Below are positions 1 to 64,000 of a stretch of 64,000 bases of DNA, in pieces. Under the pieces are notes generated by a model. That model saw nothing but the letters and a program-made list of their open reading frames with translations, ran no database searches and was not told where the DNA came from. How positions within the stretch are numbered: the first letter of the stretch is position 1; every line of letters starts with the position of its first letter. The position numbers and the translations under genes were made by a program. Origin of the DNA: Wenyingzhuangia aestuarii (GTDB lineage Bacteria > Bacteroidota > Bacteroidia > Flavobacteriales > Flavobacteriaceae); contig NZ_JAATJG010000010.1 of NCBI RefSeq assembly GCF_011927765.1, positions 62,001 to 126,000 of the forward strand, in the 5' to 3' direction.

Positions 1-1620
1 TAAAGCTTCTATAATTGTTATAAAAATAAGAGGTAAAATAACCGCTAATAACACCGCTACAACATAGTTAAAAGAAGATTTGTTAGCCAAAGGACCTTGT
101 CCAATATCTTTGGCATTGTCTATTACTTTTATGCTTGATGAATTGGCAGCAATTGCTGCACCAGCATCGTAACTTTTTTGTTTTAATATGTTATAATTTC
201 CTTCGGATAAAGCATAATCTTTTTCCAATTGAAGTAATTGATGTTCTTTAAGAGGTAAATCTTTAATAGAGTATTTAATTTCTGTAATATGTCTTTCTAT
301 TTTTTTAGACTTTTCTGTATTAAAAACAATTAAAGAGTTAATTCTACTTTTTATATTTCCTTTAGATAGTTGAATTTTATTATTTAATTCTATAAAATCA
401 GGGTGTGAAGGGTAAATGTGGTTGCTTAACAACTTCTCTTTTAACATTAATTGATTGATCAATTCTGTTAATTCTGTTTGTAAACCTACATTTTGAATTT
501 CCGCAAGAGGAATGTTTTTAATATCTAAATCATTACTAAGCGTATTGTTTTTAAAACGCAATAACAATTCTGTATTGTCTTTAATTTCTTTTAGTTGATT
601 TTCGTAATCTAAAATTTCATCGTAGGCTCTTGTTCCTTCGCTTGAAAGTTTTACGGAGTTGTCTGTTTTAAATTTAATTAATTGCTCTTCAATATCGTTT
701 AGTTTATTTGTTTCTATCACAAATAAAGAGTCAATAAAGTTTTTAGTATTAACAGCGTAGGTAATTTTTTCTTTCTTTTCTTCTTCCCCTAAAACTTCAA
801 CAGTTTTGTTAATATAATCAATCAATCGTTTTTTGTTTCCACCTTGCATACTTAGGTTTAAAAGCGATGTACCTGTTACAGCTGTACTAATATTTATAGA
901 TCTGTAACGGCCAACAGTACCATTAAAAGAACTAAAACTAACGTAGTAAGTTTTGTTTAGAACGGGATTGTTTACTAAGTGTAAGTCAAACTCACAAAAA
1001 GGAGTTTTAATACTTTTTGTAATGTCAAACGTTTTTTGATAGCGATTGCTTTTAAGATTTACTCCTGCAGCCGTATGTGTAAAATAATTATAAGTAGAAA
1101 TAGCAGTTCTTTCTTCTCCTAAGTCTAAGGTTAATTGAATGGTGTTAGGTGTGGTAAAAACAATTTCAATTTTATCATTTTGAATTTGATAACTCTCTTT
1201 GTTGTTTAGGTTAATAACAAAAGGGGTGTATCCGTAAACATCTTTAAATCTTTTTTTAAACAGTATTTCTTCTTTTTCTAAATAGTTAATGTAGAACTGA
1301 AGTTTTTCCACAACCTTTTCATTGTGAGTTCTAGATTTAAATTCAGCCTTTACAGATTCAACCATATCACTTGCACCTCCCCAGTTAAAAGAAATGTTTG
1401 TGTTAGAAGAAAACATAGGATTAGACTTCTCGTTAATGGTAATTTGAGTACCAATACTGTAGTTATTGGTATTCATCATATTTTTGTACTTGGCAAATGC
1501 TAAAGAAATAACAATTGATAAAACAAAAAGTTTCCAATAACTAACTACTTTAAGTAGGTATCCTTTTAAGTCTATAGAACCAAATTCTGAAGTAATGCTT
1601 TTTAGGTTTTTAGAATCCAT
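1..1620 (-). CDS. Wzc/GumC-like polysaccharide chain-length/co-polymerase protein (3' part outside window)
   Basis: Reading leftward from the ATG at 1620, an uninterrupted frame of about 540 codons runs off the left edge. It begins MDSKNLKSITSEFG, has a transmembrane segment at about residues 31-47 (the WKLFVLSIVISLAFA stretch), a long periplasmic region rich in heptad-like Leu/Ile/Glu/Lys segments (coiled coil, about 300-470), and a second hydrophobic segment (VVAVLLAVILPLIFI) just before the edge. This is the Wzz/Wzc arrangement of inner-membrane proteins that control chain length and export of capsule or exopolysaccharide. A C-terminal tyrosine autokinase domain would lie beyond the window and cannot be confirmed. 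The Wza-like gene ends 6 bp upstream, so the two form an export operon. Confidence 0.85.
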   Translation of the reverse strand, partial: MDSKNLKSITSEFGSIDLKGYLLKVVSYWKLFVLSIVISLAFAKYKNMMNTNNYSIGTQITINEKSNPMFSSNTNISFNWGGASDMVESVKAEFKSRTHNEKVVEKLQFYINYLEKEEILFKKRFKDVYGYTPFVINLNNKESYQIQNDKIEIVFTTPNTIQLTLDLGEERTAISTYNYFTHTAAGVNLKSNRYQKTFDITKSIKTPFCEFDLHLVNNPVLNKTYYVSFSSFNGTVGRYRSINISTAVTGTSLLNLSMQGGNKKRLIDYINKTVEVLGEEEKKEKITYAVNTKNFIDSLFVIETNKLNDIEEQLIKFKTDNSVKLSSEGTRAYDEILDYENQLKEIKDNTELLLRFKNNTLSNDLDIKNIPLAEIQNVGLQTELTELINQLMLKEKLLSNHIYPSHPDFIELNNKIQLSKGNIKSRINSLIVFNTEKSKKIERHITEIKYSIKDLPLKEHQLLQLEKDYALSEGNYNILKQKSYDAGAAIAANSSSIKVIDNAKDIGQGPLANKSSFNYVVAVLLAVILPLIFITIIEAL

Positions 1621-1626
1621 GTATTA

Positions 1627-2406
1627 CTATAAAGAGTTAATAAATAAAATGGTGGTAATAGCAACGGTAAAGGTTGATAATACGGTGTTAAACACACTTA
1701 AACCGGTAGTTCCAATTCCCACAGGTTTTTGACGAATGGGCTTTATATTAATAATATCGTTGTTTTTTAATAAGAATACATCAGAGTTTAAGCTTTCAAT
1801 ATTAGTCAAATCAATAATATGTTTTTTAACTCCATTTTCTTCTTGTCTAATCACCTCTATGTTTGTTCTATTTCCATATTCTGTAATGTCACCAGAACTA
1901 GCAATGGCATCAATAATAGTCGCTTCGTAAGACTGTAGAGTATTGGTTCCTGGTGCTCCAATTTCTCCAACAATGGTATATTTAATTCCGGCATTTTTTA
2001 CTGTTACAAAATATGTATCTGTATTCTGAAGGTATTTTGCTAATTCATTCTCAATTTTAGTTCTAATTTCGTTTAACGTAAACCCAAGAACATTCATTTC
2101 TCCAATATAAGGTAATCTAATGTTTCCGTGTATGTCTATTCTATAACCACTAAAATAAGGATTTATGTTGGATGCGTTTCCTTGGCTAGAATTACTACTT
2201 CCTAATGAATTAAAAAAATCGGTTAACTCCTTATCTTTAGAACTAACGGTAATTAAAAGAATGTCGTTAATTTGAGTTTTAAAAGTTTTATGAGGAAAAT
2301 CGTATTTTTTTTCTAACAAACTACCCTGTAGGTAAGTTGTTCGTTTATTACTAACGCAAGAAGTGAATAAAATCAATGTAATAAAGGCGATAACAATATT
2401 TTTCAT
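1627..2406 (-). CDS. Wza-like polysaccharide export outer-membrane lipoprotein
   Basis: This 259-residue protein has a lipoprotein signal peptide with lipobox LFTSC (Cys17), so it is probably anchored in the outer membrane. Residues ~40-130 match a Poly_export domain (NDILLITVSS, then GYRIDIHGNIRLPYIGEMNVLG), followed by an SLBB-like segment (~140-215, YTIVGEIGAPGTNTL). A hydrophobic C-terminal tail (~235-257) is typical of the short Bacteroidota Wza homologues. In the family these proteins form the outer-membrane channel for capsule or exopolysaccharide. It lies immediately upstream of the Wzc-like gene (6-bp gap), which supports a joint role in export. No glycosyltransferases of the pathway lie inside this window. 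Confidence 0.9.
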   Translation of the reverse strand: MKNIVIAFITLILFTSCVSNKRTTYLQGSLLEKKYDFPHKTFKTQINDILLITVSSKDKELTDFFNSLGSSNSSQGNASNINPYFSGYRIDIHGNIRLPYIGEMNVLGFTLNEIRTKIENELAKYLQNTDTYFVTVKNAGIKYTIVGEIGAPGTNTLQSYEATIIDAIASSGDITEYGNRTNIEVIRQEENGVKKHIIDLTNIESLNSDVFLLKNNDIINIKPIRQKPVGIGTTGLSVFNTVLSTFTVAITTILFINSL

Positions 2407-2502
2407 AGAGTAAGAAATGTCTTTAATAACAAATATAAAATTATAAATTAGAGATTCTAACTTTAATTTGCTTTACTTTTACAGTCGTTTTTAGGAAATA
2501 CT

Positions 2503-3264
2503 ATGGTAAACGATTACATTAAATTTATAATAAATTCTTCAAATGAGCACGGTGTTCACTCACCCTTTGTGTATAAGTTAGTTACAGAATGTTTTTATAA
2601 AAAATCTCCTAGTACTATACAAGCAAAAATACGTAGCTATAAAGAAAAATTAAAGGCAAATAAAAATTTTATAAATGTTACAGATTTAGGTTCGGGCTCC
2701 AGAGTCTTTAAAAGTAATCGTAGAAAAATAAGTGCTATTGCTAAAAACGCAAGTATTTCTACAAAACACGCTTTGTTATTAAATAGGATAGTTGCTTATT
2801 TAAAATGTGAAGAAATTTTAGAGTTAGGTACTTCTTTAGGAACGGGAACTTTTTCTTTAGTAATAAACAATCCAAAGGCAAAAATAACTTCTATAGAAGG
2901 TTGTCCAGAAACCTTAAAAATTGCCCAAAATGCACTAAAAGAATATCAATCGCAATTAAATTTAATTCAAGGAGATTTTAAAAAGGTGTTACCCGATGTT
3001 TTAAAAACAAAATACGATTTAATTTATTTTGATGGAAATCATCAGAAAGAAGCAACACTAACCTATTTTAAAAAGTGTTTACAAGCCAAACACAACGATA
3101 CTGTTTTTATTTTTGATGATATTTATTGGTCACAAGGAATGAAAGAAGCTTGGCAAGAAATTAAAGAACATCCAGAAGTAAAAGTTACGGTAGATATTTT
3201 TCAGTGGGGATTGGTATTTTTTAGAAGAGAGCAAGTAAAAGAACATTTTAAAATTAGATACTAA
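2503..3264 (+). CDS. class I SAM-dependent methyltransferase (O-methyltransferase-like)
   Basis: This 253-residue cytosolic protein has the SAM-binding motif I ELGTSLGTGT at about residues 107-116, an acidic motif II (SIEGCPE), and a motif resembling DLIYFDGNHQ, as in catechol/caffeoyl-type O-methyltransferases. The N-terminus (EHGVHSPFVYKLV) is characteristic of a Bacteroidota-specific family whose substrate is not known to me. The stop codon lies 2 bp before the start of the cobalamin adenosyltransferase gene, so the two are probably translated from one message. The function beyond methyl transfer cannot be assigned from sequence. Confidence 0.85.
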   Translation: MVNDYIKFIINSSNEHGVHSPFVYKLVTECFYKKSPSTIQAKIRSYKEKLKANKNFINVTDLGSGSRVFKSNRRKISAIAKNASISTKHALLLNRIVAYLKCEEILELGTSLGTGTFSLVINNPKAKITSIEGCPETLKIAQNALKEYQSQLNLIQGDFKKVLPDVLKTKYDLIYFDGNHQKEATLTYFKKCLQAKHNDTVFIFDDIYWSQGMKEAWQEIKEHPEVKVTVDIFQWGLVFFRREQVKEHFKIRY

Positions 3265-3266
3265 AT

Positions 3267-3836
3267 ATGAAGATTTATACAAAAACAGGAGACAAAGGAG
3301 AAACTTCTTTGTTTGGAGGAAAAAGAGTTTCTAAATCTCATATTAGAATTGATGCTTATGGAACTGTAGATGAGCTAAATTCTTACTTAGGTTTAATTAG
3401 AGATCAAGACATCAATCAACAACACAAAGATTTTATTATTAAAATTCAGAACGAATTATTTGTAATAGGAGCTTTTTTAGCAACACCCCAAGAAAGTGAA
3501 ACGCTAAAAAACGGAAAAAGTAGGTTGGGATTCGCAGCTTTTGGCGATCAAGAAATACAAGAATTGGAAAAACAGATAGATTTATTAGATAATACGTTGC
3601 CACAAATGACACATTTTGTGTTACCAGGCGGACATATCTCGGTGTCACATTGTCACGTGGCAAGAACTATTTGTAGAAGAGCAGAAAGAATTAGTGTCTT
3701 GTTAAATGAGCATGAGCCTGTCAATACAGCGGTTATTTCTTATTTAAATAGACTTTCTGATTACTTATTTGTGTTGGCACGAATGTTGTCAAATCAATTA
3801 CAAGCGGATGAAATTAAGTGGATTCCGAACAAATAA
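3267..3836 (+). CDS. cob(I)alamin adenosyltransferase, PduO type
   Basis: This 189-residue protein begins with the PduO/MMAB ATP-binding signature (KIYTKTGDKGETSLFGG) and contains the conserved helical-bundle motif CRRAERISVLL followed by YLNRLSDYLFVLAR near the C-terminus. It transfers the adenosyl group of ATP to cob(I)alamin to give adenosylcobalamin. The length is normal for a single-domain PduO-type enzyme. The gene is 2 bp downstream of the methyltransferase. I see no B12-dependent enzyme and no cobalamin riboswitch nearby, so the AdoCbl-using partner is elsewhere in the genome. Confidence 0.93.
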   Translation: MKIYTKTGDKGETSLFGGKRVSKSHIRIDAYGTVDELNSYLGLIRDQDINQQHKDFIIKIQNELFVIGAFLATPQESETLKNGKSRLGFAAFGDQEIQELEKQIDLLDNTLPQMTHFVLPGGHISVSHCHVARTICRRAERISVLLNEHEPVNTAVISYLNRLSDYLFVLARMLSNQLQADEIKWIPNK

Positions 3837-3866
3837 AAATAAGTTCTTTAAAAGACTAAAAAAAAC

Positions 3867-3896
3867 TTGACTTTTTTAATAAAAAAATTATTTTTG
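3867..3896 (+). promoter_or_regulatory. Bacteroidota-type promoter upstream of the DUF2795 gene and secA
   Basis: A -33 TTG(A) at 3867-3869 is separated by 19 bp from a -7 TATTTTTG at 3889-3896, matching the Bacteroidota consensus TAnnTTTG. Transcription would start about 3902, some 18 nt before the ATG at 3920. Confidence 0.6.
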
Positions 3897-3919
3897 CAAT
3901 AATTATAATTTGAAAAAAA

Positions 3920-4141
3920 ATGTATTGGACTTTAGAATTAGCTAATTATTTAGCAGATGCACCTTGGCCAGCTTCAAAAGATGAATTAATTGATTTTGCA
4001 ATTAGAACTGGAGCACCACTAGAAGTTGTAGAGAATTTGCAAAGTTTAGAAGATGAAGGAGAAATCTACGATGATATCGTAGAAATTTGGCCTGATTATC
4101 CGACTGAAGAGGATTATCTTTGGAACGAAGAAGAATATTAA
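3920..4141 (+). CDS. small acidic DUF2795-like protein
   Basis: This 73-residue, strongly acidic cytosolic protein starts MYWTLELANYLADAPWPASK and matches my memory of the DUF2795 family: a short helical protein with a conserved pattern of (W)P(A/F)xKxELI and a helix that follows the AP/TGAP turn. The function is unknown. It has its own promoter (3867-3896) and is followed by a terminator-like hairpin (4164-4190) before secA, so it may be transcribed as a short monocistronic message with read-through into secA. Confidence 0.75.
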   Translation: MYWTLELANYLADAPWPASKDELIDFAIRTGAPLEVVENLQSLEDEGEIYDDIVEIWPDYPTEEDYLWNEEEY

Positions 4142-4163
4142 ATTACAGCAGAATTAAATAAAG

Positions 4164-4190
4164 AAAAGTCTCATTAGAGGCTTTTTTTTT
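4164..4190 (+). terminator. Rho-independent terminator after the DUF2795 gene
   Basis: A 9-bp stem AAAAGTCTC / GAGGCTTTT (one G-U pair) with loop ATTA is followed by a run of Ts. It lies between the DUF2795 gene and secA, so secA is either read through or has its own start site in the 33 bp that follow. Confidence 0.7.
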
Positions 4191-4222
4191 ATTTAAATTT
4201 GAGACATAAACAATAAAATAAA

Positions 4223-7200
4223 ATGGGGATATTAGACTCAGTAATGAAAGTTTTTGTTGGAGATAAACAACAAAAAGATTTAAAATTACTACAACCTATA
4301 GTAGCCGAAGTAAGAGCTTACGAAGCGGCTTTACAAAAATTATCAATAGACGAATTAAGAGCAAAAACTGTAGAGTTTAAAAGCTTAATTAATACAGCAA
4401 CAAAATCTATTGAAGATGAAATTACAGCTTTAGAAACCAAAGCAAAAGAAGCTAATGTTGATGATAAAGAGGCTATTTACAATCAAATAGATGCTTTACA
4501 AGATCAAGCTTATGAAGCTTCGGAAAAAGTATTAAAAGACATTCAAGCAGAAGCTTTTGCTGTAATTAAAGAAACCGCTAAAAGGTTTACCGAAAATACA
4601 CAAATAGAAGTAACTGCAACTACTTATGATAGAGAACTATCTGCTAATAAAGAATACGTTCAGTTAGTTGGAGAAGACAAAGCTGTTTGGCAAAACTCTT
4701 GGGATGCATCGGGTACACAAGTAACTTGGAACATGATTCATTATGATGTTCAGTTAATTGGTGGTTCTGTATTACATCAAGGTAAAATTGCAGAAATGAT
4801 GACTGGGGAAGGAAAAACCTTAGTAGCAACCTTACCAATTTACTTAAATGCATTAGCAGGAAAAGGAGTACACGTAGTTACCGTAAACGATTACTTAGCA
4901 AAACGTGATAGTGCTTGGATGGCACCAATTTTTCAATTCCACGGATTAACAATTGATTGTATAGATAATTACCAAGCAAACTCACCAGAAAGAAGAGCGG
5001 CTTACAATGCAGATATTACGTATGGAACTAACAATGAGTTTGGTTTTGATTATTTACGTGATAACATGGCTAGTACACAAGAAGACTTGGTACAACGCAA
5101 ACCAAACTACGCTATTGTAGATGAGGTGGATTCTGTGTTAATTGATGATGCTCGTACCCCTTTAATTATTTCAGGACAAGTTCAGGATGGAGATAGACAT
5201 GAATTTAACGAACTAAAACCTAAGGTTTCTGATATTGTTAAATTACAAAGTCAATATTTGGTAAGTGTTTTGGCCAATGCTAAAAAATTAATCAAAGAAG
5301 GAGACACCAAAGAAGGAGCATTCCAATTGTTAAGAGTATACAGAGGTTTGCCTAAAAACAAAGCTTTAATTAAGTTTTTATCGCAAGAAGGGATTAAGCA
5401 GTTATTACAAAAAACTGAAAATCACTACATGCAAGATAATAACAAAGAAATGTACAAGGTTGACGAAGAATTGTACTTTGTTATTGAAGAGAAAAATAAC
5501 TCTATTGAGTTAACAGAAAAAGGAATTGCAGCCTTATCTGGAGAACAACAAGAAGACTTTTTTGTGTTGCCAGATATTGGGGTTAAAATTGGTCAAATAG
5601 AAGCTTCTGAAATTTCTGACGAAGAAAAAATTGAACAAAAAGAAGAATTATACAGAGACTTTAGTATTAAGAGTGAAAGAATTCACACATTAAACCAATT
5701 GCTAAAAGCCTACACTTTGTTTGAAAAAGATGTAGAGTATGTAGTAATGGATAACAAAGTAAAAATTGTTGATGAACAAACGGGACGTATCATGGATGGT
5801 CGTCGTTATTCTGATGGTTTACATCAAGCAATTGAAGCTAAAGAAGATGTGAAAATTGAAGCAGCTTCTCAAACTTATGCAACGGTAACTTTACAAAACT
5901 ATTTTAGAATGTATCGTAAACTATCTGGTATGACAGGTACAGCGATTACAGAAGCAGGAGAGTTTTGGCAAATTTACGAATTGGATGTAGTAGTAGTTCC
6001 TACAAACAAACCAATTGCTAGAGAAGATAAAGAAGACTTAATCTATAAAACAGCTAGAGAAAAGTACAATGCTGTTATTGATGATGTGGTAAAATTAGTA
6101 GAAGCAGGAAGACCTGTTTTGGTAGGTACCACATCGGTAGAAATTTCTGAATTATTAGGTAGAATGTTATCTATCAGAAAAATTAAGCACAACGTATTAA
6201 ACGCAAAATTGCATAAAAAAGAAGCAGATGTTGTTGCAGAAGCTGGTAAACCAGGAATTGTAACTATTGCAACAAACATGGCAGGTCGTGGTACCGATAT
6301 TAAATTGTCTGATGAAGTAAAAGCAGCAGGTGGTTTAGCAATTATTGGTACAGAACGTCACGATTCTCGTCGTGTAGACCGTCAGTTACGTGGTCGTGCT
6401 GGTCGTCAGGGAGATGTGGGGTCTTCTCAATTCTACGTGTCTTTAGAAGATAACTTAATGCGTTTGTTTGGTTCTGATAGAATTGCCAAAATGATGGATA
6501 GAATGGGATTAGAAGAAGGTGAAGTGATTCAGCATTCTATGATTACAAAATCTATTGAAAGAGCTCAGAAAAAAGTAGAAGAAAACAACTTTGGTATTCG
6601 TAAGCGTTTGTTAGAGTATGATGATATTATGAATTCTCAACGTGAGGTAGTTTACAAACGTAGACGTCATGCTTTAGATGGAAAGCGTTTACAGGTAGAT
6701 ATTTCTAACATGATTTATGATGCATGTGCATCTATTGTTGATAATAACAAAGCCATTAACGATTATAAAAACTTTGAGTTTGAATTAATTGTTAGTACAT
6801 CTATGAGTTCTCCTTTTACCGAAGAAGAATTTAATAGCACATTGCCTCAAGAATTATCTGATAAATTATACGAGGTAGTGATGAAGCACTATCAAGATAA
6901 AATGGCTAGAAATGCAGGATCTGCTTTCCCAATTATCAAAAATGTATATGAAACAGAAGGAGATAAATACGAACGTATTGTAGTTCCTTTTAGTGATGGA
7001 GTAAAATCATTAAGAGTAGTTACCGATTTAAAAAAATCATACGAAACGCAAGGAGCAGAGTTAATTTCTGATTTTGAAAAAAACATCACCTTAGCAATTA
7101 TTGATGAAGAGTGGAAAGATCATTTACGTAAAATGGATGATTTAAAGCAATCGGTACAAAATGCCTCTTACGAGCAAAAAGATCCTTTATTAATTTATAA

Positions 7201-7576
7201 GTTTGAAGCTTATGAGTTGTTTAAAAAGATGTTGGAGAAAGTAAATAAAGAAGTATTGTCTTTCTTGTTTAAAGGAGAGTTACCAGAAAGTAATCAAGAA
7301 ATTTCTGAAGCAAAAGAGCAAAAAGCACAACAAAATGTTCAGACATCTAAACAAGAGGTGTTAAATTCATCAGAAGCAGCAAACAGACAAGCTGTTCAGA
7401 ATTCACAAACACAACAGCCTGTACAAGAAACTATTGTTAGAGAGCAACCAAAAATTGGTAGAAACGACAAAGTGGTTATTCAGAATATACAAACAGGAGA
7501 AAAAAAAGAAACCAAGTTTAAGCAAGCTATTCCGTTGTTAGAAACAGGAAAGTGGGTGTTAACTGGATTGGCTTAA
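4223..7576 (+). CDS. secA: preprotein translocase ATPase SecA
   Basis: This 1117-residue protein is the motor that drives unfolded preproteins through SecYEG. Visible motifs include Walker A TGEGKT at residues 194-199, DEVD at 300-303, the second RecA-like domain with VGTTSVEISE and NMAGRGTDIKL, and the arginine-finger region GRAGRQGD. It is longer than the about 900-residue E. coli protein because of insertions: residues ~60-115 are a Glu/Lys-rich helical insert, and ~330-480 are expanded, as is usual in Bacteroidota. The C-terminus (residues ~1040-1117) is a Gln-rich linker ending in a short basic module, with no Cys-rich zinc-binding motif. Confidence 0.98.
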   Translation: MGILDSVMKVFVGDKQQKDLKLLQPIVAEVRAYEAALQKLSIDELRAKTVEFKSLINTATKSIEDEITALETKAKEANVDDKEAIYNQIDALQDQAYEASEKVLKDIQAEAFAVIKETAKRFTENTQIEVTATTYDRELSANKEYVQLVGEDKAVWQNSWDASGTQVTWNMIHYDVQLIGGSVLHQGKIAEMMTGEGKTLVATLPIYLNALAGKGVHVVTVNDYLAKRDSAWMAPIFQFHGLTIDCIDNYQANSPERRAAYNADITYGTNNEFGFDYLRDNMASTQEDLVQRKPNYAIVDEVDSVLIDDARTPLIISGQVQDGDRHEFNELKPKVSDIVKLQSQYLVSVLANAKKLIKEGDTKEGAFQLLRVYRGLPKNKALIKFLSQEGIKQLLQKTENHYMQDNNKEMYKVDEELYFVIEEKNNSIELTEKGIAALSGEQQEDFFVLPDIGVKIGQIEASEISDEEKIEQKEELYRDFSIKSERIHTLNQLLKAYTLFEKDVEYVVMDNKVKIVDEQTGRIMDGRRYSDGLHQAIEAKEDVKIEAASQTYATVTLQNYFRMYRKLSGMTGTAITEAGEFWQIYELDVVVVPTNKPIAREDKEDLIYKTAREKYNAVIDDVVKLVEAGRPVLVGTTSVEISELLGRMLSIRKIKHNVLNAKLHKKEADVVAEAGKPGIVTIATNMAGRGTDIKLSDEVKAAGGLAIIGTERHDSRRVDRQLRGRAGRQGDVGSSQFYVSLEDNLMRLFGSDRIAKMMDRMGLEEGEVIQHSMITKSIERAQKKVEENNFGIRKRLLEYDDIMNSQREVVYKRRRHALDGKRLQVDISNMIYDACASIVDNNKAINDYKNFEFELIVSTSMSSPFTEEEFNSTLPQELSDKLYEVVMKHYQDKMARNAGSAFPIIKNVYETEGDKYERIVVPFSDGVKSLRVVTDLKKSYETQGAELISDFEKNITLAIIDEEWKDHLRKMDDLKQSVQNASYEQKDPLLIYKFEAYELFKKMLEKVNKEVLSFLFKGELPESNQEISEAKEQKAQQNVQTSKQEVLNSSEAANRQAVQNSQTQQPVQETIVREQPKIGRNDKVVIQNIQTGEKKETKFKQAIPLLETGKWVLTGLA

Positions 7577-7603
7577 GAGATAGCTAACATATTTTACATA
7601 AAA

Positions 7604-7632
7604 AAAACCGTCAATATTGACGGTTTTTTTTA
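7604..7632 (+). terminator. Rho-independent terminator after secA
   Basis: A long perfect stem, AAAACCGTCAA / TTGACGGTTTT extended by A and T tracts, follows the secA stop by about 28 bp. The A-tract on the other side makes it usable from the minus strand too, where the lipoprotein gene ends at 7655. Confidence 0.85.
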
Positions 7633-7654
7633 TGTATTAAGGTAATATAAGGAA

Positions 7655-8569
7655 TTACCAAATAGTAATTTTATTTACGTTTTTTCCTTGGTAATTCTCT
7701 ATATCATCTGAATTAAAACGAAAAGTAACGTCTGCTTTGTTAAAAGCATGGTGATCTCTATATTGATAATATCTAATAGAGCTGGTTTCATTATTGTAGG
7801 AGCTTTTTGTTGTGGGAGTTCCAAAAATTTCAATCACTTTATCCATTGTAATGCTATTGTTGCTACTTAGCTGCCCTAAGTTGTCTAAATAAGAATATGG
7901 ATCCATTGGGTATATAGTACCATTAAGATTAAAATTAGTAGGTTCTATATAAATATATACTTCATGTATCCAACCATTTAAGGTTGTGTTTCCCCCTTTA
8001 GTTCCTGCAAGTAAAGAAAAGACAAATCCTTTGTCAAAATAAAACCAATCTTCATATAAATAAGTTGTTGTGATACCATTTACAGTCTCTTTAGTTTCAT
8101 AACTATAAACAAGTCCTGGTTCTCCATGTAGTTGTTTTATTCTGCCCGAAGTGTCATCATCTAACGTAATTCCTTCAAACGTAAGAAAGTCTTCTGTACC
8201 GTGTTTGTTGAATTTAATAGATAAAACTTCGTTAATTGTTTCTGCTTTGTTTTTAAGTGTAATAGTAATGGGAGCAGACAGAACTTCATTAGAAGAAATT
8301 TGATAAGATGTGGATGAAATTTTTACAATAGATAATGCAGAAGCAGTACTTTTTACTTCGATAACATCTACATTGTTAGTATTAATGTCTAAAGTAGCTA
8401 CATCTTTAACAAATAGTTCGTTTTTGTTTAGAAGTATAGTGTTAACTTTAATTTCTTCAGTTGTTACCAATAGAGTTTCCTCAGGGTTTTCTTCAATTTG
8501 AGTATCCTCAGAGCATGAGAATACAACACACAGCAATGCTGTTGCGAATAAATAAGCAATTTTTTTCAT
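7655..8569 (-). CDS. lipoprotein of unknown function
   Basis: This 304-residue protein has a lipoprotein signal peptide with lipobox VFSC (Cys19). An acidic linker follows, then a beta-rich region at ~35-125 that looks like an immunoglobulin- or BACON-like fold (LLNKNELFVKDVATLDIN...ITLKNKAE). The second half (~130-304) contains short alternating segments such as RIKQLHGEPGLVYSYETKE and VIEIFGTPTTKSSY, the latter two resembling repeats. I do not recognise the family. It ends about 23 bp from the secA terminator, which can serve both strands. No operon partner is visible. Confidence 0.7.
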   Translation of the reverse strand: MKKIAYLFATALLCVVFSCSEDTQIEENPEETLLVTTEEIKVNTILLNKNELFVKDVATLDINTNNVDVIEVKSTASALSIVKISSTSYQISSNEVLSAPITITLKNKAETINEVLSIKFNKHGTEDFLTFEGITLDDDTSGRIKQLHGEPGLVYSYETKETVNGITTTYLYEDWFYFDKGFVFSLLAGTKGGNTTLNGWIHEVYIYIEPTNFNLNGTIYPMDPYSYLDNLGQLSSNNSITMDKVIEIFGTPTTKSSYNNETSSIRYYQYRDHHAFNKADVTFRFNSDDIENYQGKNVNKITIW

Positions 8570-8970
8570 AGATTTTTTTTTAGTAGCTCAAATGTAAATT
8601 TTTTCACATAATGCTTGTTGTCTCTATGATTCATTAGATAGGTCAAATTCAATAACTTTGGTTAAGGTTGTTGTTGTAAGGGTAACTAATGGCTAGTTTT
8701 AGACTTGTTTTAACGATTAAATTAATCATTTGTTCTAATCATGTATCTTATAAAAACAGAATAGTGTTTTAATAATGTGAACTCTAAAGGTTTTTAAAGC
8801 AGCTAGATTGCATTGTTGTTTGTGTTGATTTTTTATAGGAACAACGAGTTGCTTTTTATAGTTAGATGTTGATTTTCTACTTAACCATTTTTTTTGCTTA
8901 AGAAGAAATATATACGAATTAAATAATTGTCTATAGAAATGTTTAGTTTTGTTCTTCTAAAAAAAAACTT
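8570..8970. other. 401-bp intergenic region
   Basis: This gap lies between the divergently oriented lipoprotein gene and trmL. The only recognisable content is the glycosyltransferase-derived fragment at about 8761-8850. The remainder is AT-rich without an ORF, RNA gene or clear hairpin. Confidence 0.6.
8761..8850 (-). pseudogene. decayed fragment of a glycosyltransferase paralogue
   Basis: This stretch aligns without gaps, at an offset of exactly 1200 bp, to 9961-10050 inside the glycosyltransferase gene at 9845-10831. Over 8771-8850 I count 10 mismatches in 80 positions. Read on the minus strand it encodes VVPIKNQHKQQCN against VVPMKNQYEQQCN of the intact protein, and the frame stays open for about 30 codons before a stop. 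No homology is visible on either side, so it is a remnant of a second copy of the gene. Whether it arose by local duplication or from an independent paralogue cannot be told from sequence alone. Confidence 0.75.
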
Positions 8971-9438
8971 TTGATAAAAAACACTTTTTTAAATGTAGTA
9001 TTGGTGTATCCTCAAATACCAAACAATACTGGGAATATTGGTCGTTTGTGTGTAGGATGTAATGCTAAATTACATTTGGTAAAACCTTTAGGTTTTGAAA
9101 TTACGGATACCAAAGTAAAAAGAGCAGGTTTAGATTATTGGAAAGATTTAGATCTAACCATTCATGAATCTTTTGAAGATTTGTTAAAAATAATTCCTAA
9201 TAAAGACCGTATGTTTTTATTATCAGCTAGAGCATCAATATCCATTTATCAAACTAGTTTTAAACAAGGTGATTGGTTAATTTTTGGAAAAGAGGCAGAA
9301 GGGCTGTCTTCTGAAATTCAAGAGCAATTTAAAACAGGATTAAGAACCATTCCTTTTCCTGGACCTATCCGAAGTTTTAATTTAGGAAATGCCGTAGCAA
9401 TGGTTTTAGGAGAATCTATTAGACAATTAGAATCTTAG
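8971..9438 (+). CDS. trmL: tRNA (cytidine/uridine(34)-2'-O)-methyltransferase TrmL
   Basis: This 155-residue SPOUT-fold enzyme methylates the ribose of the wobble nucleotide of tRNA-Leu. It carries the family N-terminus VLVYPQIPNNTGNIGRLC, the central IFGKEAEGLS motif and the C-terminal knot segment RSFNLGNAVAM. The start is a TTG at 8971: upstream in frame there is a TAG at 8944-8946 and no ATG lies between, while starting any later would remove the first beta strand. The length agrees with the family (about 155). It converges on the DUF1304 gene with a single base between stop codons and no obvious terminator. Confidence 0.93.
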   Translation: MIKNTFLNVVLVYPQIPNNTGNIGRLCVGCNAKLHLVKPLGFEITDTKVKRAGLDYWKDLDLTIHESFEDLLKIIPNKDRMFLLSARASISIYQTSFKQGDWLIFGKEAEGLSSEIQEQFKTGLRTIPFPGPIRSFNLGNAVAMVLGESIRQLES

Positions 9439-9439
9439 T

Positions 9440-9802
9440 TTATTGAAGTAAAACAAATACTAAAGCTAGAATAGCAGGTACTGCCTGAGTTATAAATATT
9501 TTTTTACTGACGGTAAGTCCTCCATAAATTCCGGCAATAACTACACAACTCAAAAAGAAAACACTAATATTAATAGACCATTCTTGACTAGGTATTAGCA
9601 AAGACCAAATTAAACCAGCAGCTAAAAAGCCATTGTACAAACCTTGGTTTGCTGCCATTGCTTTGGTAGGAGTAAATAAGTTTTTGGGTAATGTTGTAAA
9701 AGTTTTTTTTCCGATAGTTTCCCATGCAAACATTTCAAAATATAAAATATATAAATGCTCTATAGCAATAAAGGCTATTAAGATGTTTGAAATGATGCTC
9801 AT
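9440..9802 (-). CDS. DUF1304 family four-helix membrane protein
   Basis: This 120-residue hydrophobic protein has four predicted membrane helices (about residues 3-23, 50-70, 75-92 and 100-119). The N-terminal segment IAIEHLYILYFEMFAW and the motif NQGLYNGFLAAGL are typical of DUF1304. The function is unknown. It lies between trmL (convergent) and the glycosyltransferase gene, whose stop is 43 bp upstream. No partner gene suggests a role. Confidence 0.88.
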   Translation of the reverse strand: MSIISNILIAFIAIEHLYILYFEMFAWETIGKKTFTTLPKNLFTPTKAMAANQGLYNGFLAAGLIWSLLIPSQEWSINISVFFLSCVVIAGIYGGLTVSKKIFITQAVPAILALVFVLLQ

Positions 9803-9844
9803 AATTCTTTTTTAGGAATTATTAAAAGTACATAAAATTTAGAC

Positions 9845-10831
9845 TTAAGAATAATTCTTTAAAATTTTATCTATAATCATTTCAGTTTCATCAGAGTAAT
9901 CAACAGGAATATATTGTTCTTCTACAATCCATTCATGCACTATTTGTATGTATTTGGTTTTTAATTTTTTAATAATAGGAACTCCAAAGGTTTTTAAAGC
10001 AGCTGCATTGCATTGTTGTTCGTATTGATTTTTCATAGGAACAACCAGTAATTTTTTTCGTAAGTACAAAGCTTCTGCAGGAGTTTCAAAACCAGCACCA
10101 CAAATAATACCTTTACAAGTCTCAAAACTATTAATAAAAGCTTGGTTGTTAACAGGTTCTATAAACATGTTTTTGTGATAATATGATTTTTGAGTGTGTT
10201 TAGAAAAAATATGCCAAACAGTATCTTTAAAATTACTAAAAAACTCAATCAATTTCTCATCTCCATAAGCAGGTAAATAAACCGTATAATGATTTCCATT
10301 AATTGGTTTTAAGTCTCTTATTTCTTTGCGGATTACAGGAGTAAAAATTTGTGAATTGTATTTTTCAAAATGAAATCCAAAATAAGTATCGGTAGGAGCA
10401 TAGCGTTTTAGTATACGCTCTCCAATTACATCTCTTTTTTTAGATTTAGGGCTTTCTTTTGCGTTTACAGCAGCCTGATGACTCATAGAAACACAAGGAA
10501 TCTTGTTTAGTTTGGCTGCCCAAGCAGAAAGAGGTTCAAAATCATTAATTACCAAATCATATTGAGTAATATTAATTTTGTTCATTTCTTTTCTAAAGAG
10601 TTTAAGGTCGGAGTTTTTTATAGTTTTCCATAAGTCTACACCACCTCTTTTTCCAAAAATAAAACTAAGTCCTTGGAGTTGATATTTGATAGGAAAAGGA
10701 AGTTTAACATCTGCCTGAACTCCACTAACTAAAATATCAAGATTTACTTTTTGTTGTAGCAAAGGTACAATGTCTCTTGCCCTACTTAAATGTCCGTTAC
10801 CCGTTCCTTGAATTGCATATAAAACTTTCAT
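9845..10831 (-). CDS. glycosyltransferase of the MJ1255/GT28-like family
   Basis: This 328-residue protein starts MKVLYAIQGTGNGHLSRA, the Gly-rich N-terminal loop of GT-B glycosyltransferases in this family, and has the nucleotide-sugar binding region IICGAGFETPAEAL at about 233-247 followed by VVPMKNQYEQ, as in GT28/MGDG-synthase-like enzymes. The acceptor is unknown. Its ATG overlaps by one base the stop of the upstream metallophosphoesterase gene (TAATG), which points to translational coupling. The pair may act on a common lipid or cell-envelope glycan; that is inference. A degenerate copy of part of this gene lies at 8761-8850. Confidence 0.85.
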   Translation of the reverse strand: MKVLYAIQGTGNGHLSRARDIVPLLQQKVNLDILVSGVQADVKLPFPIKYQLQGLSFIFGKRGGVDLWKTIKNSDLKLFRKEMNKINITQYDLVINDFEPLSAWAAKLNKIPCVSMSHQAAVNAKESPKSKKRDVIGERILKRYAPTDTYFGFHFEKYNSQIFTPVIRKEIRDLKPINGNHYTVYLPAYGDEKLIEFFSNFKDTVWHIFSKHTQKSYYHKNMFIEPVNNQAFINSFETCKGIICGAGFETPAEALYLRKKLLVVPMKNQYEQQCNAAALKTFGVPIIKKLKTKYIQIVHEWIVEEQYIPVDYSDETEMIIDKILKNYS

Positions 10832-11730
10832 TAATTCTTAAGAGTTTTAGCACTAATAACATTCATTTCTTTAATCAGTTCTTGAAATAAATCTTTGTTT
10901 TTTAAATCGGCTTTTCCTAAATCATTTTCTAAATCATGATCAGTCGGCTTTAGTTTTTGAGCAATTTGATCTTCTTGATAATGATAAATAGACCACTCTT
11001 TGTTGTTGTATTCTAAAGCGGTTAAGTTTTCAATCCAATCTCCAGAATTTAAATACTCAATAGATTGGTTGTTTTTAGTAATAACTCTGTGTTGAGGTTG
11101 ATGAATATGTCCACAAATCACATAGTCATATTCATTTAAAAAAGCAATATCAGCAGCCGTGTCTTCAAAATTATTGATGTGTTTTACGGCAGATTTTACG
11201 CTGTTTTTAATTTTTTTAGAAAAAGAAATACGACCTCTGCCTAGTATTTTTTCGCTTACCCAATTGGTAAGGGTGTTAATCATAATAAGCAAGTCGTAAC
11301 CCACTCCACCAAGTTTAGCTAACCACTTAGAGTGTTGCATGGTTACATCAAAAACATCTCCATGAAAAAACCAAGCTTTTTTACCATCTAATTCAAGTAC
11401 TAATTTGTTAACTAACTGAAAATTTCCTATTTCAAAACCTACAAATTTACGAAGCATTTCATCGTGATTTCCTGTAATGTAATACACCTCCGTTCCTTTT
11501 GTAACCAAAGAGGTAATGTATTTTATTACTTTCATATGTGGTTTTGGAAAATACCTTTTTTTAAACTGCCAGATATCTATAATATCTCCGTTAAGAATTA
11601 ACTTTTTTGGCTCAATAGTTTTTAAATAGTTTAACAACTCTTTAGCTCTAGATCCATAGGTACCTAGGTGTATGTCAGAAACAACTACGACATCTACTTT
11701 TCTTTTTTGTTTCTTTTTTGATGTAGGCAT
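10831..11730 (-). CDS. metallophosphoesterase, UDP-2,3-diacylglucosamine diphosphatase (LpxH)-like
   Basis: This 299-residue protein has all the calcineurin-like metal-binding motifs in order: VVSDIHLG (~15-22), LNGDIIDIW (~44-52), ITGNHDE (~83-89), FFHGDVFD (~115-122) and CGHIHQPQ (~202-209). It resembles LpxH but is longer and has a C-terminal Lys-rich tail. LpxH hydrolyses UDP-diacylglucosamine in lipid A synthesis; whether this copy does so, or acts on another phosphoester, is open. The stop codon overlaps the start of the following glycosyltransferase by one base, so the two products are likely made together. Confidence 0.85.
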   Translation of the reverse strand: MPTSKKKQKRKVDVVVVSDIHLGTYGSRAKELLNYLKTIEPKKLILNGDIIDIWQFKKRYFPKPHMKVIKYITSLVTKGTEVYYITGNHDEMLRKFVGFEIGNFQLVNKLVLELDGKKAWFFHGDVFDVTMQHSKWLAKLGGVGYDLLIMINTLTNWVSEKILGRGRISFSKKIKNSVKSAVKHINNFEDTAADIAFLNEYDYVICGHIHQPQHRVITKNNQSIEYLNSGDWIENLTALEYNNKEWSIYHYQEDQIAQKLKPTDHDLENDLGKADLKNKDLFQELIKEMNVISAKTLKN

Positions 11731-11946
11731 AAAATATAATGATTTTAATCCTACAAACGTATGCTAAGATTGTTAAAGCCAATTTAACTAAAGGTTATTA
11801 TATACTACATTTTGTATAGGTTATGTGTTAAGAGCATGTAAAGTAGAACGTTGGTTTAACTGTTAAAAAACGTATTGTAATTATGAAGTGAAATAAAATG
11901 AATCCCTATTATATTTCATATATTTGGAATACTAAGAAAGCAAAAT

Positions 11947-13935
11947 TTGGGAAAACATAGACTTATAAGTTCAGAGGAGATTAAATTGTTGCAATCTCAA
12001 GGTTGTAATTCAGAAAATTGGAATCAACTATATATAAAAGATACTACTGATTTATCAAGAATTAGTAATGTAGAGTTTTCGGGAAATATATATATATCTG
12101 ATATTAATGGTGATAGAGAGTTTTATGGAGGTATTGTAAAGAAAAACGCTATAAAAGATGTACACCTGCATAACTGTAAAATTGGAGATAATCCTTTTAT
12201 AAATAATGTAAAAAGTTACATAGCTAACTATGAAATAGGGAACAATGTATTAATAGATAATGTTGATATTATTGCTGTTAATGGAGAGTCTAGCTTTGGA
12301 AACGGAGTTAGTGTAGATGTAATTAATGAAGGTGGTGGTAGAGATATTCCTATTTTTAATCAGTTATCTGCTCAAGTAGCTTATTTGTTAGCACTGTACA
12401 GACACAAAACAGTTTTAATTGATGAGTTAAAAAGAATGATAGAGAAGTATACAAGCTCTATTACAGCAACCGTAGGTAAAATAGGTGATGATGTTAAAAT
12501 ATTAAATACAAATACAATTAAAGATGTTTGTATTGGAGATGGAGCTTCTATTAAATCTGTATCAAAATTAATCAACGGATCTATTAATTCTACCAATACA
12601 TCTAAAGTATATATTGGTACTGGGGTAATGGCTACCAATTTTATTATATCTAGCGATTCTAGTGTAGATAATTCTTCAATATTATCTAATTGTTTTATTG
12701 GTCAAGGTTGTCAAATAGATAAGCATTACTCTATAGAACATTCAATATTTTTTGCCAATTGTCAAGGTTTTAACGGAGAGGCTTGTTCTGTATTTGCAGG
12801 ACCTTATACGGTTACACATCATAAATCTACATTGTTAATTGCTAGTTTATTTTCGTTTATGAATGCAGGTAGTGGTTCTAACCAAAGTAATCATATGTAT
12901 AAATTAGGACCAATTCATCAAGGAATTATGGAGCGTGGTGCTAAAACAACAAGTGATTCTTATGTGCTATGGCCGTCTAAAATAGGACCTTTTACCTTGG
13001 TTATGGGGAGGCATTATCAACATGTAGATTCTTCAGAATTTCCGTTTTCTTACCTAATAGAAGATAAAAACAAATCATATTTAGTTCCGGGAGCTAATTT
13101 AAAAAGCGTAGGTACAGTCCGTGATGCTCAGAAATGGCCAAAACGAGATAATAGAGCAACGGATAATAGAATGGATATTATCAACTTTAACTTATTAAGT
13201 CCTTATACCATTCATAAAGCAACAAAAGGGTTAAAGCATTTGTATGATATTTTAGAAATTTCTGGAGATAAACTAGAGGAGTATAATTACCGTGATATGG
13301 TGATTAAAAAATCAAGTTTACACAGCGGAATTAGAATGTACAATACGGTAATAAACAAGTTTTTAGGAAATTCAATTATTAGTAGGGTAGAAAATGAAAA
13401 GATTGACACTATTGATGATTTACGAAATATATTAAAACCCAAATCTACAATTGGGCAAGGTAAATGGATAGATGTTAGCGGTTTGTTATGCCCTATTTCA
13501 GCTTTAAATCTTTTTGTGGATAAAGTAGAAAGATTAGAGGTAAATACAATTAATGATGTTATAGAAGAACTAAATGTAATTAATGATAATTATTATGATT
13601 ACGAATGGAACTGGGCTGTTGATTTGTTAGAAACGTATTATAGAATTAAAATAAGTACAATAACTAAAGATGAATTTGTTTGTATTGTAGAAAAATGGAA
13701 AAAATCGGTTGTAGAGCTAGACAAAATGCTTTATAAAGATGCTAGTAAAGAATTTGCATTACATACACATGTAAGTTTTGGAGCAGATGGAAATGAAGAA
13801 GAAAGATTAGCAGATTTTAAGAGTGTAAGAGGTGTTTTTGAAAATAATTCTACTGTTGTAGAAATTTTAAATCACATAGAGAGAAAAGAAAAGTTAGGTG
13901 ATAAAATAATAGCACAAATTAAAGAGATTAAATAA
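11947..13935 (+). CDS. DUF4954 left-handed beta-helix protein
   Basis: This 662-residue cytosolic protein contains many hexapeptide-like turns (DVHLHNCKIGDN, NYEIGNNVLIDNV, DVCIGDGASIKSV, SSVDNSSILSNCFIGQGC) between about residues 45 and 290. These are the hallmark of left-handed beta-helix acyl- and nucleotidyltransferases such as LpxA and GlmU. The C-terminal ~300 residues are helical. It fits the Bacteroidota family DUF4954, of unknown function. The start is a TTG at 11947, because an in-frame TAA lies at 11929-11931 and there is no ATG. glmS begins 6 bp after the stop, which suggests a role linked to amino-sugar metabolism. Confidence 0.85.
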   Translation: MGKHRLISSEEIKLLQSQGCNSENWNQLYIKDTTDLSRISNVEFSGNIYISDINGDREFYGGIVKKNAIKDVHLHNCKIGDNPFINNVKSYIANYEIGNNVLIDNVDIIAVNGESSFGNGVSVDVINEGGGRDIPIFNQLSAQVAYLLALYRHKTVLIDELKRMIEKYTSSITATVGKIGDDVKILNTNTIKDVCIGDGASIKSVSKLINGSINSTNTSKVYIGTGVMATNFIISSDSSVDNSSILSNCFIGQGCQIDKHYSIEHSIFFANCQGFNGEACSVFAGPYTVTHHKSTLLIASLFSFMNAGSGSNQSNHMYKLGPIHQGIMERGAKTTSDSYVLWPSKIGPFTLVMGRHYQHVDSSEFPFSYLIEDKNKSYLVPGANLKSVGTVRDAQKWPKRDNRATDNRMDIINFNLLSPYTIHKATKGLKHLYDILEISGDKLEEYNYRDMVIKKSSLHSGIRMYNTVINKFLGNSIISRVENEKIDTIDDLRNILKPKSTIGQGKWIDVSGLLCPISALNLFVDKVERLEVNTINDVIEELNVINDNYYDYEWNWAVDLLETYYRIKISTITKDEFVCIVEKWKKSVVELDKMLYKDASKEFALHTHVSFGADGNEEERLADFKSVRGVFENNSTVVEILNHIERKEKLGDKIIAQIKEIK

Positions 13936-13941
13936 AAGCTT

Positions 13942-15786
13942 ATGTGTGGAATTGTAGGGTATATAGGAGCTAAAAAGGCAGCTACTGTTTTAGTTGAGGG
14001 ATTAAAAAAATTGGAATACCGTGGGTATGACAGTGCAGGAATTGCTGTTTTAGATAAAGATATTTTAGTTTATAAACAACCAGGTAAAGTTGTAAACCTA
14101 GAAGAAAGTATTGATGAAAAGGTAGAAGGACTTACTATGGGAATTGCGCATACTCGTTGGGCAACTCATGGAGAACCTACCCAAGAAAACGCACATCCTC
14201 ATAAATCTAATAACGATGAAATTGTTATTGTGCACAATGGGATTATTGAAAACTACAAGTTTTTAAAAGATGAGTTGTTAGATCATGGATTTTCTTTTTT
14301 AGGACAAACAGATACAGAAGTTTTAGTTAACTACATTCAGTTTGTACAAGACAAAGAAAAATTAAATATAGAAGATGCAGTTAAAAAAGCATTGCAAAAT
14401 GTAAACGGAGCTTATGCTTTGGCTGTGATAGATAAAAAAGAGCCAAGTAAAATGGTGGTTACCAGAAAAGGTAGTCCATTAGCTATAGGTTTAACAGAAA
14501 CAAATGATGAGTTTTATGTAGCTTCTGATGCAATTCCTATTATTGAGTACACACAATCTTTAGTGTACTTAAATGATGATGAAATTGTTGTTTTAGAAAG
14601 AGGTAAAAAAATGAAAGTTACCGATATCTATGGTGTAGAAAAATCATATAAAGTAAAAAACTTAGATTTAAACCTAGATAAGGTCAGTAAGGGGGATTAT
14701 GAGCATTACATGTTAAAAGAAATTTTTGAACAACCCTCAACAATAAAAAACACTTTATTTAGTCACTTAAACACAGAGAACGCTAATATTCATTTTGAAA
14801 ATTTAGATGAATTAAAAGATAAATTGGTAAAAGCAAGCAGAATTATTATTGTGTCTTGTGGTACTTCTTGGCATGCTGGAATTGTAGGGGAATATATTAT
14901 TGAAGAATTGGCAAGAATACCTGTAGAGGTAGAGTATGCATCAGAATTTAGATATAGAAATCCAATTATTACTAAAGATGATATTGTTATGGCTATTTCT
15001 CAATCCGGAGAAACAGCAGATACTTTAGCAGCTTTACGTTACTCTAAAGCACAAGGAGCAACTACGTTCTGTATTTGTAACGTATTTAATTCTTCTATGG
15101 CTAGAGAGTGTGATTTTACAGCTTATACATATGCGGGTGCAGAAATAGGAGTTGCATCAACAAAAGCGTTTACAGCACAAGTGGCGGTAGTTTCTTTATT
15201 GGCAATCCAGTTAGGTTTAGAAAGAAATGAAATTTCTCAAGAAAAAGCGAATGCTTTGGTAAAAGAAATTAAAACAATACCTTCTGTTGTCAATCAAATA
15301 TTTGCTACAGATGATCATATTAAAACAGTAGCTAAAAATTATACAGAGACTACAAGTTTCTTGTTTTTAGGTAGAGGGATTAATTTTCCAATAGCTTTAG
15401 AAGGAGCTTTAAAATTAAAAGAAATTTCTTACATACATGCAGAAGGGTATCCAGCAGCAGAAATGAAGCACGGTCCTATTGCTATGATTGAGGAGTCTTT
15501 ACCAACAGTAATTATTGCTACAAATAATGAGTACTACGATAAATTAGTTTCGAATGCTCAAGAAGTAAAAGCTAGAAAAGGACCAATTATTGCCGTTGTA
15601 AACGATGATGATAATGAAATGATTGATACTGCGGATTATGTATTTAAAGTACCAAGAGTTTCTGATATGTTACAACCAATAGTGGCTGTAATTCCGTTAC
15701 AATTGTTTTCTTACCACGTAGCTGTTTTAAAAGGATGTAATGTAGATCAACCAAGAAATTTAGCAAAATCTGTTACGGTAGAATAG
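13942..15786 (+). CDS. glmS: glutamine--fructose-6-phosphate aminotransferase (isomerizing)
   Basis: This 614-residue enzyme makes glucosamine-6-phosphate, the first step to UDP-GlcNAc for peptidoglycan and LPS. The N-terminal nucleophile Cys2 follows the initiator Met (MCGIVGYIG), the glutaminase domain spans ~2-230 (HTRWATHGEPTQENAHPH, HNGIIENY), and two SIS domains follow (SCGTSWHAG..., SQSGETADTLAAL, ASTKAFTAQ; then GRGINFPIALEGALKLKEISYIHAEGY). The C-terminus ends NLAKSVTVE as expected. It sits 6 bp after the DUF4954 gene and is followed by a strong bidirectional terminator. Confidence 0.98.
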   Translation: MCGIVGYIGAKKAATVLVEGLKKLEYRGYDSAGIAVLDKDILVYKQPGKVVNLEESIDEKVEGLTMGIAHTRWATHGEPTQENAHPHKSNNDEIVIVHNGIIENYKFLKDELLDHGFSFLGQTDTEVLVNYIQFVQDKEKLNIEDAVKKALQNVNGAYALAVIDKKEPSKMVVTRKGSPLAIGLTETNDEFYVASDAIPIIEYTQSLVYLNDDEIVVLERGKKMKVTDIYGVEKSYKVKNLDLNLDKVSKGDYEHYMLKEIFEQPSTIKNTLFSHLNTENANIHFENLDELKDKLVKASRIIIVSCGTSWHAGIVGEYIIEELARIPVEVEYASEFRYRNPIITKDDIVMAISQSGETADTLAALRYSKAQGATTFCICNVFNSSMARECDFTAYTYAGAEIGVASTKAFTAQVAVVSLLAIQLGLERNEISQEKANALVKEIKTIPSVVNQIFATDDHIKTVAKNYTETTSFLFLGRGINFPIALEGALKLKEISYIHAEGYPAAEMKHGPIAMIEESLPTVIIATNNEYYDKLVSNAQEVKARKGPIIAVVNDDDNEMIDTADYVFKVPRVSDMLQPIVAVIPLQLFSYHVAVLKGCNVDQPRNLAKSVTVE

Positions 15787-15803
15787 TAACAAAAATAAAA
15801 TCA

Positions 15804-15840
15804 ATACAAAAGGCTGTCTATATAGATAGCCTTTTGTATT
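15804..15840. terminator. bidirectional terminator between glmS and the glutamate-synthase-like gene
   Basis: A nearly symmetric hairpin has 13-bp arms AATACAAAAGGCT / AGCCTTTTGTATT plus an inner TCTA/TAGA stem. It lies between two convergent genes, 18 bp after one stop and 11 bp from the other, so it can end both transcripts. Confidence 0.8.
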
Positions 15841-15850
15841 ATAGAGAGTT

Positions 15851-17416
15851 TTACTGATCTACAAGGTATAGGTGTTTATCATCTTTATCTTTCAAATACT
15901 CACCAGGACTAACATCTGGATAAATTTGACTATAGGTTAAAACTTCATTCATTTCAACTCTTCTGCTAATGTGTTCACGTTTTAATTCACTAGGTTCTGT
16001 AAGCCCAGAAGCGGCCAACAATTCTAAGAAACTTTTAATGGTTTCTTTGTGATAATTAGCCACTCTTTGTGATTTATCTTTTACGACTAATCCTTTCATT
16101 AAATCTTTATTCTGTGTAGCAACACCAACCGGACAAGTGTTTCTGTTACATTGTAAGGCCTGAATACAACCTGTAGCCATCATCATGGCACGTGCACTGT
16201 TAATCATATCTGCACCTACAGCAATTAATCTAGCCATATGGAAACTAGTAAACACTTTACCAGATGCAATAACTTTAATATCTTTTTTTAAATCGTAACC
16301 AATTAGTGTATCAATGGCAAAAGTTAATCCATCTCTTAAGGGCATTCCTACAGAATTAGAGAATTCTACCGGAGCAGCACCTGTACCACCTTCACCACCA
16401 TCTATGGTAATAAAATCGGGTTTAATTCCTGTTTGAATCATGGCTTTACAGATGTCTATAAATTCTGATTTTTTTCCGATACATATTTTAAAACCAATAG
16501 GCTTTCCTCCAGAAAGATCTCTAAGTTTTTTAATAAAAGACATCAATTCAACAGGGTTGCTAAAAGCAGTATGTCCGGGAGGAGACATCACATCTGTATG
16601 AGGTTTTATATGTCGTATAGCGGCAATTTCTACAGTGTTTTTTGATGCGGGTAAAATTCCTCCATGTCCGGGTTTGGCACCTTGAGAAATTTTAATTTCA
16701 ATCATTTTTACATTTTCAAGAGTAGCATTTTCTTTGAACCTTTCAGGATTAAAATTTCCATCTTGGGTTCTACAACCAAAATATCCTGTTCCTATTTGCC
16801 ATATCAAATCTCCTCCAGGTCCTTTGTGATAAGGGCTAATTCCTCCTTCACCTGTATTATGAGCAAATCCACCCATTTTAGCTCCTGTATTCATGGCTAA
16901 AACAGCATTTTTACTTAAAGAACCAAAGCTCATGGCAGAAATATTTAAGATACTAGCAGAGTAGGGTTGCAAACAATCTTTTCCCCCCACTAAAACTCTA
17001 GGTTCACAATCTAAACAATGATGATTTTTTGCATAAATAGAATGTTCTATCCACTCATAACCTGCACTATAAACATCTAACTGTGTACCAAAAGGAGTGG
17101 TGTCGTTTGTTTTTTTAGAGCGTTCGTAGATTAAATTACGATGTAGTCTGTCAATAGGTCTTCCTTCTGTATCTGTTTCTACAAAATACTGCATAATTTC
17201 AGGACGAATCTTTTCTAATAGATATCTAATATTCCCAATAACAGGAAAGTTTCTTCGTATGGTGTGTTTGGTTTGAAATAGATCAAACAAGCCTAAAGAA
17301 ACAATAGGTAGAATAAAAATAAATGTCCACAAGACAGCAGGTGTTTTTATGGAAATTAAAGTAACTCCAAGAACTGTAGCTGTAGAAAGTACAGTAAATA
17401 TTTTTCTAGCTTTCAT
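15851..17416 (-). CDS. FMN-binding glutamate synthase domain protein (stand-alone GltB central domain)
   Basis: This 521-residue protein has two N-terminal hydrophobic segments (~8-45), then the FMN/2-oxoglutarate barrel of ferredoxin-type glutamate synthase: SAMSFGSLSKNAV, KPGHGGILPASK, SPPGHTAFSNP, DGGEGGTGAAP, and the 3Fe-4S cluster cysteines in CIQALQCNRNTCPVGVA. It lacks the glutaminase domain and the beta-helix domain of full GltB, so it cannot use glutamine as such. Stand-alone proteins of this kind are widespread, and their reaction is not settled. The N-terminal membrane segments suggest attachment to the inner membrane. It is convergent with glmS. Confidence 0.88.
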   Translation of the reverse strand: MKARKIFTVLSTATVLGVTLISIKTPAVLWTFIFILPIVSLGLFDLFQTKHTIRRNFPVIGNIRYLLEKIRPEIMQYFVETDTEGRPIDRLHRNLIYERSKKTNDTTPFGTQLDVYSAGYEWIEHSIYAKNHHCLDCEPRVLVGGKDCLQPYSASILNISAMSFGSLSKNAVLAMNTGAKMGGFAHNTGEGGISPYHKGPGGDLIWQIGTGYFGCRTQDGNFNPERFKENATLENVKMIEIKISQGAKPGHGGILPASKNTVEIAAIRHIKPHTDVMSPPGHTAFSNPVELMSFIKKLRDLSGGKPIGFKICIGKKSEFIDICKAMIQTGIKPDFITIDGGEGGTGAAPVEFSNSVGMPLRDGLTFAIDTLIGYDLKKDIKVIASGKVFTSFHMARLIAVGADMINSARAMMMATGCIQALQCNRNTCPVGVATQNKDLMKGLVVKDKSQRVANYHKETIKSFLELLAASGLTEPSELKREHISRRVEMNEVLTYSQIYPDVSPGEYLKDKDDKHLYLVDQ

Positions 17417-17499
17417 ACGATAAAATTATAAAACAGAATGTCCTGTTTAATGTTAACATGATAAAGCTAAATCTATACCAAAATAGAGTTTATAGAGTC

Positions 17500-18405
17500 C
17501 TATTTTTCTAATTTAGAGTCAATATTCTTGATAATTTCAGAAACATCTGTTAAGTAATCAAACCAAAGAGTTTTTTCATCTCTTTTAAACCAAGTCATTT
17601 GTCTTTTTGCAAAACGTCTAGAGTTTTTCTTGATTTCTTGTACAGCAAAATCAAAGTCAGTTTTTTCATCAAAAAAATCAAAAAGTTCTCTGTATCCAAC
17701 GGTTTGTAACGCATTTAATTCTTTTAAAGGATACAATTCTTTAGCTTCTTTTAACAAGCCTCTATCTAGCATAATATCAACCCTACGATTAATTCTATCG
17801 TATATAATTTCCCTATCGGCAGTCAATCCAATTTTAATAGGATTAAAGTTTCTAGGAGTTTTAGGTTTGTTTTTAAAAGAACTATACGTTTGTCCACTAC
17901 CGATACAAACTTCTAAAGCTCTAATAATTCTATGAGGATTGTCTAAGGCAATTTGTTTATAGGTTTCTAAATCTAACTCCTTTAATTGATTTTGTAAACT
18001 CTCTAGACCTTTGGTTTCTAGTTTTTTATTTAAAGTTTCTCTAATAGTAGGATCAATAGTAGGAAAGTAGTCCAAGCCGTTAAGAACAGCATCTACATAC
18101 AAACCACTACCACCTACCATAATGACTATTTTGTGTTTGGCAAATAAGTCATCTAACTTTTCTAAGGCTTCACGTTCAAAGTGTCCAACGCTATATTCTT
18201 GATGAATACTTTTATTTTGTATAAAATGATGAAGTGCTGCTGCTTGTTCTTCGGGTTCTGGAACGGCAGTACCAATGGTCATTTCTTTAAAGAACTGTCT
18301 AGAGTCACAAGAAATAATTTCTGTATTAAAATGCTGAGCTAATTTTATGCTCAATGCAGTTTTTCCAATAGCTGTTGGTCCTACAATGGTAATTAAGTAC
18401 TTCAT
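17500..18405 (-). CDS. miaA: tRNA dimethylallyltransferase MiaA
   Basis: This enzyme adds a dimethylallyl group to A37 of tRNAs reading UNN codons. It starts MKYLITIVGPTAIGKT with the P-loop, then SCDSRQFFKEMTIGTAVP, GGSGLYVDAVLNGLD, NPHRIIRALEV, and ends in the tRNA-binding region with RRFAKRQMTWFKRD. I chose the ATG at 18405, giving 301 residues. The frame is open upstream to 18438, but that would add MPQLWRTLINL and overlap the preceding ion-channel gene, whereas 18405 lies 6 bp after that gene's stop and gives the usual N-terminus. Confidence 0.95.
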   Translation of the reverse strand: MKYLITIVGPTAIGKTALSIKLAQHFNTEIISCDSRQFFKEMTIGTAVPEPEEQAAALHHFIQNKSIHQEYSVGHFEREALEKLDDLFAKHKIVIMVGGSGLYVDAVLNGLDYFPTIDPTIRETLNKKLETKGLESLQNQLKELDLETYKQIALDNPHRIIRALEVCIGSGQTYSSFKNKPKTPRNFNPIKIGLTADREIIYDRINRRVDIMLDRGLLKEAKELYPLKELNALQTVGYRELFDFFDEKTDFDFAVQEIKKNSRRFAKRQMTWFKRDEKTLWFDYLTDVSEIIKNIDSKLEK

Positions 18406-18410
18406 TAAAT

Positions 18411-19226
18411 TTATAAGTGTTCTCCACAATTGTGGCAAAAGTTAGCTTTGTATTGATGACGTGTTTCGTTACAATTATTGCAAACTTGTGTGTTTATAGG
18501 TTCTTTTTTAACACTGGTGTATTCCGATGAAACAATACCGGTAGGAACAGCAATAATTCCATAACCCATAATCATTACTAAAGAAGCAAAAAATTGTCCT
18601 AATGCGGTTACCGGTGCAATATCTCCATATCCTACGGTAGTCATGGTTACAATAATCCAATAAATACTTCTAGGAATGCTTGTAAAACCACTATCGGCAT
18701 TTCCTTCTATAATGTACATAATGGTACCTAGTACCATCGATAAAATAAGAACAGCAAAAATAAAAACTCCTATTTTGGCTTTGCTGGCTTTTATGGCTTT
18801 AATTAAGTCGTTAGAAGCTCCAACATATCTGGCTAGTTTTAAAATGGTAAATACACGTAACAATCTAAGCGATCTTAACACTAATAAAGCTTCGGTTCTG
18901 GTTACAAACAAGCCAATGTATTTAGGAAGTGTAGCTATTAAATCTATAATACCGTACCAACTAAAAATGTATTTTAAGGGTGATTTTACGGTAACAACTC
19001 TAAGGATGTATTCTATGGTAAATAAAATGGTAATTCCCCATTCTATAATGCTAAAATAAGAACCATAAACGCTTTGCAGTGTCTCTACGCTCTCTAGCAT
19101 AACCACCAAAACACTTATTAAAATTAAAATAAGCAAAACAACATCAAACAATTTACCAGCAGGAGTATCTGCCTCGTAAATAATTTCATGGAGTCTTTTT
19201 TTCCAATTTTGGTTACTCTGCTTCAA
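18411..19226 (-). CDS. voltage-gated-type potassium channel with C-terminal zinc ribbon
   Basis: This 271-residue inner-membrane protein has the six-helix voltage-gated ion channel layout: S1 ~25-45, S2-S3 ~55-105, an S4-like charged helix with RSLRLLRVFTILKLAR (~117-132), S5 ~150-172, and a pore loop with the K+ selectivity filter TTVGYGD (~194-200) before S6. After S6 there is a short linker and a two-CxxC element (CNNCN...CHNCGE) that should bind zinc. The family passes K+ ions; the zinc ribbon may serve in gating or assembly. The 3' end is 6 bp before miaA, and the 5' end overlaps the DnaQ-like gene by 14 bp. Confidence 0.88.
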   Translation of the reverse strand: MKQSNQNWKKRLHEIIYEADTPAGKLFDVVLLILILISVLVVMLESVETLQSVYGSYFSIIEWGITILFTIEYILRVVTVKSPLKYIFSWYGIIDLIATLPKYIGLFVTRTEALLVLRSLRLLRVFTILKLARYVGASNDLIKAIKASKAKIGVFIFAVLILSMVLGTIMYIIEGNADSGFTSIPRSIYWIIVTMTTVGYGDIAPVTALGQFFASLVMIMGYGIIAVPTGIVSSEYTSVKKEPINTQVCNNCNETRHQYKANFCHNCGEHL

Positions 19227-20325
19227 TTCTGATTATTTTTTTGAATTTACCACTGTCCATAAATTTTTTAATTTCATGACGATTGTAGAGATTGTTATCA
19301 ATAGGTGATAAGATGTTTTCTACAATACTAACGTGGTTTATTTGATGTGCCAACTCTATGTAAGCAAAACCTTTTACTTGTCCGTTTTGTAATAAAAAAA
19401 CCGATTTTTCGGCAGTATTTCTACCCAAATCTATTAACAAGGCATTTTCTGTGTTAAAAACAGTTGTAGGAATATGAATTCTTTTAGGAGCGTTAAAGTA
19501 GGGTTTGTTTACAGCAACTTCTTCATTACTTTTAATATTGGCAATTAAAAGACTTCCTGTTTCTTCAAAACTAATATCATCAATTTGTTTGTGTAGTGTT
19601 TTGGCTCTTTTAGAAGTTCTTAATAATAATTGATTAACACCATTTCTAATGTTTCTGTTTTTACCAATATAAATAATATCTCCTTTTTGATTGTGTAAAT
19701 AAAATACTCCCGTTTTTCTAGGAGATTTTTCTAATATTTTAACAAACTTATCGCTAATACCATTAGTTGGAGTATTGATAGCTTTAACTTTTCCTTCGGA
19801 CTTAATATTTGCTTTGATGATAAATTTCTCAACATCTTTATTCAAAAGCATTTTAAAAAGTTTTACGGTAGCAACCGCATCACCATTTGCTCTATGACGA
19901 TCGCTCATAGGAATTCCTAAGCTTCTACACAATTTTCCTAAACTATAAGATTCTTGTTCCGGAATTAACTTTCTACTTAGTTCCACGGTACAAAGCGTAT
20001 CTCTAGTGTATTTGTAACCCAATCGTCTAAACTCGTTTCTTAAAATTCTATAATCAAAATTGGCATTGTGTGCTACAATAATACAACCTTCAGTAATCTG
20101 AATAATTTGCTTGGCTATTTCGTGAAACTTAGGTGCTTTTACCAACATTTTATCGTTAATACCTGTGAGTTGTACAACAAAAGGCTGAATAGGAATTTCG
20201 GGGTTTACTAGAGTGATGAATTTATCAACTACCTTTTTACCATCAAATTTATGAATGGCAATTTCCGTCATACCTTCTTCGTTAAATTTCCCTCCTGTGG
20301 TTTCAATATCTACAATAGCGTACAT
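19213..20325 (-). CDS. DnaQ-like 3'-5' exonuclease fused to a GIY-YIG domain
   Basis: The N-terminal ~165 residues are a DEDDh exonuclease: MYAIVDIETTGG (Exo I), VAHNANFDYRIL (Exo II) and HRANGDAVATVKLF (Exo III). Residues ~205-290 resemble a UvrC/Cho-type GIY-YIG module (GVFYLHNQKGDIIYIGKNRN). The same combination occurs in other Bacteroidota and suggests a role in DNA repair or processing. I chose the ATG at 20325; an upstream in-frame ATG at 20346 would add seven residues ahead of the conserved first strand. In the GIY-YIG part the usual Arg after the YIGK segment is replaced (NIRNGVN), so this domain may be inactive. The 3' end overlaps the channel gene by 14 bp. Confidence 0.88.
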   Translation of the reverse strand: MYAIVDIETTGGKFNEEGMTEIAIHKFDGKKVVDKFITLVNPEIPIQPFVVQLTGINDKMLVKAPKFHEIAKQIIQITEGCIIVAHNANFDYRILRNEFRRLGYKYTRDTLCTVELSRKLIPEQESYSLGKLCRSLGIPMSDRHRANGDAVATVKLFKMLLNKDVEKFIIKANIKSEGKVKAINTPTNGISDKFVKILEKSPRKTGVFYLHNQKGDIIYIGKNRNIRNGVNQLLLRTSKRAKTLHKQIDDISFEETGSLLIANIKSNEEVAVNKPYFNAPKRIHIPTTVFNTENALLIDLGRNTAEKSVFLLQNGQVKGFAYIELAHQINHVSIVENILSPIDNNLYNRHEIKKFMDSGKFKKIIRIEAE

Positions 20326-20506
20326 CCAAATAATTAATGTTAGCAATAAAGTTTTAAGCTAAGCGTTTCCTACAAATATAACATATCCAAATTGATTGGT
20401 GTATATGTAGGCTGGTAAGTTTATATAGATGGTAAATTGTGAATTTTGTTTATAAAAAGGAATTTGTTTTGATTTTTATTTCTTTAAATAATCAGGAATT
20501 AACTTC

Positions 20507-20535
20507 TTTGTTTTGTTTTAGAGCGTTTACATTTG
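20507..20535 (+). promoter_or_regulatory. promoter of the MFS transporter gene
   Basis: TTTG at 20507-20510 and TACATTTG at 20528-20535 are separated by 17 bp and fit the Bacteroidota -33/-7 pattern. The predicted start site is about 20 nt before the ATG at 20560. Confidence 0.6.
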
Positions 20536-20559
20536 TACTTCATATTTTCAAGATAATCA

Positions 20560-21762
20560 ATGAGAAGTTTAAAAGTTAATAAATCCCATTACAAATCTAT
20601 AGCACTACTAATGGCAATGCTAATAGCTTTGTCTCCATTTGCCATTGATTCTTTTTTATCTGCCATGCCATTAATGGCAACGTTTTATGGAGTAACCATT
20701 AATGTAATAGAGTTAACAATTACAGTTTATTTTTTAGGTTTTGCCATTGGTAATTTTTTTGGAGGACCTTTATCTGATACTTTTGGTAGAAAAACAATTG
20801 CTTTAATAGGGATAGGACTGTACGGTGTTTCGGCTTTAACCATTCCGTTTTGTACGCAAATAGAATTAGTATTGTTGTTGAGGTTTGTACAGGCTTTTGG
20901 TGGTGGTTTTGCCACAGTAACCTCTAACTTATTTATTCGCGATTTGTACAGTGGTAAGCAGGTAGCAAAATTAATTACGGTTACTGCCATGATTATGATG
21001 TTAGCTCCTTTATTTGCTCCTATTATAGGTTCTTACATTACTTTTTATCAAGGATGGCAAGGAGTGTTTTGTTTTTTGTTTCTCTTTGCAGTCCTATTAT
21101 TTGTGGTGTTTGTAGTTTTTATTCCAGAGTCTAGAGAAAAAAAACACTTAACCAAAACCATTACAGCCAAACAACTTGTTCAGAAATACAAAGTGTTTTT
21201 TGATGATAAAAAATCAGTAGTCTTTTTGTTTTCTATCTGTTTTCCAATAGCAGGTTTGTATGTGTTTATAACCAGCTCATCATTTATATATTTGGATTAT
21301 TTTGGAGTAGAAGTGGAAAGATTTCCTTTTATTTTTGGAGCCAATATTTTACTAAATATTGTACTTTCTTTGTTGAATGCAATTTTATTAAAATACTACA
21401 AACCTATTAAATTATTACAAGTAGGTTTGTTATTGCAATTAACAACAGCATTGCTGTTGTTAGCAACCATTCTTTTAAATTACGATACGTTTTGGAATGT
21501 ATTTGTATTGATTGTATTCTTTATAGGTAGTTTGGGATTGATTTTTGGAAACGGATCGGCAATTATTTTAGACATCAATCCAGAAGCAAGCGGATCTGCC
21601 AATGCTACCTTAGGAATTTTTAGATTTGTATTAGGTTTTTTAGCAGGAACACTAATAGCTGTTTTTCATTCAGATAATTTAGTACCTATTGGTGTAGCCA
21701 TGTTTACTTGCTCTTTAATAGGAAACACATTTTTCTATTTTTATAAAAAACTAGCCAATTAA
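20560..21762 (+). CDS. Bcr/CflA-type MFS multidrug exporter
   Basis: This 400-residue protein has 12 predicted membrane helices. The first helix pair contains the Bcr/CflA pattern ALSPFAIDSFLSAMP, and motif A of the major facilitator superfamily is present as GPLSDTFGRK (~68-77). The family exports drugs such as bicyclomycin and chloramphenicol or sulfonamides by proton antiport; the actual substrate here is unknown. It converges with the YggS gene with a 4-bp overlap of the stop codons. A good promoter lies at 20507-20535. Confidence 0.9.
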   Translation: MRSLKVNKSHYKSIALLMAMLIALSPFAIDSFLSAMPLMATFYGVTINVIELTITVYFLGFAIGNFFGGPLSDTFGRKTIALIGIGLYGVSALTIPFCTQIELVLLLRFVQAFGGGFATVTSNLFIRDLYSGKQVAKLITVTAMIMMLAPLFAPIIGSYITFYQGWQGVFCFLFLFAVLLFVVFVVFIPESREKKHLTKTITAKQLVQKYKVFFDDKKSVVFLFSICFPIAGLYVFITSSSFIYLDYFGVEVERFPFIFGANILLNIVLSLLNAILLKYYKPIKLLQVGLLLQLTTALLLLATILLNYDTFWNVFVLIVFFIGSLGLIFGNGSAIILDINPEASGSANATLGIFRFVLGFLAGTLIAVFHSDNLVPIGVAMFTCSLIGNTFFYFYKKLAN

Positions 21763-22421
21763 TTAGCGTAGTTTCTATTCCCAAAAATAGCACTTCCTAC
21801 ACGTATCATGGTGCTTCCTTGTTCAATAGCCAATGGATAATCTCCACTCATTCCCATAGAAATGGTGTTAAACTGAGTTTGACTTGGCTTTAATTCATCG
21901 TAAAATGCTTTAAGCGATGAAAATTCTTGTTTAATTTGATTTTTATCGTCAACAAAACTAGCCATTCCCATTAAGCCAACTACTTGTATGTTTTCCATGT
22001 TTTTGTAGTCGTAACTATTTAAAATGTTGTTAATTTCTTCCTTAGACAATCCAAACTTAGAATCTTCTTGAGCTATTTTAAGTTGTAACAAACAATGGAT
22101 TACTCGGTTGTGTTTTTTGGCTTGTTTGTTAATTTCAATTAACGTTGTAAAACTATCTACTCCGTGAATTAAATCTACAAAATGAGCCATGTACTTTACC
22201 TTGTTTTTTTGTAAATGACCAATCATGTGCCAAGAAATATCCTTAGGTAGCTCATCATATTTAGCAACCATTTCTTGAATTTTATTCTCACCAAAAATTC
22301 TTTGTCCAGCATTATATGCTTCTTGAATGTCAGAAACAGGCTTGGTTTTAGAAACTGCAACCAAAGTAACTTTCGGGTTAATTTGTGCTTTGATACGATT
22401 TAGATTTTCAGAAATAGCCAT
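21759..22421 (-). CDS. YggS/PROSC family pyridoxal-phosphate homeostasis protein
   Basis: This 220-residue single-domain alanine-racemase-like barrel protein contains VAVSKTKPVSDIQEAYNAG (the Lys that binds PLP), RIFGENKIQEM, WHMIGHLQKNKVKYM and the C-terminal phosphate-binding segment SMGMSGDYPLAIEQGSTMIR. The family binds PLP without a known catalytic activity and keeps free PLP levels in balance. Its 3' end overlaps the end of the MFS gene by four bases on the opposite strand. Confidence 0.95.
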   Translation of the reverse strand: MAISENLNRIKAQINPKVTLVAVSKTKPVSDIQEAYNAGQRIFGENKIQEMVAKYDELPKDISWHMIGHLQKNKVKYMAHFVDLIHGVDSFTTLIEINKQAKKHNRVIHCLLQLKIAQEDSKFGLSKEEINNILNSYDYKNMENIQVVGLMGMASFVDDKNQIKQEFSSLKAFYDELKPSQTQFNTISMGMSGDYPLAIEQGSTMIRVGSAIFGNRNYAN

Positions 22422-22626
22422 AATTTTTTAATCTTTTTTGCAAATATACAGTTATCTGTTTTAGTTTATAAGTATACAACCTTGTAATTTAAGGGTAAAT
22501 TAGTGTAATTTATAGATAAAGTAATCTAAATTTTAGAAACATATTTTGTTGAGTTTTACAAGAAGTGTAAGGTAAAGGTTGTTAGAAAATCTAAACTTAT
22601 AAGTATTTAACAAACTAGTATAAATA

Positions 22627-23550
22627 ATGAACAAATTAAAAGCATCAGTGCTACTGTGTGGACTTGTGGTAACAACAAGTTTTTCGCAAACAAAACCCAA
22701 AGAACAATTTACAAACGTTATAGATTTTTCAAATGCTCCAAAAAGAGAGACTGCTCACTTTCCATTGTCTGATCAAGGAAATAAGAATAAATGGGTATTG
22801 TCTGAATTGTTAAGTGATGAGTTTGAAGGAAAACGTTTAGATACTAAAAGATGGTATCCAAACAATCCCGGGTGGAAAGGAAGACAGCCTACATATTTTC
22901 ATGGATCTAATGTAAGCTTAAGTGATGGAGAATTGGTGTTTAAAATCAATCAACACAATAAAAAAGAAAGTTTGCCAGAAGGTTATACGCATACAGCAGG
23001 GTTTATTAAAAGCAAGCAGAAAGTTTTATATGGTTATTTTGAAGCTGAAATGAAATTAATGAACGATACTTGGGTATCTGGATTTTGGGCCAGCTTAGGA
23101 ACTAGAGATTGGTGGACGGAAATTGATTTTTGTGAAAATTCTCCGGCTACTAAAAATCAACAAAACGATTTAAATTCTAACATTCACGTATTTAGATCTC
23201 CAGAAATGTATGGAGGTATTCAAAAGCATTTTAGTAGAAACAAAAAATACAAAGTTCCTTTTAATTTACAAGATGATTATCATGTATGGGGAATAGAGTG
23301 GGATGAGGACTTTATTCGTTTTTATATAGATGGAGTGTTGTTTAGAGAAGCAGAAAACACACATTGGTACCAACCTTTGCAAATTAACTTTAACAATGAA
23401 TCTAATAAATGGTTTGGAGCTTTACCCTCAGATGAAAGTAAGTTAGATCAAGAGTTTAAGGTAAAATACTTCCGTTATTGGAGTAAAGGAACACCATTAA
23501 AAAGACAAAGTAAAAAATATGCAGAAGCGTATTATGGAGTAAGTAAATAA
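22627..23550 (+). CDS. secreted GH16 glycoside hydrolase
   Basis: This 307-residue protein has a signal peptide (MNKLKASVLLCGLVVTTSFSQ, probably cleaved near residue 20). The GH16 catalytic signature ExDxxE is present as EIDFCE at residues 165-170, with E165 as likely nucleophile, D167 assisting and E170 as acid/base. The segments YGYFEAEMKLM, WVSGFWASLG and YHVWGIEWDEDFIRFYIDG are typical of the jelly-roll fold. Marine GH16 members cut laminarin, agar, porphyran or carrageenan, and I cannot choose among them from these motifs. There is no sorting domain and no neighbouring SusCD pair, so it is an isolated glycanase gene. A strong terminator follows. Confidence 0.88.
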   Translation: MNKLKASVLLCGLVVTTSFSQTKPKEQFTNVIDFSNAPKRETAHFPLSDQGNKNKWVLSELLSDEFEGKRLDTKRWYPNNPGWKGRQPTYFHGSNVSLSDGELVFKINQHNKKESLPEGYTHTAGFIKSKQKVLYGYFEAEMKLMNDTWVSGFWASLGTRDWWTEIDFCENSPATKNQQNDLNSNIHVFRSPEMYGGIQKHFSRNKKYKVPFNLQDDYHVWGIEWDEDFIRFYIDGVLFREAENTHWYQPLQINFNNESNKWFGALPSDESKLDQEFKVKYFRYWSKGTPLKRQSKKYAEAYYGVSK

Positions 23551-23563
23551 AATTTTATAAAAT

Positions 23564-23598
23564 AAAAAGCCCTTATTAAAATTAATAAGGGCTTTTTT
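23564..23598. terminator. bidirectional terminator between GH16 and serA
   Basis: Perfect 16-bp arms AAAAAGCCCTTATTAA / TTAATAAGGGCTTTTT are separated by two bases, with T runs on both strands. The hairpin lies 14 bp after the GH16 stop and 19 bp from the serA stop. Confidence 0.9.
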
Positions 23599-23616
23599 GA
23601 TTTATAAGAATCTTGA

Positions 23617-24567
23617 TTATTTCAAAATAGAAATAATTTGATCTGCTAATTCAGTACCAATACGGTCTTGTGCTTCTAAAGTAGCAGCACCAATATGTGG
23701 AGTTAATGAAATGTTAGGATTCATTAATACTTTCATAGATGGTTTAGGTTCGCTTTCAAAAACATCTAATGCTGCTTTTGAAATTTCTCCTGCCTCTAAA
23801 GCTTCAATCAAAGCAACTTCGTCAATAACACCACCACGAGCAGCGTTGATAATAATTGAAGTATTTTTCATGATTTTAAATTCAGGTGCTCCAATTACAT
23901 AACCATCTTGTGCTGGTACGTGTAAAGTAACAAAGTCTGCATTCTTTAATACATCTTCTTTAGAAGTTGTATTAATTGTAAAGCTTACTTTTTGACCATC
24001 AAAAAAATCTAAGTCTAAATCCACTTTTTCAAAGAAAGGGTCAAAAGCAATTACTTTCATACCTAATCCTAAAGCAATTTTAGCAGTAGCTTGACCAATA
24101 CGACCAAAACCAATAACCCCTAAAGTTTGTCCTTTTAATTCAACTCCCTTAGCGTAAGATTTCTTTAAAGCACCAAACTTAGAATCACCCTCTAAAGGCA
24201 TGTTTCTGTTTGAGTCTTGTAAGAAACGTACCAAACCAAATAAGTGAGCAAATACTAATTCTCCAACAGAGTGAGAAGAAGCAGCAGGAGTATTGATTAC
24301 GTGTAATCCTTTGTCCTTAGCATATTGTACATCAATGTTATCCATTCCAACACCACCACGACCGATGATCTTTAAAGATGGACATGCATCAATTAATTCT
24401 TGTCTTACAGTAGTTGCAGATCTTACTAAGATTACATCAACGTTGTTTTCGTTAATGTAGTTTTCTAATTGATCTTGAGCAACTGTGTTTAAAATTACTT
24501 CAAATCCTGCTTTTTCTAAGGCATCAACACCAGATTGTGCTAAACCGTCGTTTGCTAAAACTTTCAT
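23617..24567 (-). CDS. serA: D-3-phosphoglycerate dehydrogenase
   Basis: This 316-residue D-2-hydroxyacid dehydrogenase begins MKVLANDGLAQSGVDAL and contains the NAD-binding motif GVIGFGRIGQATAKIA (~147-162), the catalytic Arg region INAARGGVIDE, and the His motif LTPHIGAATLEAQDRIG. It is the short form without a C-terminal ACT regulatory domain, so serine feedback through ACT is not expected. It lies 31 bp downstream of serC on the same strand, which identifies it as the first enzyme of serine synthesis (3-phosphoglycerate to 3-phosphohydroxypyruvate). Confidence 0.95.
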   Translation of the reverse strand: MKVLANDGLAQSGVDALEKAGFEVILNTVAQDQLENYINENNVDVILVRSATTVRQELIDACPSLKIIGRGGVGMDNIDVQYAKDKGLHVINTPAASSHSVGELVFAHLFGLVRFLQDSNRNMPLEGDSKFGALKKSYAKGVELKGQTLGVIGFGRIGQATAKIALGLGMKVIAFDPFFEKVDLDLDFFDGQKVSFTINTTSKEDVLKNADFVTLHVPAQDGYVIGAPEFKIMKNTSIIINAARGGVIDEVALIEALEAGEISKAALDVFESEPKPSMKVLMNPNISLTPHIGAATLEAQDRIGTELADQIISILK

Positions 24568-24598
24568 TTAATTATTGTTTTTTGCTTAAAAATAAGCG

Positions 24599-25657
24599 TT
24601 AAAATTTCTTCATTACATCTACTAAAGCTTGTACGCTTTCAATAGGCATTGCATTGTAAATAGAAGCTCTAAAACCTCCTACAGAACGGTGTCCTTTTAC
24701 GTTGCTAATTCCTGCTTCAGTACATGCTGCTAAAAATTCAGCATCTTTAGAATCATCATTTAATAAGAAAACAACGTTCATTAAAGAACGATCTTCTTTA
24801 GCTACATTATTTACAAAAGAAGGATTGTTATCAATCTCGTTGTAAAGTAAAGCTGCTTTTTCTTCGTTTTTCTTAGCAATAGCTTCTAATCCACCTTGAG
24901 CTTTCATGTATTCTAAGTTTAACATAGAAACGTAAATAGCAAATACAGGAGGAGTATTAAACATACTTTCTCCTTTAATATGGATTTGGTAATCTAACAT
25001 AGAAGGAATAGTTCTTCCTGTATTACCTAAAATATCTTTTTTAATAATTACTAAAGTTGCTCCAGCTGGACCTAAGTTCTTTTGAGCACCTGCGTAAATA
25101 ATTCCAAATTTAGAAACATCTACGGGTTTAGAGAAAATATCAGAAGACATATCAGCAACTAATACTGCATCTGTTTCTGGAGTTTCTTTAAACTGAGTTC
25201 CAAAAATTGTGTTGTTAGATGTGTAGTGTACATAATCTACATCGCTAGGAATGTTAAATCCTTTAGGAATGTAATTATGGTTAGTATCTGCAGAAGAAGC
25301 AACTTCTACAACCTCTCCAAAGTTTTTAGCTTCTTTTAATGCCTTATTACTCCATGCACCAGTATTGATGTATGCAGATTTTCCTCCATCAACTTTCATT
25401 AAGTTAATAGCAGTCATTAAGAATTGTGTAGATGCTCCACCTTGTAAAAATAATACTTCGTGAGTAGCGGGTACATTTAAAATTTCTTTTACCAATGCAA
25501 CTGCTTTGTCATATACAGCAACAAACTCTTTACTACGGTGTGATATTTCAATTAATGATAAACCTGTATTGTCAAAATCTAAGATAGCTTGACTAGCTTT
25601 CTGAAATACTTCTTGAGGAAGAATTGAAGGACCTGCGCTAAAATTATGTTTTTTCAT
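24599..25657 (-). CDS. serC: phosphoserine aminotransferase
   Basis: This PLP enzyme converts 3-phosphohydroxypyruvate and glutamate to phosphoserine. It begins [17 protein letters not shown] (I chose the ATG at 25657; the frame extends upstream to 25684 but adds a non-conserved MCFPKIKYI). The PLP lysine is in [12 protein letters not shown], the substrate region is in ISHRSKEF, and the C-terminus has [17 protein letters not shown]. The length of 352 residues is normal. It is followed after 31 bp by serA, so the first two steps of serine synthesis form an operon. Confidence 0.97.
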
Positions 25658-25741
25658 TATATATTTAATTTTTGGAAAGCACAAATTTATAAAATCTAGT
25701 CGCTTTACCTTTACGTTTAACTATTTATTTTTAACGTTTTT

Positions 25742-26800
25742 TTACAATGTTATTAAAAATTTAACAGTATCAACGTTATCCGCATAATTCCATAATTTTG
25801 GAGCCTGTGTTTGGCCTAATTTTACAGAGTTTTCAATATTTAAGTTGGTTGCTACACATTGAATCTTATCAGAATCGGTTAAAATCTTGTCTTTTAAGCT
25901 TTCTAAATCATCATAGGTTTCATAAAATAGAGTGGCAATAGGAGAAGCATAACTAGGATCTTCTTTCATCATTAAAAATCCATTTTCTTTCATATCAAAC
26001 AAACTCATTAAATAAACAGCTTTGTTATAGTCGTAGTTATTTGCGTATTTGGTATAGTTAATAATGTCTCTATGCTTGTAAACAGCCTTAAAAAGATTGT
26101 CTAACTCATAATCTTTAGGAACAAACAATTTAGAAATACTTCTGCACCCTAATCCGTAGTATCTAAAAATATCATCACTTAAAGCTTCTAACTCTTCGTG
26201 AGTTTCTGTTCCGTCTAAAACAGCTACAGAATTTCTGCTTTTTCTGATGATATGTGGATGTTTTCCAAAGTAATAATCAAAATAACGAGCGGTATTATTG
26301 CTTCCTGTAGCAATTACAGCATCGTAATTTTGTAGTTTTTCTTCGGTAAATTCAAACTGTCCCTTAAAACTAGGCTCTACATGTTCTAAATATTTTGCCA
26401 CTAAGGGAATAAAATATTTATCGTTAGAAGATAATTTGGCTAAGACTTTGTTTCCTGTAATAGCAACCGATAAAAAGTCGTGAAATCCTACCAAAGGAAT
26501 GTTACCTGCCATAATTACGGCTATTGTTTTATCGCTATTATTAGGAATGTCATAAGCTTCTAACCACTGATTGATACTTTCTTTAGACAAAGCATTGGTC
26601 CAACTTTCAAAAGAAAATAGTACGTTATCTTGTGTAAACCAACTGTTGTATTCTTCGGCCCTTTTTATTTGGGTAGTAAATACATCAAAAAATAAATCAT
26701 TAAAAGGCACATCTTCTTTTTTTACAATTTCTGTTGTTGTAAATTGCGACAGGAAATGTCCTAAGGTAATAAATGCTTGTTTTCTCTTATCTAAACTCAT
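25742..26800 (-). CDS. LuxC-like acyl-CoA reductase
   Basis: This 352-residue cytosolic protein of the LuxC/acyl-CoA reductase family has an aldehyde-dehydrogenase-like fold. The recognisable parts are MAGNIPLVGFHDFLSV (~95-110), KLSSNDKYFIPLVAKYL, AVIATGSNNTARYFDYYF and the catalytic-Cys region YYGLGCRSISKLFVP. The family reduces fatty acyl groups to aldehydes with NADPH; here the substrate is unknown and there are no lux genes. It diverges from the ferredoxin gene across 76 bp, an arrangement I recall as common in Flavobacteriaceae. Upstream serC is on the same strand with a 58-bp gap after its own start, so independent transcription is likely. Confidence 0.85.
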   Translation of the reverse strand: MSLDKRKQAFITLGHFLSQFTTTEIVKKEDVPFNDLFFDVFTTQIKRAEEYNSWFTQDNVLFSFESWTNALSKESINQWLEAYDIPNNSDKTIAVIMAGNIPLVGFHDFLSVAITGNKVLAKLSSNDKYFIPLVAKYLEHVEPSFKGQFEFTEEKLQNYDAVIATGSNNTARYFDYYFGKHPHIIRKSRNSVAVLDGTETHEELEALSDDIFRYYGLGCRSISKLFVPKDYELDNLFKAVYKHRDIINYTKYANNYDYNKAVYLMSLFDMKENGFLMMKEDPSYASPIATLFYETYDDLESLKDKILTDSDKIQCVATNLNIENSVKLGQTQAPKLWNYADNVDTVKFLITL

Positions 26801-26818
26801 TATAAGTTAGTTTGTGGG

Positions 26819-27227
<409 letters not shown>

Positions 27228-27249
27228 TTTTAAAAAGTTTTTAAAACAC

Positions 27250-27283
27250 AAAACTCCAAACATTTAGTTGTTTGGAGTTTTTT
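27250..27283 (+). terminator. terminator after the ferredoxin gene
   Basis: A 12-bp perfect stem AAAACTCCAAAC / GTTTGGAGTTTT with loop ATTTAGTT is followed by Ts. The same hairpin, including the loop, recurs at 29148-29179 on the other side of the next gene. Confidence 0.85.
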
Positions 27284-27519
27284 ATGGAATAGTATTACGT
27301 TTATAACTGGTTAAATGAGAGTAATTTTCGATTAAGTTTTTTTTTAAAATTGCTTGTAAATTTTAGAATAAACCAAAGTTAGCTAAAAGTTATGGTAACC
27401 ATAAGGGTGTTTTTTTAGTTAAAAACACTCTAAAATGAAACAATTAAGCCCTATAGAAATACAAAATTCCCCTTTTGTATAGTCTTCAAGATTTAGTTTT
27501 ATGAAAAAAACTAAATAGA

Positions 27520-29112
27520 ATGAAAACAAATTTTTTAAAATTAAAACTATTAATGTTCGTACTTTTTTGTGCAAATACTATTGAAGCTCAAAGAGCAAAT
27601 GTAGATTTTCCACGCAATAGAAGGTACGATGAAGTAAGTTGGTTAATTTCTCACAATGCCAATAACAACAGAAAAGATGGACCTGGTGGTTTTTGTTTAG
27701 GAGGTGCCAATCAAGAATTAAGTATGGAGGAGCAGTTTAATTACGGAGTCCGTAAATTTATGGTAGATATTCACTTGGTAAACGGACAAATTAAATTAAA
27801 GCACGGAAGTCCAAATAGCTGTATGATGGATGGAAAGACTTTTAATAATTTGTTGGAAAAACTTTTAAAAAATAATAGCAACGATATAATTACACTACAT
27901 ATACAGAATGGACCAAATTTAGGGATTCAATATTTCGATATTTTGTTCCAGAGTAGTAGCAATGGATTTAAAAATTTGAGTTCTTATATCTATAATGAAA
28001 ACAATACCATAGACAATACGTATGCTTATGGAGTTATGGGAAATGTACATACAAAAAAACGTTATCCGTTTATTGGAGAAATGCAAGAAAAAAATAAAAG
28101 GCTAATGATTTTTGTAGAACAGAGCATTCCTGGTTATAGTGGAGAGCATCCTAAATATAGAAAAGAATTTAATTATACGGTACAAAATAATTATAGTGCT
28201 ACACAAGTATCACATCTTTGGGAGGGTAATAAATTTACCAAACACAGAGGACAAGATGATATGGGAATTTTAACGGTAAATCATTTTGCTATTGACAATC
28301 CTTTTGGAGTAGGAGATAAAAACAAATCTAAAGAAGCAAATACTAGAGTTTACGAAAAAGCCATGCAGTCTTGGCTAAAATTTGGAAAACGACCTTCTGT
28401 AGCGGTTGATTTTTCTAATTTGGTAGATTCAGGACAATCTAATGCAATGACTCAAATACGTAGTGTAAATACCCACAATGAAATTAGAGGAAACTTTACA
28501 TACAACGGACAGTCTATAGGTAATGTTAAAGGATCTTTGTGCGATCAAGTTTCTACAGGTTGTACTCACAAAATTGGAGCAAGAGGTTCGGGGGCTTATA
28601 GTAGTTTGTTTGTAGAAAGTAATTGGAATGGAATGTGGTCTTTTCCAGTTCCTCAAAGCAGTAGTGTTTATTATTCTGGAAAAAGATTTTTAAGAATTTC
28701 TCATAGTACTTATCACATAGCACCTAAGTATATAGATTTACATAGCTATAGAGGAAATAGCAAAACAACGTATCCTATTGCATTTACATTACAACCCCAT
28801 AGTTCTTTAAACAAAATACAAGGCTTAAACACCTTAGATAAAGACTCTAAAGACGAATCTTTAAAAGAGGCTATAAAAGTGCTATCTAATCCTATTACAA
28901 ATCAAAAATTGGAAATTGCTGTTTCTTCAGAGTTTGATAAGGTTTCTGTAATGATAAAAGATACTACAGGAAAAGTAGTGTTAGTTGTTAACAAATTAAA
29001 AGGAGGAGCAACTCATACCATAGATGTTTCATTATTAAATAAAGGAATATATATACTATCTATAGAAGGTTTTGATTGGTTTGATACAAACAAGAAAATT
29101 ATTATTCAGTAG
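27520..29112 (+). CDS. T9SS-secreted PI-PLC-like phosphodiesterase
   Basis: This 530-residue protein has a signal peptide (~1-23, ending in IEAQ). Residues ~30-200 resemble the PI-PLC X domain: SHNANN with His45, VDIHLVNGQIKLKHGS with His95, and NDIITLHIQNG. Two such histidines are the general acid and base in bacterial PI-PLC. Residues ~450-530 form a type IX secretion sorting domain (VLSNPITNQKLEIAVS...LNKGIYILSI...KKIIIQ), so the protein should be exported across the outer membrane and anchored or released. Substrate specificity is unknown: family members act on phosphatidylinositol or related phosphodiesters. The gene is flanked by two identical terminator hairpins. Confidence 0.8.
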   Translation: MKTNFLKLKLLMFVLFCANTIEAQRANVDFPRNRRYDEVSWLISHNANNNRKDGPGGFCLGGANQELSMEEQFNYGVRKFMVDIHLVNGQIKLKHGSPNSCMMDGKTFNNLLEKLLKNNSNDIITLHIQNGPNLGIQYFDILFQSSSNGFKNLSSYIYNENNTIDNTYAYGVMGNVHTKKRYPFIGEMQEKNKRLMIFVEQSIPGYSGEHPKYRKEFNYTVQNNYSATQVSHLWEGNKFTKHRGQDDMGILTVNHFAIDNPFGVGDKNKSKEANTRVYEKAMQSWLKFGKRPSVAVDFSNLVDSGQSNAMTQIRSVNTHNEIRGNFTYNGQSIGNVKGSLCDQVSTGCTHKIGARGSGAYSSLFVESNWNGMWSFPVPQSSSVYYSGKRFLRISHSTYHIAPKYIDLHSYRGNSKTTYPIAFTLQPHSSLNKIQGLNTLDKDSKDESLKEAIKVLSNPITNQKLEIAVSSEFDKVSVMIKDTTGKVVLVVNKLKGGATHTIDVSLLNKGIYILSIEGFDWFDTNKKIIIQ

Positions 29113-29419
29113 TAAGTTCATTTCACAAACTAGAATTTTAACAAAACAAAACTCCAAACATTTAGTTGTTTGGAGTTTTATTTTGAGTAGACTTAAATGT
29201 TTATATAGAATCTAAATAAGGTTTTTAGTACTGTTAACATAGCTAAAGACTTGCTAAACATTGGCTTTGTTGCTTTATAGTAAAAGAGCTTTAAGGTTTA
29301 GTTAACAAACTTTACATACAGCTAACAAAAAGAGTAGGATTTGTTAAGGGTTCCCTTACATGGTTTGTTTTGGTTACAAGCTAAGTTTGGGGCATCAAAA
29401 CAAAACAAACTTTTTTAAA
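29113..29419. other. 307-bp intergenic region before the first DUF839/peroxidase module
   Basis: Apart from the terminator at 29148-29180, this stretch holds no ORF or RNA gene. A frame open from an ATG at 29360 runs into the lipoprotein gene, but its first 20 codons are not a signal peptide, so I treat them as leader sequence. No clear -7 box was found. Confidence 0.5.
29148..29180 (+). terminator. terminator after the PI-PLC-like gene
   Basis: The stem and loop are identical to those of the terminator at 27250-27281, with 34 nt shared (27248-27281 and 29146-29179). It is followed by TATTTTG. Confidence 0.8.
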
Positions 29420-30940
29420 ATGAAAAAATTATTAAAATTATCATCATTAGCTTTAGTTGCTGGTTTAGCAATTTCTTGTGGAGAAGATGGTTTAGATGGA
29501 ATTAACGGTACCAATGGAACAAATGGTACTAACGGTGCAGATGGTTCTAATGGAACTAACGGTTCAGATGCATCTGTATTTTTAGCAACTTCAAAAACAC
29601 CAACTCTTTTAAAGGTAACAAGTGATTTTGTAGATTTAAAAATTACTCCAATCTTAACATCAGAAGATGTAATTCCAAACAGTCCTGATTTTGTTTACGG
29701 GTCTATGGCAGACGGTGCAGGATTAATTAATAATGGAGATGAAACTTTTACATTAATTAACAATATAGAAGCAGATTATTCTATTGCTCGTATTCAATTA
29801 AACAAAAACTTAAGACCTATTAGCGGAGAGTACATTTTAAATGCTTCTGCAACTGCAGAAACAGCTCAATGTTCGGGTTCTTTAATTACACAAGCAGAAC
29901 ATGGTTTTGGTCCTTTATACCTTTCAGGAGGTGAATGGGGAGGAGCTTCTAAGGGAGTTTTTGTTACAGATCCTAGTAAAAACGTTACTGAGGCTGGTAC
30001 AGGAGAAATGTTAAGTGCATTTGGACAATGGTCTACAGAAAATGCTGTTGTAATTGGTAAAGATGCTTATGCTGATAAAACAGTAGCTTTTATTGGAGAT
30101 GATCATTCTGATAACAGTGTTCCTTCAGGTCAATTAGGAATGTATGTTGGAGATAGAGGAGATTTATACAATGGAAAATTATACGGTTTAAAAGTAACTT
30201 CTGATGGAATTACTTACGAAGCAGATATGGTTGAAGGTACAGAGTATACAGCTGAATTTGTTGAGTTAACTGAAACTGAAATTTCTGCTTTAGATACAGA
30301 ATGTAAAACTAAAGGAGTAATGGGATTCTCTAGATTAGAGGATATTGACTGGAGAAGAGGTTCTGCTGCTAACCAAAGAGAAATTTATTTTTGTGTTACT
30401 GGTAGAAGTAAACCAGACTTAGTTGGTAAAGGTTCTTTGTTAGGGAGAGTATATAAAGTAAACTTAAATGAAACTGATCCAACAGGAGTTTGTAAAATTA
30501 CTTGTGTATTAGATGCAGATGTTGATGGAGGTAAAGCAGATGGTTTCCACTCTCCAGATAATATTTTAGTGACAGAAAACTACGCTTACATTCAAGAAGA
30601 TCCAAACGGTTATGCTTCTTTAAATGCTGATATTTCTGGATATGCTAAATTATACCAGTACAATTTAAATACAAAAGAAGTTAAAACTGTATTAGAGTGT
30701 GATCAAGAAAGAGCAGCAAGTTTAGGATACGGTGTTACTTCTAGAAACTGGGAAATTACAGGTATGATTGATGTTACTGATGTTGTAGACAATGGTACAA
30801 ATACATTCTTATTAATTACTCAAAATCACGGATGGGAACCAGCTGACGGAACTTCTTTTACAGATCCTAATGCAAACACAAACTTATCAAACGCAAAAGA
30901 GGGGTCTGCTTTGTATGTAGTTAAAGGTTTAGATAGATAA
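29420..30940 (+). CDS. collagen-like DUF839/PhoX-family lipoprotein, copy 1
   Basis: This 506-residue protein has a lipoprotein signal peptide (start MKKLLKLSS at 29420) with lipobox AISC, followed by about ten Gly-X-X triplets (GLDGINGTNGTNG...) that form a collagen-like stalk at ~24-50. The rest (~60-506) is beta-propeller-like. It has DUF839/PhoX landmarks: an early QCSGS segment with acidic residues near GGEWG, RLEDIDWRRGSAANQREIYFCVTG (~310-335) and SPDNILVTENYAYIQEDPNG (~383-402). PhoX enzymes are Ca/Fe phosphatases; I cannot confirm the metal ligands, so catalysis is unproven. The peroxidase gene begins 4 bp after the stop. Confidence 0.75.
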   Translation: MKKLLKLSSLALVAGLAISCGEDGLDGINGTNGTNGTNGADGSNGTNGSDASVFLATSKTPTLLKVTSDFVDLKITPILTSEDVIPNSPDFVYGSMADGAGLINNGDETFTLINNIEADYSIARIQLNKNLRPISGEYILNASATAETAQCSGSLITQAEHGFGPLYLSGGEWGGASKGVFVTDPSKNVTEAGTGEMLSAFGQWSTENAVVIGKDAYADKTVAFIGDDHSDNSVPSGQLGMYVGDRGDLYNGKLYGLKVTSDGITYEADMVEGTEYTAEFVELTETEISALDTECKTKGVMGFSRLEDIDWRRGSAANQREIYFCVTGRSKPDLVGKGSLLGRVYKVNLNETDPTGVCKITCVLDADVDGGKADGFHSPDNILVTENYAYIQEDPNGYASLNADISGYAKLYQYNLNTKEVKTVLECDQERAASLGYGVTSRNWEITGMIDVTDVVDNGTNTFLLITQNHGWEPADGTSFTDPNANTNLSNAKEGSALYVVKGLDR

Positions 30941-30944
30941 ATTT

Positions 30945-32753
30945 ATGAGAAAATATTTGAATTTTATATTCAAAGCTAAGACATACACGTTAAGTGTATG
31001 TCTTTTGCTTTTAAGTGTTTCTTGCCAACAAAAACCAGAAACAACCAAGTTACCAGCAATTAATAGGTTAGAAAAATTATATAGTAATCACCTAGAATTG
31101 GCATATCAGTATTTAGACAGTATTGATTTAGCAGCTGAAAACATCAACAACAAAAAATATTATATACAATCAAGAGCGCATTTTAAAAAAAGTGAACCTA
31201 TATTGTCTTATACAGAAAAAGAAAATTTTAAGTCTTTAAATGCTCCTAACTTATTAAAAATTCAAGAAGAAGACCCAACAGATATTAAAATTCATCAACC
31301 TATAGGATATCAAGTAATCGAAGAAACTTTATTTACAGAACCTATAGATTCTTTAGTCTTAACCAGAGCTATAAAAGTAACAAGTGGTCGATTAAAATTG
31401 ATAAAAAATAACAACCACTTAAAGCTTAAAAACTACCATGTTTTATGGTTGATTAGAGATGAATTGGTAAGAATTGCAACCACTGGACTTTCTAATTTTG
31501 ATTCCCCAGTATTAGGACAATCTTTAAAAGAATCGGCATACGCTTTTCAGACTTTAAAAGAGATTTTAAGTATTTATAAAGAAAATTTTAAAGATTTAAA
31601 ACTGTATGAAAATTGGCAGAAAGAATTGGAGTTAACAATTACTACTTTGGATGCTGATTTTGATAGTTTTGACAGATTTGGTTTTATAAAAAATCGCACA
31701 AAAAATCAAATAGCATTGTGGAATCATACAGTAACTGACTGGCAGGTAGAATTTCCTTTTGAAATAGCTTTATCTAATCATTTTGACTTGTTGTTTAGTG
31801 AAGATATGTTTAATCTATCTTATTTTGCAGATTATAAAAGTGATACAACGCATTTAAAACAAAAAGTTAAACTAGGAAAGGAGCTTTTTAATGACAAAAC
31901 ATTATCACTTAGCAATCAAATGTCTTGTGCTACTTGTCATGATAAAAAACTAGCTTTTACCGATAAAAAAAAAGTATTTAATAAACATCAAAAAAGAAAT
32001 ACACCAACACTTACTTATGCAGGTTTGCAGCAAGCTTTTTTTCACGATAGTAGAGCAGGTAGTTTAGAAGGGCAGATTGTTGGAGTGGTTACCAATCATA
32101 ATGAATTTGATTCTGATTTGGATATTTTGGTAGAAAAAGTCAAACAAAACAAAGCATACGTAAAAGCATTTGATTCTTTGTATTTAAAAAAAGTTACAGA
32201 TGCCAATATTAGACACGCTATTGCTTCTTATGTTAGAACGTTAAATAAATTCAATTCTAAATTTGATAACAATGTGAATGATTTAGAAAACACATTATCA
32301 CCTTCAGAAAAAAAAGGATTTAATTTGTTTATGGGGAAAGCTGCTTGTGCTACTTGTCATTTTCCTCCACTTTTTAATGGAACTGTACCTCCTAATTTTT
32401 CAGAATCTGAAATGGAAATTATAGGTGTTCCTAAAACTAATAAAAATCTAGATTTAGATGATGATTTAGGCAGGTATGAGTTGTTTAAAACAGAACAGAG
32501 AAAAGGAATGTTTAAAACTCCCACCGTTAGAAACATTGCTTTAACGGCTCCATACATGCACAATGGTGTGTACAATAATTTAGAACAAGTACTAGATTTT
32601 TACAACCAAGGAGGGGGAGCAGGTTTAGGGTTTGATGTCCCTCACCAAACCTTACCTTTTGATGAGTTGAATTTATCGGAACAAGAAATAAAGGACATTA
32701 TAGCCTTTATGAAAACCTTAACTGATGTGCCAGAAGAAAATAAAAATTATTAG
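30945..32753 (+). CDS. large di-heme cytochrome c peroxidase (CCP/MauG-type) lipoprotein, copy 1
   Basis: This 602-residue protein has a lipobox LSVSC (Cys27). Residues ~30-290 are a helical region containing a HFKKSEPIL...IGYQVIEETLF pattern that I have seen fused to CCP_MauG domains in Bacteroidota and that may be imelysin-like. Residues ~305-600 form a di-heme peroxidase domain with CATCH at 328-332 and CATCH at 468-472, and APYMHNG (Met/His ligand region) near 535. The family reduces H2O2 or oxidises protein or small-molecule targets using periplasmic electrons. It starts 4 bp after the DUF839 lipoprotein and carries a strong hairpin inside codons 10-22. Confidence 0.88.
   Translation: MRKYLNFIFKAKTYTLSVCLLLLSVSCQQKPETTKLPAINRLEKLYSNHLELAYQYLDSIDLAAENINNKKYYIQSRAHFKKSEPILSYTEKENFKSLNAPNLLKIQEEDPTDIKIHQPIGYQVIEETLFTEPIDSLVLTRAIKVTSGRLKLIKNNNHLKLKNYHVLWLIRDELVRIATTGLSNFDSPVLGQSLKESAYAFQTLKEILSIYKENFKDLKLYENWQKELELTITTLDADFDSFDRFGFIKNRTKNQIALWNHTVTDWQVEFPFEIALSNHFDLLFSEDMFNLSYFADYKSDTTHLKQKVKLGKELFNDKTLSLSNQMSCATCHDKKLAFTDKKKVFNKHQKRNTPTLTYAGLQQAFFHDSRAGSLEGQIVGVVTNHNEFDSDLDILVEKVKQNKAYVKAFDSLYLKKVTDANIRHAIASYVRTLNKFNSKFDNNVNDLENTLSPSEKKGFNLFMGKAACATCHFPPLFNGTVPPNFSESEMEIIGVPKTNKNLDLDDDLGRYELFKTEQRKGMFKTPTVRNIALTAPYMHNGVYNNLEQVLDFYNQGGGAGLGFDVPHQTLPFDELNLSEQEIKDIIAFMKTLTDVPEENKNY
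30972..31011 (+). promoter_or_regulatory. hairpin within the start of peroxidase gene 1
   Basis: A perfect 11-bp stem AAGACATACAC (30978-30988) / GTGTATGTCTT (30994-31004) with loop GTTAA is extended by AAAGC / GCTTT across a small internal loop, and is followed by T-rich sequence. It lies 34 nt inside the ORF and could attenuate or stabilise the operon message. Confidence 0.55.
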
Positions 32754-32772
32754 AAATAAATTAATATTCTAA

Positions 32773-32808
32773 AAAAAGAACCGTTGGAAACAACGGTTCT
32801 TTTTTTTT
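32773..32808 (+). terminator. terminator after peroxidase gene 1
   Basis: A 14-bp perfect stem AAAAAGAACCGTTG / CAACGGTTCTTTTT with a GAAA tetraloop, followed by Ts, ends the first module 20 bp after its stop codon. Confidence 0.9.
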
Positions 32809-33015
32809 TAGATAAATATCGAATCAAATTATATAATTTTTCTGTGTAAAGAAAAAAACTTCTTAATGTTAAGTAAATATTAATGTATATATAGTGTTTG
32901 TTTTAATCAAAATAGAGTTGTTGAAAGGAACAAAACTCCACTTTTAAATACAATTTCACCCTTTTTAAAATGAATTGAAAACTAGTTTTGCCGTCAAACT
33001 TTAAAACAAACAAAA

Positions 33016-34560
33016 ATGAAAATGTTAAAATTACCACTATTGCTAGCGTGTATGTCACTAGCAATAGCAACCACTAGTTGTTCAGAAGATGGATTAGATG
33101 GTTTAAACGGAAAAGACGGAGTAAATGGTCAAGACGGAAAAGATGGAGAAGATTTAACTCCTACTTTAGAAGACAATGATATGTTCTTTGACAAATCTAT
33201 TATTGAACCATTGGTAAATATCAATCCAAGTTTTAGTGGTGTAAAAGCATATTCTTTGCTTACGTCTGTAGACGTTGTTGGAGATAACTTTCAAATTGCA
33301 AGTACTGTAGATGGTGCGGGTTTAATTAAAGACGGAGAAAACGGTTTTATTTATGTTGTAAATTGCGAAGATGCAAAAGCTATTGCTCGTTTAAGATTAG
33401 ACAAAAACTTAAATCCTATTTCTGGAGATTATTTGTTAAACTCTGGAGTTGCAGATTATTCTAGACAATGTTCTGGAACCATGTGGGAAAAAGAAATTCA
33501 TGGTGGAGATAAAGATGTATTCTTATCAGCATCAGAAGAATCTGTAAGTAATGTTGTAAAAGAAATAGACCCTAGAATAGAAGTTCCAAACCCTACAGGA
33601 GATTATGGAAACAAAGCATTAGGACAGTTTTTATGGGAAAATGCAGTACCATTGCCTAAAAATACGTATCCAGGTAAAACAGTTATTTTAGGAGGAAATG
33701 ATCTTGATGGAGGTCAGCCAATATTATATATGTCAGAAAATGGAGATGTAGACAGAATCAACGGAAAGGTGTATGTATTGCGTACCAAACAAATTTCTGA
33801 TGGTGTAGGTGGAATTATTGATGCTCCTGCAGGAGAAAGACATGACGAAAGTGATTTTGACTTAAAAACTACGTATGATGTAGAGTTTTTGGAAATTCCC
33901 AATGCTAAAAACTTAAGTACAAACGAAACTTCTAATTATTACAAAAACACATTGTTTGCAACTCATTTTGTAAGAATGGAAGATTTAGACTATCAAAAAG
34001 GAAGTGCTGAAAATGCACGTAATATTTACTTTGCAGTAACTGGAAAAGGAGCTGGAAAAGGAACCGTAAACGATCAAGGAAATGTATACAAATTAATTTT
34101 AGATGCAGATTCTCCATTAAAAGGTAAATTAACTAAAATTATTAGTGGTAACGATAGCGATAAAGGTAAAGATGGTTATTTAAGACCTTTGCAAAGCCCA
34201 GACAATGTTTGTGTAACAGAAAATTATGTGTATTTTCAAGAAGATCCAAATGGTGGTACTTGGAATAGAGGACACGCGGCTTCTATTTATCAAGCAGATT
34301 TACAAGGGAATAATGTGAAAAATGTATTAGATCTTAAAGTAAAATCTTTAGGAAACAATAGTTTAAGTATTGTAGAAAGTGGAGAGTTTGGAGCTTTAAC
34401 AGATGTGTCTGATAAAGTAGGAGTACCAGGTACTTTTTTATTAAACATACAAGTTAAATATTGGCAAGACAATGCTTTTAAAGCTTTAGACGGACATGAT
34501 GGTCCTGGTGAGGCAGACAGAGCTTCTCAAATTGTAATTTTAAGAGGCTTAGATCAATAA
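33016..34560 (+). CDS. collagen-like DUF839/PhoX-family lipoprotein, copy 2
   Basis: This 514-residue protein is paralogous to the product of 29420-30940. It has lipobox TTSC followed by collagen-like triplets (GLDGLNGKDGVNGQDGKDG). Shared landmarks in the same order are DGAGLI, IARLRLDKNLNPISGDYLLN, QCSGTMWEKEIHGG, RMEDLDYQKGSAENARNIYFAVTG and SPDNVCVTENYVYFQEDPNGG. It is a predicted surface or periplasmic lipid-anchored propeller. A phosphatase role is possible from the family but unproven, since I cannot verify the metal ligands. It is followed by a 15-bp hairpin and the second peroxidase gene. Confidence 0.75.
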   Translation: MKMLKLPLLLACMSLAIATTSCSEDGLDGLNGKDGVNGQDGKDGEDLTPTLEDNDMFFDKSIIEPLVNINPSFSGVKAYSLLTSVDVVGDNFQIASTVDGAGLIKDGENGFIYVVNCEDAKAIARLRLDKNLNPISGDYLLNSGVADYSRQCSGTMWEKEIHGGDKDVFLSASEESVSNVVKEIDPRIEVPNPTGDYGNKALGQFLWENAVPLPKNTYPGKTVILGGNDLDGGQPILYMSENGDVDRINGKVYVLRTKQISDGVGGIIDAPAGERHDESDFDLKTTYDVEFLEIPNAKNLSTNETSNYYKNTLFATHFVRMEDLDYQKGSAENARNIYFAVTGKGAGKGTVNDQGNVYKLILDADSPLKGKLTKIISGNDSDKGKDGYLRPLQSPDNVCVTENYVYFQEDPNGGTWNRGHAASIYQADLQGNNVKNVLDLKVKSLGNNSLSIVESGEFGALTDVSDKVGVPGTFLLNIQVKYWQDNAFKALDGHDGPGEADRASQIVILRGLDQ

Positions 34561-34586
34561 ACTAATCAAAATTAATATTTTAAGTC

Positions 34587-34620
34587 TGTTCCCAAAAGGC
34601 ATATTTGCCTTTTGGGAACA
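34587..34620 (+). promoter_or_regulatory. 15-bp intercistronic hairpin between module-2 genes
   Basis: Perfect arms TGTTCCCAAAAGGCA (34587-34601) and TGCCTTTTGGGAACA (34606-34620) enclose loop TATT. Only ACTTTT follows, a weak T tract, so it may be a leaky terminator or an mRNA-end stabiliser that lowers peroxidase expression relative to the lipoprotein. Confidence 0.65.
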
Positions 34621-34640
34621 ACTTTTAAACGCCCCTAAGA

Positions 34641-36458
34641 ATGGTAACTATGAATTTAAGAAACCTATTCATTTTAACTTTATTTTTTCTTACACTATTC
34701 TCTTGTGATACAAAAAAAGAGGAAACAACAATTGTAGATTGGTCTGTTGTACATGACTTTTATGTAGATAATTTAGACACAACTATTACTTTGTTAAATG
34801 ATTTGGATACATTACATATTCAATCTGCTAATAACCAAAAAGTATTTAAAAAAATAAGAACAACATTTAAACAATGCGAACCTTATGTTTCTTATTTAAA
34901 CCCCAAATCAGGTCATAAAGTAAATGGTCCAGCACTACCTATATTTAGAGAAAATAGTGGAAAATTGTTAGACCCTATAGGATTGCAAAAGTTAGAAGAA
35001 TCTATATTTCTAGGAGACACGGAAATAAAAGATTTTGCTGCCAATATAAACGTTACAAAGGGAATTTTAAGTACGGTAAAAAAAGAAGTGGTGTATTATA
35101 AAGTAAATGCCAAACGTTTTTTTATTGCTACACATCAACAATTATTAAGAATTATTAGTTTTTCTATGGCTGGGTTTGATACACCTGTAAGTGAATGGGG
35201 AATTAGCGAGGCTAAAATATCGTTGGAAAGTTTATTGTTTGTGTATCAAAATAGTATTCAAAAAATTATTATTGACAAAAATCCGATATTGGATAAGGAA
35301 TTAATACAGAATCTAAAAAGCGCTATTAATTTTATAAAACCCAATGTAAACTTTAAACAATTTGATCGGTTTTCATATATAAGAGATTATATAAATCCGA
35401 TAACAAGAGCTTGGGTTAAAGTTAAAAAAGAAAGCAATTTGTGGGAAGCTAGCGGAGTATATCCTTTTAATTTAGAGGCTCCTACTTTTTTTGAAAATGA
35501 TAGCTGGAATGTCAATCATTTTGCTTCTCCTAAAAATCAAAACTCAACAAAGGCACAAATTCAGTTAGGGCAAAAGTTGTTTAACGATGTCAACATCTCA
35601 AAAGGAGGAAAATTGTCTTGTGTAAGTTGTCACAATCCTAAAAAAGCATATGCAGATGGTTTGCAATTTTCAAAAGACAATACAGGAAAACTATTGTCAA
35701 GAAACTCTCCAACATTGGTAAATTCTATTTTTCAAAAAGCATTTTTTTGGGATGGAAAATCAGGAAATTTAAACGAGCAAATAAGCAATGTATTTGCAAA
35801 TGATAAAGAGTTTAACGTAACCGTACATCAATTTTCTGATGAAATTTTAGTAGACACCACTTACGTTAATCTTTTTAAAAAAGCTTACGGAAAAGTTCCC
35901 AAAAGCAATCATGATATTGTTAGAGCTATTGCATCTTATGTAGGCACGTTAAATGGTTTTAATTCTAAATTTGATAAAAATATTAGAGGAGAAGAAAACA
36001 CATATACAGCATCCGAAAAAAATGGATTTAATTTATTTATGGGAAAAGCCTTGTGTGCTACTTGCCATTTTATGCCTTTAACCAATGGTACGGTTCCTCC
36101 ATTTTTTACGGATACCGAAAAGGAAGCTATTGGAGTGGCAAAGACTTTTAAAAACAAAGAAATAGATAACGATTTAGGATACTATAATGCTTACAATCAA
36201 GAATATCATAAAAGAATGTTTAAAACCCCTACCATTAGAAACATTGCTTTAACGGCCCCGTACATGCACAATGGAGCTTATAATACGCTAGAACAAGTAC
36301 TTGATTTTTACAATAAAGGAGGGGGAGCTGGTTTAGGTTTTGATGCACCGAATCAGACCTTACCTTTTGATGCGTTGAATTTATCGGAACAAGAAATAAA
36401 GGACATTATAGCCTTTATGAAAACGTTAACCGATGTACCCGAAGATAAGGTATATTAA
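34641..36458 (+). CDS. large di-heme cytochrome c peroxidase lipoprotein, copy 2
   Basis: This 605-residue paralogue of the first peroxidase has lipobox LFSC in its signal peptide, the same N-terminal helical domain (FKQCEPYVSYLNPKSGHKVNGPALP...IGLQKLEESIF) and two heme sites, CVSCH at 327-331 and CATCH at 472-476, plus APYMHNG. The start at 34641 (MVTMNL) or 34650 (MNL) cannot be decided; both give a complete signal peptide. The last ~65 residues are almost identical to copy 1, with 51 identical bases (36374-36424 against 32666-32716). It is separated from its lipoprotein partner by a strong hairpin and is followed by a terminator. Confidence 0.88.
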   Translation: MVTMNLRNLFILTLFFLTLFSCDTKKEETTIVDWSVVHDFYVDNLDTTITLLNDLDTLHIQSANNQKVFKKIRTTFKQCEPYVSYLNPKSGHKVNGPALPIFRENSGKLLDPIGLQKLEESIFLGDTEIKDFAANINVTKGILSTVKKEVVYYKVNAKRFFIATHQQLLRIISFSMAGFDTPVSEWGISEAKISLESLLFVYQNSIQKIIIDKNPILDKELIQNLKSAINFIKPNVNFKQFDRFSYIRDYINPITRAWVKVKKESNLWEASGVYPFNLEAPTFFENDSWNVNHFASPKNQNSTKAQIQLGQKLFNDVNISKGGKLSCVSCHNPKKAYADGLQFSKDNTGKLLSRNSPTLVNSIFQKAFFWDGKSGNLNEQISNVFANDKEFNVTVHQFSDEILVDTTYVNLFKKAYGKVPKSNHDIVRAIASYVGTLNGFNSKFDKNIRGEENTYTASEKNGFNLFMGKALCATCHFMPLTNGTVPPFFTDTEKEAIGVAKTFKNKEIDNDLGYYNAYNQEYHKRMFKTPTIRNIALTAPYMHNGAYNTLEQVLDFYNKGGGAGLGFDAPNQTLPFDALNLSEQEIKDIIAFMKTLTDVPEDKVY

Positions 36459-36542
36459 TAAGGAGTCTGTTTTAAAAATATATTCATATTGAAGCATTAA
36501 TTTGATGAATTCGTTTTGGAAAACAATAAAATAAAGAATATT

Positions 36543-36577
36543 AAAAAGGAATAGAGTTTTGGCTTTATTCCTTTTTT
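36543..36577 (+). terminator. terminator after peroxidase gene 2
   Basis: An 11-bp stem AAAAAGGAATA / TATTCCTTTTT with a 12-nt loop is followed by Ts, 85 bp after the stop codon. Confidence 0.75.
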
Positions 36578-36610
36578 TGATGATGAAATTATTAAAGTAT
36601 TGAAAAAAAT

Positions 36611-36652
36611 GTCCTATTGGGCTATTAATTTGTCTTATTGGGCTAATTAAAT
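36611..36652. repeat. two imperfect 21-bp tandem repeats upstream of the LRR gene
   Basis: GTCCTATTGGGCTATTAATTT (36611-36631) is followed directly by a variant beginning GTCTTATTGGGCTAATTAAA (36632-36652). They lie about 50-90 bp upstream of the start codon and just before a candidate -7 box TATTTTTG (36667-36674), so they may be a binding site for an activator. Confidence 0.6.
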
Positions 36653-36699
36653 TATGTGGGGGTCTCTATTTTTGTAGAGTCAACTAATAATTAAAAAAA

Positions 36700-38520
36700 A
36701 TGAAATTAAAATTACTTTTAACATGTTTATTGACCTTTGCATTTGCTAAGGCTGAATACTTTGAGTCCAACGGAATCCGTTACAATACTACTGATACGAA
36801 CACTGTAGAAGTGGTTGCACTATCTTCTGGTAAATACACTGGAGCTATTACAATTCCTGATACAGTAACTCATAATTCTGTAAGCTACACAGTTACAGGA
36901 ATTGGGAATGCTGCTTTTTATCAAAATGAAGAGTTAACAAGTATCATTTTTCCTACAGGACTTTTATATATAGGTCAAAATGGTTTTTTAAGTTGTAAAA
37001 AACTAACTAATTTCACATTGCCTGCAGGTTTTACAGGACTTGGTTCTACTGCTTTTTATGGATGTTCAGCACTAACAAACGTAGTGATTCCAGATGGAGT
37101 TACTGAAATCAAAGATCAAACTTTTGAAGGTTGTAGTAACTTAGTAAGTGTTACTATACCTAGTGGGGTGACAAGTATTGAAAGAGAAGCTTTTAATGGT
37201 TGTAGTTCTTTAGCAAGTATTACTTTACCTGCTGGACTTACAGAAATTATTAAAAAGACATTTAGTGGATGTAGTAGCTTAACAACAATTACATTACCAA
37301 ATAGTATTACAACTATTGGACAAAATGCTTTTAGTGATTGTGAGAGTTTAACAACAATTACTTTACCAAACAGTATTACCTCTATTGAAGATAGTGCTTT
37401 TGAGGGATGTTCAGATTTAGAAAAAGTGCAAGTTGAAAATGCAACACCATATACTATTGGAGACGATGTTTTTTATGATATTTCAAGCTCAGCCTATTTA
37501 TTAGTTCCAAGCGGGAGTGTAAGTGCTTACGAAGGTGCTGATGGATGGAGTGATTTTTCTATTATAACTTCTACAGAACCTAAGTATTTTGTAGCAAATG
37601 GAATTCGTTATGTAAGTTTTGATGGTACTACAGTAAGCATTGTTCCTTTAGAATCGGGAAATAAATATGAAGGAGACATTACTATTCCAAGCTCTGTGGT
37701 TAATGAATCTGTAACATATAGTGTTACAAAAATTGCTAAAAATACTTTTTATGAAAATGAAGTGATAACAAGTCTTACACTACCAAATGGTATTGCAACT
37801 ATTGAAGATAGTGCTTTTGAAGATTGTACAAACTTATCAAGTATTACTTTACCAGGAGGACTTACTGGAATTGGTGAGAATTTGTTTAGTGGGTGTGAAA
37901 GTTTAACATCAATTACATTACCAAGTAGTATAACAACTATTGGTCCACAAGCGTTTTTTGAAACAGGTTTAACGGCTATCTCTTTACCAAGTGGGGTAAC
38001 AAGTTTAGGTTTTGCAGCTTTTGCTAATTGTACTGAAATTGAGAGCATAACATTACCAAGTGGATTGACAAGTATTTTAGATTATTGTTTTTATGGTTGT
38101 TCTAGTTTGTCTGAAGTTATAGTAGAAAATCCTACACCTGTAGTTTTTGGTTCAGGTGCTGGTGTTTTTACTGATATTGATTCGAATGCTATTTTAACAG
38201 TACCTCATGGTGCCAAAACCGATTATCAGGGAGCTATTCTTTGGCAAGATTTTACGACTATTAATGAAATGACAACTTTAGGTGTAGAAGAAAGAGTTTT
38301 TGATGAGAACCTTACTATTGAAATGAATCAAAACACTTTGGTTGTAAATGCCAAGGATAGTATTGTTCTTAATAGAATAAATTTATTTAGGATCAATGGG
38401 ACTGTTGTAGAAACAACCAATCAATCAACAATTGATATTTCAGTACTTTCAAAAGGAATTTATATTTTAAATATAAGTTCTAATAAAGGGGTGTTTACCA
38501 AAAAAGTAATCAAGCAATAA
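36700..38520 (+). CDS. T9SS-secreted BspA-type leucine-rich-repeat protein
   Basis: This 606-residue protein has a signal peptide (~1-18, FAFAKA). Two halves (~19-290 and ~291-520) each start with a (Y/V)ANGIRY-like module and then run through LRR_5/BspA repeats of about 23 residues with the pattern xLxxITLPxGLTxIGxxAFxGC. Residues ~525-606 form a type IX sorting domain (ITVNAKDSIVLNRINLF...LSKGIYILNISSNKGVFTKKVIKQ pattern). BspA-like proteins mediate adhesion to surfaces or host molecules; the ligand here is unknown. The codon use is like its neighbours. The sequence upstream has tandem repeats and a candidate -7 box. Confidence 0.85.
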   Translation: MKLKLLLTCLLTFAFAKAEYFESNGIRYNTTDTNTVEVVALSSGKYTGAITIPDTVTHNSVSYTVTGIGNAAFYQNEELTSIIFPTGLLYIGQNGFLSCKKLTNFTLPAGFTGLGSTAFYGCSALTNVVIPDGVTEIKDQTFEGCSNLVSVTIPSGVTSIEREAFNGCSSLASITLPAGLTEIIKKTFSGCSSLTTITLPNSITTIGQNAFSDCESLTTITLPNSITSIEDSAFEGCSDLEKVQVENATPYTIGDDVFYDISSSAYLLVPSGSVSAYEGADGWSDFSIITSTEPKYFVANGIRYVSFDGTTVSIVPLESGNKYEGDITIPSSVVNESVTYSVTKIAKNTFYENEVITSLTLPNGIATIEDSAFEDCTNLSSITLPGGLTGIGENLFSGCESLTSITLPSSITTIGPQAFFETGLTAISLPSGVTSLGFAAFANCTEIESITLPSGLTSILDYCFYGCSSLSEVIVENPTPVVFGSGAGVFTDIDSNAILTVPHGAKTDYQGAILWQDFTTINEMTTLGVEERVFDENLTIEMNQNTLVVNAKDSIVLNRINLFRINGTVVETTNQSTIDISVLSKGIYILNISSNKGVFTKKVIKQ

Positions 38521-38832
38521 GCTTCTAAATATAAATCAAGAAATGCTTCATTATAAATTAATGAAGCGTTTTTGGTTTTATTGAATTAGAAATTCTTTTT
38601 TTATAAAAAAAGGTTTTAGTATTTATTCAGAACATGAAAATCATTATTTGGGATAGATTAAAAATGGAATAACATTCCAAGAAATAGATAATAATTATAC
38701 CCTAATCAAACCTAGGTAAAACCAACATTCTTTTAATAGAATTCCTTAACTTTAGAGTAGGAGTACCGTACCTATTATTTAGGTTGTATTTCATTTCTAA
38801 AAACGTTATCAATTCTTAAAAGAAGACACGTT
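38521..38832. other. 312-bp intergenic region before hemG
   Basis: Beyond the terminator at 38545-38573 I see no ORF, RNA gene or clear promoter. A weak interrupted inverted repeat TAGG...CCTA occurs around 38758-38774, too weak to call an operator. Confidence 0.5.
38545..38573 (+). terminator. terminator after the LRR gene
   Basis: A 9-bp perfect stem GCTTCATTA / TAATGAAGC with loop TAAAT is followed by GTTTTT. Confidence 0.75.
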
Positions 38833-39378
38833 ATGGGGCTAAGAATCGGAATTATATATGCTACTACAGACGGACAAACCTTAAAAATTTGCCACCAATT
38901 ACAGACGATTTTTACGAGTAAAGGCATTCCTACGGAAATGTGTACAATAGAAAGTTTTAAAGGAAATTTGTCTGATTTTACTTTGTTAATTATTGGAGCG
39001 AGTATTCGCTACGGAAAACATCATAAAAAGGTATATGAGTTTATAGAAACAAACAGAGCTCAATTAGATACTATAAAAACAGCATTCTTTTCTGTTAATT
39101 TGGTAGCTAGAAAAGAAGATAAAAATTCAGCAAACACCAATCCTTATTTAATTAAGTTTTTAAAAGAAATTAACTGGAAAGCTACATATTTAGAAGTCTT
39201 TGCAGGTAAGCTAGATTATAAATCTTATTCTTTTTGGGACAGAGTCATGATCAAGTTGATTATGAAACTAACAGATGGCCCTACCAAAACCGTAGAACCT
39301 ATAGAATTTACAAAATGGGATAGCGTAGACAGTTTTGGTTTAAGAATAAGCAATGATTTAAAAAAATCAATAGCCTAG
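38833..39378 (+). CDS. hemG: menaquinone-dependent protoporphyrinogen IX dehydrogenase
   Basis: This 181-residue flavodoxin-fold protein begins RIGIIYATTDGQTLKICHQL, the FMN phosphate loop of the HemG family, and contains LLIIGASIRYGKHHKKVYEF, FFSVNLVARKEDKN and FWDRVMIKLIMKLTDGPT, all characteristic of HemG. It oxidises protoporphyrinogen IX to protoporphyrin IX in heme synthesis, passing electrons to menaquinone at the membrane. Nearby heme proteins (two di-heme peroxidases and cytochrome bd) use the product, but no other heme gene is adjacent. The TetR gene starts 58 bp after its stop on the same strand. Confidence 0.92.
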   Translation: MGLRIGIIYATTDGQTLKICHQLQTIFTSKGIPTEMCTIESFKGNLSDFTLLIIGASIRYGKHHKKVYEFIETNRAQLDTIKTAFFSVNLVARKEDKNSANTNPYLIKFLKEINWKATYLEVFAGKLDYKSYSFWDRVMIKLIMKLTDGPTKTVEPIEFTKWDSVDSFGLRISNDLKKSIA

Positions 39379-39417
39379 ACTTCTTAAATCTTATTGTTTT
39401 TTCTGTACTTTGCCTAT

Positions 39418-39433
39418 CATACCAATCAGTATT
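39418..39433. promoter_or_regulatory. second TetR-type operator-like site, at the regulator's own start
   Basis: CATACCAATCAGTATT shares CATAC and AGTAT half-sites, at the same spacing, with the perfect palindrome at 40039-40058. It overlaps the region where the tetR transcript would begin and ends 3 bp before the ATG, which would suit autoregulation. Confidence 0.5.
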
Positions 39434-39436
39434 TTT

Positions 39437-40027
39437 ATGGCAAAAGCATCCAATACCCGACAAACTATTCTTAAAAAATCTTTTGAATTAATTTACCAAA
39501 AAGGCTATCAAGCTACCAGTATTGATGAAATTATAGCAACTACCCAGGTAACCAAAGGAGCTTTTTATTATCATTTTAAAACTAAGGATGCTATGGGAAT
39601 TGCAATTATTAACGAAATTGTAAAACCTATAATGGAGCGTACGTACATTACTCCTTTACAAACCACTCTAGATCCTCTTGCAGAAATTTATACCATGACT
39701 CAATCTTTATTGTTAGAAAATAGCTTTTTAAAATTAGAATATGGTTGCCCTGCAGGTAATTTAGCTCAAGAAATGACTCCTTGGAATGTTGAGTTTTCCA
39801 AAGCGTTACATCAACTCATTACTAGTTGGCAAACAGCCATAGAAGAGAGTCTTTTAAAAGCTTTAGAAAACGGACAGATACGCAAGTCGGTAAATGCAAA
39901 ACAGGTGGCTTATTTTGTAATTTCTAGCTATTGGGGGATTCGTAATTTTGGAAAGGTGTACAACAGTACCCATTGTTATGACGATTATTTGTTAGAATTA
40001 AAGAGCTATTTAGACACTTTAAAATAA
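39437..40027 (+). CDS. TetR/AcrR family transcriptional regulator
   Basis: This 196-residue protein has an N-terminal HTH of the TetR type (ILKKSFELIYQKGYQATSIDEIIATTQVTKGAFYYHFKTKDAMG, ~9-52) and an all-helical ligand-binding C-terminal domain related to the TetR_C_16/YxaF types (EYGCPAGNLAQEM). I chose the ATG at 39437 (MAKASNTRQ) because the frame upstream begins with a TTG inside the promoter. It probably represses the two membrane-protein genes just downstream and itself through the matching sites at 39418-39433 and 40039-40058. The inducing ligand is unknown. Confidence 0.9.
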   Translation: MAKASNTRQTILKKSFELIYQKGYQATSIDEIIATTQVTKGAFYYHFKTKDAMGIAIINEIVKPIMERTYITPLQTTLDPLAEIYTMTQSLLLENSFLKLEYGCPAGNLAQEMTPWNVEFSKALHQLITSWQTAIEESLLKALENGQIRKSVNAKQVAYFVISSYWGIRNFGKVYNSTHCYDDYLLELKSYLDTLK

Positions 40028-40038
40028 GTAAAACAATC

Positions 40039-40058
40039 AACATACTAGTTAGTATGTT
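40039..40058. promoter_or_regulatory. TetR operator palindrome
   Basis: AACATACTAGTTAGTATGTT is a perfect inverted repeat (9-bp arms, 2-bp centre). It directly precedes a -7 box TATCTTTG at 40064-40071, so a bound repressor would block the promoter of the downstream membrane-protein pair. Confidence 0.75.
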
Positions 40059-40063
40059 TTGGT

Positions 40064-40071
40064 TATCTTTG
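40064..40071 (+). promoter_or_regulatory. -7 promoter element of the membrane-protein pair
   Basis: TATCTTTG fits TAnnTTTG and lies 23 bp before the ATG at 40095. The usual -33 position falls inside the operator palindrome. Confidence 0.55.
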
Positions 40072-40094
40072 TAGGATAATTGAATCATACAACA

Positions 40095-40559
40095 ATGTAT
40101 CAAACCCTTATTTCTTTTCATTCCTTAGTACGTTGGTTAGTGCTAATAAGTCTTATATGGGCAATTTACACAGCTTATAAAGGTGTTTTTCTAAAGTTAA
40201 AGTTTTCTAAACAACACAATCTTATTAGGCATTGGACAGCCACCATTGCTCATATTCAGTTAATGCTGGGGATTCTATTGTATAGTAAAAGTCCCATTAT
40301 TAATTATTTTTGGAAAAATACATCTGTAGCCACTAAAAGTTTAGATACAACATTTTTTGGAATCATACATTTAATACTAATGCTAGTGGCCATTGTAGTG
40401 ATTACTATAGGTTCTGCGTTGTCTAAAAGAAAAGCAACAGATCTAGAAAAGTTTAAAACCATGCTGCTTTGGTTTTCTATAGCCTTATTCATTATTTTAA
40501 TAGCCATTCCTTGGCCGTTTTCACCCTTAGCAAACAGACCTTATTTTAGAAGCTTATGA
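40095..40559 (+). CDS. four-helix membrane protein, cytochrome b561-like
   Basis: This 154-residue protein has four predicted membrane helices. It starts MYQTLISFHSLVRW at an ATG; an upstream TTG at 40080 in the same frame is less likely. Histidines sit in or near helices (FHSLVRW, RHWTATIAHIQLMLG, FFGIIHLILM), as in small b-type cytochromes, so heme binding is possible but unproven. I know the family only as unannotated or 'cytochrome b' proteins in flavobacteria. The stop overlaps the next gene's start by 4 bp (ATGA), and both lie behind the TetR operator. Confidence 0.75.
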   Translation: MYQTLISFHSLVRWLVLISLIWAIYTAYKGVFLKLKFSKQHNLIRHWTATIAHIQLMLGILLYSKSPIINYFWKNTSVATKSLDTTFFGIIHLILMLVAIVVITIGSALSKRKATDLEKFKTMLLWFSIALFIILIAIPWPFSPLANRPYFRSL

Positions 40560-40861
40560 TACATTTATGCTACACCAACATTGGCCGATTACGCATCCTT
40601 GCCTTTTTAGAAGGTATTTCTCTTTTGGTACTGGTTTTTATAGCCGTACCTTTAAAATACTATTTTGGAAATCCTAGTTTAAGTAGTTCTTTAGGGCCTA
40701 TACACGGAGCTTTGTTTTTATTATTTCTATTTAACACCCTAAGTGTAGGAGTAGAGCAAAACTGGAAATTTAAAACCACAACCTGGAAAATTATTCTGGC
40801 TTGTTTTATTCCTTTCGGTACTTTTTATATAGATAAAACAATACTAAAAAAACTCTCTTAA
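40556..40861 (+). CDS. DUF3817 family membrane protein
   Basis: This 101-residue protein has three membrane helices. It carries the DUF3817 features RLRILAFLEGISLLVLVFIA, PLKYYFGNP, GPIHGALFLLFL and a C-terminal FIPFGTFYIDK. The function is unknown. Its start overlaps the preceding gene's stop (ATGA), so the two are translationally coupled and share the TetR-controlled promoter. Confidence 0.88.
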   Translation: MIHLCYTNIGRLRILAFLEGISLLVLVFIAVPLKYYFGNPSLSSSLGPIHGALFLLFLFNTLSVGVEQNWKFKTTTWKIILACFIPFGTFYIDKTILKKLS

Positions 40862-40907
40862 TCTGTTTTTGATAGTGTCATATGATAGCATCAAGAATGG
40901 GTGTATA

Positions 40908-40941
40908 AAAAAACTCCATCAGTAATTGATGGAGTTTTTTT
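40908..40941. terminator. bidirectional terminator between the DUF3817 and cyd genes
   Basis: A 14-bp perfect stem AAAAAACTCCATCA / TGATGGAGTTTTTT with loop GTAAT. Flanking A and T runs serve both convergent transcripts. Confidence 0.9.
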
Positions 40942-40942
40942 A

Positions 40943-41242
40943 TTAGGAATCAGGTAATTTTTGTTTGATTTTAAAAGCGAGTAACAATCCTAGCATACCC
41001 GCAAAAAGGGAACTACTTAAATTGACAAGTAAAAGAATGTAATTTACTTGTTGATTGGTGATGATATAATTGGGAGAAAAACCAAGTCTCCCAAAAGATT
41101 TGATCATAAAAATACTAGCAAAAACTCCCACAATAATATTACCCGTAAGTCCAAAGGACCATTTAGGTTTTAGCAGGCCAATAAGAACAGCTCCTATAAT
41201 ACCTGTAAGAATACTTACCAAAGAAATAATAGTTTCTGTCAT
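40943..41242 (-). CDS. small membrane protein downstream of cydAB
   Basis: This 99-residue protein has three predicted hydrophobic segments (about residues 3-22, 33-50 and 65-92). I chose the ATG at 41242 (MTETIISLVS), 4 bp after the cydB stop; an in-frame ATG at 41272 would overlap cydB by 26 bp. It is larger than the single-helix CydX subunit and I do not recognise the family. Its position as the last gene of the cyd operon suggests a role with the bd oxidase, but that is inference only. Confidence 0.65.
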   Translation of the reverse strand: MTETIISLVSILTGIIGAVLIGLLKPKWSFGLTGNIIVGVFASIFMIKSFGRLGFSPNYIITNQQVNYILLLVNLSSSLFAGMLGLLLAFKIKQKLPDS

Positions 41243-41246
41243 ATTA

Positions 41247-42320
41247 TTAGTGTCCGTATTCTCTATCGTCAATCTTTCCTTTATTCAGTTTTTTCTGAAT
41301 AATAAAATAGGTGATGATTAAAATAATTCCCAAAATCATCCAAGGCACAGCTACAGACATTCCGTATTCGCTAGTAGCAGTGTTGTATATGGTTAAAGGT
41401 GGATTTAAATCGTTTGTAGATGGTAACAATACCGGAAACATAGTAGCTAAAGTAGAGGTAACTCCACCCGTAATAATTAAGCTAGAAAGTATAAATCCGT
41501 AAATTTCTTTTTTTAGTTTTTTGATAAAGAACATTCCTATCAATCCCACAAAATAAACCATCGGAAAAATTAAAAATACAGGATATTTTAAATAGTTAGC
41601 TAAAGGATGAGGTTCTACCAAATGCCAAATACTTAAAGAAAAAACAGTTAAAACAGCTAGGGCAATGTTGAATCTAAAAATAACGGTTTTTAAGTGTTCG
41701 TTAATACTGGCATTGGTTTTTACAAGAATCCAATTGGCACCGTGAATGGCTAAGGTTACAATGGCTATAATTCCAATCACAATCGTAAACCAATCAATAA
41801 CTCCAGGGTGTGTGGTAGAGGGACTAAAACTGCTATCCCATAAGGGTAAAAAGAAATAATGAGCTTCGTAAGCAGAAACTCCGTTTTCTACACCTCCTAA
41901 ATTTACACCTCTGGCAATGTTTCCTAGTGCAATCCCAAAAAATAAAGCCAATAACAAGCTAGAAACTCCAAAGGCTTTGTCCCAAATAGTTTTCCAAATA
42001 GGATGATTAATTTGAGACCTTAATTCCAATCCTAAAGCTCTAAAAATAATCAACCACAATACAATAATTAAGGGCAAATAAAACCCACTAAATACCGATG
42101 CGTAAAAGGTAGGGAAAGCCATAAATAACAATCCACCCGCAGCAACTAACCAAACTTCGTTAGAATCCCAAAAAAGTCCAGCGGCTTTAGAAATTACTTC
42201 TTTGTCTTTATCTTTTTTAGCAAAAAATAAATGAATAATTCCTGTACCAAAATCATAACCATCTAAAATAAAAAAGACCGTTGTTATAACTGCAATAATA
42301 ATGTACCAAAATATTTCCAT
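41247..42320 (-). CDS. cydB: cytochrome bd oxidase subunit II
   Basis: This 357-residue membrane protein has about eight helices and the CydB features YIIIAVITTVFFILDGYDFG (N-terminus), SNEVWLVAAGG and LALFFGIALGNIARGV. It pairs with CydA in a quinol oxidase that reduces oxygen at low oxygen tension without pumping protons. It begins 3 bp after the cydA stop and is followed after 4 bp by a small membrane protein gene. Confidence 0.95.
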   Translation of the reverse strand: MEIFWYIIIAVITTVFFILDGYDFGTGIIHLFFAKKDKDKEVISKAAGLFWDSNEVWLVAAGGLLFMAFPTFYASVFSGFYLPLIIVLWLIIFRALGLELRSQINHPIWKTIWDKAFGVSSLLLALFFGIALGNIARGVNLGGVENGVSAYEAHYFFLPLWDSSFSPSTTHPGVIDWFTIVIGIIAIVTLAIHGANWILVKTNASINEHLKTVIFRFNIALAVLTVFSLSIWHLVEPHPLANYLKYPVFLIFPMVYFVGLIGMFFIKKLKKEIYGFILSSLIITGGVTSTLATMFPVLLPSTNDLNPPLTIYNTATSEYGMSVAVPWMILGIILIITYFIIQKKLNKGKIDDREYGH

Positions 42321-42323
42321 GAG

Positions 42324-43655
42324 TTAGTGTTTTTGAGGTTTTGGTCCTTGGTAAATAGTTTTACCAACAAGAAGTAAGAATAATAAGCCTAGCAACATAT
42401 ATAAGGCTACAAAACCTAATAAAGTAAATAAAGTGTTTCCAGAAGATACGGTAGGAGAAATTCCTTCGCTAGTTCTAAGCAAACCATAAACCAAATAAGG
42501 TTGTCTACCTAGTTCTGCCACATACCAACCTGTAATGTTGGCTATAAATGGAAAAGGAACTAAAAATAACAAAGTCCATAACAAAGGTTTAAAGGTGTAT
42601 AGTTTTTTAAGGTATAAAAACAAGGTAGCTAAAAACATAATTCCAATAAAAATGGTTCCCAAACCAACCATAATATGATAAGAATAATACAAAGCAGGAA
42701 TGTTGTCTGGCAATTCACTTTCATCAAAATGATCCATTCCAACAATTTGTTTGTTCCAATCCTGATAGGTTAAAAAACTTAAAATATTAGGAACGGCAAT
42801 TTTATTGTCTAGCTTTTTTTCAACCATATTGGGCTGTCCAATTAAGACTATTTCGGCCCCTGCTTCTTCGGTTTCAAAAATTCCCTCCATAGCGGCAAAA
42901 GCAGCAGGCTGATATTTAGCTACGTTTTTAGCATTTAAATCTCCCGTAGGAACGGCAACTAATAAACTAGCAACTACACCAAATAAAACTCCTGTTTTTA
43001 CAAATAGTTTTCCGTGTTCTTGGTGTTTTTTAATCAATAAATAGAAAGCACCAATACTAGCAACAACAAAGGCTGAAGTTACTAAAGAAGCCATTTGATT
43101 GTGCAAAAATGCCGGCAACAACCAAGGATTGGTAAACAATTCTGAAAAATGCGTTAATACAAATTTTCCGTTTTCTAAAACTTCATAACCTACTGGGTGT
43201 TGCATCCAAGCATTGGTTGCTAAAATAAAATACCCACTAGCCCAAGATCCTAAAAAGACCAAAAACCCTGTTAATAAATGGAGTTTTTGCCCCATAATTT
43301 TTTCACCAAATATAAAGAGTGCTAAAAAAGACGATTCTAAAAAGAAAGAAAAAGTTCCTTCCATCGCTAAGGTTTGTCCAATAATACCTCCTGTGAGTTC
43401 AGAAAATTTAGCCCAATTGGTTCCAAACTGAAATTCCATTGGAATTCCGGTAATGACCCCCATGGTAAAATTGATAGCAAAAATTTTCATAAAAAATTTA
43501 GCAGCATCGTTGTAAATTTCTTTGTCAGACTTTAAATAATAAGCTTTAAAGAATACAATAATTAAAGAAAGTCCCATGGTTAACTGTGGGAAAATGTAGT
43601 GGAACGTAATCGTAAAAGCAAACTGCAATCGATCGTAAAAAATCATGTCTTCCAT
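42324..43655 (-). CDS. cydA: cytochrome bd oxidase subunit I
   Basis: This 443-residue membrane protein carries the heme ligand region near the N-terminus (DRLQFAFTITFHYIFPQLT), the GTNWAKFSELTGGIIGQ motif with LAMEGTFSFFLESSFL, and a quinol-binding loop of the short type (QDWNKQIVGMDHFDE). The heme axial residues are in FHYIFPQ and GWYVAELGRQPY. It forms the quinol:oxygen oxidoreductase with CydB. The divergent upstream region to the lacI-type gene's 3' end (156 bp) contains no clear terminator for that gene. Confidence 0.96.
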   Translation of the reverse strand: MEDMIFYDRLQFAFTITFHYIFPQLTMGLSLIIVFFKAYYLKSDKEIYNDAAKFFMKIFAINFTMGVITGIPMEFQFGTNWAKFSELTGGIIGQTLAMEGTFSFFLESSFLALFIFGEKIMGQKLHLLTGFLVFLGSWASGYFILATNAWMQHPVGYEVLENGKFVLTHFSELFTNPWLLPAFLHNQMASLVTSAFVVASIGAFYLLIKKHQEHGKLFVKTGVLFGVVASLLVAVPTGDLNAKNVAKYQPAAFAAMEGIFETEEAGAEIVLIGQPNMVEKKLDNKIAVPNILSFLTYQDWNKQIVGMDHFDESELPDNIPALYYSYHIMVGLGTIFIGIMFLATLFLYLKKLYTFKPLLWTLLFLVPFPFIANITGWYVAELGRQPYLVYGLLRTSEGISPTVSSGNTLFTLLGFVALYMLLGLLFLLLVGKTIYQGPKPQKH

Positions 43656-43811
43656 AGGGGAATAGATTGAATCTTTTAGTTAAAAATTTAGATGTATATT
43701 TTTATTAGAAATCCTTTAAAAATAAGGAAAAGTACAGAAAAAAATATGACATTAAATTTACATCTTTTACTTTGTTTAACAGCTACTTTTGATACATAAA
43801 ATGGATTGTTT

Positions 43812-44843
43812 TTAGGGAATTAAAACAGTAGAATTACGAACAATTAAATTGGTTTTTATTGCTACAGTTTTATAATCCATAAAATTTACGTTAGGATGGT
43901 CTATTTCATCAATTAAATAATTAATAGCAGTTTGTCCCACTTTAATTCCAGGCTGATTGATGGTGGTAATTTGAGGTTCTACTACTTGAGAAATTAAAGA
44001 GTTACTAAAACCTACAATAGCAATATCTTGTGGTACTTTAAGGTGGTGTTTCTTAAAAGTTTGCATAGCACCTACAGCACAACTATCTGTAATGCAAAAA
44101 ACAGCATCGGGTCTATTGGGGTTTTGTAAGAGTGTTTCGGCTAATATTCTTCCTTGTTCCATAGGAATATTTTTAGAACTTAGAATAATAGATTCATCAA
44201 CGGGAAGGTTATAGGTTTTTAAGGCTCTTAAATAACCTTCATATCGTCTCATAGAATTAAAAGAATCCTCGGTTTCTTTAAAAATGGCTATTCTTTTTTT
44301 TCCAATCTCTATCAAATGCTTTACGGCATTAAACCCGGCTTGTTCTTCATCAATAATAACTTGGGTACATGGTACTTTTCTAGAAACCTTATCAAACAAA
44401 ATTAAAGGAACTTGCTCTATGTATTTTATAATTTGATTTATGTTTTGTGTATCTCTAGTTAACGATAATAAAATTCCATCCACTCCTAAATGGATCATGG
44501 TATCTAACAATTCTATTTGCTTTTTATAACTGTCTTTAGATCCCATAATAATAACATGATAACCCTTCTTTTCGGCTTCATCTAAAATTCCTTCTAAAAG
44601 AGTAGAGGTATAGTAATGGGTAATGTTAGGAACCACAACCCCAATCATATGAGTTCTTTTATTTCTAAAACCCTGTGCAAATATATTGGGAAAATAATTT
44701 AGCTCTTTAGCTTTAGCTTTTACCAAGTTAATAGTTTCTTGACTAATGTCTTTGTGGTTTTTTAAAGACCTAGATACGGTAGATACAGATAGGTTTAAAG
44801 CTTCTGCTATATGTTTTAAAGTAACAGTTTGTCTTTTCTTCAT
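43812..44843 (-). CDS. LacI-family regulator of the glycosyl-glycerate locus
   Basis: This 343-residue protein has an N-terminal LacI-type HTH (VTLKHIAEALNLSVSTVSRSLKNH, ~5-28) with the hinge, and a periplasmic-binding-protein-like effector domain (HMIGVVVPNITHYYTSTLLEG, GILLSLTRDTQ, DAVFCITDSCAVGAM, IAIVGFSNSLISQVV). It is divergently transcribed from the TonB receptor gene, with a perfect LacI-type operator (44875-44890) between them, so it most likely represses the operon and itself. The inducer could be the imported solute or its hexose; this is inference from position. Confidence 0.92.
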   Translation of the reverse strand: MKKRQTVTLKHIAEALNLSVSTVSRSLKNHKDISQETINLVKAKAKELNYFPNIFAQGFRNKRTHMIGVVVPNITHYYTSTLLEGILDEAEKKGYHVIIMGSKDSYKKQIELLDTMIHLGVDGILLSLTRDTQNINQIIKYIEQVPLILFDKVSRKVPCTQVIIDEEQAGFNAVKHLIEIGKKRIAIFKETEDSFNSMRRYEGYLRALKTYNLPVDESIILSSKNIPMEQGRILAETLLQNPNRPDAVFCITDSCAVGAMQTFKKHHLKVPQDIAIVGFSNSLISQVVEPQITTINQPGIKVGQTAINYLIDEIDHPNVNFMDYKTVAIKTNLIVRNSTVLIP

Positions 44844-44874
44844 ACTTGTAAAATTAGTGTAATTAAATCTTTTT

Positions 44875-44890
44875 CCGCAAACGTTTGCGG
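44875..44890. promoter_or_regulatory. LacI-family operator
   Basis: CCGCAAACGTTTGCGG is a 16-bp perfect palindrome with the central AACGTT typical of GalR/LacI operators. It lies 32 bp from the lacI-type start and 88 bp from the TonB receptor start. A partial match (TTGCGTTTG) occurs at 44921-44929. Confidence 0.85.
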
Positions 44891-44933
44891 GTTGAATTTT
44901 GTAAATTATGTAATAATAACTTGCGTTTGTTGA

Positions 44934-44941
44934 TAATTTTG
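44934..44941 (+). promoter_or_regulatory. -7 promoter element of the TonB-receptor operon
   Basis: TAATTTTG fits TAnnTTTG and lies 37 bp before the ATG at 44978. No TTG is found at the usual -33 distance, as can occur when a promoter depends on an activator. Confidence 0.45.
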
Positions 44942-44977
44942 TGGTAGAACAATTTAATAACTATAAATACTGAAATC

Positions 44978-47629
44978 ATGAAGAAAATTATTTTTACAGT
45001 TTTGTGTACACTGTTTTATTTAAATAGCAATGCACAAACTAAGATTACGGGTACAGTTAAAGATGCAACAGGATTTCCTATTCCTTTAGCAAACGTAAAA
45101 ATTAAAGGAACTACATCTGGAACTACTTCGGATTTAGACGGTAACTTTTTAATTATTTCAAAAGCTACTGGAGAACAAACTATTGAAATTTCTAATATTG
45201 GAAATGAAACTTTTACCAAACTAATTACCTTAAATGGAAAGGCATTGGTTATAAATGCTACGTTAAAAGGAGGAGTTAGTAATTTAGAAGAAGTGGTACT
45301 AACAGCTTCTACTACGTTTAGGTCTCAAAAAGAAGCTCCCATGTCTATTAGTTCTGTAAAAGCAGCAGAAATTACTAAACTTTCGGCAAATAGTCAGGCA
45401 GATATTTTGCGTAGTGTACCTGGTATTACCGCAGAAGGTGGTGGTGGAGAGGTAGCTGCCAATGTATTTGTTAGAGGTTTGCCATCCGGAGGTCAATATG
45501 TATTTAATCCTTTACAATACGATGGAATGCCATTAATTAGTGCTTTTGGTTTAAACTCATCTGCGCATGATGTTTATGCGAGAACAGATATTGGTTTTAA
45601 AGGAGTAGAATTTGTACGTGGTGGATCTGCTATTTTATATGGTGCGGGTTCTGTAGCAGGTATTATTAATTACACAAGTAAAACGGGTGACACAGATCCA
45701 GGGAACATTGTTAATGTTGAATGGGCAAATGGAGGTAGAGTAAAAACCGATTTTTATAGCGGTGGTAAATTAGGAGGAAAAGATTCTGATACCTACTATG
45801 CTTTAACAGGATTTGTAAGATATGATGAAGGTCCTATTAATGTTGGATTGCCAACAAAAGGAGTACAATTAAGAGGAAATATTAAAAAGAAGTTTGACAA
45901 AGGTTCTTTTACCATGCACGGTCAGTTTATAGATGATAATGTTCAGTTTTATACAGGAATTCCTTTAGATGGAGATTCTAGAGAAAGATTAATTGGTAAC
46001 GATGGAAAAGAAGTAGAGCAATTAATGTCTAGTCAATTAGCTAACACATCATTCTTAACCCCTAATGGAAATTACACAAGTCCAATAGGAAACGGAGTTG
46101 CTACTAAAGGTGGTTATTTCTTAGGAGATTTTGATTACAGATTTGATAATGATTTAAAATTTAAAGCCAAAGCTAGATATGCAAAATACCAACACAGTTT
46201 TGCTTTATTAGGGGGAGCAGGTGATCCAATGACATTAAGTGATTTAGTAAATGATATTGATGCAAATAATACAGGATTTACTGCACAATATCAAGGAGGT
46301 GGAAATACATTAATAGATGGAAATACTAGAGTAGTTAGTAACAATTACACAGATAGAATTAGACCGATGACAGATTATTCTGGAGAAGCTTCTTTAACCA
46401 AAAAAATAGAGTTATCTACTACAGAACATAACATTACAGTAGGTACGTTTTTATCTAGAACAGAAGCAGAAGATGTAAACTATCAATATTCTTATTTGTC
46501 AGAATTTAACAACGACCCAAGATTGGTAAATTTAAGTTATACAGATGCTGTAGGGAACAATGTTATTTATTCTCAAGGAGGAATTTACAACAGAGCTGGG
46601 CAAACAGCTAACAAATATTTAGCACAAAACAGATCTGCATTTTATATAAGTGATGAAATTGTAATGGACAAATGGAGATTTGATGTTGGATTTAGAATAG
46701 AAAGTACCAATGGTGAATTTATGAATGGAAATATTGTAGAGTCTACGGTATATTCAGATCCAGAATTAACGAGCGAATTGGCAAATGTAAAAGGAGCAGA
46801 TGGAACTTTTACCAAAGGAGTAATTAGCGCAACAGACTGGGCAGCTTCTTTTGCAGCGTTGTATAAATTAAACGATACATTTAATTTATATGCAAACCTT
46901 TCTAAGGGATATTTCTTTCCACAATTAAGAAATTTTGCTCCTGTAGCAGGTATTCCAGAAACTAAATACGATTCTGAAAAAATATATCAGTTTGAGGTAG
47001 GTACAAAAATTAGTACAAGTAAATTTAGTGGAGCCATAGCTGCATATGCTGTTTTATTAGATGATAGAGTAAAATTAATTCAGGAAATTGATGGAACAGG
47101 ATTGTTAATAGACAAGTCTAGAGAAACACAAAGTACTCAAACTTTTGGAGTAGAATTAAATGGAGATTTAGAGCTTATAGAAAATTTACATTTAAGAGGA
47201 ACTGCTACTTTTCAAGAACATGAGTTAACAGAAAATTTAAGTGAAGATTTAGTAAATAACACAACAACTAGAACAAACGAAGGAAACGAATTGGCAAGAC
47301 AACCTAACTTTATAGGTAGTTTAGGATTGCACTATGACAATAGTAAATTTGATTCTAGTTTTACGGTAAACTACACAGGAAGTAAGTTTAACCAAGATGC
47401 TAATGAAGTGGAATTAGATGCGATTACCATTGCCCGTATCAATGCAGGATATACATTTGATATGGAAAATGCTAAAACGTTAAGATTAGGAGCTTCAATA
47501 TTCAACTTATTTGATAGTGATGGAGTGACAGAAGGAAACCCAAGAGGAAATTCTGTTTCAGGAAATTTCTTTAAAGGAAGACCAATTTTACCAAGAAGAT
47601 TCTTCTTAACAGCATCATTCAATTTTTAA
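44978..47629 (+). CDS. TonB-dependent receptor for the glycosyl-glycerate locus
   Basis: This 883-residue outer-membrane protein has a signal peptide (~1-20), a carboxypeptidase-like N-terminal domain (~21-105, TGTVKDATGFPIPLANVKIKGT), a plug domain (~115-235, SQADILRSVPGITAEGG and VEFVRGGSAILYGAG), and a 22-strand-type barrel ending in Phe (TASFNF). No SusD gene follows, so it should take up a small ligand, as TonB receptors for siderophores or oligosaccharides do. It is the first gene of the operon and is followed by a terminator-like hairpin before the hydrolase gene. Confidence 0.93.
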   Translation: MKKIIFTVLCTLFYLNSNAQTKITGTVKDATGFPIPLANVKIKGTTSGTTSDLDGNFLIISKATGEQTIEISNIGNETFTKLITLNGKALVINATLKGGVSNLEEVVLTASTTFRSQKEAPMSISSVKAAEITKLSANSQADILRSVPGITAEGGGGEVAANVFVRGLPSGGQYVFNPLQYDGMPLISAFGLNSSAHDVYARTDIGFKGVEFVRGGSAILYGAGSVAGIINYTSKTGDTDPGNIVNVEWANGGRVKTDFYSGGKLGGKDSDTYYALTGFVRYDEGPINVGLPTKGVQLRGNIKKKFDKGSFTMHGQFIDDNVQFYTGIPLDGDSRERLIGNDGKEVEQLMSSQLANTSFLTPNGNYTSPIGNGVATKGGYFLGDFDYRFDNDLKFKAKARYAKYQHSFALLGGAGDPMTLSDLVNDIDANNTGFTAQYQGGGNTLIDGNTRVVSNNYTDRIRPMTDYSGEASLTKKIELSTTEHNITVGTFLSRTEAEDVNYQYSYLSEFNNDPRLVNLSYTDAVGNNVIYSQGGIYNRAGQTANKYLAQNRSAFYISDEIVMDKWRFDVGFRIESTNGEFMNGNIVESTVYSDPELTSELANVKGADGTFTKGVISATDWAASFAALYKLNDTFNLYANLSKGYFFPQLRNFAPVAGIPETKYDSEKIYQFEVGTKISTSKFSGAIAAYAVLLDDRVKLIQEIDGTGLLIDKSRETQSTQTFGVELNGDLELIENLHLRGTATFQEHELTENLSEDLVNNTTTRTNEGNELARQPNFIGSLGLHYDNSKFDSSFTVNYTGSKFNQDANEVELDAITIARINAGYTFDMENAKTLRLGASIFNLFDSDGVTEGNPRGNSVSGNFFKGRPILPRRFFLTASFNF

Positions 47630-47660
47630 AAAGACCTATAGTTAAGTTTATTTAAGTTAT

Positions 47661-47701
47661 GCTCATCACCTTATCTTATGTAAGGTTGGTGGTGAGCTTT
47701 T
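47661..47701 (+). terminator. intra-operon terminator-like hairpin
   Basis: A 10-bp stem GCTCATCACC / GGTGGTGAGC with one G-U pair has an inner CTTA/TAAG stem and is followed by TTTT. It sits between the receptor and hydrolase genes and could lower downstream expression relative to the receptor. Confidence 0.6.
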
Positions 47702-47713
47702 AACAATACAATT

Positions 47714-49027
47714 ATGAAAAAATTAGAAAACGAAGCCAAAAGAGTATTACTAAAAAACTGGAAAGACGGTTTTAGTGTGCCTTGTGCAAATTTATATCCT
47801 TTTCAATGGAAATGGGATTCAGGATTTATCGCTATCGGTTTTGCTCATTTTGATATGGACAAAGCAGAAAAAGAAATAGCTACTTTATTAGCCGCTCAAT
47901 GGGATAACGGATTTATTCCTCACATTGTATTCCATACAGAAAGTGATACCTATTTTCCTGGACCAGATTTTCATCAATCGGAATTGCATCCACAATCTTC
48001 TAAAACTTATAAATCTACAGGAATGACACAGCCTCCTGTTACAGGTTTTGTCTTAGAAGAAATGTACAACATAAGCACCAACAAAACAGCTACGCTAGCG
48101 TATATCAATTCTATGATAGATAAGGTATACCACAATCACACTTATTTTTATGAGAACAGAGATCCTAATAACGAGGGGTTAGTGTACATCTATCATAACT
48201 GGGAATCGGGAACAGATAATTCTCCTATTTGGGATGATATTTTTGCGACAATGAATCCGCCACATTATGAGTTTAAAAGAAGAGATACCACGCATGTAGA
48301 TGCATCGGAACGTCCTACCAATAGAGAATACGATCATTATTTACACATTATCAATATTGCCAAAGAGCATAATTATAGTGATGAAAAAATAGCAGAGCTT
48401 TCTCCATTTTTAGTACAAGATCCTTTGTTTAACACTATGCTAATCAAATCTAACGAAGCATTAATCAACCTATATAAATTAATAGGAGGAAATGTCGATA
48501 AAATAGCACAGCTTACCCAATGGAACACCAAAGCTGTACATAGCATGAATACAAAGTTGTACGATAAAGATTTAAAAGTATATGTCCATTATGATTTAAG
48601 AAATGAGAAGCCAATTCCTTTTATTACTTCTTCTTCTTTTTCTCCAATATTTGCCAATATTGCTACTACCCCAGAACAAGTAAAAGGTCTTGTTGATGTA
48701 ATGTTAGACAAATTTGGAGGAGAAGATATGTACTTATGTGCTTCTTTTGATCCTACCAACGAACTTTTTAATCCTAAGAAATATTGGAGAGGTCCTGTTT
48801 GGGTAAACCTAAACTGGATGTTGTATAGAGGTTTAAGAAAATATGGCTATAACGAGGTAGCCGATAGAGTTAAAAACGATACGCTAGAAATAGTTGAAAA
48901 AAGTGGATTTTATGAGTATTTTGATGCTAGAAAATCGGTACACCTAACGGACAAAGCCGGATACGGTGGTGGAGATTTTTCTTGGACTGCAGCATTGCTA
49001 ATAGACTTGTTACAGAATAAAATTTAA
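47714..49027 (+). CDS. GH63-family mannosylglycerate/glucosylglycerate hydrolase
   Basis: This 437-residue protein has no signal peptide, so it is probably cytoplasmic. It has the (alpha/alpha)6 fold features of GH63 glycosyl-glycerate hydrolases: PFQWKWDSGF near the N-terminus, WESGTDNSPIWDD with Asp168 as likely general acid, RGPVWVNLNWMLYRGL, and YEYFDARK with Glu401 as likely base. Known bacterial MGH/GgH enzymes have a similar length (about 430-450) and catalytic Asp/Glu positions. They release mannose or glucose from 2-O-alpha-glycosyl-D-glycerate. The downstream glycerate kinase supports this substrate class. The choice between the mannosyl and glucosyl forms is open. Confidence 0.8.
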   Translation: MKKLENEAKRVLLKNWKDGFSVPCANLYPFQWKWDSGFIAIGFAHFDMDKAEKEIATLLAAQWDNGFIPHIVFHTESDTYFPGPDFHQSELHPQSSKTYKSTGMTQPPVTGFVLEEMYNISTNKTATLAYINSMIDKVYHNHTYFYENRDPNNEGLVYIYHNWESGTDNSPIWDDIFATMNPPHYEFKRRDTTHVDASERPTNREYDHYLHIINIAKEHNYSDEKIAELSPFLVQDPLFNTMLIKSNEALINLYKLIGGNVDKIAQLTQWNTKAVHSMNTKLYDKDLKVYVHYDLRNEKPIPFITSSSFSPIFANIATTPEQVKGLVDVMLDKFGGEDMYLCASFDPTNELFNPKKYWRGPVWVNLNWMLYRGLRKYGYNEVADRVKNDTLEIVEKSGFYEYFDARKSVHLTDKAGYGGGDFSWTAALLIDLLQNKI

Positions 49028-49067
49028 GTTTTTAAAAACAAACTAATAATCACATAAACACAATATT

Positions 49068-50720
49068 ATGAACTGGTTAGACTACATAATAGTAATTACA
49101 TACATTCTTTTCTTTTTAGGAATGGGCTTCTTTTTTAAGGAAAACAAAAACTCTAAAGACTATTTTTTAGGAGGTAAAAGTTTAGGGTGGTTTCCTTTGA
49201 GTTTGTCTACAATGGCTACGCAATTATCGGCCATAAGTTTTATTTCTGCACCTGCTTTTGTAGGGTTAAAATTAGGGGGAGGTATGAAATGGTTAACGTT
49301 TGAATTTGCCGTGCCATTGGCCATGATTTTTATAATGATTGTGATTGTACCACCGCTGTTTAGATCGGGAGTTGTAAGTATTTACGAGGTGGTAGAAAAA
49401 CGTTTTAGTGCATCTACCCGATTAATTTTAAGCATTGTTTTTCAAATTAGCAGGGCTTTAGGTACGGGAGTAATGGTGTATACCATTGCTATTATTTTAC
49501 AAGCTGTTTTAGATATAGATTTTGTGTATACTATTTTAATAGTAAGTGTAATTACCATTATTTACTCTTGGCAAGGGGGGATGAAAGCTGTGGTTTGGGG
49601 AGATGCTATTCAAATGATTATTTTGGTTTTAGGATTGATTATTTGTTTAACCATAGGATGGAATTTATTACAAGACAATGGTGGTTTGCCAAATGGTTTT
49701 GATGCGCAAAGATTAGAAGTGATAGATTGGAATATGGGAATTGGAGAAGGAAACGATTATGGTTTTTTACCCATGCTTATAGGAGGTTTCTTTTTATATG
49801 TTTCATACTACGGATGTGATCAAACACAAGCACAAAGATTGTTGTCTAGTAAAGATGAAGGAACCATTAGAAAATTATTGTTAGCCAACGGATTGTTAAG
49901 ATTTCCAGTTGTATTAGTGTATTGTATTATGGGATTGGTAATTGGTGGTTTGGTAAGTGTAGCTCCAGGATTCTTAGAAGATATTGCAGCAACTACCCAA
50001 AAACATTTCCCCATAGCTTTTGAAAAAACAGGAATCAAACCAGATTTAATGTTACCTGTATTTATTATGAGGTATTTACCCAATGGATTGATAGGAATTT
50101 TAATGGTAGGGATTCTTTCAGCAGCCATGTCTTCTTTAAGTTCCACCATTAATTCTTTATCGGCTGTAACGGTAGAAGATTTTTTTAACAGAGGAAAATC
50201 TAAAGATACGCTAAGTAGTAAAAAGTACATGATGATTTCTAAATTGGCCGTTGTTTTTTGGGGAGTGGTATGTATTAGTTGTGCCTTTTTGTTTGGAGGC
50301 AGTAAAAGTGCGGTTATAGAAATTATCAATGCTATTGGTTCTGTTTTTTACGGACCTGTATTAGTAACTTTTGTATTGGCTTTCTTTTCTAAAAAAGTAA
50401 ATCACATTGGTATGAATGTAGGTATTATATCAGCAGTATTAATCAACCTTGTGTTTTCTAAAACCATGCAAGAATTGTTTCATATAGATTTAGGAATTCA
50501 CATTTTTTGGATTTGGTTAAACTTTACCGGAGTAATTATTGCCTTAATAGTTGCTTACGGAGTAAGTGCACTTACCAAAAATGTAAAAATAAATCAGTTA
50601 ATGGAAGTGAACTTTACGCTTAAAAAGAAAGACTTTTTAATTAAAGAAGTGTATATATTATTAGCCTTTTTTGTAATTATTATTGCGTTCAGTTTTTTTA
50701 TTCCCACTTTATTAAGCTAG
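49068..50720 (+). CDS. SLC5/SSS-family sodium:solute symporter
   Basis: This 550-residue inner-membrane protein has about 13-14 helices and the SSS features DYFLGGKSLGWFPLSLS (~31-48), GWFPLSLSTMATQLSAISFI, SWQGGMKAVVWGDAIQM and AAMSSLSSTINSLSAVTVEDF. These are typical of SGLT-type sugar or solute symporters coupled to Na+. It should import the ligand, or the released hexose, across the inner membrane. The gene sits 40 bp after the hydrolase gene and 4 bp before the glycerate kinase gene. Confidence 0.92.
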   Translation: MNWLDYIIVITYILFFLGMGFFFKENKNSKDYFLGGKSLGWFPLSLSTMATQLSAISFISAPAFVGLKLGGGMKWLTFEFAVPLAMIFIMIVIVPPLFRSGVVSIYEVVEKRFSASTRLILSIVFQISRALGTGVMVYTIAIILQAVLDIDFVYTILIVSVITIIYSWQGGMKAVVWGDAIQMIILVLGLIICLTIGWNLLQDNGGLPNGFDAQRLEVIDWNMGIGEGNDYGFLPMLIGGFFLYVSYYGCDQTQAQRLLSSKDEGTIRKLLLANGLLRFPVVLVYCIMGLVIGGLVSVAPGFLEDIAATTQKHFPIAFEKTGIKPDLMLPVFIMRYLPNGLIGILMVGILSAAMSSLSSTINSLSAVTVEDFFNRGKSKDTLSSKKYMMISKLAVVFWGVVCISCAFLFGGSKSAVIEIINAIGSVFYGPVLVTFVLAFFSKKVNHIGMNVGIISAVLINLVFSKTMQELFHIDLGIHIFWIWLNFTGVIIALIVAYGVSALTKNVKINQLMEVNFTLKKKDFLIKEVYILLAFFVIIIAFSFFIPTLLS

Positions 50721-50724
50721 TCCT

Positions 50725-51855
50725 ATGAAATTTGTAATAGCCCCCGATAAATATAAAGGTTCCTTAACAGGAAGTGAGTTTTGCAAAGCTGTGGAAACAG
50801 GAATTAACAAAGCATTACCTAATGCAGAATTTGTGCACATTCCTTTAGCAGATGGAGGAGACGGAACCATGGATGCCTTATTGCACAGTTTACAAGGAGA
50901 AAAAGTAAAGGTTACTGTACAGAACCCTTTGTTTAAAAAAGTAACTGCCAATTATGTATGGGTAAAAGAAAAGCAATTGGCAGTTATAGAAATGGCAGAA
51001 GCTTCGGGTTTAAGCTTACTCAGTTCAGCTGATAGAAATTGTATGTATACTTCTAGTATAGGTACAGGAGAACTAATTGTAGATGCTTTGGAAAAAGGAG
51101 CAAAAACCATTGTGTTAGGAATAGGAGGAAGCGCTACTAACGATGGTGGAATGGGAATGGCTACAGCCTTAGGTTATCAGTTTTTAGATCAAAATAATCA
51201 AGTTTTACAACCAATAGGAGCAAACTTAAACAAGGTAGCTAGTGTAGATGATACGATTGTACATCCATTGTTAAAAGCAGCAAATATTAAGGTAGCTTGT
51301 GATGTTAAAAATCCTTTGTATGGTAAAAATGGAGCTGCATTTATTTATGCTGCTCAAAAAGGAGCATCTCCATCAGAAATAGAAACTTTAGATCAAGGAT
51401 TGCAGTGTTTTTCAAAAGTATTGTTAAATCAATACAAGATAGATTGTCAACAAATAGAAGGTGCGGGAGCTGCTGGTGGAATGGGAGCAGGAGCTGTGGT
51501 GTTTTTAAATGGAACGCTAACTTCTGGAATTGCATTGGTGAAAGAAATTACCAATTTTGAGGTACTTATAAAAGATGCTGACTGGATTATTACAGGTGAA
51601 GGAATGTTAGACAATCAGACCTTTTCTGGAAAAACAATAGCGGGAGTTTTAAGCACAGCAAATCAACAAAAAATTCCGGTTGCTGCCTTTTGTGGAAGTG
51701 TAGCTATTACGGAAGCTGAACAAGAACAATTAGGAATAACCTATGTAACAGCTGTATTAAAAAATGTTGTGGATATGAATACAGCTATGCTTACAGCTTA
51801 TGAGAATTTAGTGTTTAGCACATATAATTTTGCAAAGCTGATTAAAAGAAATTAA
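50725..51855 (+). CDS. glycerate kinase (GlxK/GarK family)
   Basis: This 376-residue cytoplasmic enzyme begins KFVIAPDKYKGSLTGSEFC and contains PLADGGDGTMDALLH, VLGIGGSATNDGGMGMATALG, ACDVKNPLYGKNGA, GAGAAGGMGAG and WIITGEGMLDNQTFSGKT, all marks of the type-I glycerate kinase family. It phosphorylates D-glycerate, usually at the 2-position, feeding glycolysis. Its place at the end of the operon after the GH63 enzyme explains where its substrate comes from. A strong terminator follows. Confidence 0.95.
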   Translation: MKFVIAPDKYKGSLTGSEFCKAVETGINKALPNAEFVHIPLADGGDGTMDALLHSLQGEKVKVTVQNPLFKKVTANYVWVKEKQLAVIEMAEASGLSLLSSADRNCMYTSSIGTGELIVDALEKGAKTIVLGIGGSATNDGGMGMATALGYQFLDQNNQVLQPIGANLNKVASVDDTIVHPLLKAANIKVACDVKNPLYGKNGAAFIYAAQKGASPSEIETLDQGLQCFSKVLLNQYKIDCQQIEGAGAAGGMGAGAVVFLNGTLTSGIALVKEITNFEVLIKDADWIITGEGMLDNQTFSGKTIAGVLSTANQQKIPVAAFCGSVAITEAEQEQLGITYVTAVLKNVVDMNTAMLTAYENLVFSTYNFAKLIKRN

Positions 51856-51895
51856 GACTTTAGTTTTCTTAAGAAACTTACAAGTCTGTTTCGTA

Positions 51896-51929
51896 AAAAG
51901 AGCCAATCGTATATACGATTGGCTCTTTT
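51896..51929. terminator. bidirectional terminator after the glycerate kinase gene
   Basis: A perfect 17-bp inverted repeat (arms 51896-51912 and 51913-51929), reading AAAAGAGCCAATCG and its complement with a short loop, closes the operon 40 bp after its stop. Confidence 0.9.
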
Positions 51930-51951
51930 GTTGGCTGTGGTTTATAAATGT

Positions 51952-52407
51952 TTAAAACAATCCTAGTTTTACACTTGGAGTATTTACACGTATACTTGTA
52001 TGAGTGCTTCTAGTTCTAGGGTATCTTTCGTAGTAATAATCATTGTATCTGTAGTAGTAAAAAGAAGCATGACTATAATAATGATCACTATGATGACAAT
52101 GGTGGTTACACTCGTTATAATGTTCTGCATAAGCATCTTTTTTTCCTTGCACATAGGCTTGGTATGCTTCTTTATCTTTCTTTTTTAGATTTTTTTCATA
52201 CGCTTTTTGATCTTTCCAAAATTGTTTTTCCTCCTTTTTGGTTTTGGCACTAAATTGCTGTTCGTATTTAGCATCTTCTTTAGCTCTTTTTTGATAATAG
52301 GATTCTTTATCTAGCGTAGAGCTATGTTCGTTTTCAGTAGTTTGAGCTTGCGTAATTGATGACAAACTTAAAGCGAGTATAAAAAGGGGTGTTTTTAAAA
52401 GTTTCAT
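51952..52407 (-). CDS. small secreted protein with Lys/Glu helix and His/Tyr-rich tail
   Basis: This 151-residue protein has a signal peptide (~1-21, SITQAQ). The mature part has a long charged segment (~30-90) rich in Lys, Glu and Ala that should be helical. It is followed by a segment of about 45 residues dense in His, Tyr, Ser and Cys (HCHHSDHYYSH, FYYYRYNDYYYERY). The His/Cys cluster could bind metal ions, but I recognise no family. The gene is convergent with the glycerate kinase gene and 82 bp downstream of the metzincin-like gene on the same strand, so it may belong to that transcription unit. Confidence 0.6.
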   Translation of the reverse strand: MKLLKTPLFILALSLSSITQAQTTENEHSSTLDKESYYQKRAKEDAKYEQQFSAKTKKEEKQFWKDQKAYEKNLKKKDKEAYQAYVQGKKDAYAEHYNECNHHCHHSDHYYSHASFYYYRYNDYYYERYPRTRSTHTSIRVNTPSVKLGLF

Positions 52408-52488
52408 AATAATGTGTTTTTAAGTGAATACTATGTTTCTACACTTAAGACACCTCAATTATTTTTTACCCTATGATTTTTTTTAATA

Positions 52489-53259
52489 TTATTTTCCTCC
52501 GTTGGCTTGCAAGTCAGCAATGCACTGTGCATCTAAAGTAGGAGCTGAATTGCTTCCAAATAAATTAGCCAATCCCTCTCCTGTTTCTGCAGACCAATAC
52601 ATCAAACAACTTTCTACATTACAGTGTTTAGCATGCTCAGTATCTTCATGTTCACTTTGTAAAGTAGCTCCTAAATTGGTGAGCCCTAAAATGTGACCAA
52701 ATTCATGAGTAATAACAGTAGTTTCTAATACATCTCTACTTGGTTCAAAAGCACTATTGCTTAAATTTTGAATACTTTTTTCAAAAATCACAAAAGAAGT
52801 ATTTCTATAAGCCGTTCCCAATACTGTTCCTGTATCGGTGTTTTTGTCTGATGCTCCATCTACAAAAAATGCCCAGACGGCAATTGTATCTTCTGTATTA
52901 TATTGGGTTCTTTGATCTTCTTCAATAGCAATAAGATCGTTAATTGTATAACGTGTTTTACCTGGACTTGTAATCATTCTTTCATTAACTACAATTCCAT
53001 GAGGTTTGTATGTACGTGCTTCTAGAAAAGATACAAAATTGTTGATAGCGTTTTGTGTGGGTTTAAATCCATCTACATAAACCACTTCTATCATCATATT
53101 CTTGTATTTTTGATCAGAAAGTAAATCATGAGAAGAACTTCCTGTTGATTTTTGGTTAGGAGTATGATTGATGCCATTACTAGCTTGGGATATGCTGTCT
53201 TTGGTACAAGAACACAGCAGTGAAATCAAGAATAAAGAAATTAAATAGAACGTTTTCAT
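52489..53259 (-). CDS. metzincin-like zinc-metallopeptidase lipoprotein
   Basis: This 256-residue lipoprotein has lipobox LCSC. Residues ~50-180 carry the typical fold of metzincin proteases, and the zinc-binding HEFGH is at 185-189 (HEFGHILGLTN). The expected third ligand at position 195 is Asn; a His/Cys-rich segment follows at 204-220 with CNVESCLMYW, reminiscent of the Met-turn and archaemetzincin-like Cys spacing. I recall similar proteins annotated as membrane metalloproteases in flavobacteria. The peptidase role is likely but unproven. A terminator lies upstream, separating it from the repeat lipoprotein. Confidence 0.78.
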   Translation of the reverse strand: MKTFYLISLFLISLLCSCTKDSISQASNGINHTPNQKSTGSSSHDLLSDQKYKNMMIEVVYVDGFKPTQNAINNFVSFLEARTYKPHGIVVNERMITSPGKTRYTINDLIAIEEDQRTQYNTEDTIAVWAFFVDGASDKNTDTGTVLGTAYRNTSFVIFEKSIQNLSNSAFEPSRDVLETTVITHEFGHILGLTNLGATLQSEHEDTEHAKHCNVESCLMYWSAETGEGLANLFGSNSAPTLDAQCIADLQANGGK

Positions 53260-53282
53260 AAGAGTTAATTTTATGGATTATA

Positions 53283-53312
53283 AAAACAGCCGCTTAAATA
53301 AGCAGCTGTTTT
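53283..53312 (-). terminator. terminator of the repeat-lipoprotein gene
   Basis: The stem AAAACAGC / GCTGTTTT plus an inner GCTT/AAGC stem with one mismatch has a T-rich end on the minus strand, 29 bp after the stop at 53341. Confidence 0.7.
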
Positions 53313-53340
53313 ATATATACGTAACCTTTTTAATTAGGTT

Positions 53341-54393
53341 TTAGATTTGACTTAACACTAATGTAATAGCAGTATCTGTTGAACTTTGTAAAGTTATAGT
53401 GCTACTAGAATAGTTGGTTACTGTCCAGGCATCATTTAACAATTCAAAATTAGCATTCCCTGAAAATTCCATAGTTAAAAATACATCTGTTTTAGAAGCT
53501 ACAGAAAAAGTACCTTCTACTTTTTCTACCAAAGCATTAGATGTGTTTGTAGCAGTACAAGTTAAATCGTTTGCAAAATCTATGGTATAATTTGCATAAT
53601 TAGTAGTGCTATCTACTCCTGTATTTACATATGATTGTACCTTAAAAGTACCATCAACTAGAATTCCTTCTAATGCTTCTGCATCTTCTTCAGCTTCTTC
53701 CATGGTATCATCATTTTCTAAACAATCAGTAATGTATGACTTAAACTCAGCATCACTTGTAATATTTACTTCGGTTTGGTTACTTAATGTAGCTGTAATA
53801 GGGTATTTAACAGAGAATTTTTCATCATCTCCAAAATTACTCATATAAGTATACAATTCTTGATCAGATTTTAACACCGTACTACTTGTTTGTTCTAGGC
53901 TTAAATTATAAGTTAAAATGGTAATAGGATACTTAATATTTAAACAATTGATCGCATTTTCTTTTTCTGCTTCTGCTCTGGCACAAGTATCCATGATAGC
54001 ATTGTACTCTGTTTGATTCGCTACCTGTACTTCTGTATAGTTGCTTAGTTTTACATTGATGGGAAACTGAAAAGTAATGTTGTCATTATCGTTTGTAATT
54101 TCTCCTAAAATATTTAAAACCAATTCATAATCAAGTTCACTAATTAATGTAACTTTTTGATTGTTCACAAAGGCTGTTACTGGTAATAAAATAGAAGAAC
54201 AAGAATTCCCGTCTAAAAAATCATCAAAGCTACCATCGTACATAGCAGAACGCTCTAAATTAGTAGCCGTTTCTGAATTGGCAGAATTGGTGTTTGGATT
54301 TTGTCCGTTTTCTTCATTAATTTCTTTTTGACACGAAACTAATCCTAAAAAAGAAAAAAACATGATGGCTGTAATTAATTTAAAAGTTTTCAT
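53341..54393 (-). CDS. lipoprotein with four internal repeats and a lipocalin-like C-terminal domain
   Basis: This 350-residue protein has lipobox LVSC. Residues ~68-228 contain four copies of a ~32-residue unit with the pattern xxPITxxLSNxTEVxVxxxxEYxxxxxxC: LLPVTAFVNNQKVTL, FPINVKLSNYTEVQV, YPITILTYNLSLEQ and YPITATLSNQTEVNI. Residues ~232-350 look like a small lipocalin-type beta barrel. I do not recognise the family. It is divergent from the ECF sigma gene (197 bp away), so it may be part of that regulon, and it is separated from the metzincin-like gene by a terminator. Confidence 0.65.
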   Translation of the reverse strand: MKTFKLITAIMFFSFLGLVSCQKEINEENGQNPNTNSANSETATNLERSAMYDGSFDDFLDGNSCSSILLPVTAFVNNQKVTLISELDYELVLNILGEITNDNDNITFQFPINVKLSNYTEVQVANQTEYNAIMDTCARAEAEKENAINCLNIKYPITILTYNLSLEQTSSTVLKSDQELYTYMSNFGDDEKFSVKYPITATLSNQTEVNITSDAEFKSYITDCLENDDTMEEAEEDAEALEGILVDGTFKVQSYVNTGVDSTTNYANYTIDFANDLTCTATNTSNALVEKVEGTFSVASKTDVFLTMEFSGNANFELLNDAWTVTNYSSSTITLQSSTDTAITLVLSQI

Positions 54394-54554
54394 AATACTT
54401 AAAATATTTTGGGTTAAATTTTATAAGCGATTTTTTCGCCTTTCTGTATTTAAGACTCTTAAGCTTAAATCTACCCTATAGTTTTTTTGTTTTTTTTGAT
54501 GAAAAAAATATAATTACCTGAAAATGTGTGAATCATAGATGAATTTTTTATTCC

Positions 54555-54562
54555 TACTTTTG
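54555..54562 (+). promoter_or_regulatory. -7 element of the ECF sigma gene
   Basis: TACTTTTG fits TAnnTTTG and lies 28 bp before the chosen ATG at 54590. An in-frame ATG at 54539 would lie upstream of this promoter. Confidence 0.55.
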
Positions 54563-54589
54563 TGCAAATCTACATTATATAGAGAATTT

Positions 54590-55111
54590 ATGAAGAAACC
54601 AAAGCATAAACTTTGCGAAGAATCTTATTTTAATAGCTTTTATCTAAAGCATATTCAGGCAGTAAGTAATTTTGCTTTTTATAAATGTGGAAACAATGCT
54701 GCTTCTTTAGATTTGGTACAAGATGCCTTTGCTAAAATATGGGAAAATTGTGCTAAGATTGATTTTGAAAAAGCAAAGACCTACTTATTTACAACAGTAA
54801 ATAATTTATTTTTAAATACCATAAGGCATCAAAAGGTAGTAATGTCTTATGCAAAAGAATCTCCCTATATAGATAAAACGAATCTTAATCCTGAGTATAT
54901 AATGGAAGAGGAGGAGTTTAAACAAAAACTATTAACAACTATTGCAGATTTAAGCGAAGAACAAAGAGAAGTTTTTTTATTAAACAGAATAGAAGGAAAA
55001 AAATATAGAGAAATAGCAGAATTGCTAGGGATATCACAAAAAACAGTAGAAAAAAGAATGTCTTTAGCCTTAAAATTTCTGCGTAATAAAATAGATAAAG
55101 TAAATATTTAA
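54590..55111 (+). CDS. ECF sigma factor (FecI-like)
   Basis: This 173-residue sigma-70 family protein has region 2 (YFNSFYLKHIQAVSNFAFYK...LVQDAFAKIWEN) and region 4 (LTTIADLSEEQREVFLLNRIEGKKYREIAELLGISQKTVEKRMSLALKFLR pattern). I chose the ATG at 54590 (MKKPKHKL) because a Bacteroidota -7 box lies at 54555-54562; an upstream in-frame ATG at 54539 precedes it. It is followed by a FecR-type anti-sigma factor and a TonB receptor with an STN domain, so it should respond to a ligand sensed at the cell surface. Confidence 0.93.
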   Translation: MKKPKHKLCEESYFNSFYLKHIQAVSNFAFYKCGNNAASLDLVQDAFAKIWENCAKIDFEKAKTYLFTTVNNLFLNTIRHQKVVMSYAKESPYIDKTNLNPEYIMEEEEFKQKLLTTIADLSEEQREVFLLNRIEGKKYREIAELLGISQKTVEKRMSLALKFLRNKIDKVNI

Positions 55112-55167
55112 ACCCTAGTATAGGGTATTCTACAGTATAGGTGTCTTAATTATAGAAAGCATTGATA

Positions 55168-56082
55168 ATGAATAAAGAAAATGACATATTAAAATGGTTT
55201 GAGGGAGAAATTTCTACAGAAAAGATGGAACAAAAGTATCCTGATGAAGATTTTTCAACCCTTAAAAAAGCAGGTTTTTATGCAAAGCAAATAGAAACTC
55301 CAAAAATTGATGCCGAAAAAGCATTGGAACAGTTTAAAACCAGATCTTTTCATAAAAAAGAAACCAAAGTAGTTTCTTTGAATACTCAGTTATTCTTAAA
55401 AATAGCAGCTATTTTAGTTTTGATATTTGGAGTTTCATACTTTTTCTTTTTTAGCAATACAGAAGTTTATAGAACAGAAATTGCTCAAACAGAAACCTTA
55501 TTTTTACCTGATAATTCTGAGGTTGTGTTAAATGCACAATCTAAATTAAATTACAATAAAAAAGAATGGCAAAATAACAGAACGTTAAAGCTAAATGGAG
55601 AAGCTTTTTTTAAAGTAACCAAAGGAAACAAATTTACAGTTCTTACCAATTCAGGAAGTATTCAGGTACTAGGAACGCAATTTAATGTAAAAGAGCGTGA
55701 ACGTTATTTTGAAGTTCAATGTTATGAGGGTTCAGTAAGTGTAACATACCAGCAGAATAAAACAATTTTATTACCAGGGAAATCTTTTAGAGTGTTGAAT
55801 GGAAAAGTTGTTAGTGCAAAAGATTTTAATAACGAAAACCCATCGTGGTTAGCACAAGAAACTACTTTTGAGAATGTTCCTTTATGGCAAGTAATTAACG
55901 AACTAGAAATACAATACAATATAAAAATAGAGGCTAAAACGGTAGATGTAACTAAAATGTTTACAGGAAGTTTTACACATACCAATCAAAATATAGCCTT
56001 GCAATCGGTAACCATTCCACTTAAATTAAGTTATAAAATACAAGGAGATAAAGTTGAGTTTTATGACTATGAAACAAAGTAA
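55168..56082 (+). CDS. FecR-type anti-sigma factor
   Basis: This 304-residue protein has a short cytoplasmic N-terminus with a sigma-binding segment (~5-60), one membrane helix (FLKIAAILVLIFGVSYFFFF, ~74-94), then the periplasmic FecR domain (LPDNSEVVLNAQSKLNYNKKEW, VLGTQFNVKERERYFEVQCYEGSVSVTY) and a C-terminal DUF4974 domain (FENVPLWQVINELEIQYNIKIEA). I chose the ATG at 55168 over a TTG at 55162. It lies 56 bp after the sigma gene, and its 3' end overlaps the receptor gene. Confidence 0.92.
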   Translation: MNKENDILKWFEGEISTEKMEQKYPDEDFSTLKKAGFYAKQIETPKIDAEKALEQFKTRSFHKKETKVVSLNTQLFLKIAAILVLIFGVSYFFFFSNTEVYRTEIAQTETLFLPDNSEVVLNAQSKLNYNKKEWQNNRTLKLNGEAFFKVTKGNKFTVLTNSGSIQVLGTQFNVKERERYFEVQCYEGSVSVTYQQNKTILLPGKSFRVLNGKVVSAKDFNNENPSWLAQETTFENVPLWQVINELEIQYNIKIEAKTVDVTKMFTGSFTHTNQNIALQSVTIPLKLSYKIQGDKVEFYDYETK

Positions 56083-58597
56083 ACTGTTATTTATTTTATG
56101 TGTTGCCTATAGTTGTTTTTCTTTTGCCATTCCAAGGCAAGAAAAAATACAACTCATTCATCTACTTCCTAAATTAGAAGCTAAGTTTGATGTAAAGTTT
56201 TCTTATGCTGTAGAAGATGTAACCGAAGTTTGGGTAACAACCCCAAATGAAAATTTTACCTTAAAGCAAGTTGTAGCTTTTTTAAATAGCTCTACCATTT
56301 TAAATTTTAAGTTTTTAACAGAGCGTTATATTACAGTGTCTACTTTGCAAAAAACAATAACTATTTGTGGAGTTTTAAGAACTAAAAATAAAGCCCCCAT
56401 TGTTGGAGCTTCTGTAATGGTTGTTAATACAGGCAAAGGAATAGTAACCAATGTAAATGGGAACTTTAAATTAGAAAATATTGATGTAAATGCAGATATA
56501 CGTATTTCTTATTTTGGGTATCAAACTTTAAATTTAAAAGCAAAAGAAATAAGAACTTGTAAAGAAATTGAGTTATTAGAACAGGCAGAAATGCTAAATC
56601 CAATAGTAATATCTAAGTTTTTAACTACGGGTTTACAAAAACGCATGGATGGTAGTACTGTTTTAAATACAGAAAAGTTTGGAGTTTTACCAGGGCTTAC
56701 AGATCCAGATGTCTTACAATCTATTCAGGCATTACCAGGGGTAGAAAGTGTAAACGAAAGCATAGCTAACATCAATGTACGAGGTGGGAGTAATGATCAG
56801 AATTTAATTCTTTGGGATGGAATTAAAATGTATCATGCAGGACATTTTTTTGGATTGATTTCTGCCTACAATCCTAATTTAACTAATAAAGTAGTGGTTA
56901 CTAAAAACGGAACTTCTAGTGAGTTTAGTGATGGAGTTTCTAGTACCATTAACATGTTTACAAAGGATGAAATAGGAAAAGAAATTAAAGGAGGTTTTGG
57001 ATTAAACCTATTAAATACAGATGCTTTTTTAGAAATTCCCATTAGTAAAAAAATGGCTGTTCATGTTTCCGGAAGACGATCTTTTACCGATGTGTACACC
57101 TCTCCAACTTACAATACGTATTTTAAAAGAAGTTTTCAGGATAGTCAATTAACCAATACTGAAAATATTAATGAAAGCAATAAATCTTCAGACTTTTACT
57201 TTTATGATTATACGGCCAAATTGTTGTATTACATCAATTCAAAACACAAAATAAGAGCCAATATCATCGGGATTTATAACAATCTAGATTATTTAGAAAG
57301 TTATACGGATGCTCAAAACCAAACAACTTCTAAAACCAATAATTTACAACAGCAAAATTTTGGAGCAGGTTTTCAATGGAATGCCATTTGGACGAGTAAA
57401 TTCACCACAGATGTTGTGGCTTTTTACTCAAAATACAATATTGATGCAGTGGATTATAGAATAGAATCCGATCAAAAATTAACCCAAGCCAATGAGGTGA
57501 TAGAAACGGGTCTAAAGTTGAATACGAGGTATAAAATCCATCAGAATGTATCTTTTTTAAATGGATATCAATTTAGCGAAACTGGAATTTTAAATCAGAC
57601 TACGGTAAATCTTCCTTCTTATTCAAAAACCAAAAAAGATGTTTTGTTAAATCATGCCTTGTTTAGCGAAATTGAATTTAACAACAGAAATACTTATATA
57701 AGACTAGGGCTTAGAGTCAATTATTTTCAAAAGTTTAACAAGTTTATTATAGAGCCTAGGTTAAATTTTAGACAAAAATTAAATAAACAATGGGCTGTAA
57801 AACTTCAGGGTGAGTTTAAAAATCAATCTGCTACTCAGGTGATTGATTTTCAAGATAATTTTTTAGGAGTTGAAAAAAGACGTTGGATTTTAGCCAACAA
57901 TCAAGACATTCCAATTTCTAAAAGTAAACAAGGTTCTTTAGGGTTGGAATATCATCATCATAATTGGGTCTTAAGTACTGATGGGTTTTACAAACTTGTT
58001 GATGGGATTACGGCTTCTAATCAAGGATTTTACAATAGTTTTCAAAACCTAAGTGCCACGGGAAGTTACCAAGTAAAAGGAATAGAGTTTTTAGTCAATA
58101 AAACAGCACATAAATACAGTACTTGGTTTAGTTATACATATAGTGTAAATCAATATGAGTTTAAGAGCTTTATCCCTTCAGTTTTTCCAAATAATGTAGA
58201 TATCAAACACTCTGTTTCTATGGCTTTTAATTATTACTTGTTAGAAAACTTAGAACTTTCTTTGGGAGGAATTTTAAGGTCTGGACAACCCTATACTAAG
58301 CCCATTGAGGGAGAAGAAACCATTCAGAACGGAAACAATACGGTTGTGAATTACGATGTGCCAAACAATGAAAACTTAGCAAGTTTTATGAGGTTAGATG
58401 CTTCGTTAAAATATCATTTTAAATGGTCTAACTCCATTAAGAGTTCTTTAATTGTAGGAGTGATGAATGTTACCAATAGAGAAAACATCATCAATAGATA
58501 TTACCAAGTAGATCCTAATAATTCAGGTGTTGCTATTCAAGTAAATCATAAATCCTTAGGATTTATGCCTAATGTGAGTTTAAGAATTAAGTTTTAA
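56069..58597 (+). CDS. TonB-dependent receptor with STN signalling domain
   Basis: This outer-membrane protein of ~842 residues (chosen start MKQSKLLF at 56069, which overlaps the FecR gene's end by 14 bp) has a signal peptide, an STN domain at ~15-90 (KIQLIHLLPKLEAKFDVKFSYAVED), a carboxypeptidase-like domain at ~95-175 (ICGVLRTKNKAPIVGASVMVV), a plug at ~195-310 (VLQSIQALPGVESVNESIANINVRGGSNDQN) and a barrel ending SLRIKF. The STN domain contacts the FecR-type anti-sigma factor, so ligand binding should switch on the ECF sigma factor. No SusD partner is present. The ligand is unknown. Confidence 0.93.
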   Translation: MKQSKLLFILCVAYSCFSFAIPRQEKIQLIHLLPKLEAKFDVKFSYAVEDVTEVWVTTPNENFTLKQVVAFLNSSTILNFKFLTERYITVSTLQKTITICGVLRTKNKAPIVGASVMVVNTGKGIVTNVNGNFKLENIDVNADIRISYFGYQTLNLKAKEIRTCKEIELLEQAEMLNPIVISKFLTTGLQKRMDGSTVLNTEKFGVLPGLTDPDVLQSIQALPGVESVNESIANINVRGGSNDQNLILWDGIKMYHAGHFFGLISAYNPNLTNKVVVTKNGTSSEFSDGVSSTINMFTKDEIGKEIKGGFGLNLLNTDAFLEIPISKKMAVHVSGRRSFTDVYTSPTYNTYFKRSFQDSQLTNTENINESNKSSDFYFYDYTAKLLYYINSKHKIRANIIGIYNNLDYLESYTDAQNQTTSKTNNLQQQNFGAGFQWNAIWTSKFTTDVVAFYSKYNIDAVDYRIESDQKLTQANEVIETGLKLNTRYKIHQNVSFLNGYQFSETGILNQTTVNLPSYSKTKKDVLLNHALFSEIEFNNRNTYIRLGLRVNYFQKFNKFIIEPRLNFRQKLNKQWAVKLQGEFKNQSATQVIDFQDNFLGVEKRRWILANNQDIPISKSKQGSLGLEYHHHNWVLSTDGFYKLVDGITASNQGFYNSFQNLSATGSYQVKGIEFLVNKTAHKYSTWFSYTYSVNQYEFKSFIPSVFPNNVDIKHSVSMAFNYYLLENLELSLGGILRSGQPYTKPIEGEETIQNGNNTVVNYDVPNNENLASFMRLDASLKYHFKWSNSIKSSLIVGVMNVTNRENIINRYYQVDPNNSGVAIQVNHKSLGFMPNVSLRIKF

Positions 58598-58717
58598 GAA
58601 TACTTGTCAATCCATAGAATCGATTGTATTTTTATAAAAAGATTAACATCTTGTTTGCTTTGTATTCAAGTAGAATAGATTGATTATAAATGCGTTTAAA
58701 TAAAAAGATAAAATACT

Positions 58718-59395
58718 ATGTCTATTACCATTCAGCCCTCAATTTTTAAGTTTTTAAATACATTAAAAGAAAACAATACCAGAGAATGGTTTGCAGAAAA
58801 TAAAGCTTGGTTTGTAGAAGAGGAAAATCATTTAAAATCTTTTTTTACCAAAGTAATGGACGGTTTAAAAGAAGAGGATGATATTGAGAGTATGAAAGCA
58901 TATCGTATTTATAGAGATGTTCGTTTTTCTAAAGACAAATCTCCTTATAAAATTTACAGAAGTTGTAGTTTTAAAAGAGCTACAGAAGCTTTAAGAGGAG
59001 GTTATCATGTAGAAATTACTCCTGGAGGTTCTTTTCTAGCCTGTGGTTTTTGGCAACCTAATAAAGAAGATTTGTTAAGAATTAGAAAGGAGTTTGAATT
59101 GGATGCGAGTGAAATTAATGAGATTATAAACGCTGTAGCAGTACAAAAAATATTTGGTGGGTTTCACCAAGGGGAAGCTCTTAAAACAGCACCTAAAGGT
59201 TTTGATAAAGAACACGAAGCCATAGAATTAATTCGTAAAAAAGACTTTATGTTGTTGCGTAAATTTACAGATGCTGAGGTTCTATCAGATGATTTTTACA
59301 ATCAAATAATGTTGTCTTTTAAAGCTGCTAGACCTTATTTAGACTATATGAGCGATGTGCTAACAACCAATTTAAATGGGGAGTCTATTATTTAG
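58718..59395 (+). CDS. DUF2461 family protein
   Basis: This 225-residue soluble protein matches DUF2461/TIGR02453 by its features FLKFLKENNTREWFAENK, YRIYRDVRFSKDKSPYKIYRSCSF and YHVEITPGGSFLACGFWQP. The function is unknown. The 3' end overlaps the convergent gene at 59388 by 8 bp, and an 8-bp stem covers both stop codons. Confidence 0.9.
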   Translation: MSITIQPSIFKFLNTLKENNTREWFAENKAWFVEEENHLKSFFTKVMDGLKEEDDIESMKAYRIYRDVRFSKDKSPYKIYRSCSFKRATEALRGGYHVEITPGGSFLACGFWQPNKEDLLRIRKEFELDASEINEIINAVAVQKIFGGFHQGEALKTAPKGFDKEHEAIELIRKKDFMLLRKFTDAEVLSDDFYNQIMLSFKAARPYLDYMSDVLTTNLNGESII

Positions 59396-59400
59396 ACTCC
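59380..59400. other. hairpin at overlapping convergent 3' ends
   Basis: A perfect 8-bp stem GGAGTCTA / TAGACTCC has loop TTATT. It includes the stop codons of the DUF2461 gene and the convergent gene. It has no T tract, so it might be a boundary structure or simply a coding coincidence. Confidence 0.45.
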
Positions 59401-60194
59401 TGATGCTTAAATGTATTTCCTTTTTTAATAGCTCTGTGATTTTCGTAACATTCTAAAACCGCTTCAATTAATTGTAAATCTGTGGCTTTGCTAATAAAGT
59501 AAGGAGAGTAATTACATTCAGATAACACTTCTGTTAACTGATTCATATCCATTTGTAAATAGTCTAGAATAATTTCTCTATCAAATCTATTGGTTAAGAT
59601 TTCACGAGTAGCATCTTTTTCCTTTAATTCCTTTAAATCCTTTAGTTTTTTAGGCTTTTTACCAAACAAATTGTAAATACCATCTACCGGATTCTGTAAG
59701 GCTTTAATTGCATTTCCAAAACCAGATACCGAAGATTTGGTTTTTCTAACTTCATAAGTCTGTGGCAATCCGTTAATATGAATTCTATTATACTTGTCTT
59801 TAGGAACGTTTTTAATGTCAATATCTAAAACACCTATTAGTTTATGACCTATAACCACCTCTTTTAAATTTTCTATTTTAGGATGTAGTTCAATATTTAA
59901 TTCCGTTCCTTTAGATAAATCTCTTGTAATTTTAAGTTTGATAGATTCATATCCAATATGAGATACTAATAAAGTATCACTTTCTTTAATATCAATTTCA
60001 AACAATCCTTCTTTATCAGATACGGTTCCATCAATATTACTTAAATTTAATAGCGTAGTTCCTTCTACAGAAGTACTATCTACAGCACTAGAAATTTTTC
60101 CTTTTAAGGTAAATTTCATTAGTTCTTGTGAGTAACTAAAGCTAACGGTACATAAAGTTAAAATTAGTACAATATATAAGTTTTTGTTTTTCAT
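59388..60194 (-). CDS. secreted carboxypeptidase-like regulatory-domain protein
   Basis: This 268-residue protein has a signal peptide (~1-22). The carboxypeptidase-like regulatory domain (CarboxypepD_reg-like, ~30-110) is recognisable by FTLKGKISSAVDSTSVEGTTLLNLSN, then SDKEGLFEIDIKESDTLLVSHIGYESIKL. The C-terminal part (~115-268) is helical and charged, of no known family. Such proteins occur near secretion or gliding components in Bacteroidota, but the function is unknown. It lies 10 bp downstream of a second small secreted protein gene on the same strand. Confidence 0.75.
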   Translation of the reverse strand: MKNKNLYIVLILTLCTVSFSYSQELMKFTLKGKISSAVDSTSVEGTTLLNLSNIDGTVSDKEGLFEIDIKESDTLLVSHIGYESIKLKITRDLSKGTELNIELHPKIENLKEVVIGHKLIGVLDIDIKNVPKDKYNRIHINGLPQTYEVRKTKSSVSGFGNAIKALQNPVDGIYNLFGKKPKKLKDLKELKEKDATREILTNRFDREIILDYLQMDMNQLTEVLSECNYSPYFISKATDLQLIEAVLECYENHRAIKKGNTFKHQESK

Positions 60195-60204
60195 GTTGAT
60201 GGGG

Positions 60205-60591
60205 TTATTTAAGAAGATTAGCTCTTCTTTTTCTATAAATAGGTGCTACATATTCAGGATCATTTCTTTGGCACTTGTCTATTTCTTCGGTTACATTAAT
60301 AAATTCTGAATTTATAGTTTCTTTGGTTCCTTTGTCTAAATACCAAAGTGTTAATCTTACTCTTTTACCATCTTTACATCTAAAAGTATATCTACCTGTA
60401 TCGGTTTTCCAACCATCATATAACAAGTCAGATTCGTTGATGTTTTCTCTAACAGGAACTCTAAAATCGTTAAAAACAGAATACTCTTTTTCCATTTTAA
60501 TTTCTAGAGCCGATTTTTTTTGCGAAAAAGCACTTTGAAAAGAAATTAAAATAAATAAGAAACTGGTTAGGTATAAGTAATTGTGTTTCAT
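60205..60591 (-). CDS. small secreted protein of unknown function
   Basis: This 128-residue protein has a signal peptide (~1-23, SAFSQ). The rest is charged with few hydrophobic stretches and two Cys (FRCKDGK, DKCQRND), which may form a disulfide bond. I do not recognise a family. The gene lies between the EEP-family gene (14 bp upstream) and the carboxypeptidase-like gene (10 bp downstream) on the same strand, suggesting a three-gene unit. Confidence 0.6.
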   Translation of the reverse strand: MKHNYLYLTSFLFILISFQSAFSQKKSALEIKMEKEYSVFNDFRVPVRENINESDLLYDGWKTDTGRYTFRCKDGKRVRLTLWYLDKGTKETINSEFINVTEEIDKCQRNDPEYVAPIYRKRRANLLK

Positions 60592-60605
60592 TCAATAAAT
60601 ATAAA

Positions 60606-61607
60606 CTAATTATTCAAGTTGATTCGTGCCATAATAGGGAAATGATCAGACATTTTATCCTTAAATGATGTAAACGAATTTACAGTCATCTTATTGCTAG
60701 GCAAAATAAAATCAATTCTAAAAGGAATAAAATAATTATACGATTTTCCAAAACCAATTCCTGCTTCTACAAATGCATCTTTATGATTCTCCATTAATTG
60801 TTTGTAATTCCAAGAAAATGCTGTGTTGTTAAAATCTCCAGCAATAATAGTTGGATAAGGACATTTTTTTATATGTTCTTTTAACAGTGTTACTTGTTTT
60901 GCTTGTTCTTTAAAAACATCTTTAAATCTTTTAAATAAGGCCTCGTTATTCTGATTCCCATAATGCTCTTTTTGAGTATCCAATCTAAAAGACTGTAGGT
61001 GTACATTATAAACTCTTATAATTTTTTTATTGATTTTTAAATCAACAAAAATAATATTGTTTCCATCTTTTTTAAATAGAAAATTTCCTTTGTTTACAAT
61101 GGGAAATTTAGAATAAATAACCAAATCAGATTTTTTATGATGGTATATTTTAGGGAGCTTAAAGCTTACATTCTTATCATGTTTGTGCTCTTGAATACAA
61201 AGAATATCAGGAGATTGATTATTTACAAAATCACAAATATCTTGTTTAATAGTTGGCGATTTGATCCAGTTAAATCTATTAAACTGTCTAACATTATAGC
61301 TAAATAAGGTAAAATCATCTTTATGTGTCACTTCTTTTTTACCAAAAGAAAATAAAGCTTTGGTGTGTTGAAAACCAATAGCAATAACAATAACAGATAG
61401 TAAAAATTGTTTTTTAAGTTTAACAATCCATAAGACCACAAATATTAAATTAGCAATTAATAAACTTGGATAAGCCAAACTTAAAATGGCAACACTTGGG
61501 TAGTGAATAGGGTTTATGTATGGAATTACATAGGTGATGATTAATAAGGAAGCAACAAAACTATTGATTATAAATAGCATTTTGTCTAGAAAGTGTAAAC
61601 GCTTCAT
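60606..61607 (-). CDS. endonuclease/exonuclease/phosphatase family protein with N-terminal membrane helices
   Basis: This 333-residue protein has three hydrophobic segments (~10-90) and then an EEP domain. Visible motifs are SYNVRQFNRFNW, ILCIQEHKHD with catalytic Glu, GDFNNTAFSW and SDHFPIMARI with catalytic Asp-His. Members cut nucleic acids or phosphoesters such as phospholipids; the membrane anchor suggests an outward-facing or membrane-bound enzyme. It is 3 bp after the first rhomboid gene. Confidence 0.85.
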   Translation of the reverse strand: MKRLHFLDKMLFIINSFVASLLIITYVIPYINPIHYPSVAILSLAYPSLLIANLIFVVLWIVKLKKQFLLSVIVIAIGFQHTKALFSFGKKEVTHKDDFTLFSYNVRQFNRFNWIKSPTIKQDICDFVNNQSPDILCIQEHKHDKNVSFKLPKIYHHKKSDLVIYSKFPIVNKGNFLFKKDGNNIIFVDLKINKKIIRVYNVHLQSFRLDTQKEHYGNQNNEALFKRFKDVFKEQAKQVTLLKEHIKKCPYPTIIAGDFNNTAFSWNYKQLMENHKDAFVEAGIGFGKSYNYFIPFRIDFILPSNKMTVNSFTSFKDKMSDHFPIMARINLNN

Positions 61608-61610
61608 ACC

Positions 61611-62459
61611 TTATTTTTTCCCTTGTTGAAACAAAAAATCTTTTTCCGCTTTAGAAAGAGAATCATATCCTGATTTACTTATTTTATCTAGAATACTATT
61701 AATTTTTTGTTGTGTGTCTTGGCTGTTTGCTTGTTTGTTGGTTTTTCTAGTTGTTGATTTATAACTAGTTTTTAAAGGAGATTTCTTTTTAAATAGATTT
61801 CCCAAAGGGTTTTTAATTTTAAAACTGTTTTGATAGTAAATAGCTAAAAATCCATAAGCAGCACCTCCTAAATGAGCCAAATGTCCACCGGTATTATTGT
61901 CTGCCAAATTGATCAAATCTAATCCTACAAAAATCAAGGCAATTACCCACAATTTTACATAACCAATAAATCTAAATTTTAATTGATAGTTAGGCATGTA
62001 GGTTGTTAAACCAATTAAAATAGCCATAATTCCGGAAGATGCTCCAACCAACGTAGCATTTTGTTGTTGCAAAGCAGGAAAGTAGCTGTAGCTTACCATA
62101 AATAATATACCTCCAAAAATGGTTCCCATTAAGTAAAAATTAAGCAACTTTTTAGGAATAAAATAATCGGTAAATAAATTACCTATATAGAATAAGTAAA
62201 TTAAGTTGAATAGAATGTGAATAAATCCACTATGCATAAAACCATAAGTTACAAGGGTCCATGGTCTAGTTATAAAAGAGTTTAAATCTGCAGGCAAAGC
62301 CAACCACTCAAAAAATACATTTCCTTGAGAACCCATTAACCAACCTAAATTTCCAATAAAATAGGTAAGGATAAAAAGTCCAATGTTTACAAAAATCAGC
62401 TTTTCTACCAAACTACCCGTTTGATATTTGTGCTTTAGTTGCGCTATAATATCTTTCAT
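61611..62459 (-). CDS. rhomboid family intramembrane serine protease (first copy)
   Basis: This 282-residue protein (start MKDIIAQLKHKY at 62459) has six membrane helices. The catalytic Ser lies in VGASSGIMAIL and the His in GGHLAHLGGAAYG. A C-terminal hydrophilic region (~215-282) is rich in Lys, Ser and Gln. The frame is open upstream to 62501, but the chosen ATG starts 2 bp after the preceding rhomboid gene's stop (62461). Rhomboids cleave membrane proteins within the membrane; the target is unknown. Confidence 0.9.
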   Translation of the reverse strand: MKDIIAQLKHKYQTGSLVEKLIFVNIGLFILTYFIGNLGWLMGSQGNVFFEWLALPADLNSFITRPWTLVTYGFMHSGFIHILFNLIYLFYIGNLFTDYFIPKKLLNFYLMGTIFGGILFMVSYSYFPALQQQNATLVGASSGIMAILIGLTTYMPNYQLKFRFIGYVKLWVIALIFVGLDLINLADNNTGGHLAHLGGAAYGFLAIYYQNSFKIKNPLGNLFKKKSPLKTSYKSTTRKTNKQANSQDTQQKINSILDKISKSGYDSLSKAEKDFLFQQGKK

Positions 62460-62460
62460 G

Positions 62461-63180
62461 TTAATACGTTCTGTATTGATTTTTTTTCCAAATAATGGCA
62501 ATAACTAGACCAATAATAGCTCCTCCTACATGGGCAAAATAAGCAGTGTTTACAGGGCTTAATAAAGGCTGACCTGTAATCCCCGAAAATAAATCTGCCA
62601 ACACAATAACAGGAATAAAATATTTAGCTGGAATAGGAACTGGTAAAAAGATTAAAAACATTTTAGAGTTTGGAAAATTCCAACCAAAAGCTGCTAATAA
62701 ACCAAAAATGGCTCCAGAAGCTCCTAACAATCTCATATTGTAAATTCCGTTTGCCGTTTGCAAATGTTCATCGGCATAAACTTTGGTCATGCTAAACAAA
62801 TCGTAAATTTCTTGTTTGCTTGCTCCCATAGTTTGCAACGTACTTATGGCATTGTTAAATTCCAATTGTCTTTCAAACAAATAAATTAAACTGGCTCCAA
62901 TACCTGCAGAAAAATAGAAAAACAAAAATTTGTTTCTTCCGTAGAGTTGCACCAACGGAGTACCAAAAAAGTAAAGCCCTAACATGTTAAAAAAGATATG
63001 ACCTATATCTGCATGCATAAAAATTCCGGTCACCAATTGCCAATATCTAAAGTTTGGATTTTCAAAATAATGCAGATTAAACAATTCGTTTAAATCTACA
63101 TTTTGAATTCCCATTTTAGCCACAAAAAACAATACGTTTATAATGATGATGTGCTTTATAATGTCTGGAATTTTATTCAT
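62461..63180 (-). CDS. rhomboid family intramembrane serine protease (second copy)
   Basis: This 239-residue protein has six membrane helices. The Ser motif is GASGAIFGLLAAF (GxSG) and the His motif is YFAHVGGAIIGLVIAIIW. HADIGHIFFNMLGLYFFG precedes the Ser helix, as usual. The gene is 5 bp downstream of mutL on the same strand and directly before a second rhomboid gene. The two rhomboids differ in length and sequence, so they are not recent duplicates. Confidence 0.92.
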   Translation of the reverse strand: MNKIPDIIKHIIIINVLFFVAKMGIQNVDLNELFNLHYFENPNFRYWQLVTGIFMHADIGHIFFNMLGLYFFGTPLVQLYGRNKFLFFYFSAGIGASLIYLFERQLEFNNAISTLQTMGASKQEIYDLFSMTKVYADEHLQTANGIYNMRLLGASGAIFGLLAAFGWNFPNSKMFLIFLPVPIPAKYFIPVIVLADLFSGITGQPLLSPVNTAYFAHVGGAIIGLVIAIIWKKNQYRTY

Positions 63181-63185
63181 AGTTC

Positions 63186-64000
63186 TTAATCTAAATTAAA
63201 AATAACATCTAGTTTTTTGTTGGTAATACTAGTGTATACTTTTTTTCTAAAAGGGGAGATGTTTGCTTCTTTACAAGCAAACAAATCGTTAATTAATACT
63301 TCTTGTTCGGGTTCAGAAAGTTTAGTTCCTGTTTTTATAGCCAAGGTTTTTGCCAATGATTTTGCAATCATGTCTAATTGGCTAAAACTGTTTTCCTGAA
63401 TGTCTTCTTGAAAATCTTCTATCAATTGTTCAAAAACCATGCTAATCTGACTTTCACTAATAGTTGTTGGAATTCCTGTCACAATTACATTGTCTTTGGT
63501 AATTTCATCAAACATAAAACCTGTGCTTTCCAATTCCATTTTAATGTTTTTTAAAACGTGAATTTCTTGCTGACTATAGTTAATGCTTATAGGAAACAGG
63601 AGTTGCTGACTAGAAGCTTCTTTAACTGTTATGTTTTCTAAAAAGTTTTCGTACAACACTCTTTGATGTGCCAAATGTTGGTGGACTAAAAACGTACCGG
63701 TGTTTAAATTGCATAAAATATACTTGTTCTGAATTTGAAACGTATCTTTAATGAGTTTAGTCTCTTTGGTCTCGAATAATTGTGGGGTTAATTTTTCCTT
63801 ATCCACCTCTGTATTGGCAATAGATTCTATACCATTGTACAACACTTCCCAATCACTTTTCTTTTTGGTTTGAGAAAATCCGCTAGTAAAACTATTAGAA
63901 GGTGATGATGTGCTTCTAGTGGTTTTAGGTTGATCGGTTTCAAAAGGATTAAAATTGGTTTCTGTTTTAAAAGGATTAAAATTAGGGTCTACTTCTATTT
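63186..64000 (-). CDS. mutL: DNA mismatch repair protein MutL, C-terminal part (5' part outside window)
   Basis: The frame is open from the right edge to the stop at 63186 (about 271 codons). It contains a linker with a repeated NFNPF(K/E)TE unit and the MutL C-terminal dimerisation/endonuclease domain (LFETKETKLIKDTFQIQNKYIL...KSLAKTLAIKTGTKLSEPEQEVLIND). The site that is DQHAxxExxxxE in MutL endonucleases reads HQHLAHQRVLYE, so D is replaced by H and the first E by Q. The N-terminal ATPase domain lies beyond the window. Confidence 0.92.
   Translation of the reverse strand, partial: IEVDPNFNPFKTETNFNPFETDQPKTTRSTSSPSNSFTSGFSQTKKKSDWEVLYNGIESIANTEVDKEKLTPQLFETKETKLIKDTFQIQNKYILCNLNTGTFLVHQHLAHQRVLYENFLENITVKEASSQQLLFPISINYSQQEIHVLKNIKMELESTGFMFDEITKDNVIVTGIPTTISESQISMVFEQLIEDFQEDIQENSFSQLDMIAKSLAKTLAIKTGTKLSEPEQEVLINDLFACKEANISPFRKKVYTSITNKKLDVIFNLD

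Follow-up and report, generated by a model that had tools for sequence, protein, structure and literature searches.

The available portion of PMC8072126 attributes the prediction of digeneaside degradation genes in Zobellia galactanivorans to Barbeyron et al. (2016) and reports homologues of these genes in Maribacter dokdonensis 62-1, and the accessible text of Kappelmann et al. (2018, PMC6298971) names digeneaside as a possible substrate of polysaccharide utilization loci (PULs) in North Sea Flavobacteriia and discusses it in the supplement. On the enzyme side, a close described case is MhGgH of Mycolicibacterium hassiacum, which hydrolyses both glucosylglycerate and mannosylglycerate, with Asp182 and Glu419 as its catalytic pair and with Tyr36, Trp40, Tyr88, Arg216 and Tyr375 binding the glycerate directly (PMC6608630, in its accessible part). 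In respect of the outer membrane, no receptor for digeneaside, mannosylglycerate or glucosylglycerate was assigned in the literature searched on these compounds together with TonB, Flavobacteriia and Zobellia, which included the accessible parts of PMC6298971, PMC11631117, PMC6608630, PMC8072126, PMC5507952, PMC4891872 and PMC11009771, subscription papers lying mostly outside it; the TonB-dependent receptors (TBDTs) predicted in the available text of PMC5507952 are for sucrose and beta-glucosides only. An earlier note on this DNA had taken the outer-membrane step as not known to be described for this substrate class. Within this literature that holds for the receptor, whereas digeneaside degradation itself is already in print as a genome prediction (PMC8072126, PMC6298971), and what may be new is therefore the outer-membrane assignment alone.

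In this study we analysed one window, namely the whole stretch of 64,000 nucleotides from Wenyingzhuangia aestuarii. Our main reading, to which we give a probability of about 0.8, is that a LacI-controlled operon in this window serves the uptake and use of an external 2-O-alpha-glycosyl-D-glycerate, be it mannosylglycerate (digeneaside), glucosylglycerate or both.

Gene content and conservation of the locus

The five genes, the operator and the terminator listed in the earlier note were all confirmed, at all positions, by profile matches, coordinates and folding (Table 1). All five genes are open reading frames in the ORF list of the window, and their identities were computed directly. The terminator hairpin folds with -22.9 kcal/mol (z -7.15), a value equalled by 0 of 200 shuffles, and its palindrome has a single copy in the window. 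It is missing from the output of the consensus scan for the window, which gave 32 promoter-like sites vs 45.1 in shuffles and 4 terminator-like sites vs 5.0, that is, no excess.

Table 1. Features of the locus, in positions of the window
Feature	Position	Strand	Remarks
LacI-family regulator	43812..44843	-	divergent from the operon; PF00356, PF13377, PF00532
Operator, perfect palindrome CCGCAAACGTTTGCGG	44875..44890	.	16 bases; core GCAAACGTTTGC at 44877-44888
Weak candidate Bacteroidota -7 element TAATTTTG	44934..44941	+	44 bases 5' of the TBDT start
TonB-dependent receptor (TBDT), SusD-less	44978..47629	+	PF13715, PF07715 and PF00593: CarboxypepD_reg-like domain, plug, barrel
GH63, predicted glycosyl-glycerate hydrolase, MGH1-like	47714..49027	+	PF22422 5.5e-91; catalytic Asp168 and Glu401 by alignment
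SSS/SLC5 sodium:solute symporter, predicted inner-membrane uptake	49068..50720	+	PF00474; TIGR00813 over cut-off
Type II glycerate kinase (GarK/GlxK family)	50725..51855	+	PF02595 1.4e-135; TIGR00045 over cut-off
Intrinsic terminator hairpin, 3' side T-rich	51896..51929	+	folding energy against shuffles

The same five-gene order, which had been suggested as something to look for in other marine Flavobacteriaceae, is widespread there: it was found in full in 59 of the 69 related loci that have at least 4.5 kb on each side (69 of 80 named loci, the 11 with short flanks being left out), a recurrence beyond chance. Directly counted in these well-flanked loci, the symporter gene follows GH63 in 69/69 and the glycerate kinase gene is present in 68/69; further operon genes in relatives were counted only if they lay on the same strand within 350 bp. 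Zobellia amurskyensis, Z. uliginosa, Z. barbeyronii and several Maribacter species all have the operon. The operon of W. heitensis includes a GH97 gene.

Hydrolase, symporter and kinase

The GH63 protein matches PF22422 (MGH1-like) over the whole profile, positions 1-356, with 306 bits against a cut-off of 27, and a sequence search against solved structures puts Tt8MgH of Thermus thermophilus HB8 first (2z07, 2.6e-87), followed by the MhGgH chain 6g3n (7.2e-59). In the alignment, computed directly, Asp168 and Glu401 fall on the catalytic Asp182 and Glu419 of MhGgH, and 18 of 19 substrate-contact positions are as in that enzyme, all the direct glycerate binders being kept; the 19th, Phe422 (Gln434 in MhGgH), is as in Tt8MgH. 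An AF2 model (pLDDT 84.8) leads by Foldseek to Tt8MgH (4wvb, 1.8e-27) and MhGgH (2.9e-25), then to YgjK at about 1e-11 and to trehalases at about 1e-10 to 1e-9, and the best 20 matches are all entries of Tt8MgH or MhGgH. The affinity claimed in the earlier note is thus borne out: both the sequence and the predicted fold bring the protein nearest to the MgH/GgH enzymes, with trehalases far off. With its family, catalytic pair, contact residues and fold all in agreement, we predict a glycosyl-glycerate hydrolase of MgH/GgH type. The glucosylglycerate hydrolase equivalog NF047898 has a cut-off of 550 bits, which the protein with its 324 bits does not reach, and it is therefore filed only under the wider MgH/GgH group. 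In a tree of 33 rows (the window, 17 of the 80 named loci, 8 further family loci, 5 other Bacteroidota loci and 2 PDB sequences, two outgroup rows of the underlying alignment being left out) the deep forks holding Tt8MgH and MhGgH are unsupported and the branches long, so that the protein is placed with neither of the two; sequence identity favours Tt8MgH. The structure alignment covers the window and 25 of 58 GH63 proteins.

It might be argued that the enzyme acts on some other small alpha-glycoside, e.g. trehalose or a sucrose-like or glucosylglycerol compound, glycerate not being a product. The protein does pass the cut-offs of PF01204 (trehalase, 55.9 bits vs 21) and PF03200 (GH63 C-terminal, 35 bits vs 22.4), GH63 and GH37 share their fold, and the GH97 gene of W. 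heitensis fits such a view as well. However, the 306 bits of PF22422, the kept glycerate contacts and the near-constant glycerate kinase make it very improbable, as does the specificity of MhGgH, which does not hydrolyse glucosylglycerol (PMC6608630, accessible part). A GH37 trehalase or general alpha-glucosidase was rejected, since trehalase 2jf4 reaches only E 0.025 in the sequence search, PF01204 scores far below PF22422 and Foldseek agrees.

The symporter exceeds the cut-off of TIGR00813 (203.9 bits vs 184), which places it in SSS/SLC5. Among solved structures it comes nearest to iodide and monocarboxylate symporters and to 5nv9 (which we take to be a sialic acid symporter), then to multivitamin and glucose cotransporters, all too distant to indicate specificity. 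The kinase is of type II by TIGR00045 (441.3 bits, cut-off 168.45) and PF02595 (452.5 bits), and matches 3cwc at 3.5e-81; no second PF02595 gene was found in the genome.

Taken as a pathway, the TBDT would take the glycoside, which is small and anionic, through the outer membrane and the symporter, probably with sodium, would bring it into the cytoplasm. There the GH63 protein, in which no export signal was seen by eye, would cleave it to hexose and D-glycerate with inversion, Asp168 serving as acid and Glu401 as base. From D-glycerate the kinase would then form phosphoglycerate for glycolysis, probably 2-phosphoglycerate rather than 3-phosphoglycerate, whereas the hexose would be left to general enzymes encoded at other places of the genome, a ROK kinase and ManA. 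Such an uptake and breakdown path for a glycosyl-glycerate osmolyte, as put forward earlier, is supported by the GH63 affinity, the kept glycerate residues and the conserved gene order.

Receptor and regulator

The receptor has a signal peptide by eye and reaches 76.9 bits with the SusC-type profile TIGR04056, the cut-off of which is 368.25. No SusD is among the five genes, and the only other ORF of at least 100 aa in the interval is antisense inside the symporter gene. A canonical SusC/SusD polysaccharide utilization locus was rejected on these two grounds.

Among 347 genomes of the family, GH63 (E <= 1e-60) occurs in 50, the TBDT (E <= 1e-150) in 29 and both in 28, with a Fisher p of 1.7e-26 which overstates the number of separate events because related genomes are not independent. 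In this directly computed linkage, GH63 always lies immediately downstream of the receptor gene, with a gap of 81-194 bp in 28/28 genomes having both, and in the single genome with the TBDT and no GH63 the receptor gene is cut by a contig end. Conversely, 22 of the 50 GH63 genomes (loci inspected in 12 of these, L017 included) and 10 of the 69 well-flanked loci have no TBDT, and therefore the outer-membrane receptor is not obligatory.

The 22 GH63 genomes that do without it are one point for the view that the receptor imports something else, a metal chelate or a cofactor, and stands in the operon by chance or co-regulation only; a further one is its predicted fold, a model of moderate confidence with a poor plug, which is nearest to receptors of FhuA/FoxA/FecA type, mainly siderophore receptors (structure alignment of the window and 35 of 58 TBDTs). 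We hold another cargo to be unlikely, given that 28 of 29 TBDT genomes have GH63 directly downstream and that the TBDT gene is immediately preceded by the operator. A dedicated receptor subfamily for glycosyl-glycerates would be the useful new prediction here.

The regulator, with HTH and sugar-binding domain and a palindromic candidate operator at its own locus, is a local regulator of the LacI family. Relatives have a LacI gene at the same place, with 42-81% identity, and in the count of well-flanked loci it is present in 62/69. The operator core has no other exact match anywhere in the 3.53 Mb genome, and in 62 related LacI-TBDT spacers, counted directly, it is perfect in 39, within one mismatch in 50 and within two in 54, 8 having at least three mismatches. 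Sites with at most one mismatch number 4 in the own genome vs 10 for a backwards control, and therefore nothing points to a wider operator regulon. The LacI protein would bind the palindrome between the divergent genes, presumably repressing rather than activating them, and would probably be released by the substrate or product. The promoter assignment of TAATTTTG is weak: the motif TAnnTTTG, presumably the Bacteroidota -7 motif, occurs between -20 and -70 in 17 of 62 regions vs 57 of 1240 shuffles, and the element has the same offset in two related loci (L020 and L021).

Substrate and comparison with described systems

As for the substrate, the glycosyl-glycerate class claimed in the earlier note is supported, but the choice between mannosyl- and glucosylglycerate is not given by the sequence: residues cannot decide the hexose because MhGgH takes both, and the neighbour genes of relatives point to both. 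ManA lies 3' of the kinase gene in eight loci, 7 of them among the 80 named ones and the eighth being L114, and a cupin phosphomannose isomerase in 2/80, which would favour mannosylglycerate (digeneaside); two relatives (L082 and G186) have a sucrose-phosphorylase-like gene within the GH63 operon or next to it, which would favour glucosylglycerate. In the own genome, ManA and a GH2 gene are neighbours, and a ROK kinase gene lies close to them.

A separate cluster of the same genome (L104:4992-9870) encodes an MPGP-family phosphatase, a MOFRL glycerate kinase, a GpgS-like synthase and a sucrose-phosphorylase-like enzyme (GH13_18-type); judged from these genes it probably makes glucosylglycerate and appears to recycle it as well. 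This cluster, together with the two phosphorylase-bearing relatives, might suggest that the operon turns over glucosylglycerate made by the cell itself, like GgH in mycobacteria, with the receptor merely re-capturing leaked solute. However, a phosphorylase and a kinase are already part of that cluster. At E <= 1e-120 the phosphorylase is present in only 4 of the 50 GH63 family genomes (G000, G008, G185 and G186). It is also present in two genomes of the same genus that have no GH63 (G001 and G004), so GH63 is not needed for the phosphorylase. In addition, import is what a TBDT and a regulator of substrate type would suit, and turnover of own solute is in our judgement quite unlikely. Given the separate cluster, the substrate of the operon is probably a foreign one.

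A bolder proposal, for which we see about even chances, is that marine Flavobacteriaceae hold a SusD-less TBDT subfamily dedicated to glycosyl-glycerates, which would amount to a marker gene for the use of digeneaside from red algae, and that W. aestuarii keeps two routes, one in which its own glucosylglycerate is made and recycled by the GpgS/GpgP/phosphorylase cluster and the other for the foreign algal osmolyte via the receptor and GH63. The small osmolytes of algae are generally regarded as a large and quickly used pool of marine carbon, and to our knowledge receptors for many of them are without assignment. With a receptor subfamily that is almost confined to the neighbourhood of a glycosyl-glycerate hydrolase, osmolyte flux could be read from genomes and metagenomes, and there would be a simple way of testing why a solute of this size would need active uptake through the outer membrane. 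The enzymatic part was to be expected and is partly published; the linked receptor is the part worth testing.

Compared with the digeneaside genes of Zobellia and Maribacter, as far as the available text on them goes, the operon shares the bacterial family and the proposed substrate. With the North Sea loci, as given in the accessible text, it has in common marine Flavobacteriia and digeneaside as a candidate substrate; judged from its title and abstract, however, that study deals with SusC/SusD proteins, whereas here a single TBDT stands without SusD. Tt8MgH (2z07/4wva) belongs to the same GH63 subgroup, with 37.9% identity over 409 columns and all 19 tested positions as in the GH63 protein of the window, including Phe422; it differs in being a solved enzyme. 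MhGgH (5ohc) shares the fold and the catalytic pair at 30.4% identity over 401 columns and differs in Gln434, which is Phe in the GH63 protein of the window. Its role concerns a solute of the cell itself, in recovery from nitrogen starvation, whereas an external substrate is proposed for the operon of W. aestuarii.

Gene content of the operon and its GH63 enzyme

The gene set, perfect operator and terminator claimed by the earlier note are present as described. The operator is placed between a divergent LacI gene and the gene of the TonB-dependent receptor (TBDT), which is followed on the plus strand by those of the GH63 protein, the SSS symporter and the glycerate kinase, with a strong hairpin terminator at the 3'-end. 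In the draft genome (3.53 Mb, 43 contigs) the 12-base operator core has a single exact copy, and sites with at most one mismatch number 4 versus 10 for a backwards control, so nothing in the own genome points to a wider LacI regulon. Elsewhere in the window (see the table), an ECF sigma factor, a FecR-like anti-sigma protein and a TBDT stand in a row (by eye), which looks like a signalling receptor set unrelated to the operon, and two large di-haem cytochrome c peroxidase (MauG-like) genes each follow a large gene with poor or no Pfam match.

The PF22422 (MGH1-like) profile is matched over full length by the GH63 protein (306 bits), and the trehalase and GH63 C-terminal Pfam models are also above cut-off (55.9 and 35 bits). 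Its best solved relatives are the mannosylglycerate hydrolase (MgH) of Thermus thermophilus (2.6e-87) and the glucosylglycerate hydrolase (GgH) of Mycolicibacterium hassiacum, MhGgH (7.2e-59), while a trehalase reaches only 0.025 in the same comparison. For a structure model built from 26 sequences (pLDDT 84.8), the first 20 Foldseek matches are entries of these two enzymes, those to E. coli YgjK and trehalases being weaker by many orders. The enzyme type claimed earlier thus held in both sequence and predicted fold, with MgH/GgH nearest and trehalases far. Nineteen positions from the MhGgH structure paper (PMC6608630; chain numbering is the paper's plus 2) were mapped onto the protein, and 18 are identical, including the catalytic pair; the direct glycerate contacts Tyr36, Trp40, Tyr88, Arg216 and Tyr375 are all kept. 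At the remaining one, Gln434 of MhGgH corresponds to Phe422; the Thermus enzyme also has Phe, as does the aligned MhGgH chain 6g3n, and the Gln is visible in chain 5ohc. All 19 are invariant among the window and 17 relatives sampled from the best 80 of 552 loci, and Gln106 becomes Met in 2 of 5 more distant Bacteroidota rows. Because of these family, structure and residue matches we assign the protein, by prediction, to the MgH/GgH group, and keep it out of the NCBI glucosylglycerate hydrolase equivalog because its score misses that cut-off. Inspected by eye, its N-terminus shows no export signal, and the predicted hydrolysis would accordingly take place in the cytoplasm.

Conservation of the operon and linkage of the receptor

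A GH63 scan of a species-genome collection, described as covering 84,980 species, gave 552 confirmed stretches, and 69 of the best 80 have at least 4.5 kb either side of GH63. In these 69 loci, SSS follows GH63 in all, the kinase is present in 68, LacI in 62 and a TBDT of this type in 59; the full set of four partners, the gene order that the earlier note suggested looking for in other marine Flavobacteriaceae, occurs in 59. Hosts among the matches listed include Zobellia, Maribacter (with M. polysiphoniae), Cellulophaga, Aquimarina, Winogradskyella, Algibacter, Olleya, Lutibacter, Tenacibaculum and Flavobacterium, and among 394 genomes drawn from the phylum, 19 have GH63 matches (E <= 1e-30), 7 within Flavobacteriaceae and 12 outside. 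Among 62 related LacI-TBDT spacers, 39 hold a perfect operator core and 54 hold one with at most two mismatches, the other 8 (at least three mismatches) including some that the ORF caller left very short; among shuffled spacers 10 of 3,100 reach two mismatches and none comes closer. Of 62 upstream regions, that of the window and those of 61 loci, 40 have another exact AACGTT at a distance of 12 bases; the window retains one AACGTT.

Some loci carry further genes. A GNAT acetyltransferase-like gene lies directly 3' of GH63 in 17 of the best 80, and a peptidase S66 (LD-carboxypeptidase) type gene, assigned by a profile scan of the L076 copy only, follows SSS in four loci of the Allomuricauda/Flagellimonas group (L076, L083, L086, L097). 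Two SSS ORFs in L027 and two TBDT ORFs in L059 would represent split or duplicated genes. In W. heitensis a GH97 gene (the same gene in L020) between GH63 and SSS resembles those of retaining alpha-galactosidases (666 bits, cut-off 800); as a guess, floridoside, likewise an osmolyte of red algae, could be a substrate for such an enzyme.

Of 347 Flavobacteriaceae genomes, 50 have GH63 (E <= 1e-60), 29 have the TBDT (E <= 1e-150) and 28 have both (Fisher p 1.7e-26, inflated by relatedness). Independent of that p value is their adjacency: in all 28 genomes with both, the TBDT match lies upstream and ends 81-194 bp from the GH63 match. In the exceptional genome, G288, the TBDT is truncated by the contig end with its GH63-side neighbour outside the sequence; no GH63 was found in that genome at E <= 1e-60, and the reference genes, LacI included, have no match in the 7.6 kb that precede the TBDT. 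GH63 lacks this TBDT in 22 genomes, and all 12 of these examined have GH63-SSS-kinase, therefore the receptor looks like an uptake module added to this core. In 8 of the 12, the core and a murQ-like gene, identified as such by eye, are divergently oriented. The presence of LacI is a separate matter, because L046, L071, L081 and L110 have LacI without the TBDT. The receptor model is of moderate confidence (pLDDT 74.3, poor plug), and its nearest folds, mainly siderophore receptors, identify no ligand.

Coordinates and loci of the features discussed
Feature	Sequence	Position
Operon	window (contig C10)	43812-51929
ECF sigma/FecR-like/TBDT run	window	54539-58597
MauG-like genes	window	30945-32753; 34641-36458
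Own-osmolyte cluster	L104 (own genome, contig C1, about 181.5-186.4 kb)	4992-9870
GNAT-like gene (example)	L012	10805-11407
GH97 gene	L011 (W. heitensis)	10280-12283
Receptor-less core, divergent murQ-like gene	L017, L108, L109, L111, L113, L116, L117, L118	

Probable external substrate and the identity of the hexose

On a different contig the genome carries a run of MPGP-family phosphatase, MOFRL-type glycerate kinase, GpgS-like synthase (320 bits, under the cut-off of 700) and GH13_18-type enzyme, a putative glucosylglycerate phosphorylase by family; by gene content this cluster probably serves glucosylglycerate synthesis and recycling by the organism itself. Since the phosphorylase is also kept in two genomes of the genus without GH63 (G001, G004), and GH63 occurs in 2 of 7 genus genomes (the window's and G002; one of the 7 is 85% complete), the operon is an accessory trait, distinct from the metabolism of the organism's own osmolyte, and its substrate is most likely external.

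Regarding the hexose, ManA directly follows the kinase in 7 of the best 80 loci (Algibacter, Aquimarina twice, Lacinutrix, Olleya, Winogradskyella, Dokdonia) and in L114, two scanned copies being above the NCBIfam cut-off and the rest called by BLAST, and a cupin phosphomannose isomerase does so in 2 of the 80; these neighbours favour mannose as product. Glucose is favoured by phosphorylase-like genes, one between SSS and kinase in Lutibacter sp. B1 (L082) and its relative in G186, at 1.7 kb after GH63. Their matches to the sucrose phosphorylase model stay below its cut-off, the nearest solved structures of the window genome's copy are sucrose and glucosylglycerol phosphorylases, and they appear to be of GH13_18 type, to which glucosylglycerate phosphorylase belongs according to PMC11009771. 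As the neighbours point both ways and MhGgH accepts both mannosylglycerate and glucosylglycerate (PMC6608630), no firm choice is made, and we lean towards mannosylglycerate.

Relation to described systems

The reading of the operon as one for uptake and breakdown of a glycosyl-glycerate osmolyte is supported, but the idea of degradation had already been predicted in print, and novelty is modest. Homologues of the Zobellia galactanivorans digeneaside-degradation genes (Barbeyron et al. 2016) are reported in Maribacter dokdonensis 62-1 (PMC8072126), and for PULs of North Sea Flavobacteriia digeneaside is listed as one possible substrate (PMC6298971), therefore the core idea is a published prediction. 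No assignment of a receptor to glycosyl-glycerates was found in the literature covered, which includes the two key digeneaside sources only in part. What this analysis adds to those systems is that the TBDT is linked almost exclusively to GH63, that the operator is conserved, that some relatives have added ManA or phosphorylase genes with a bearing on the sugar, and that the own-osmolyte cluster is a separate one.
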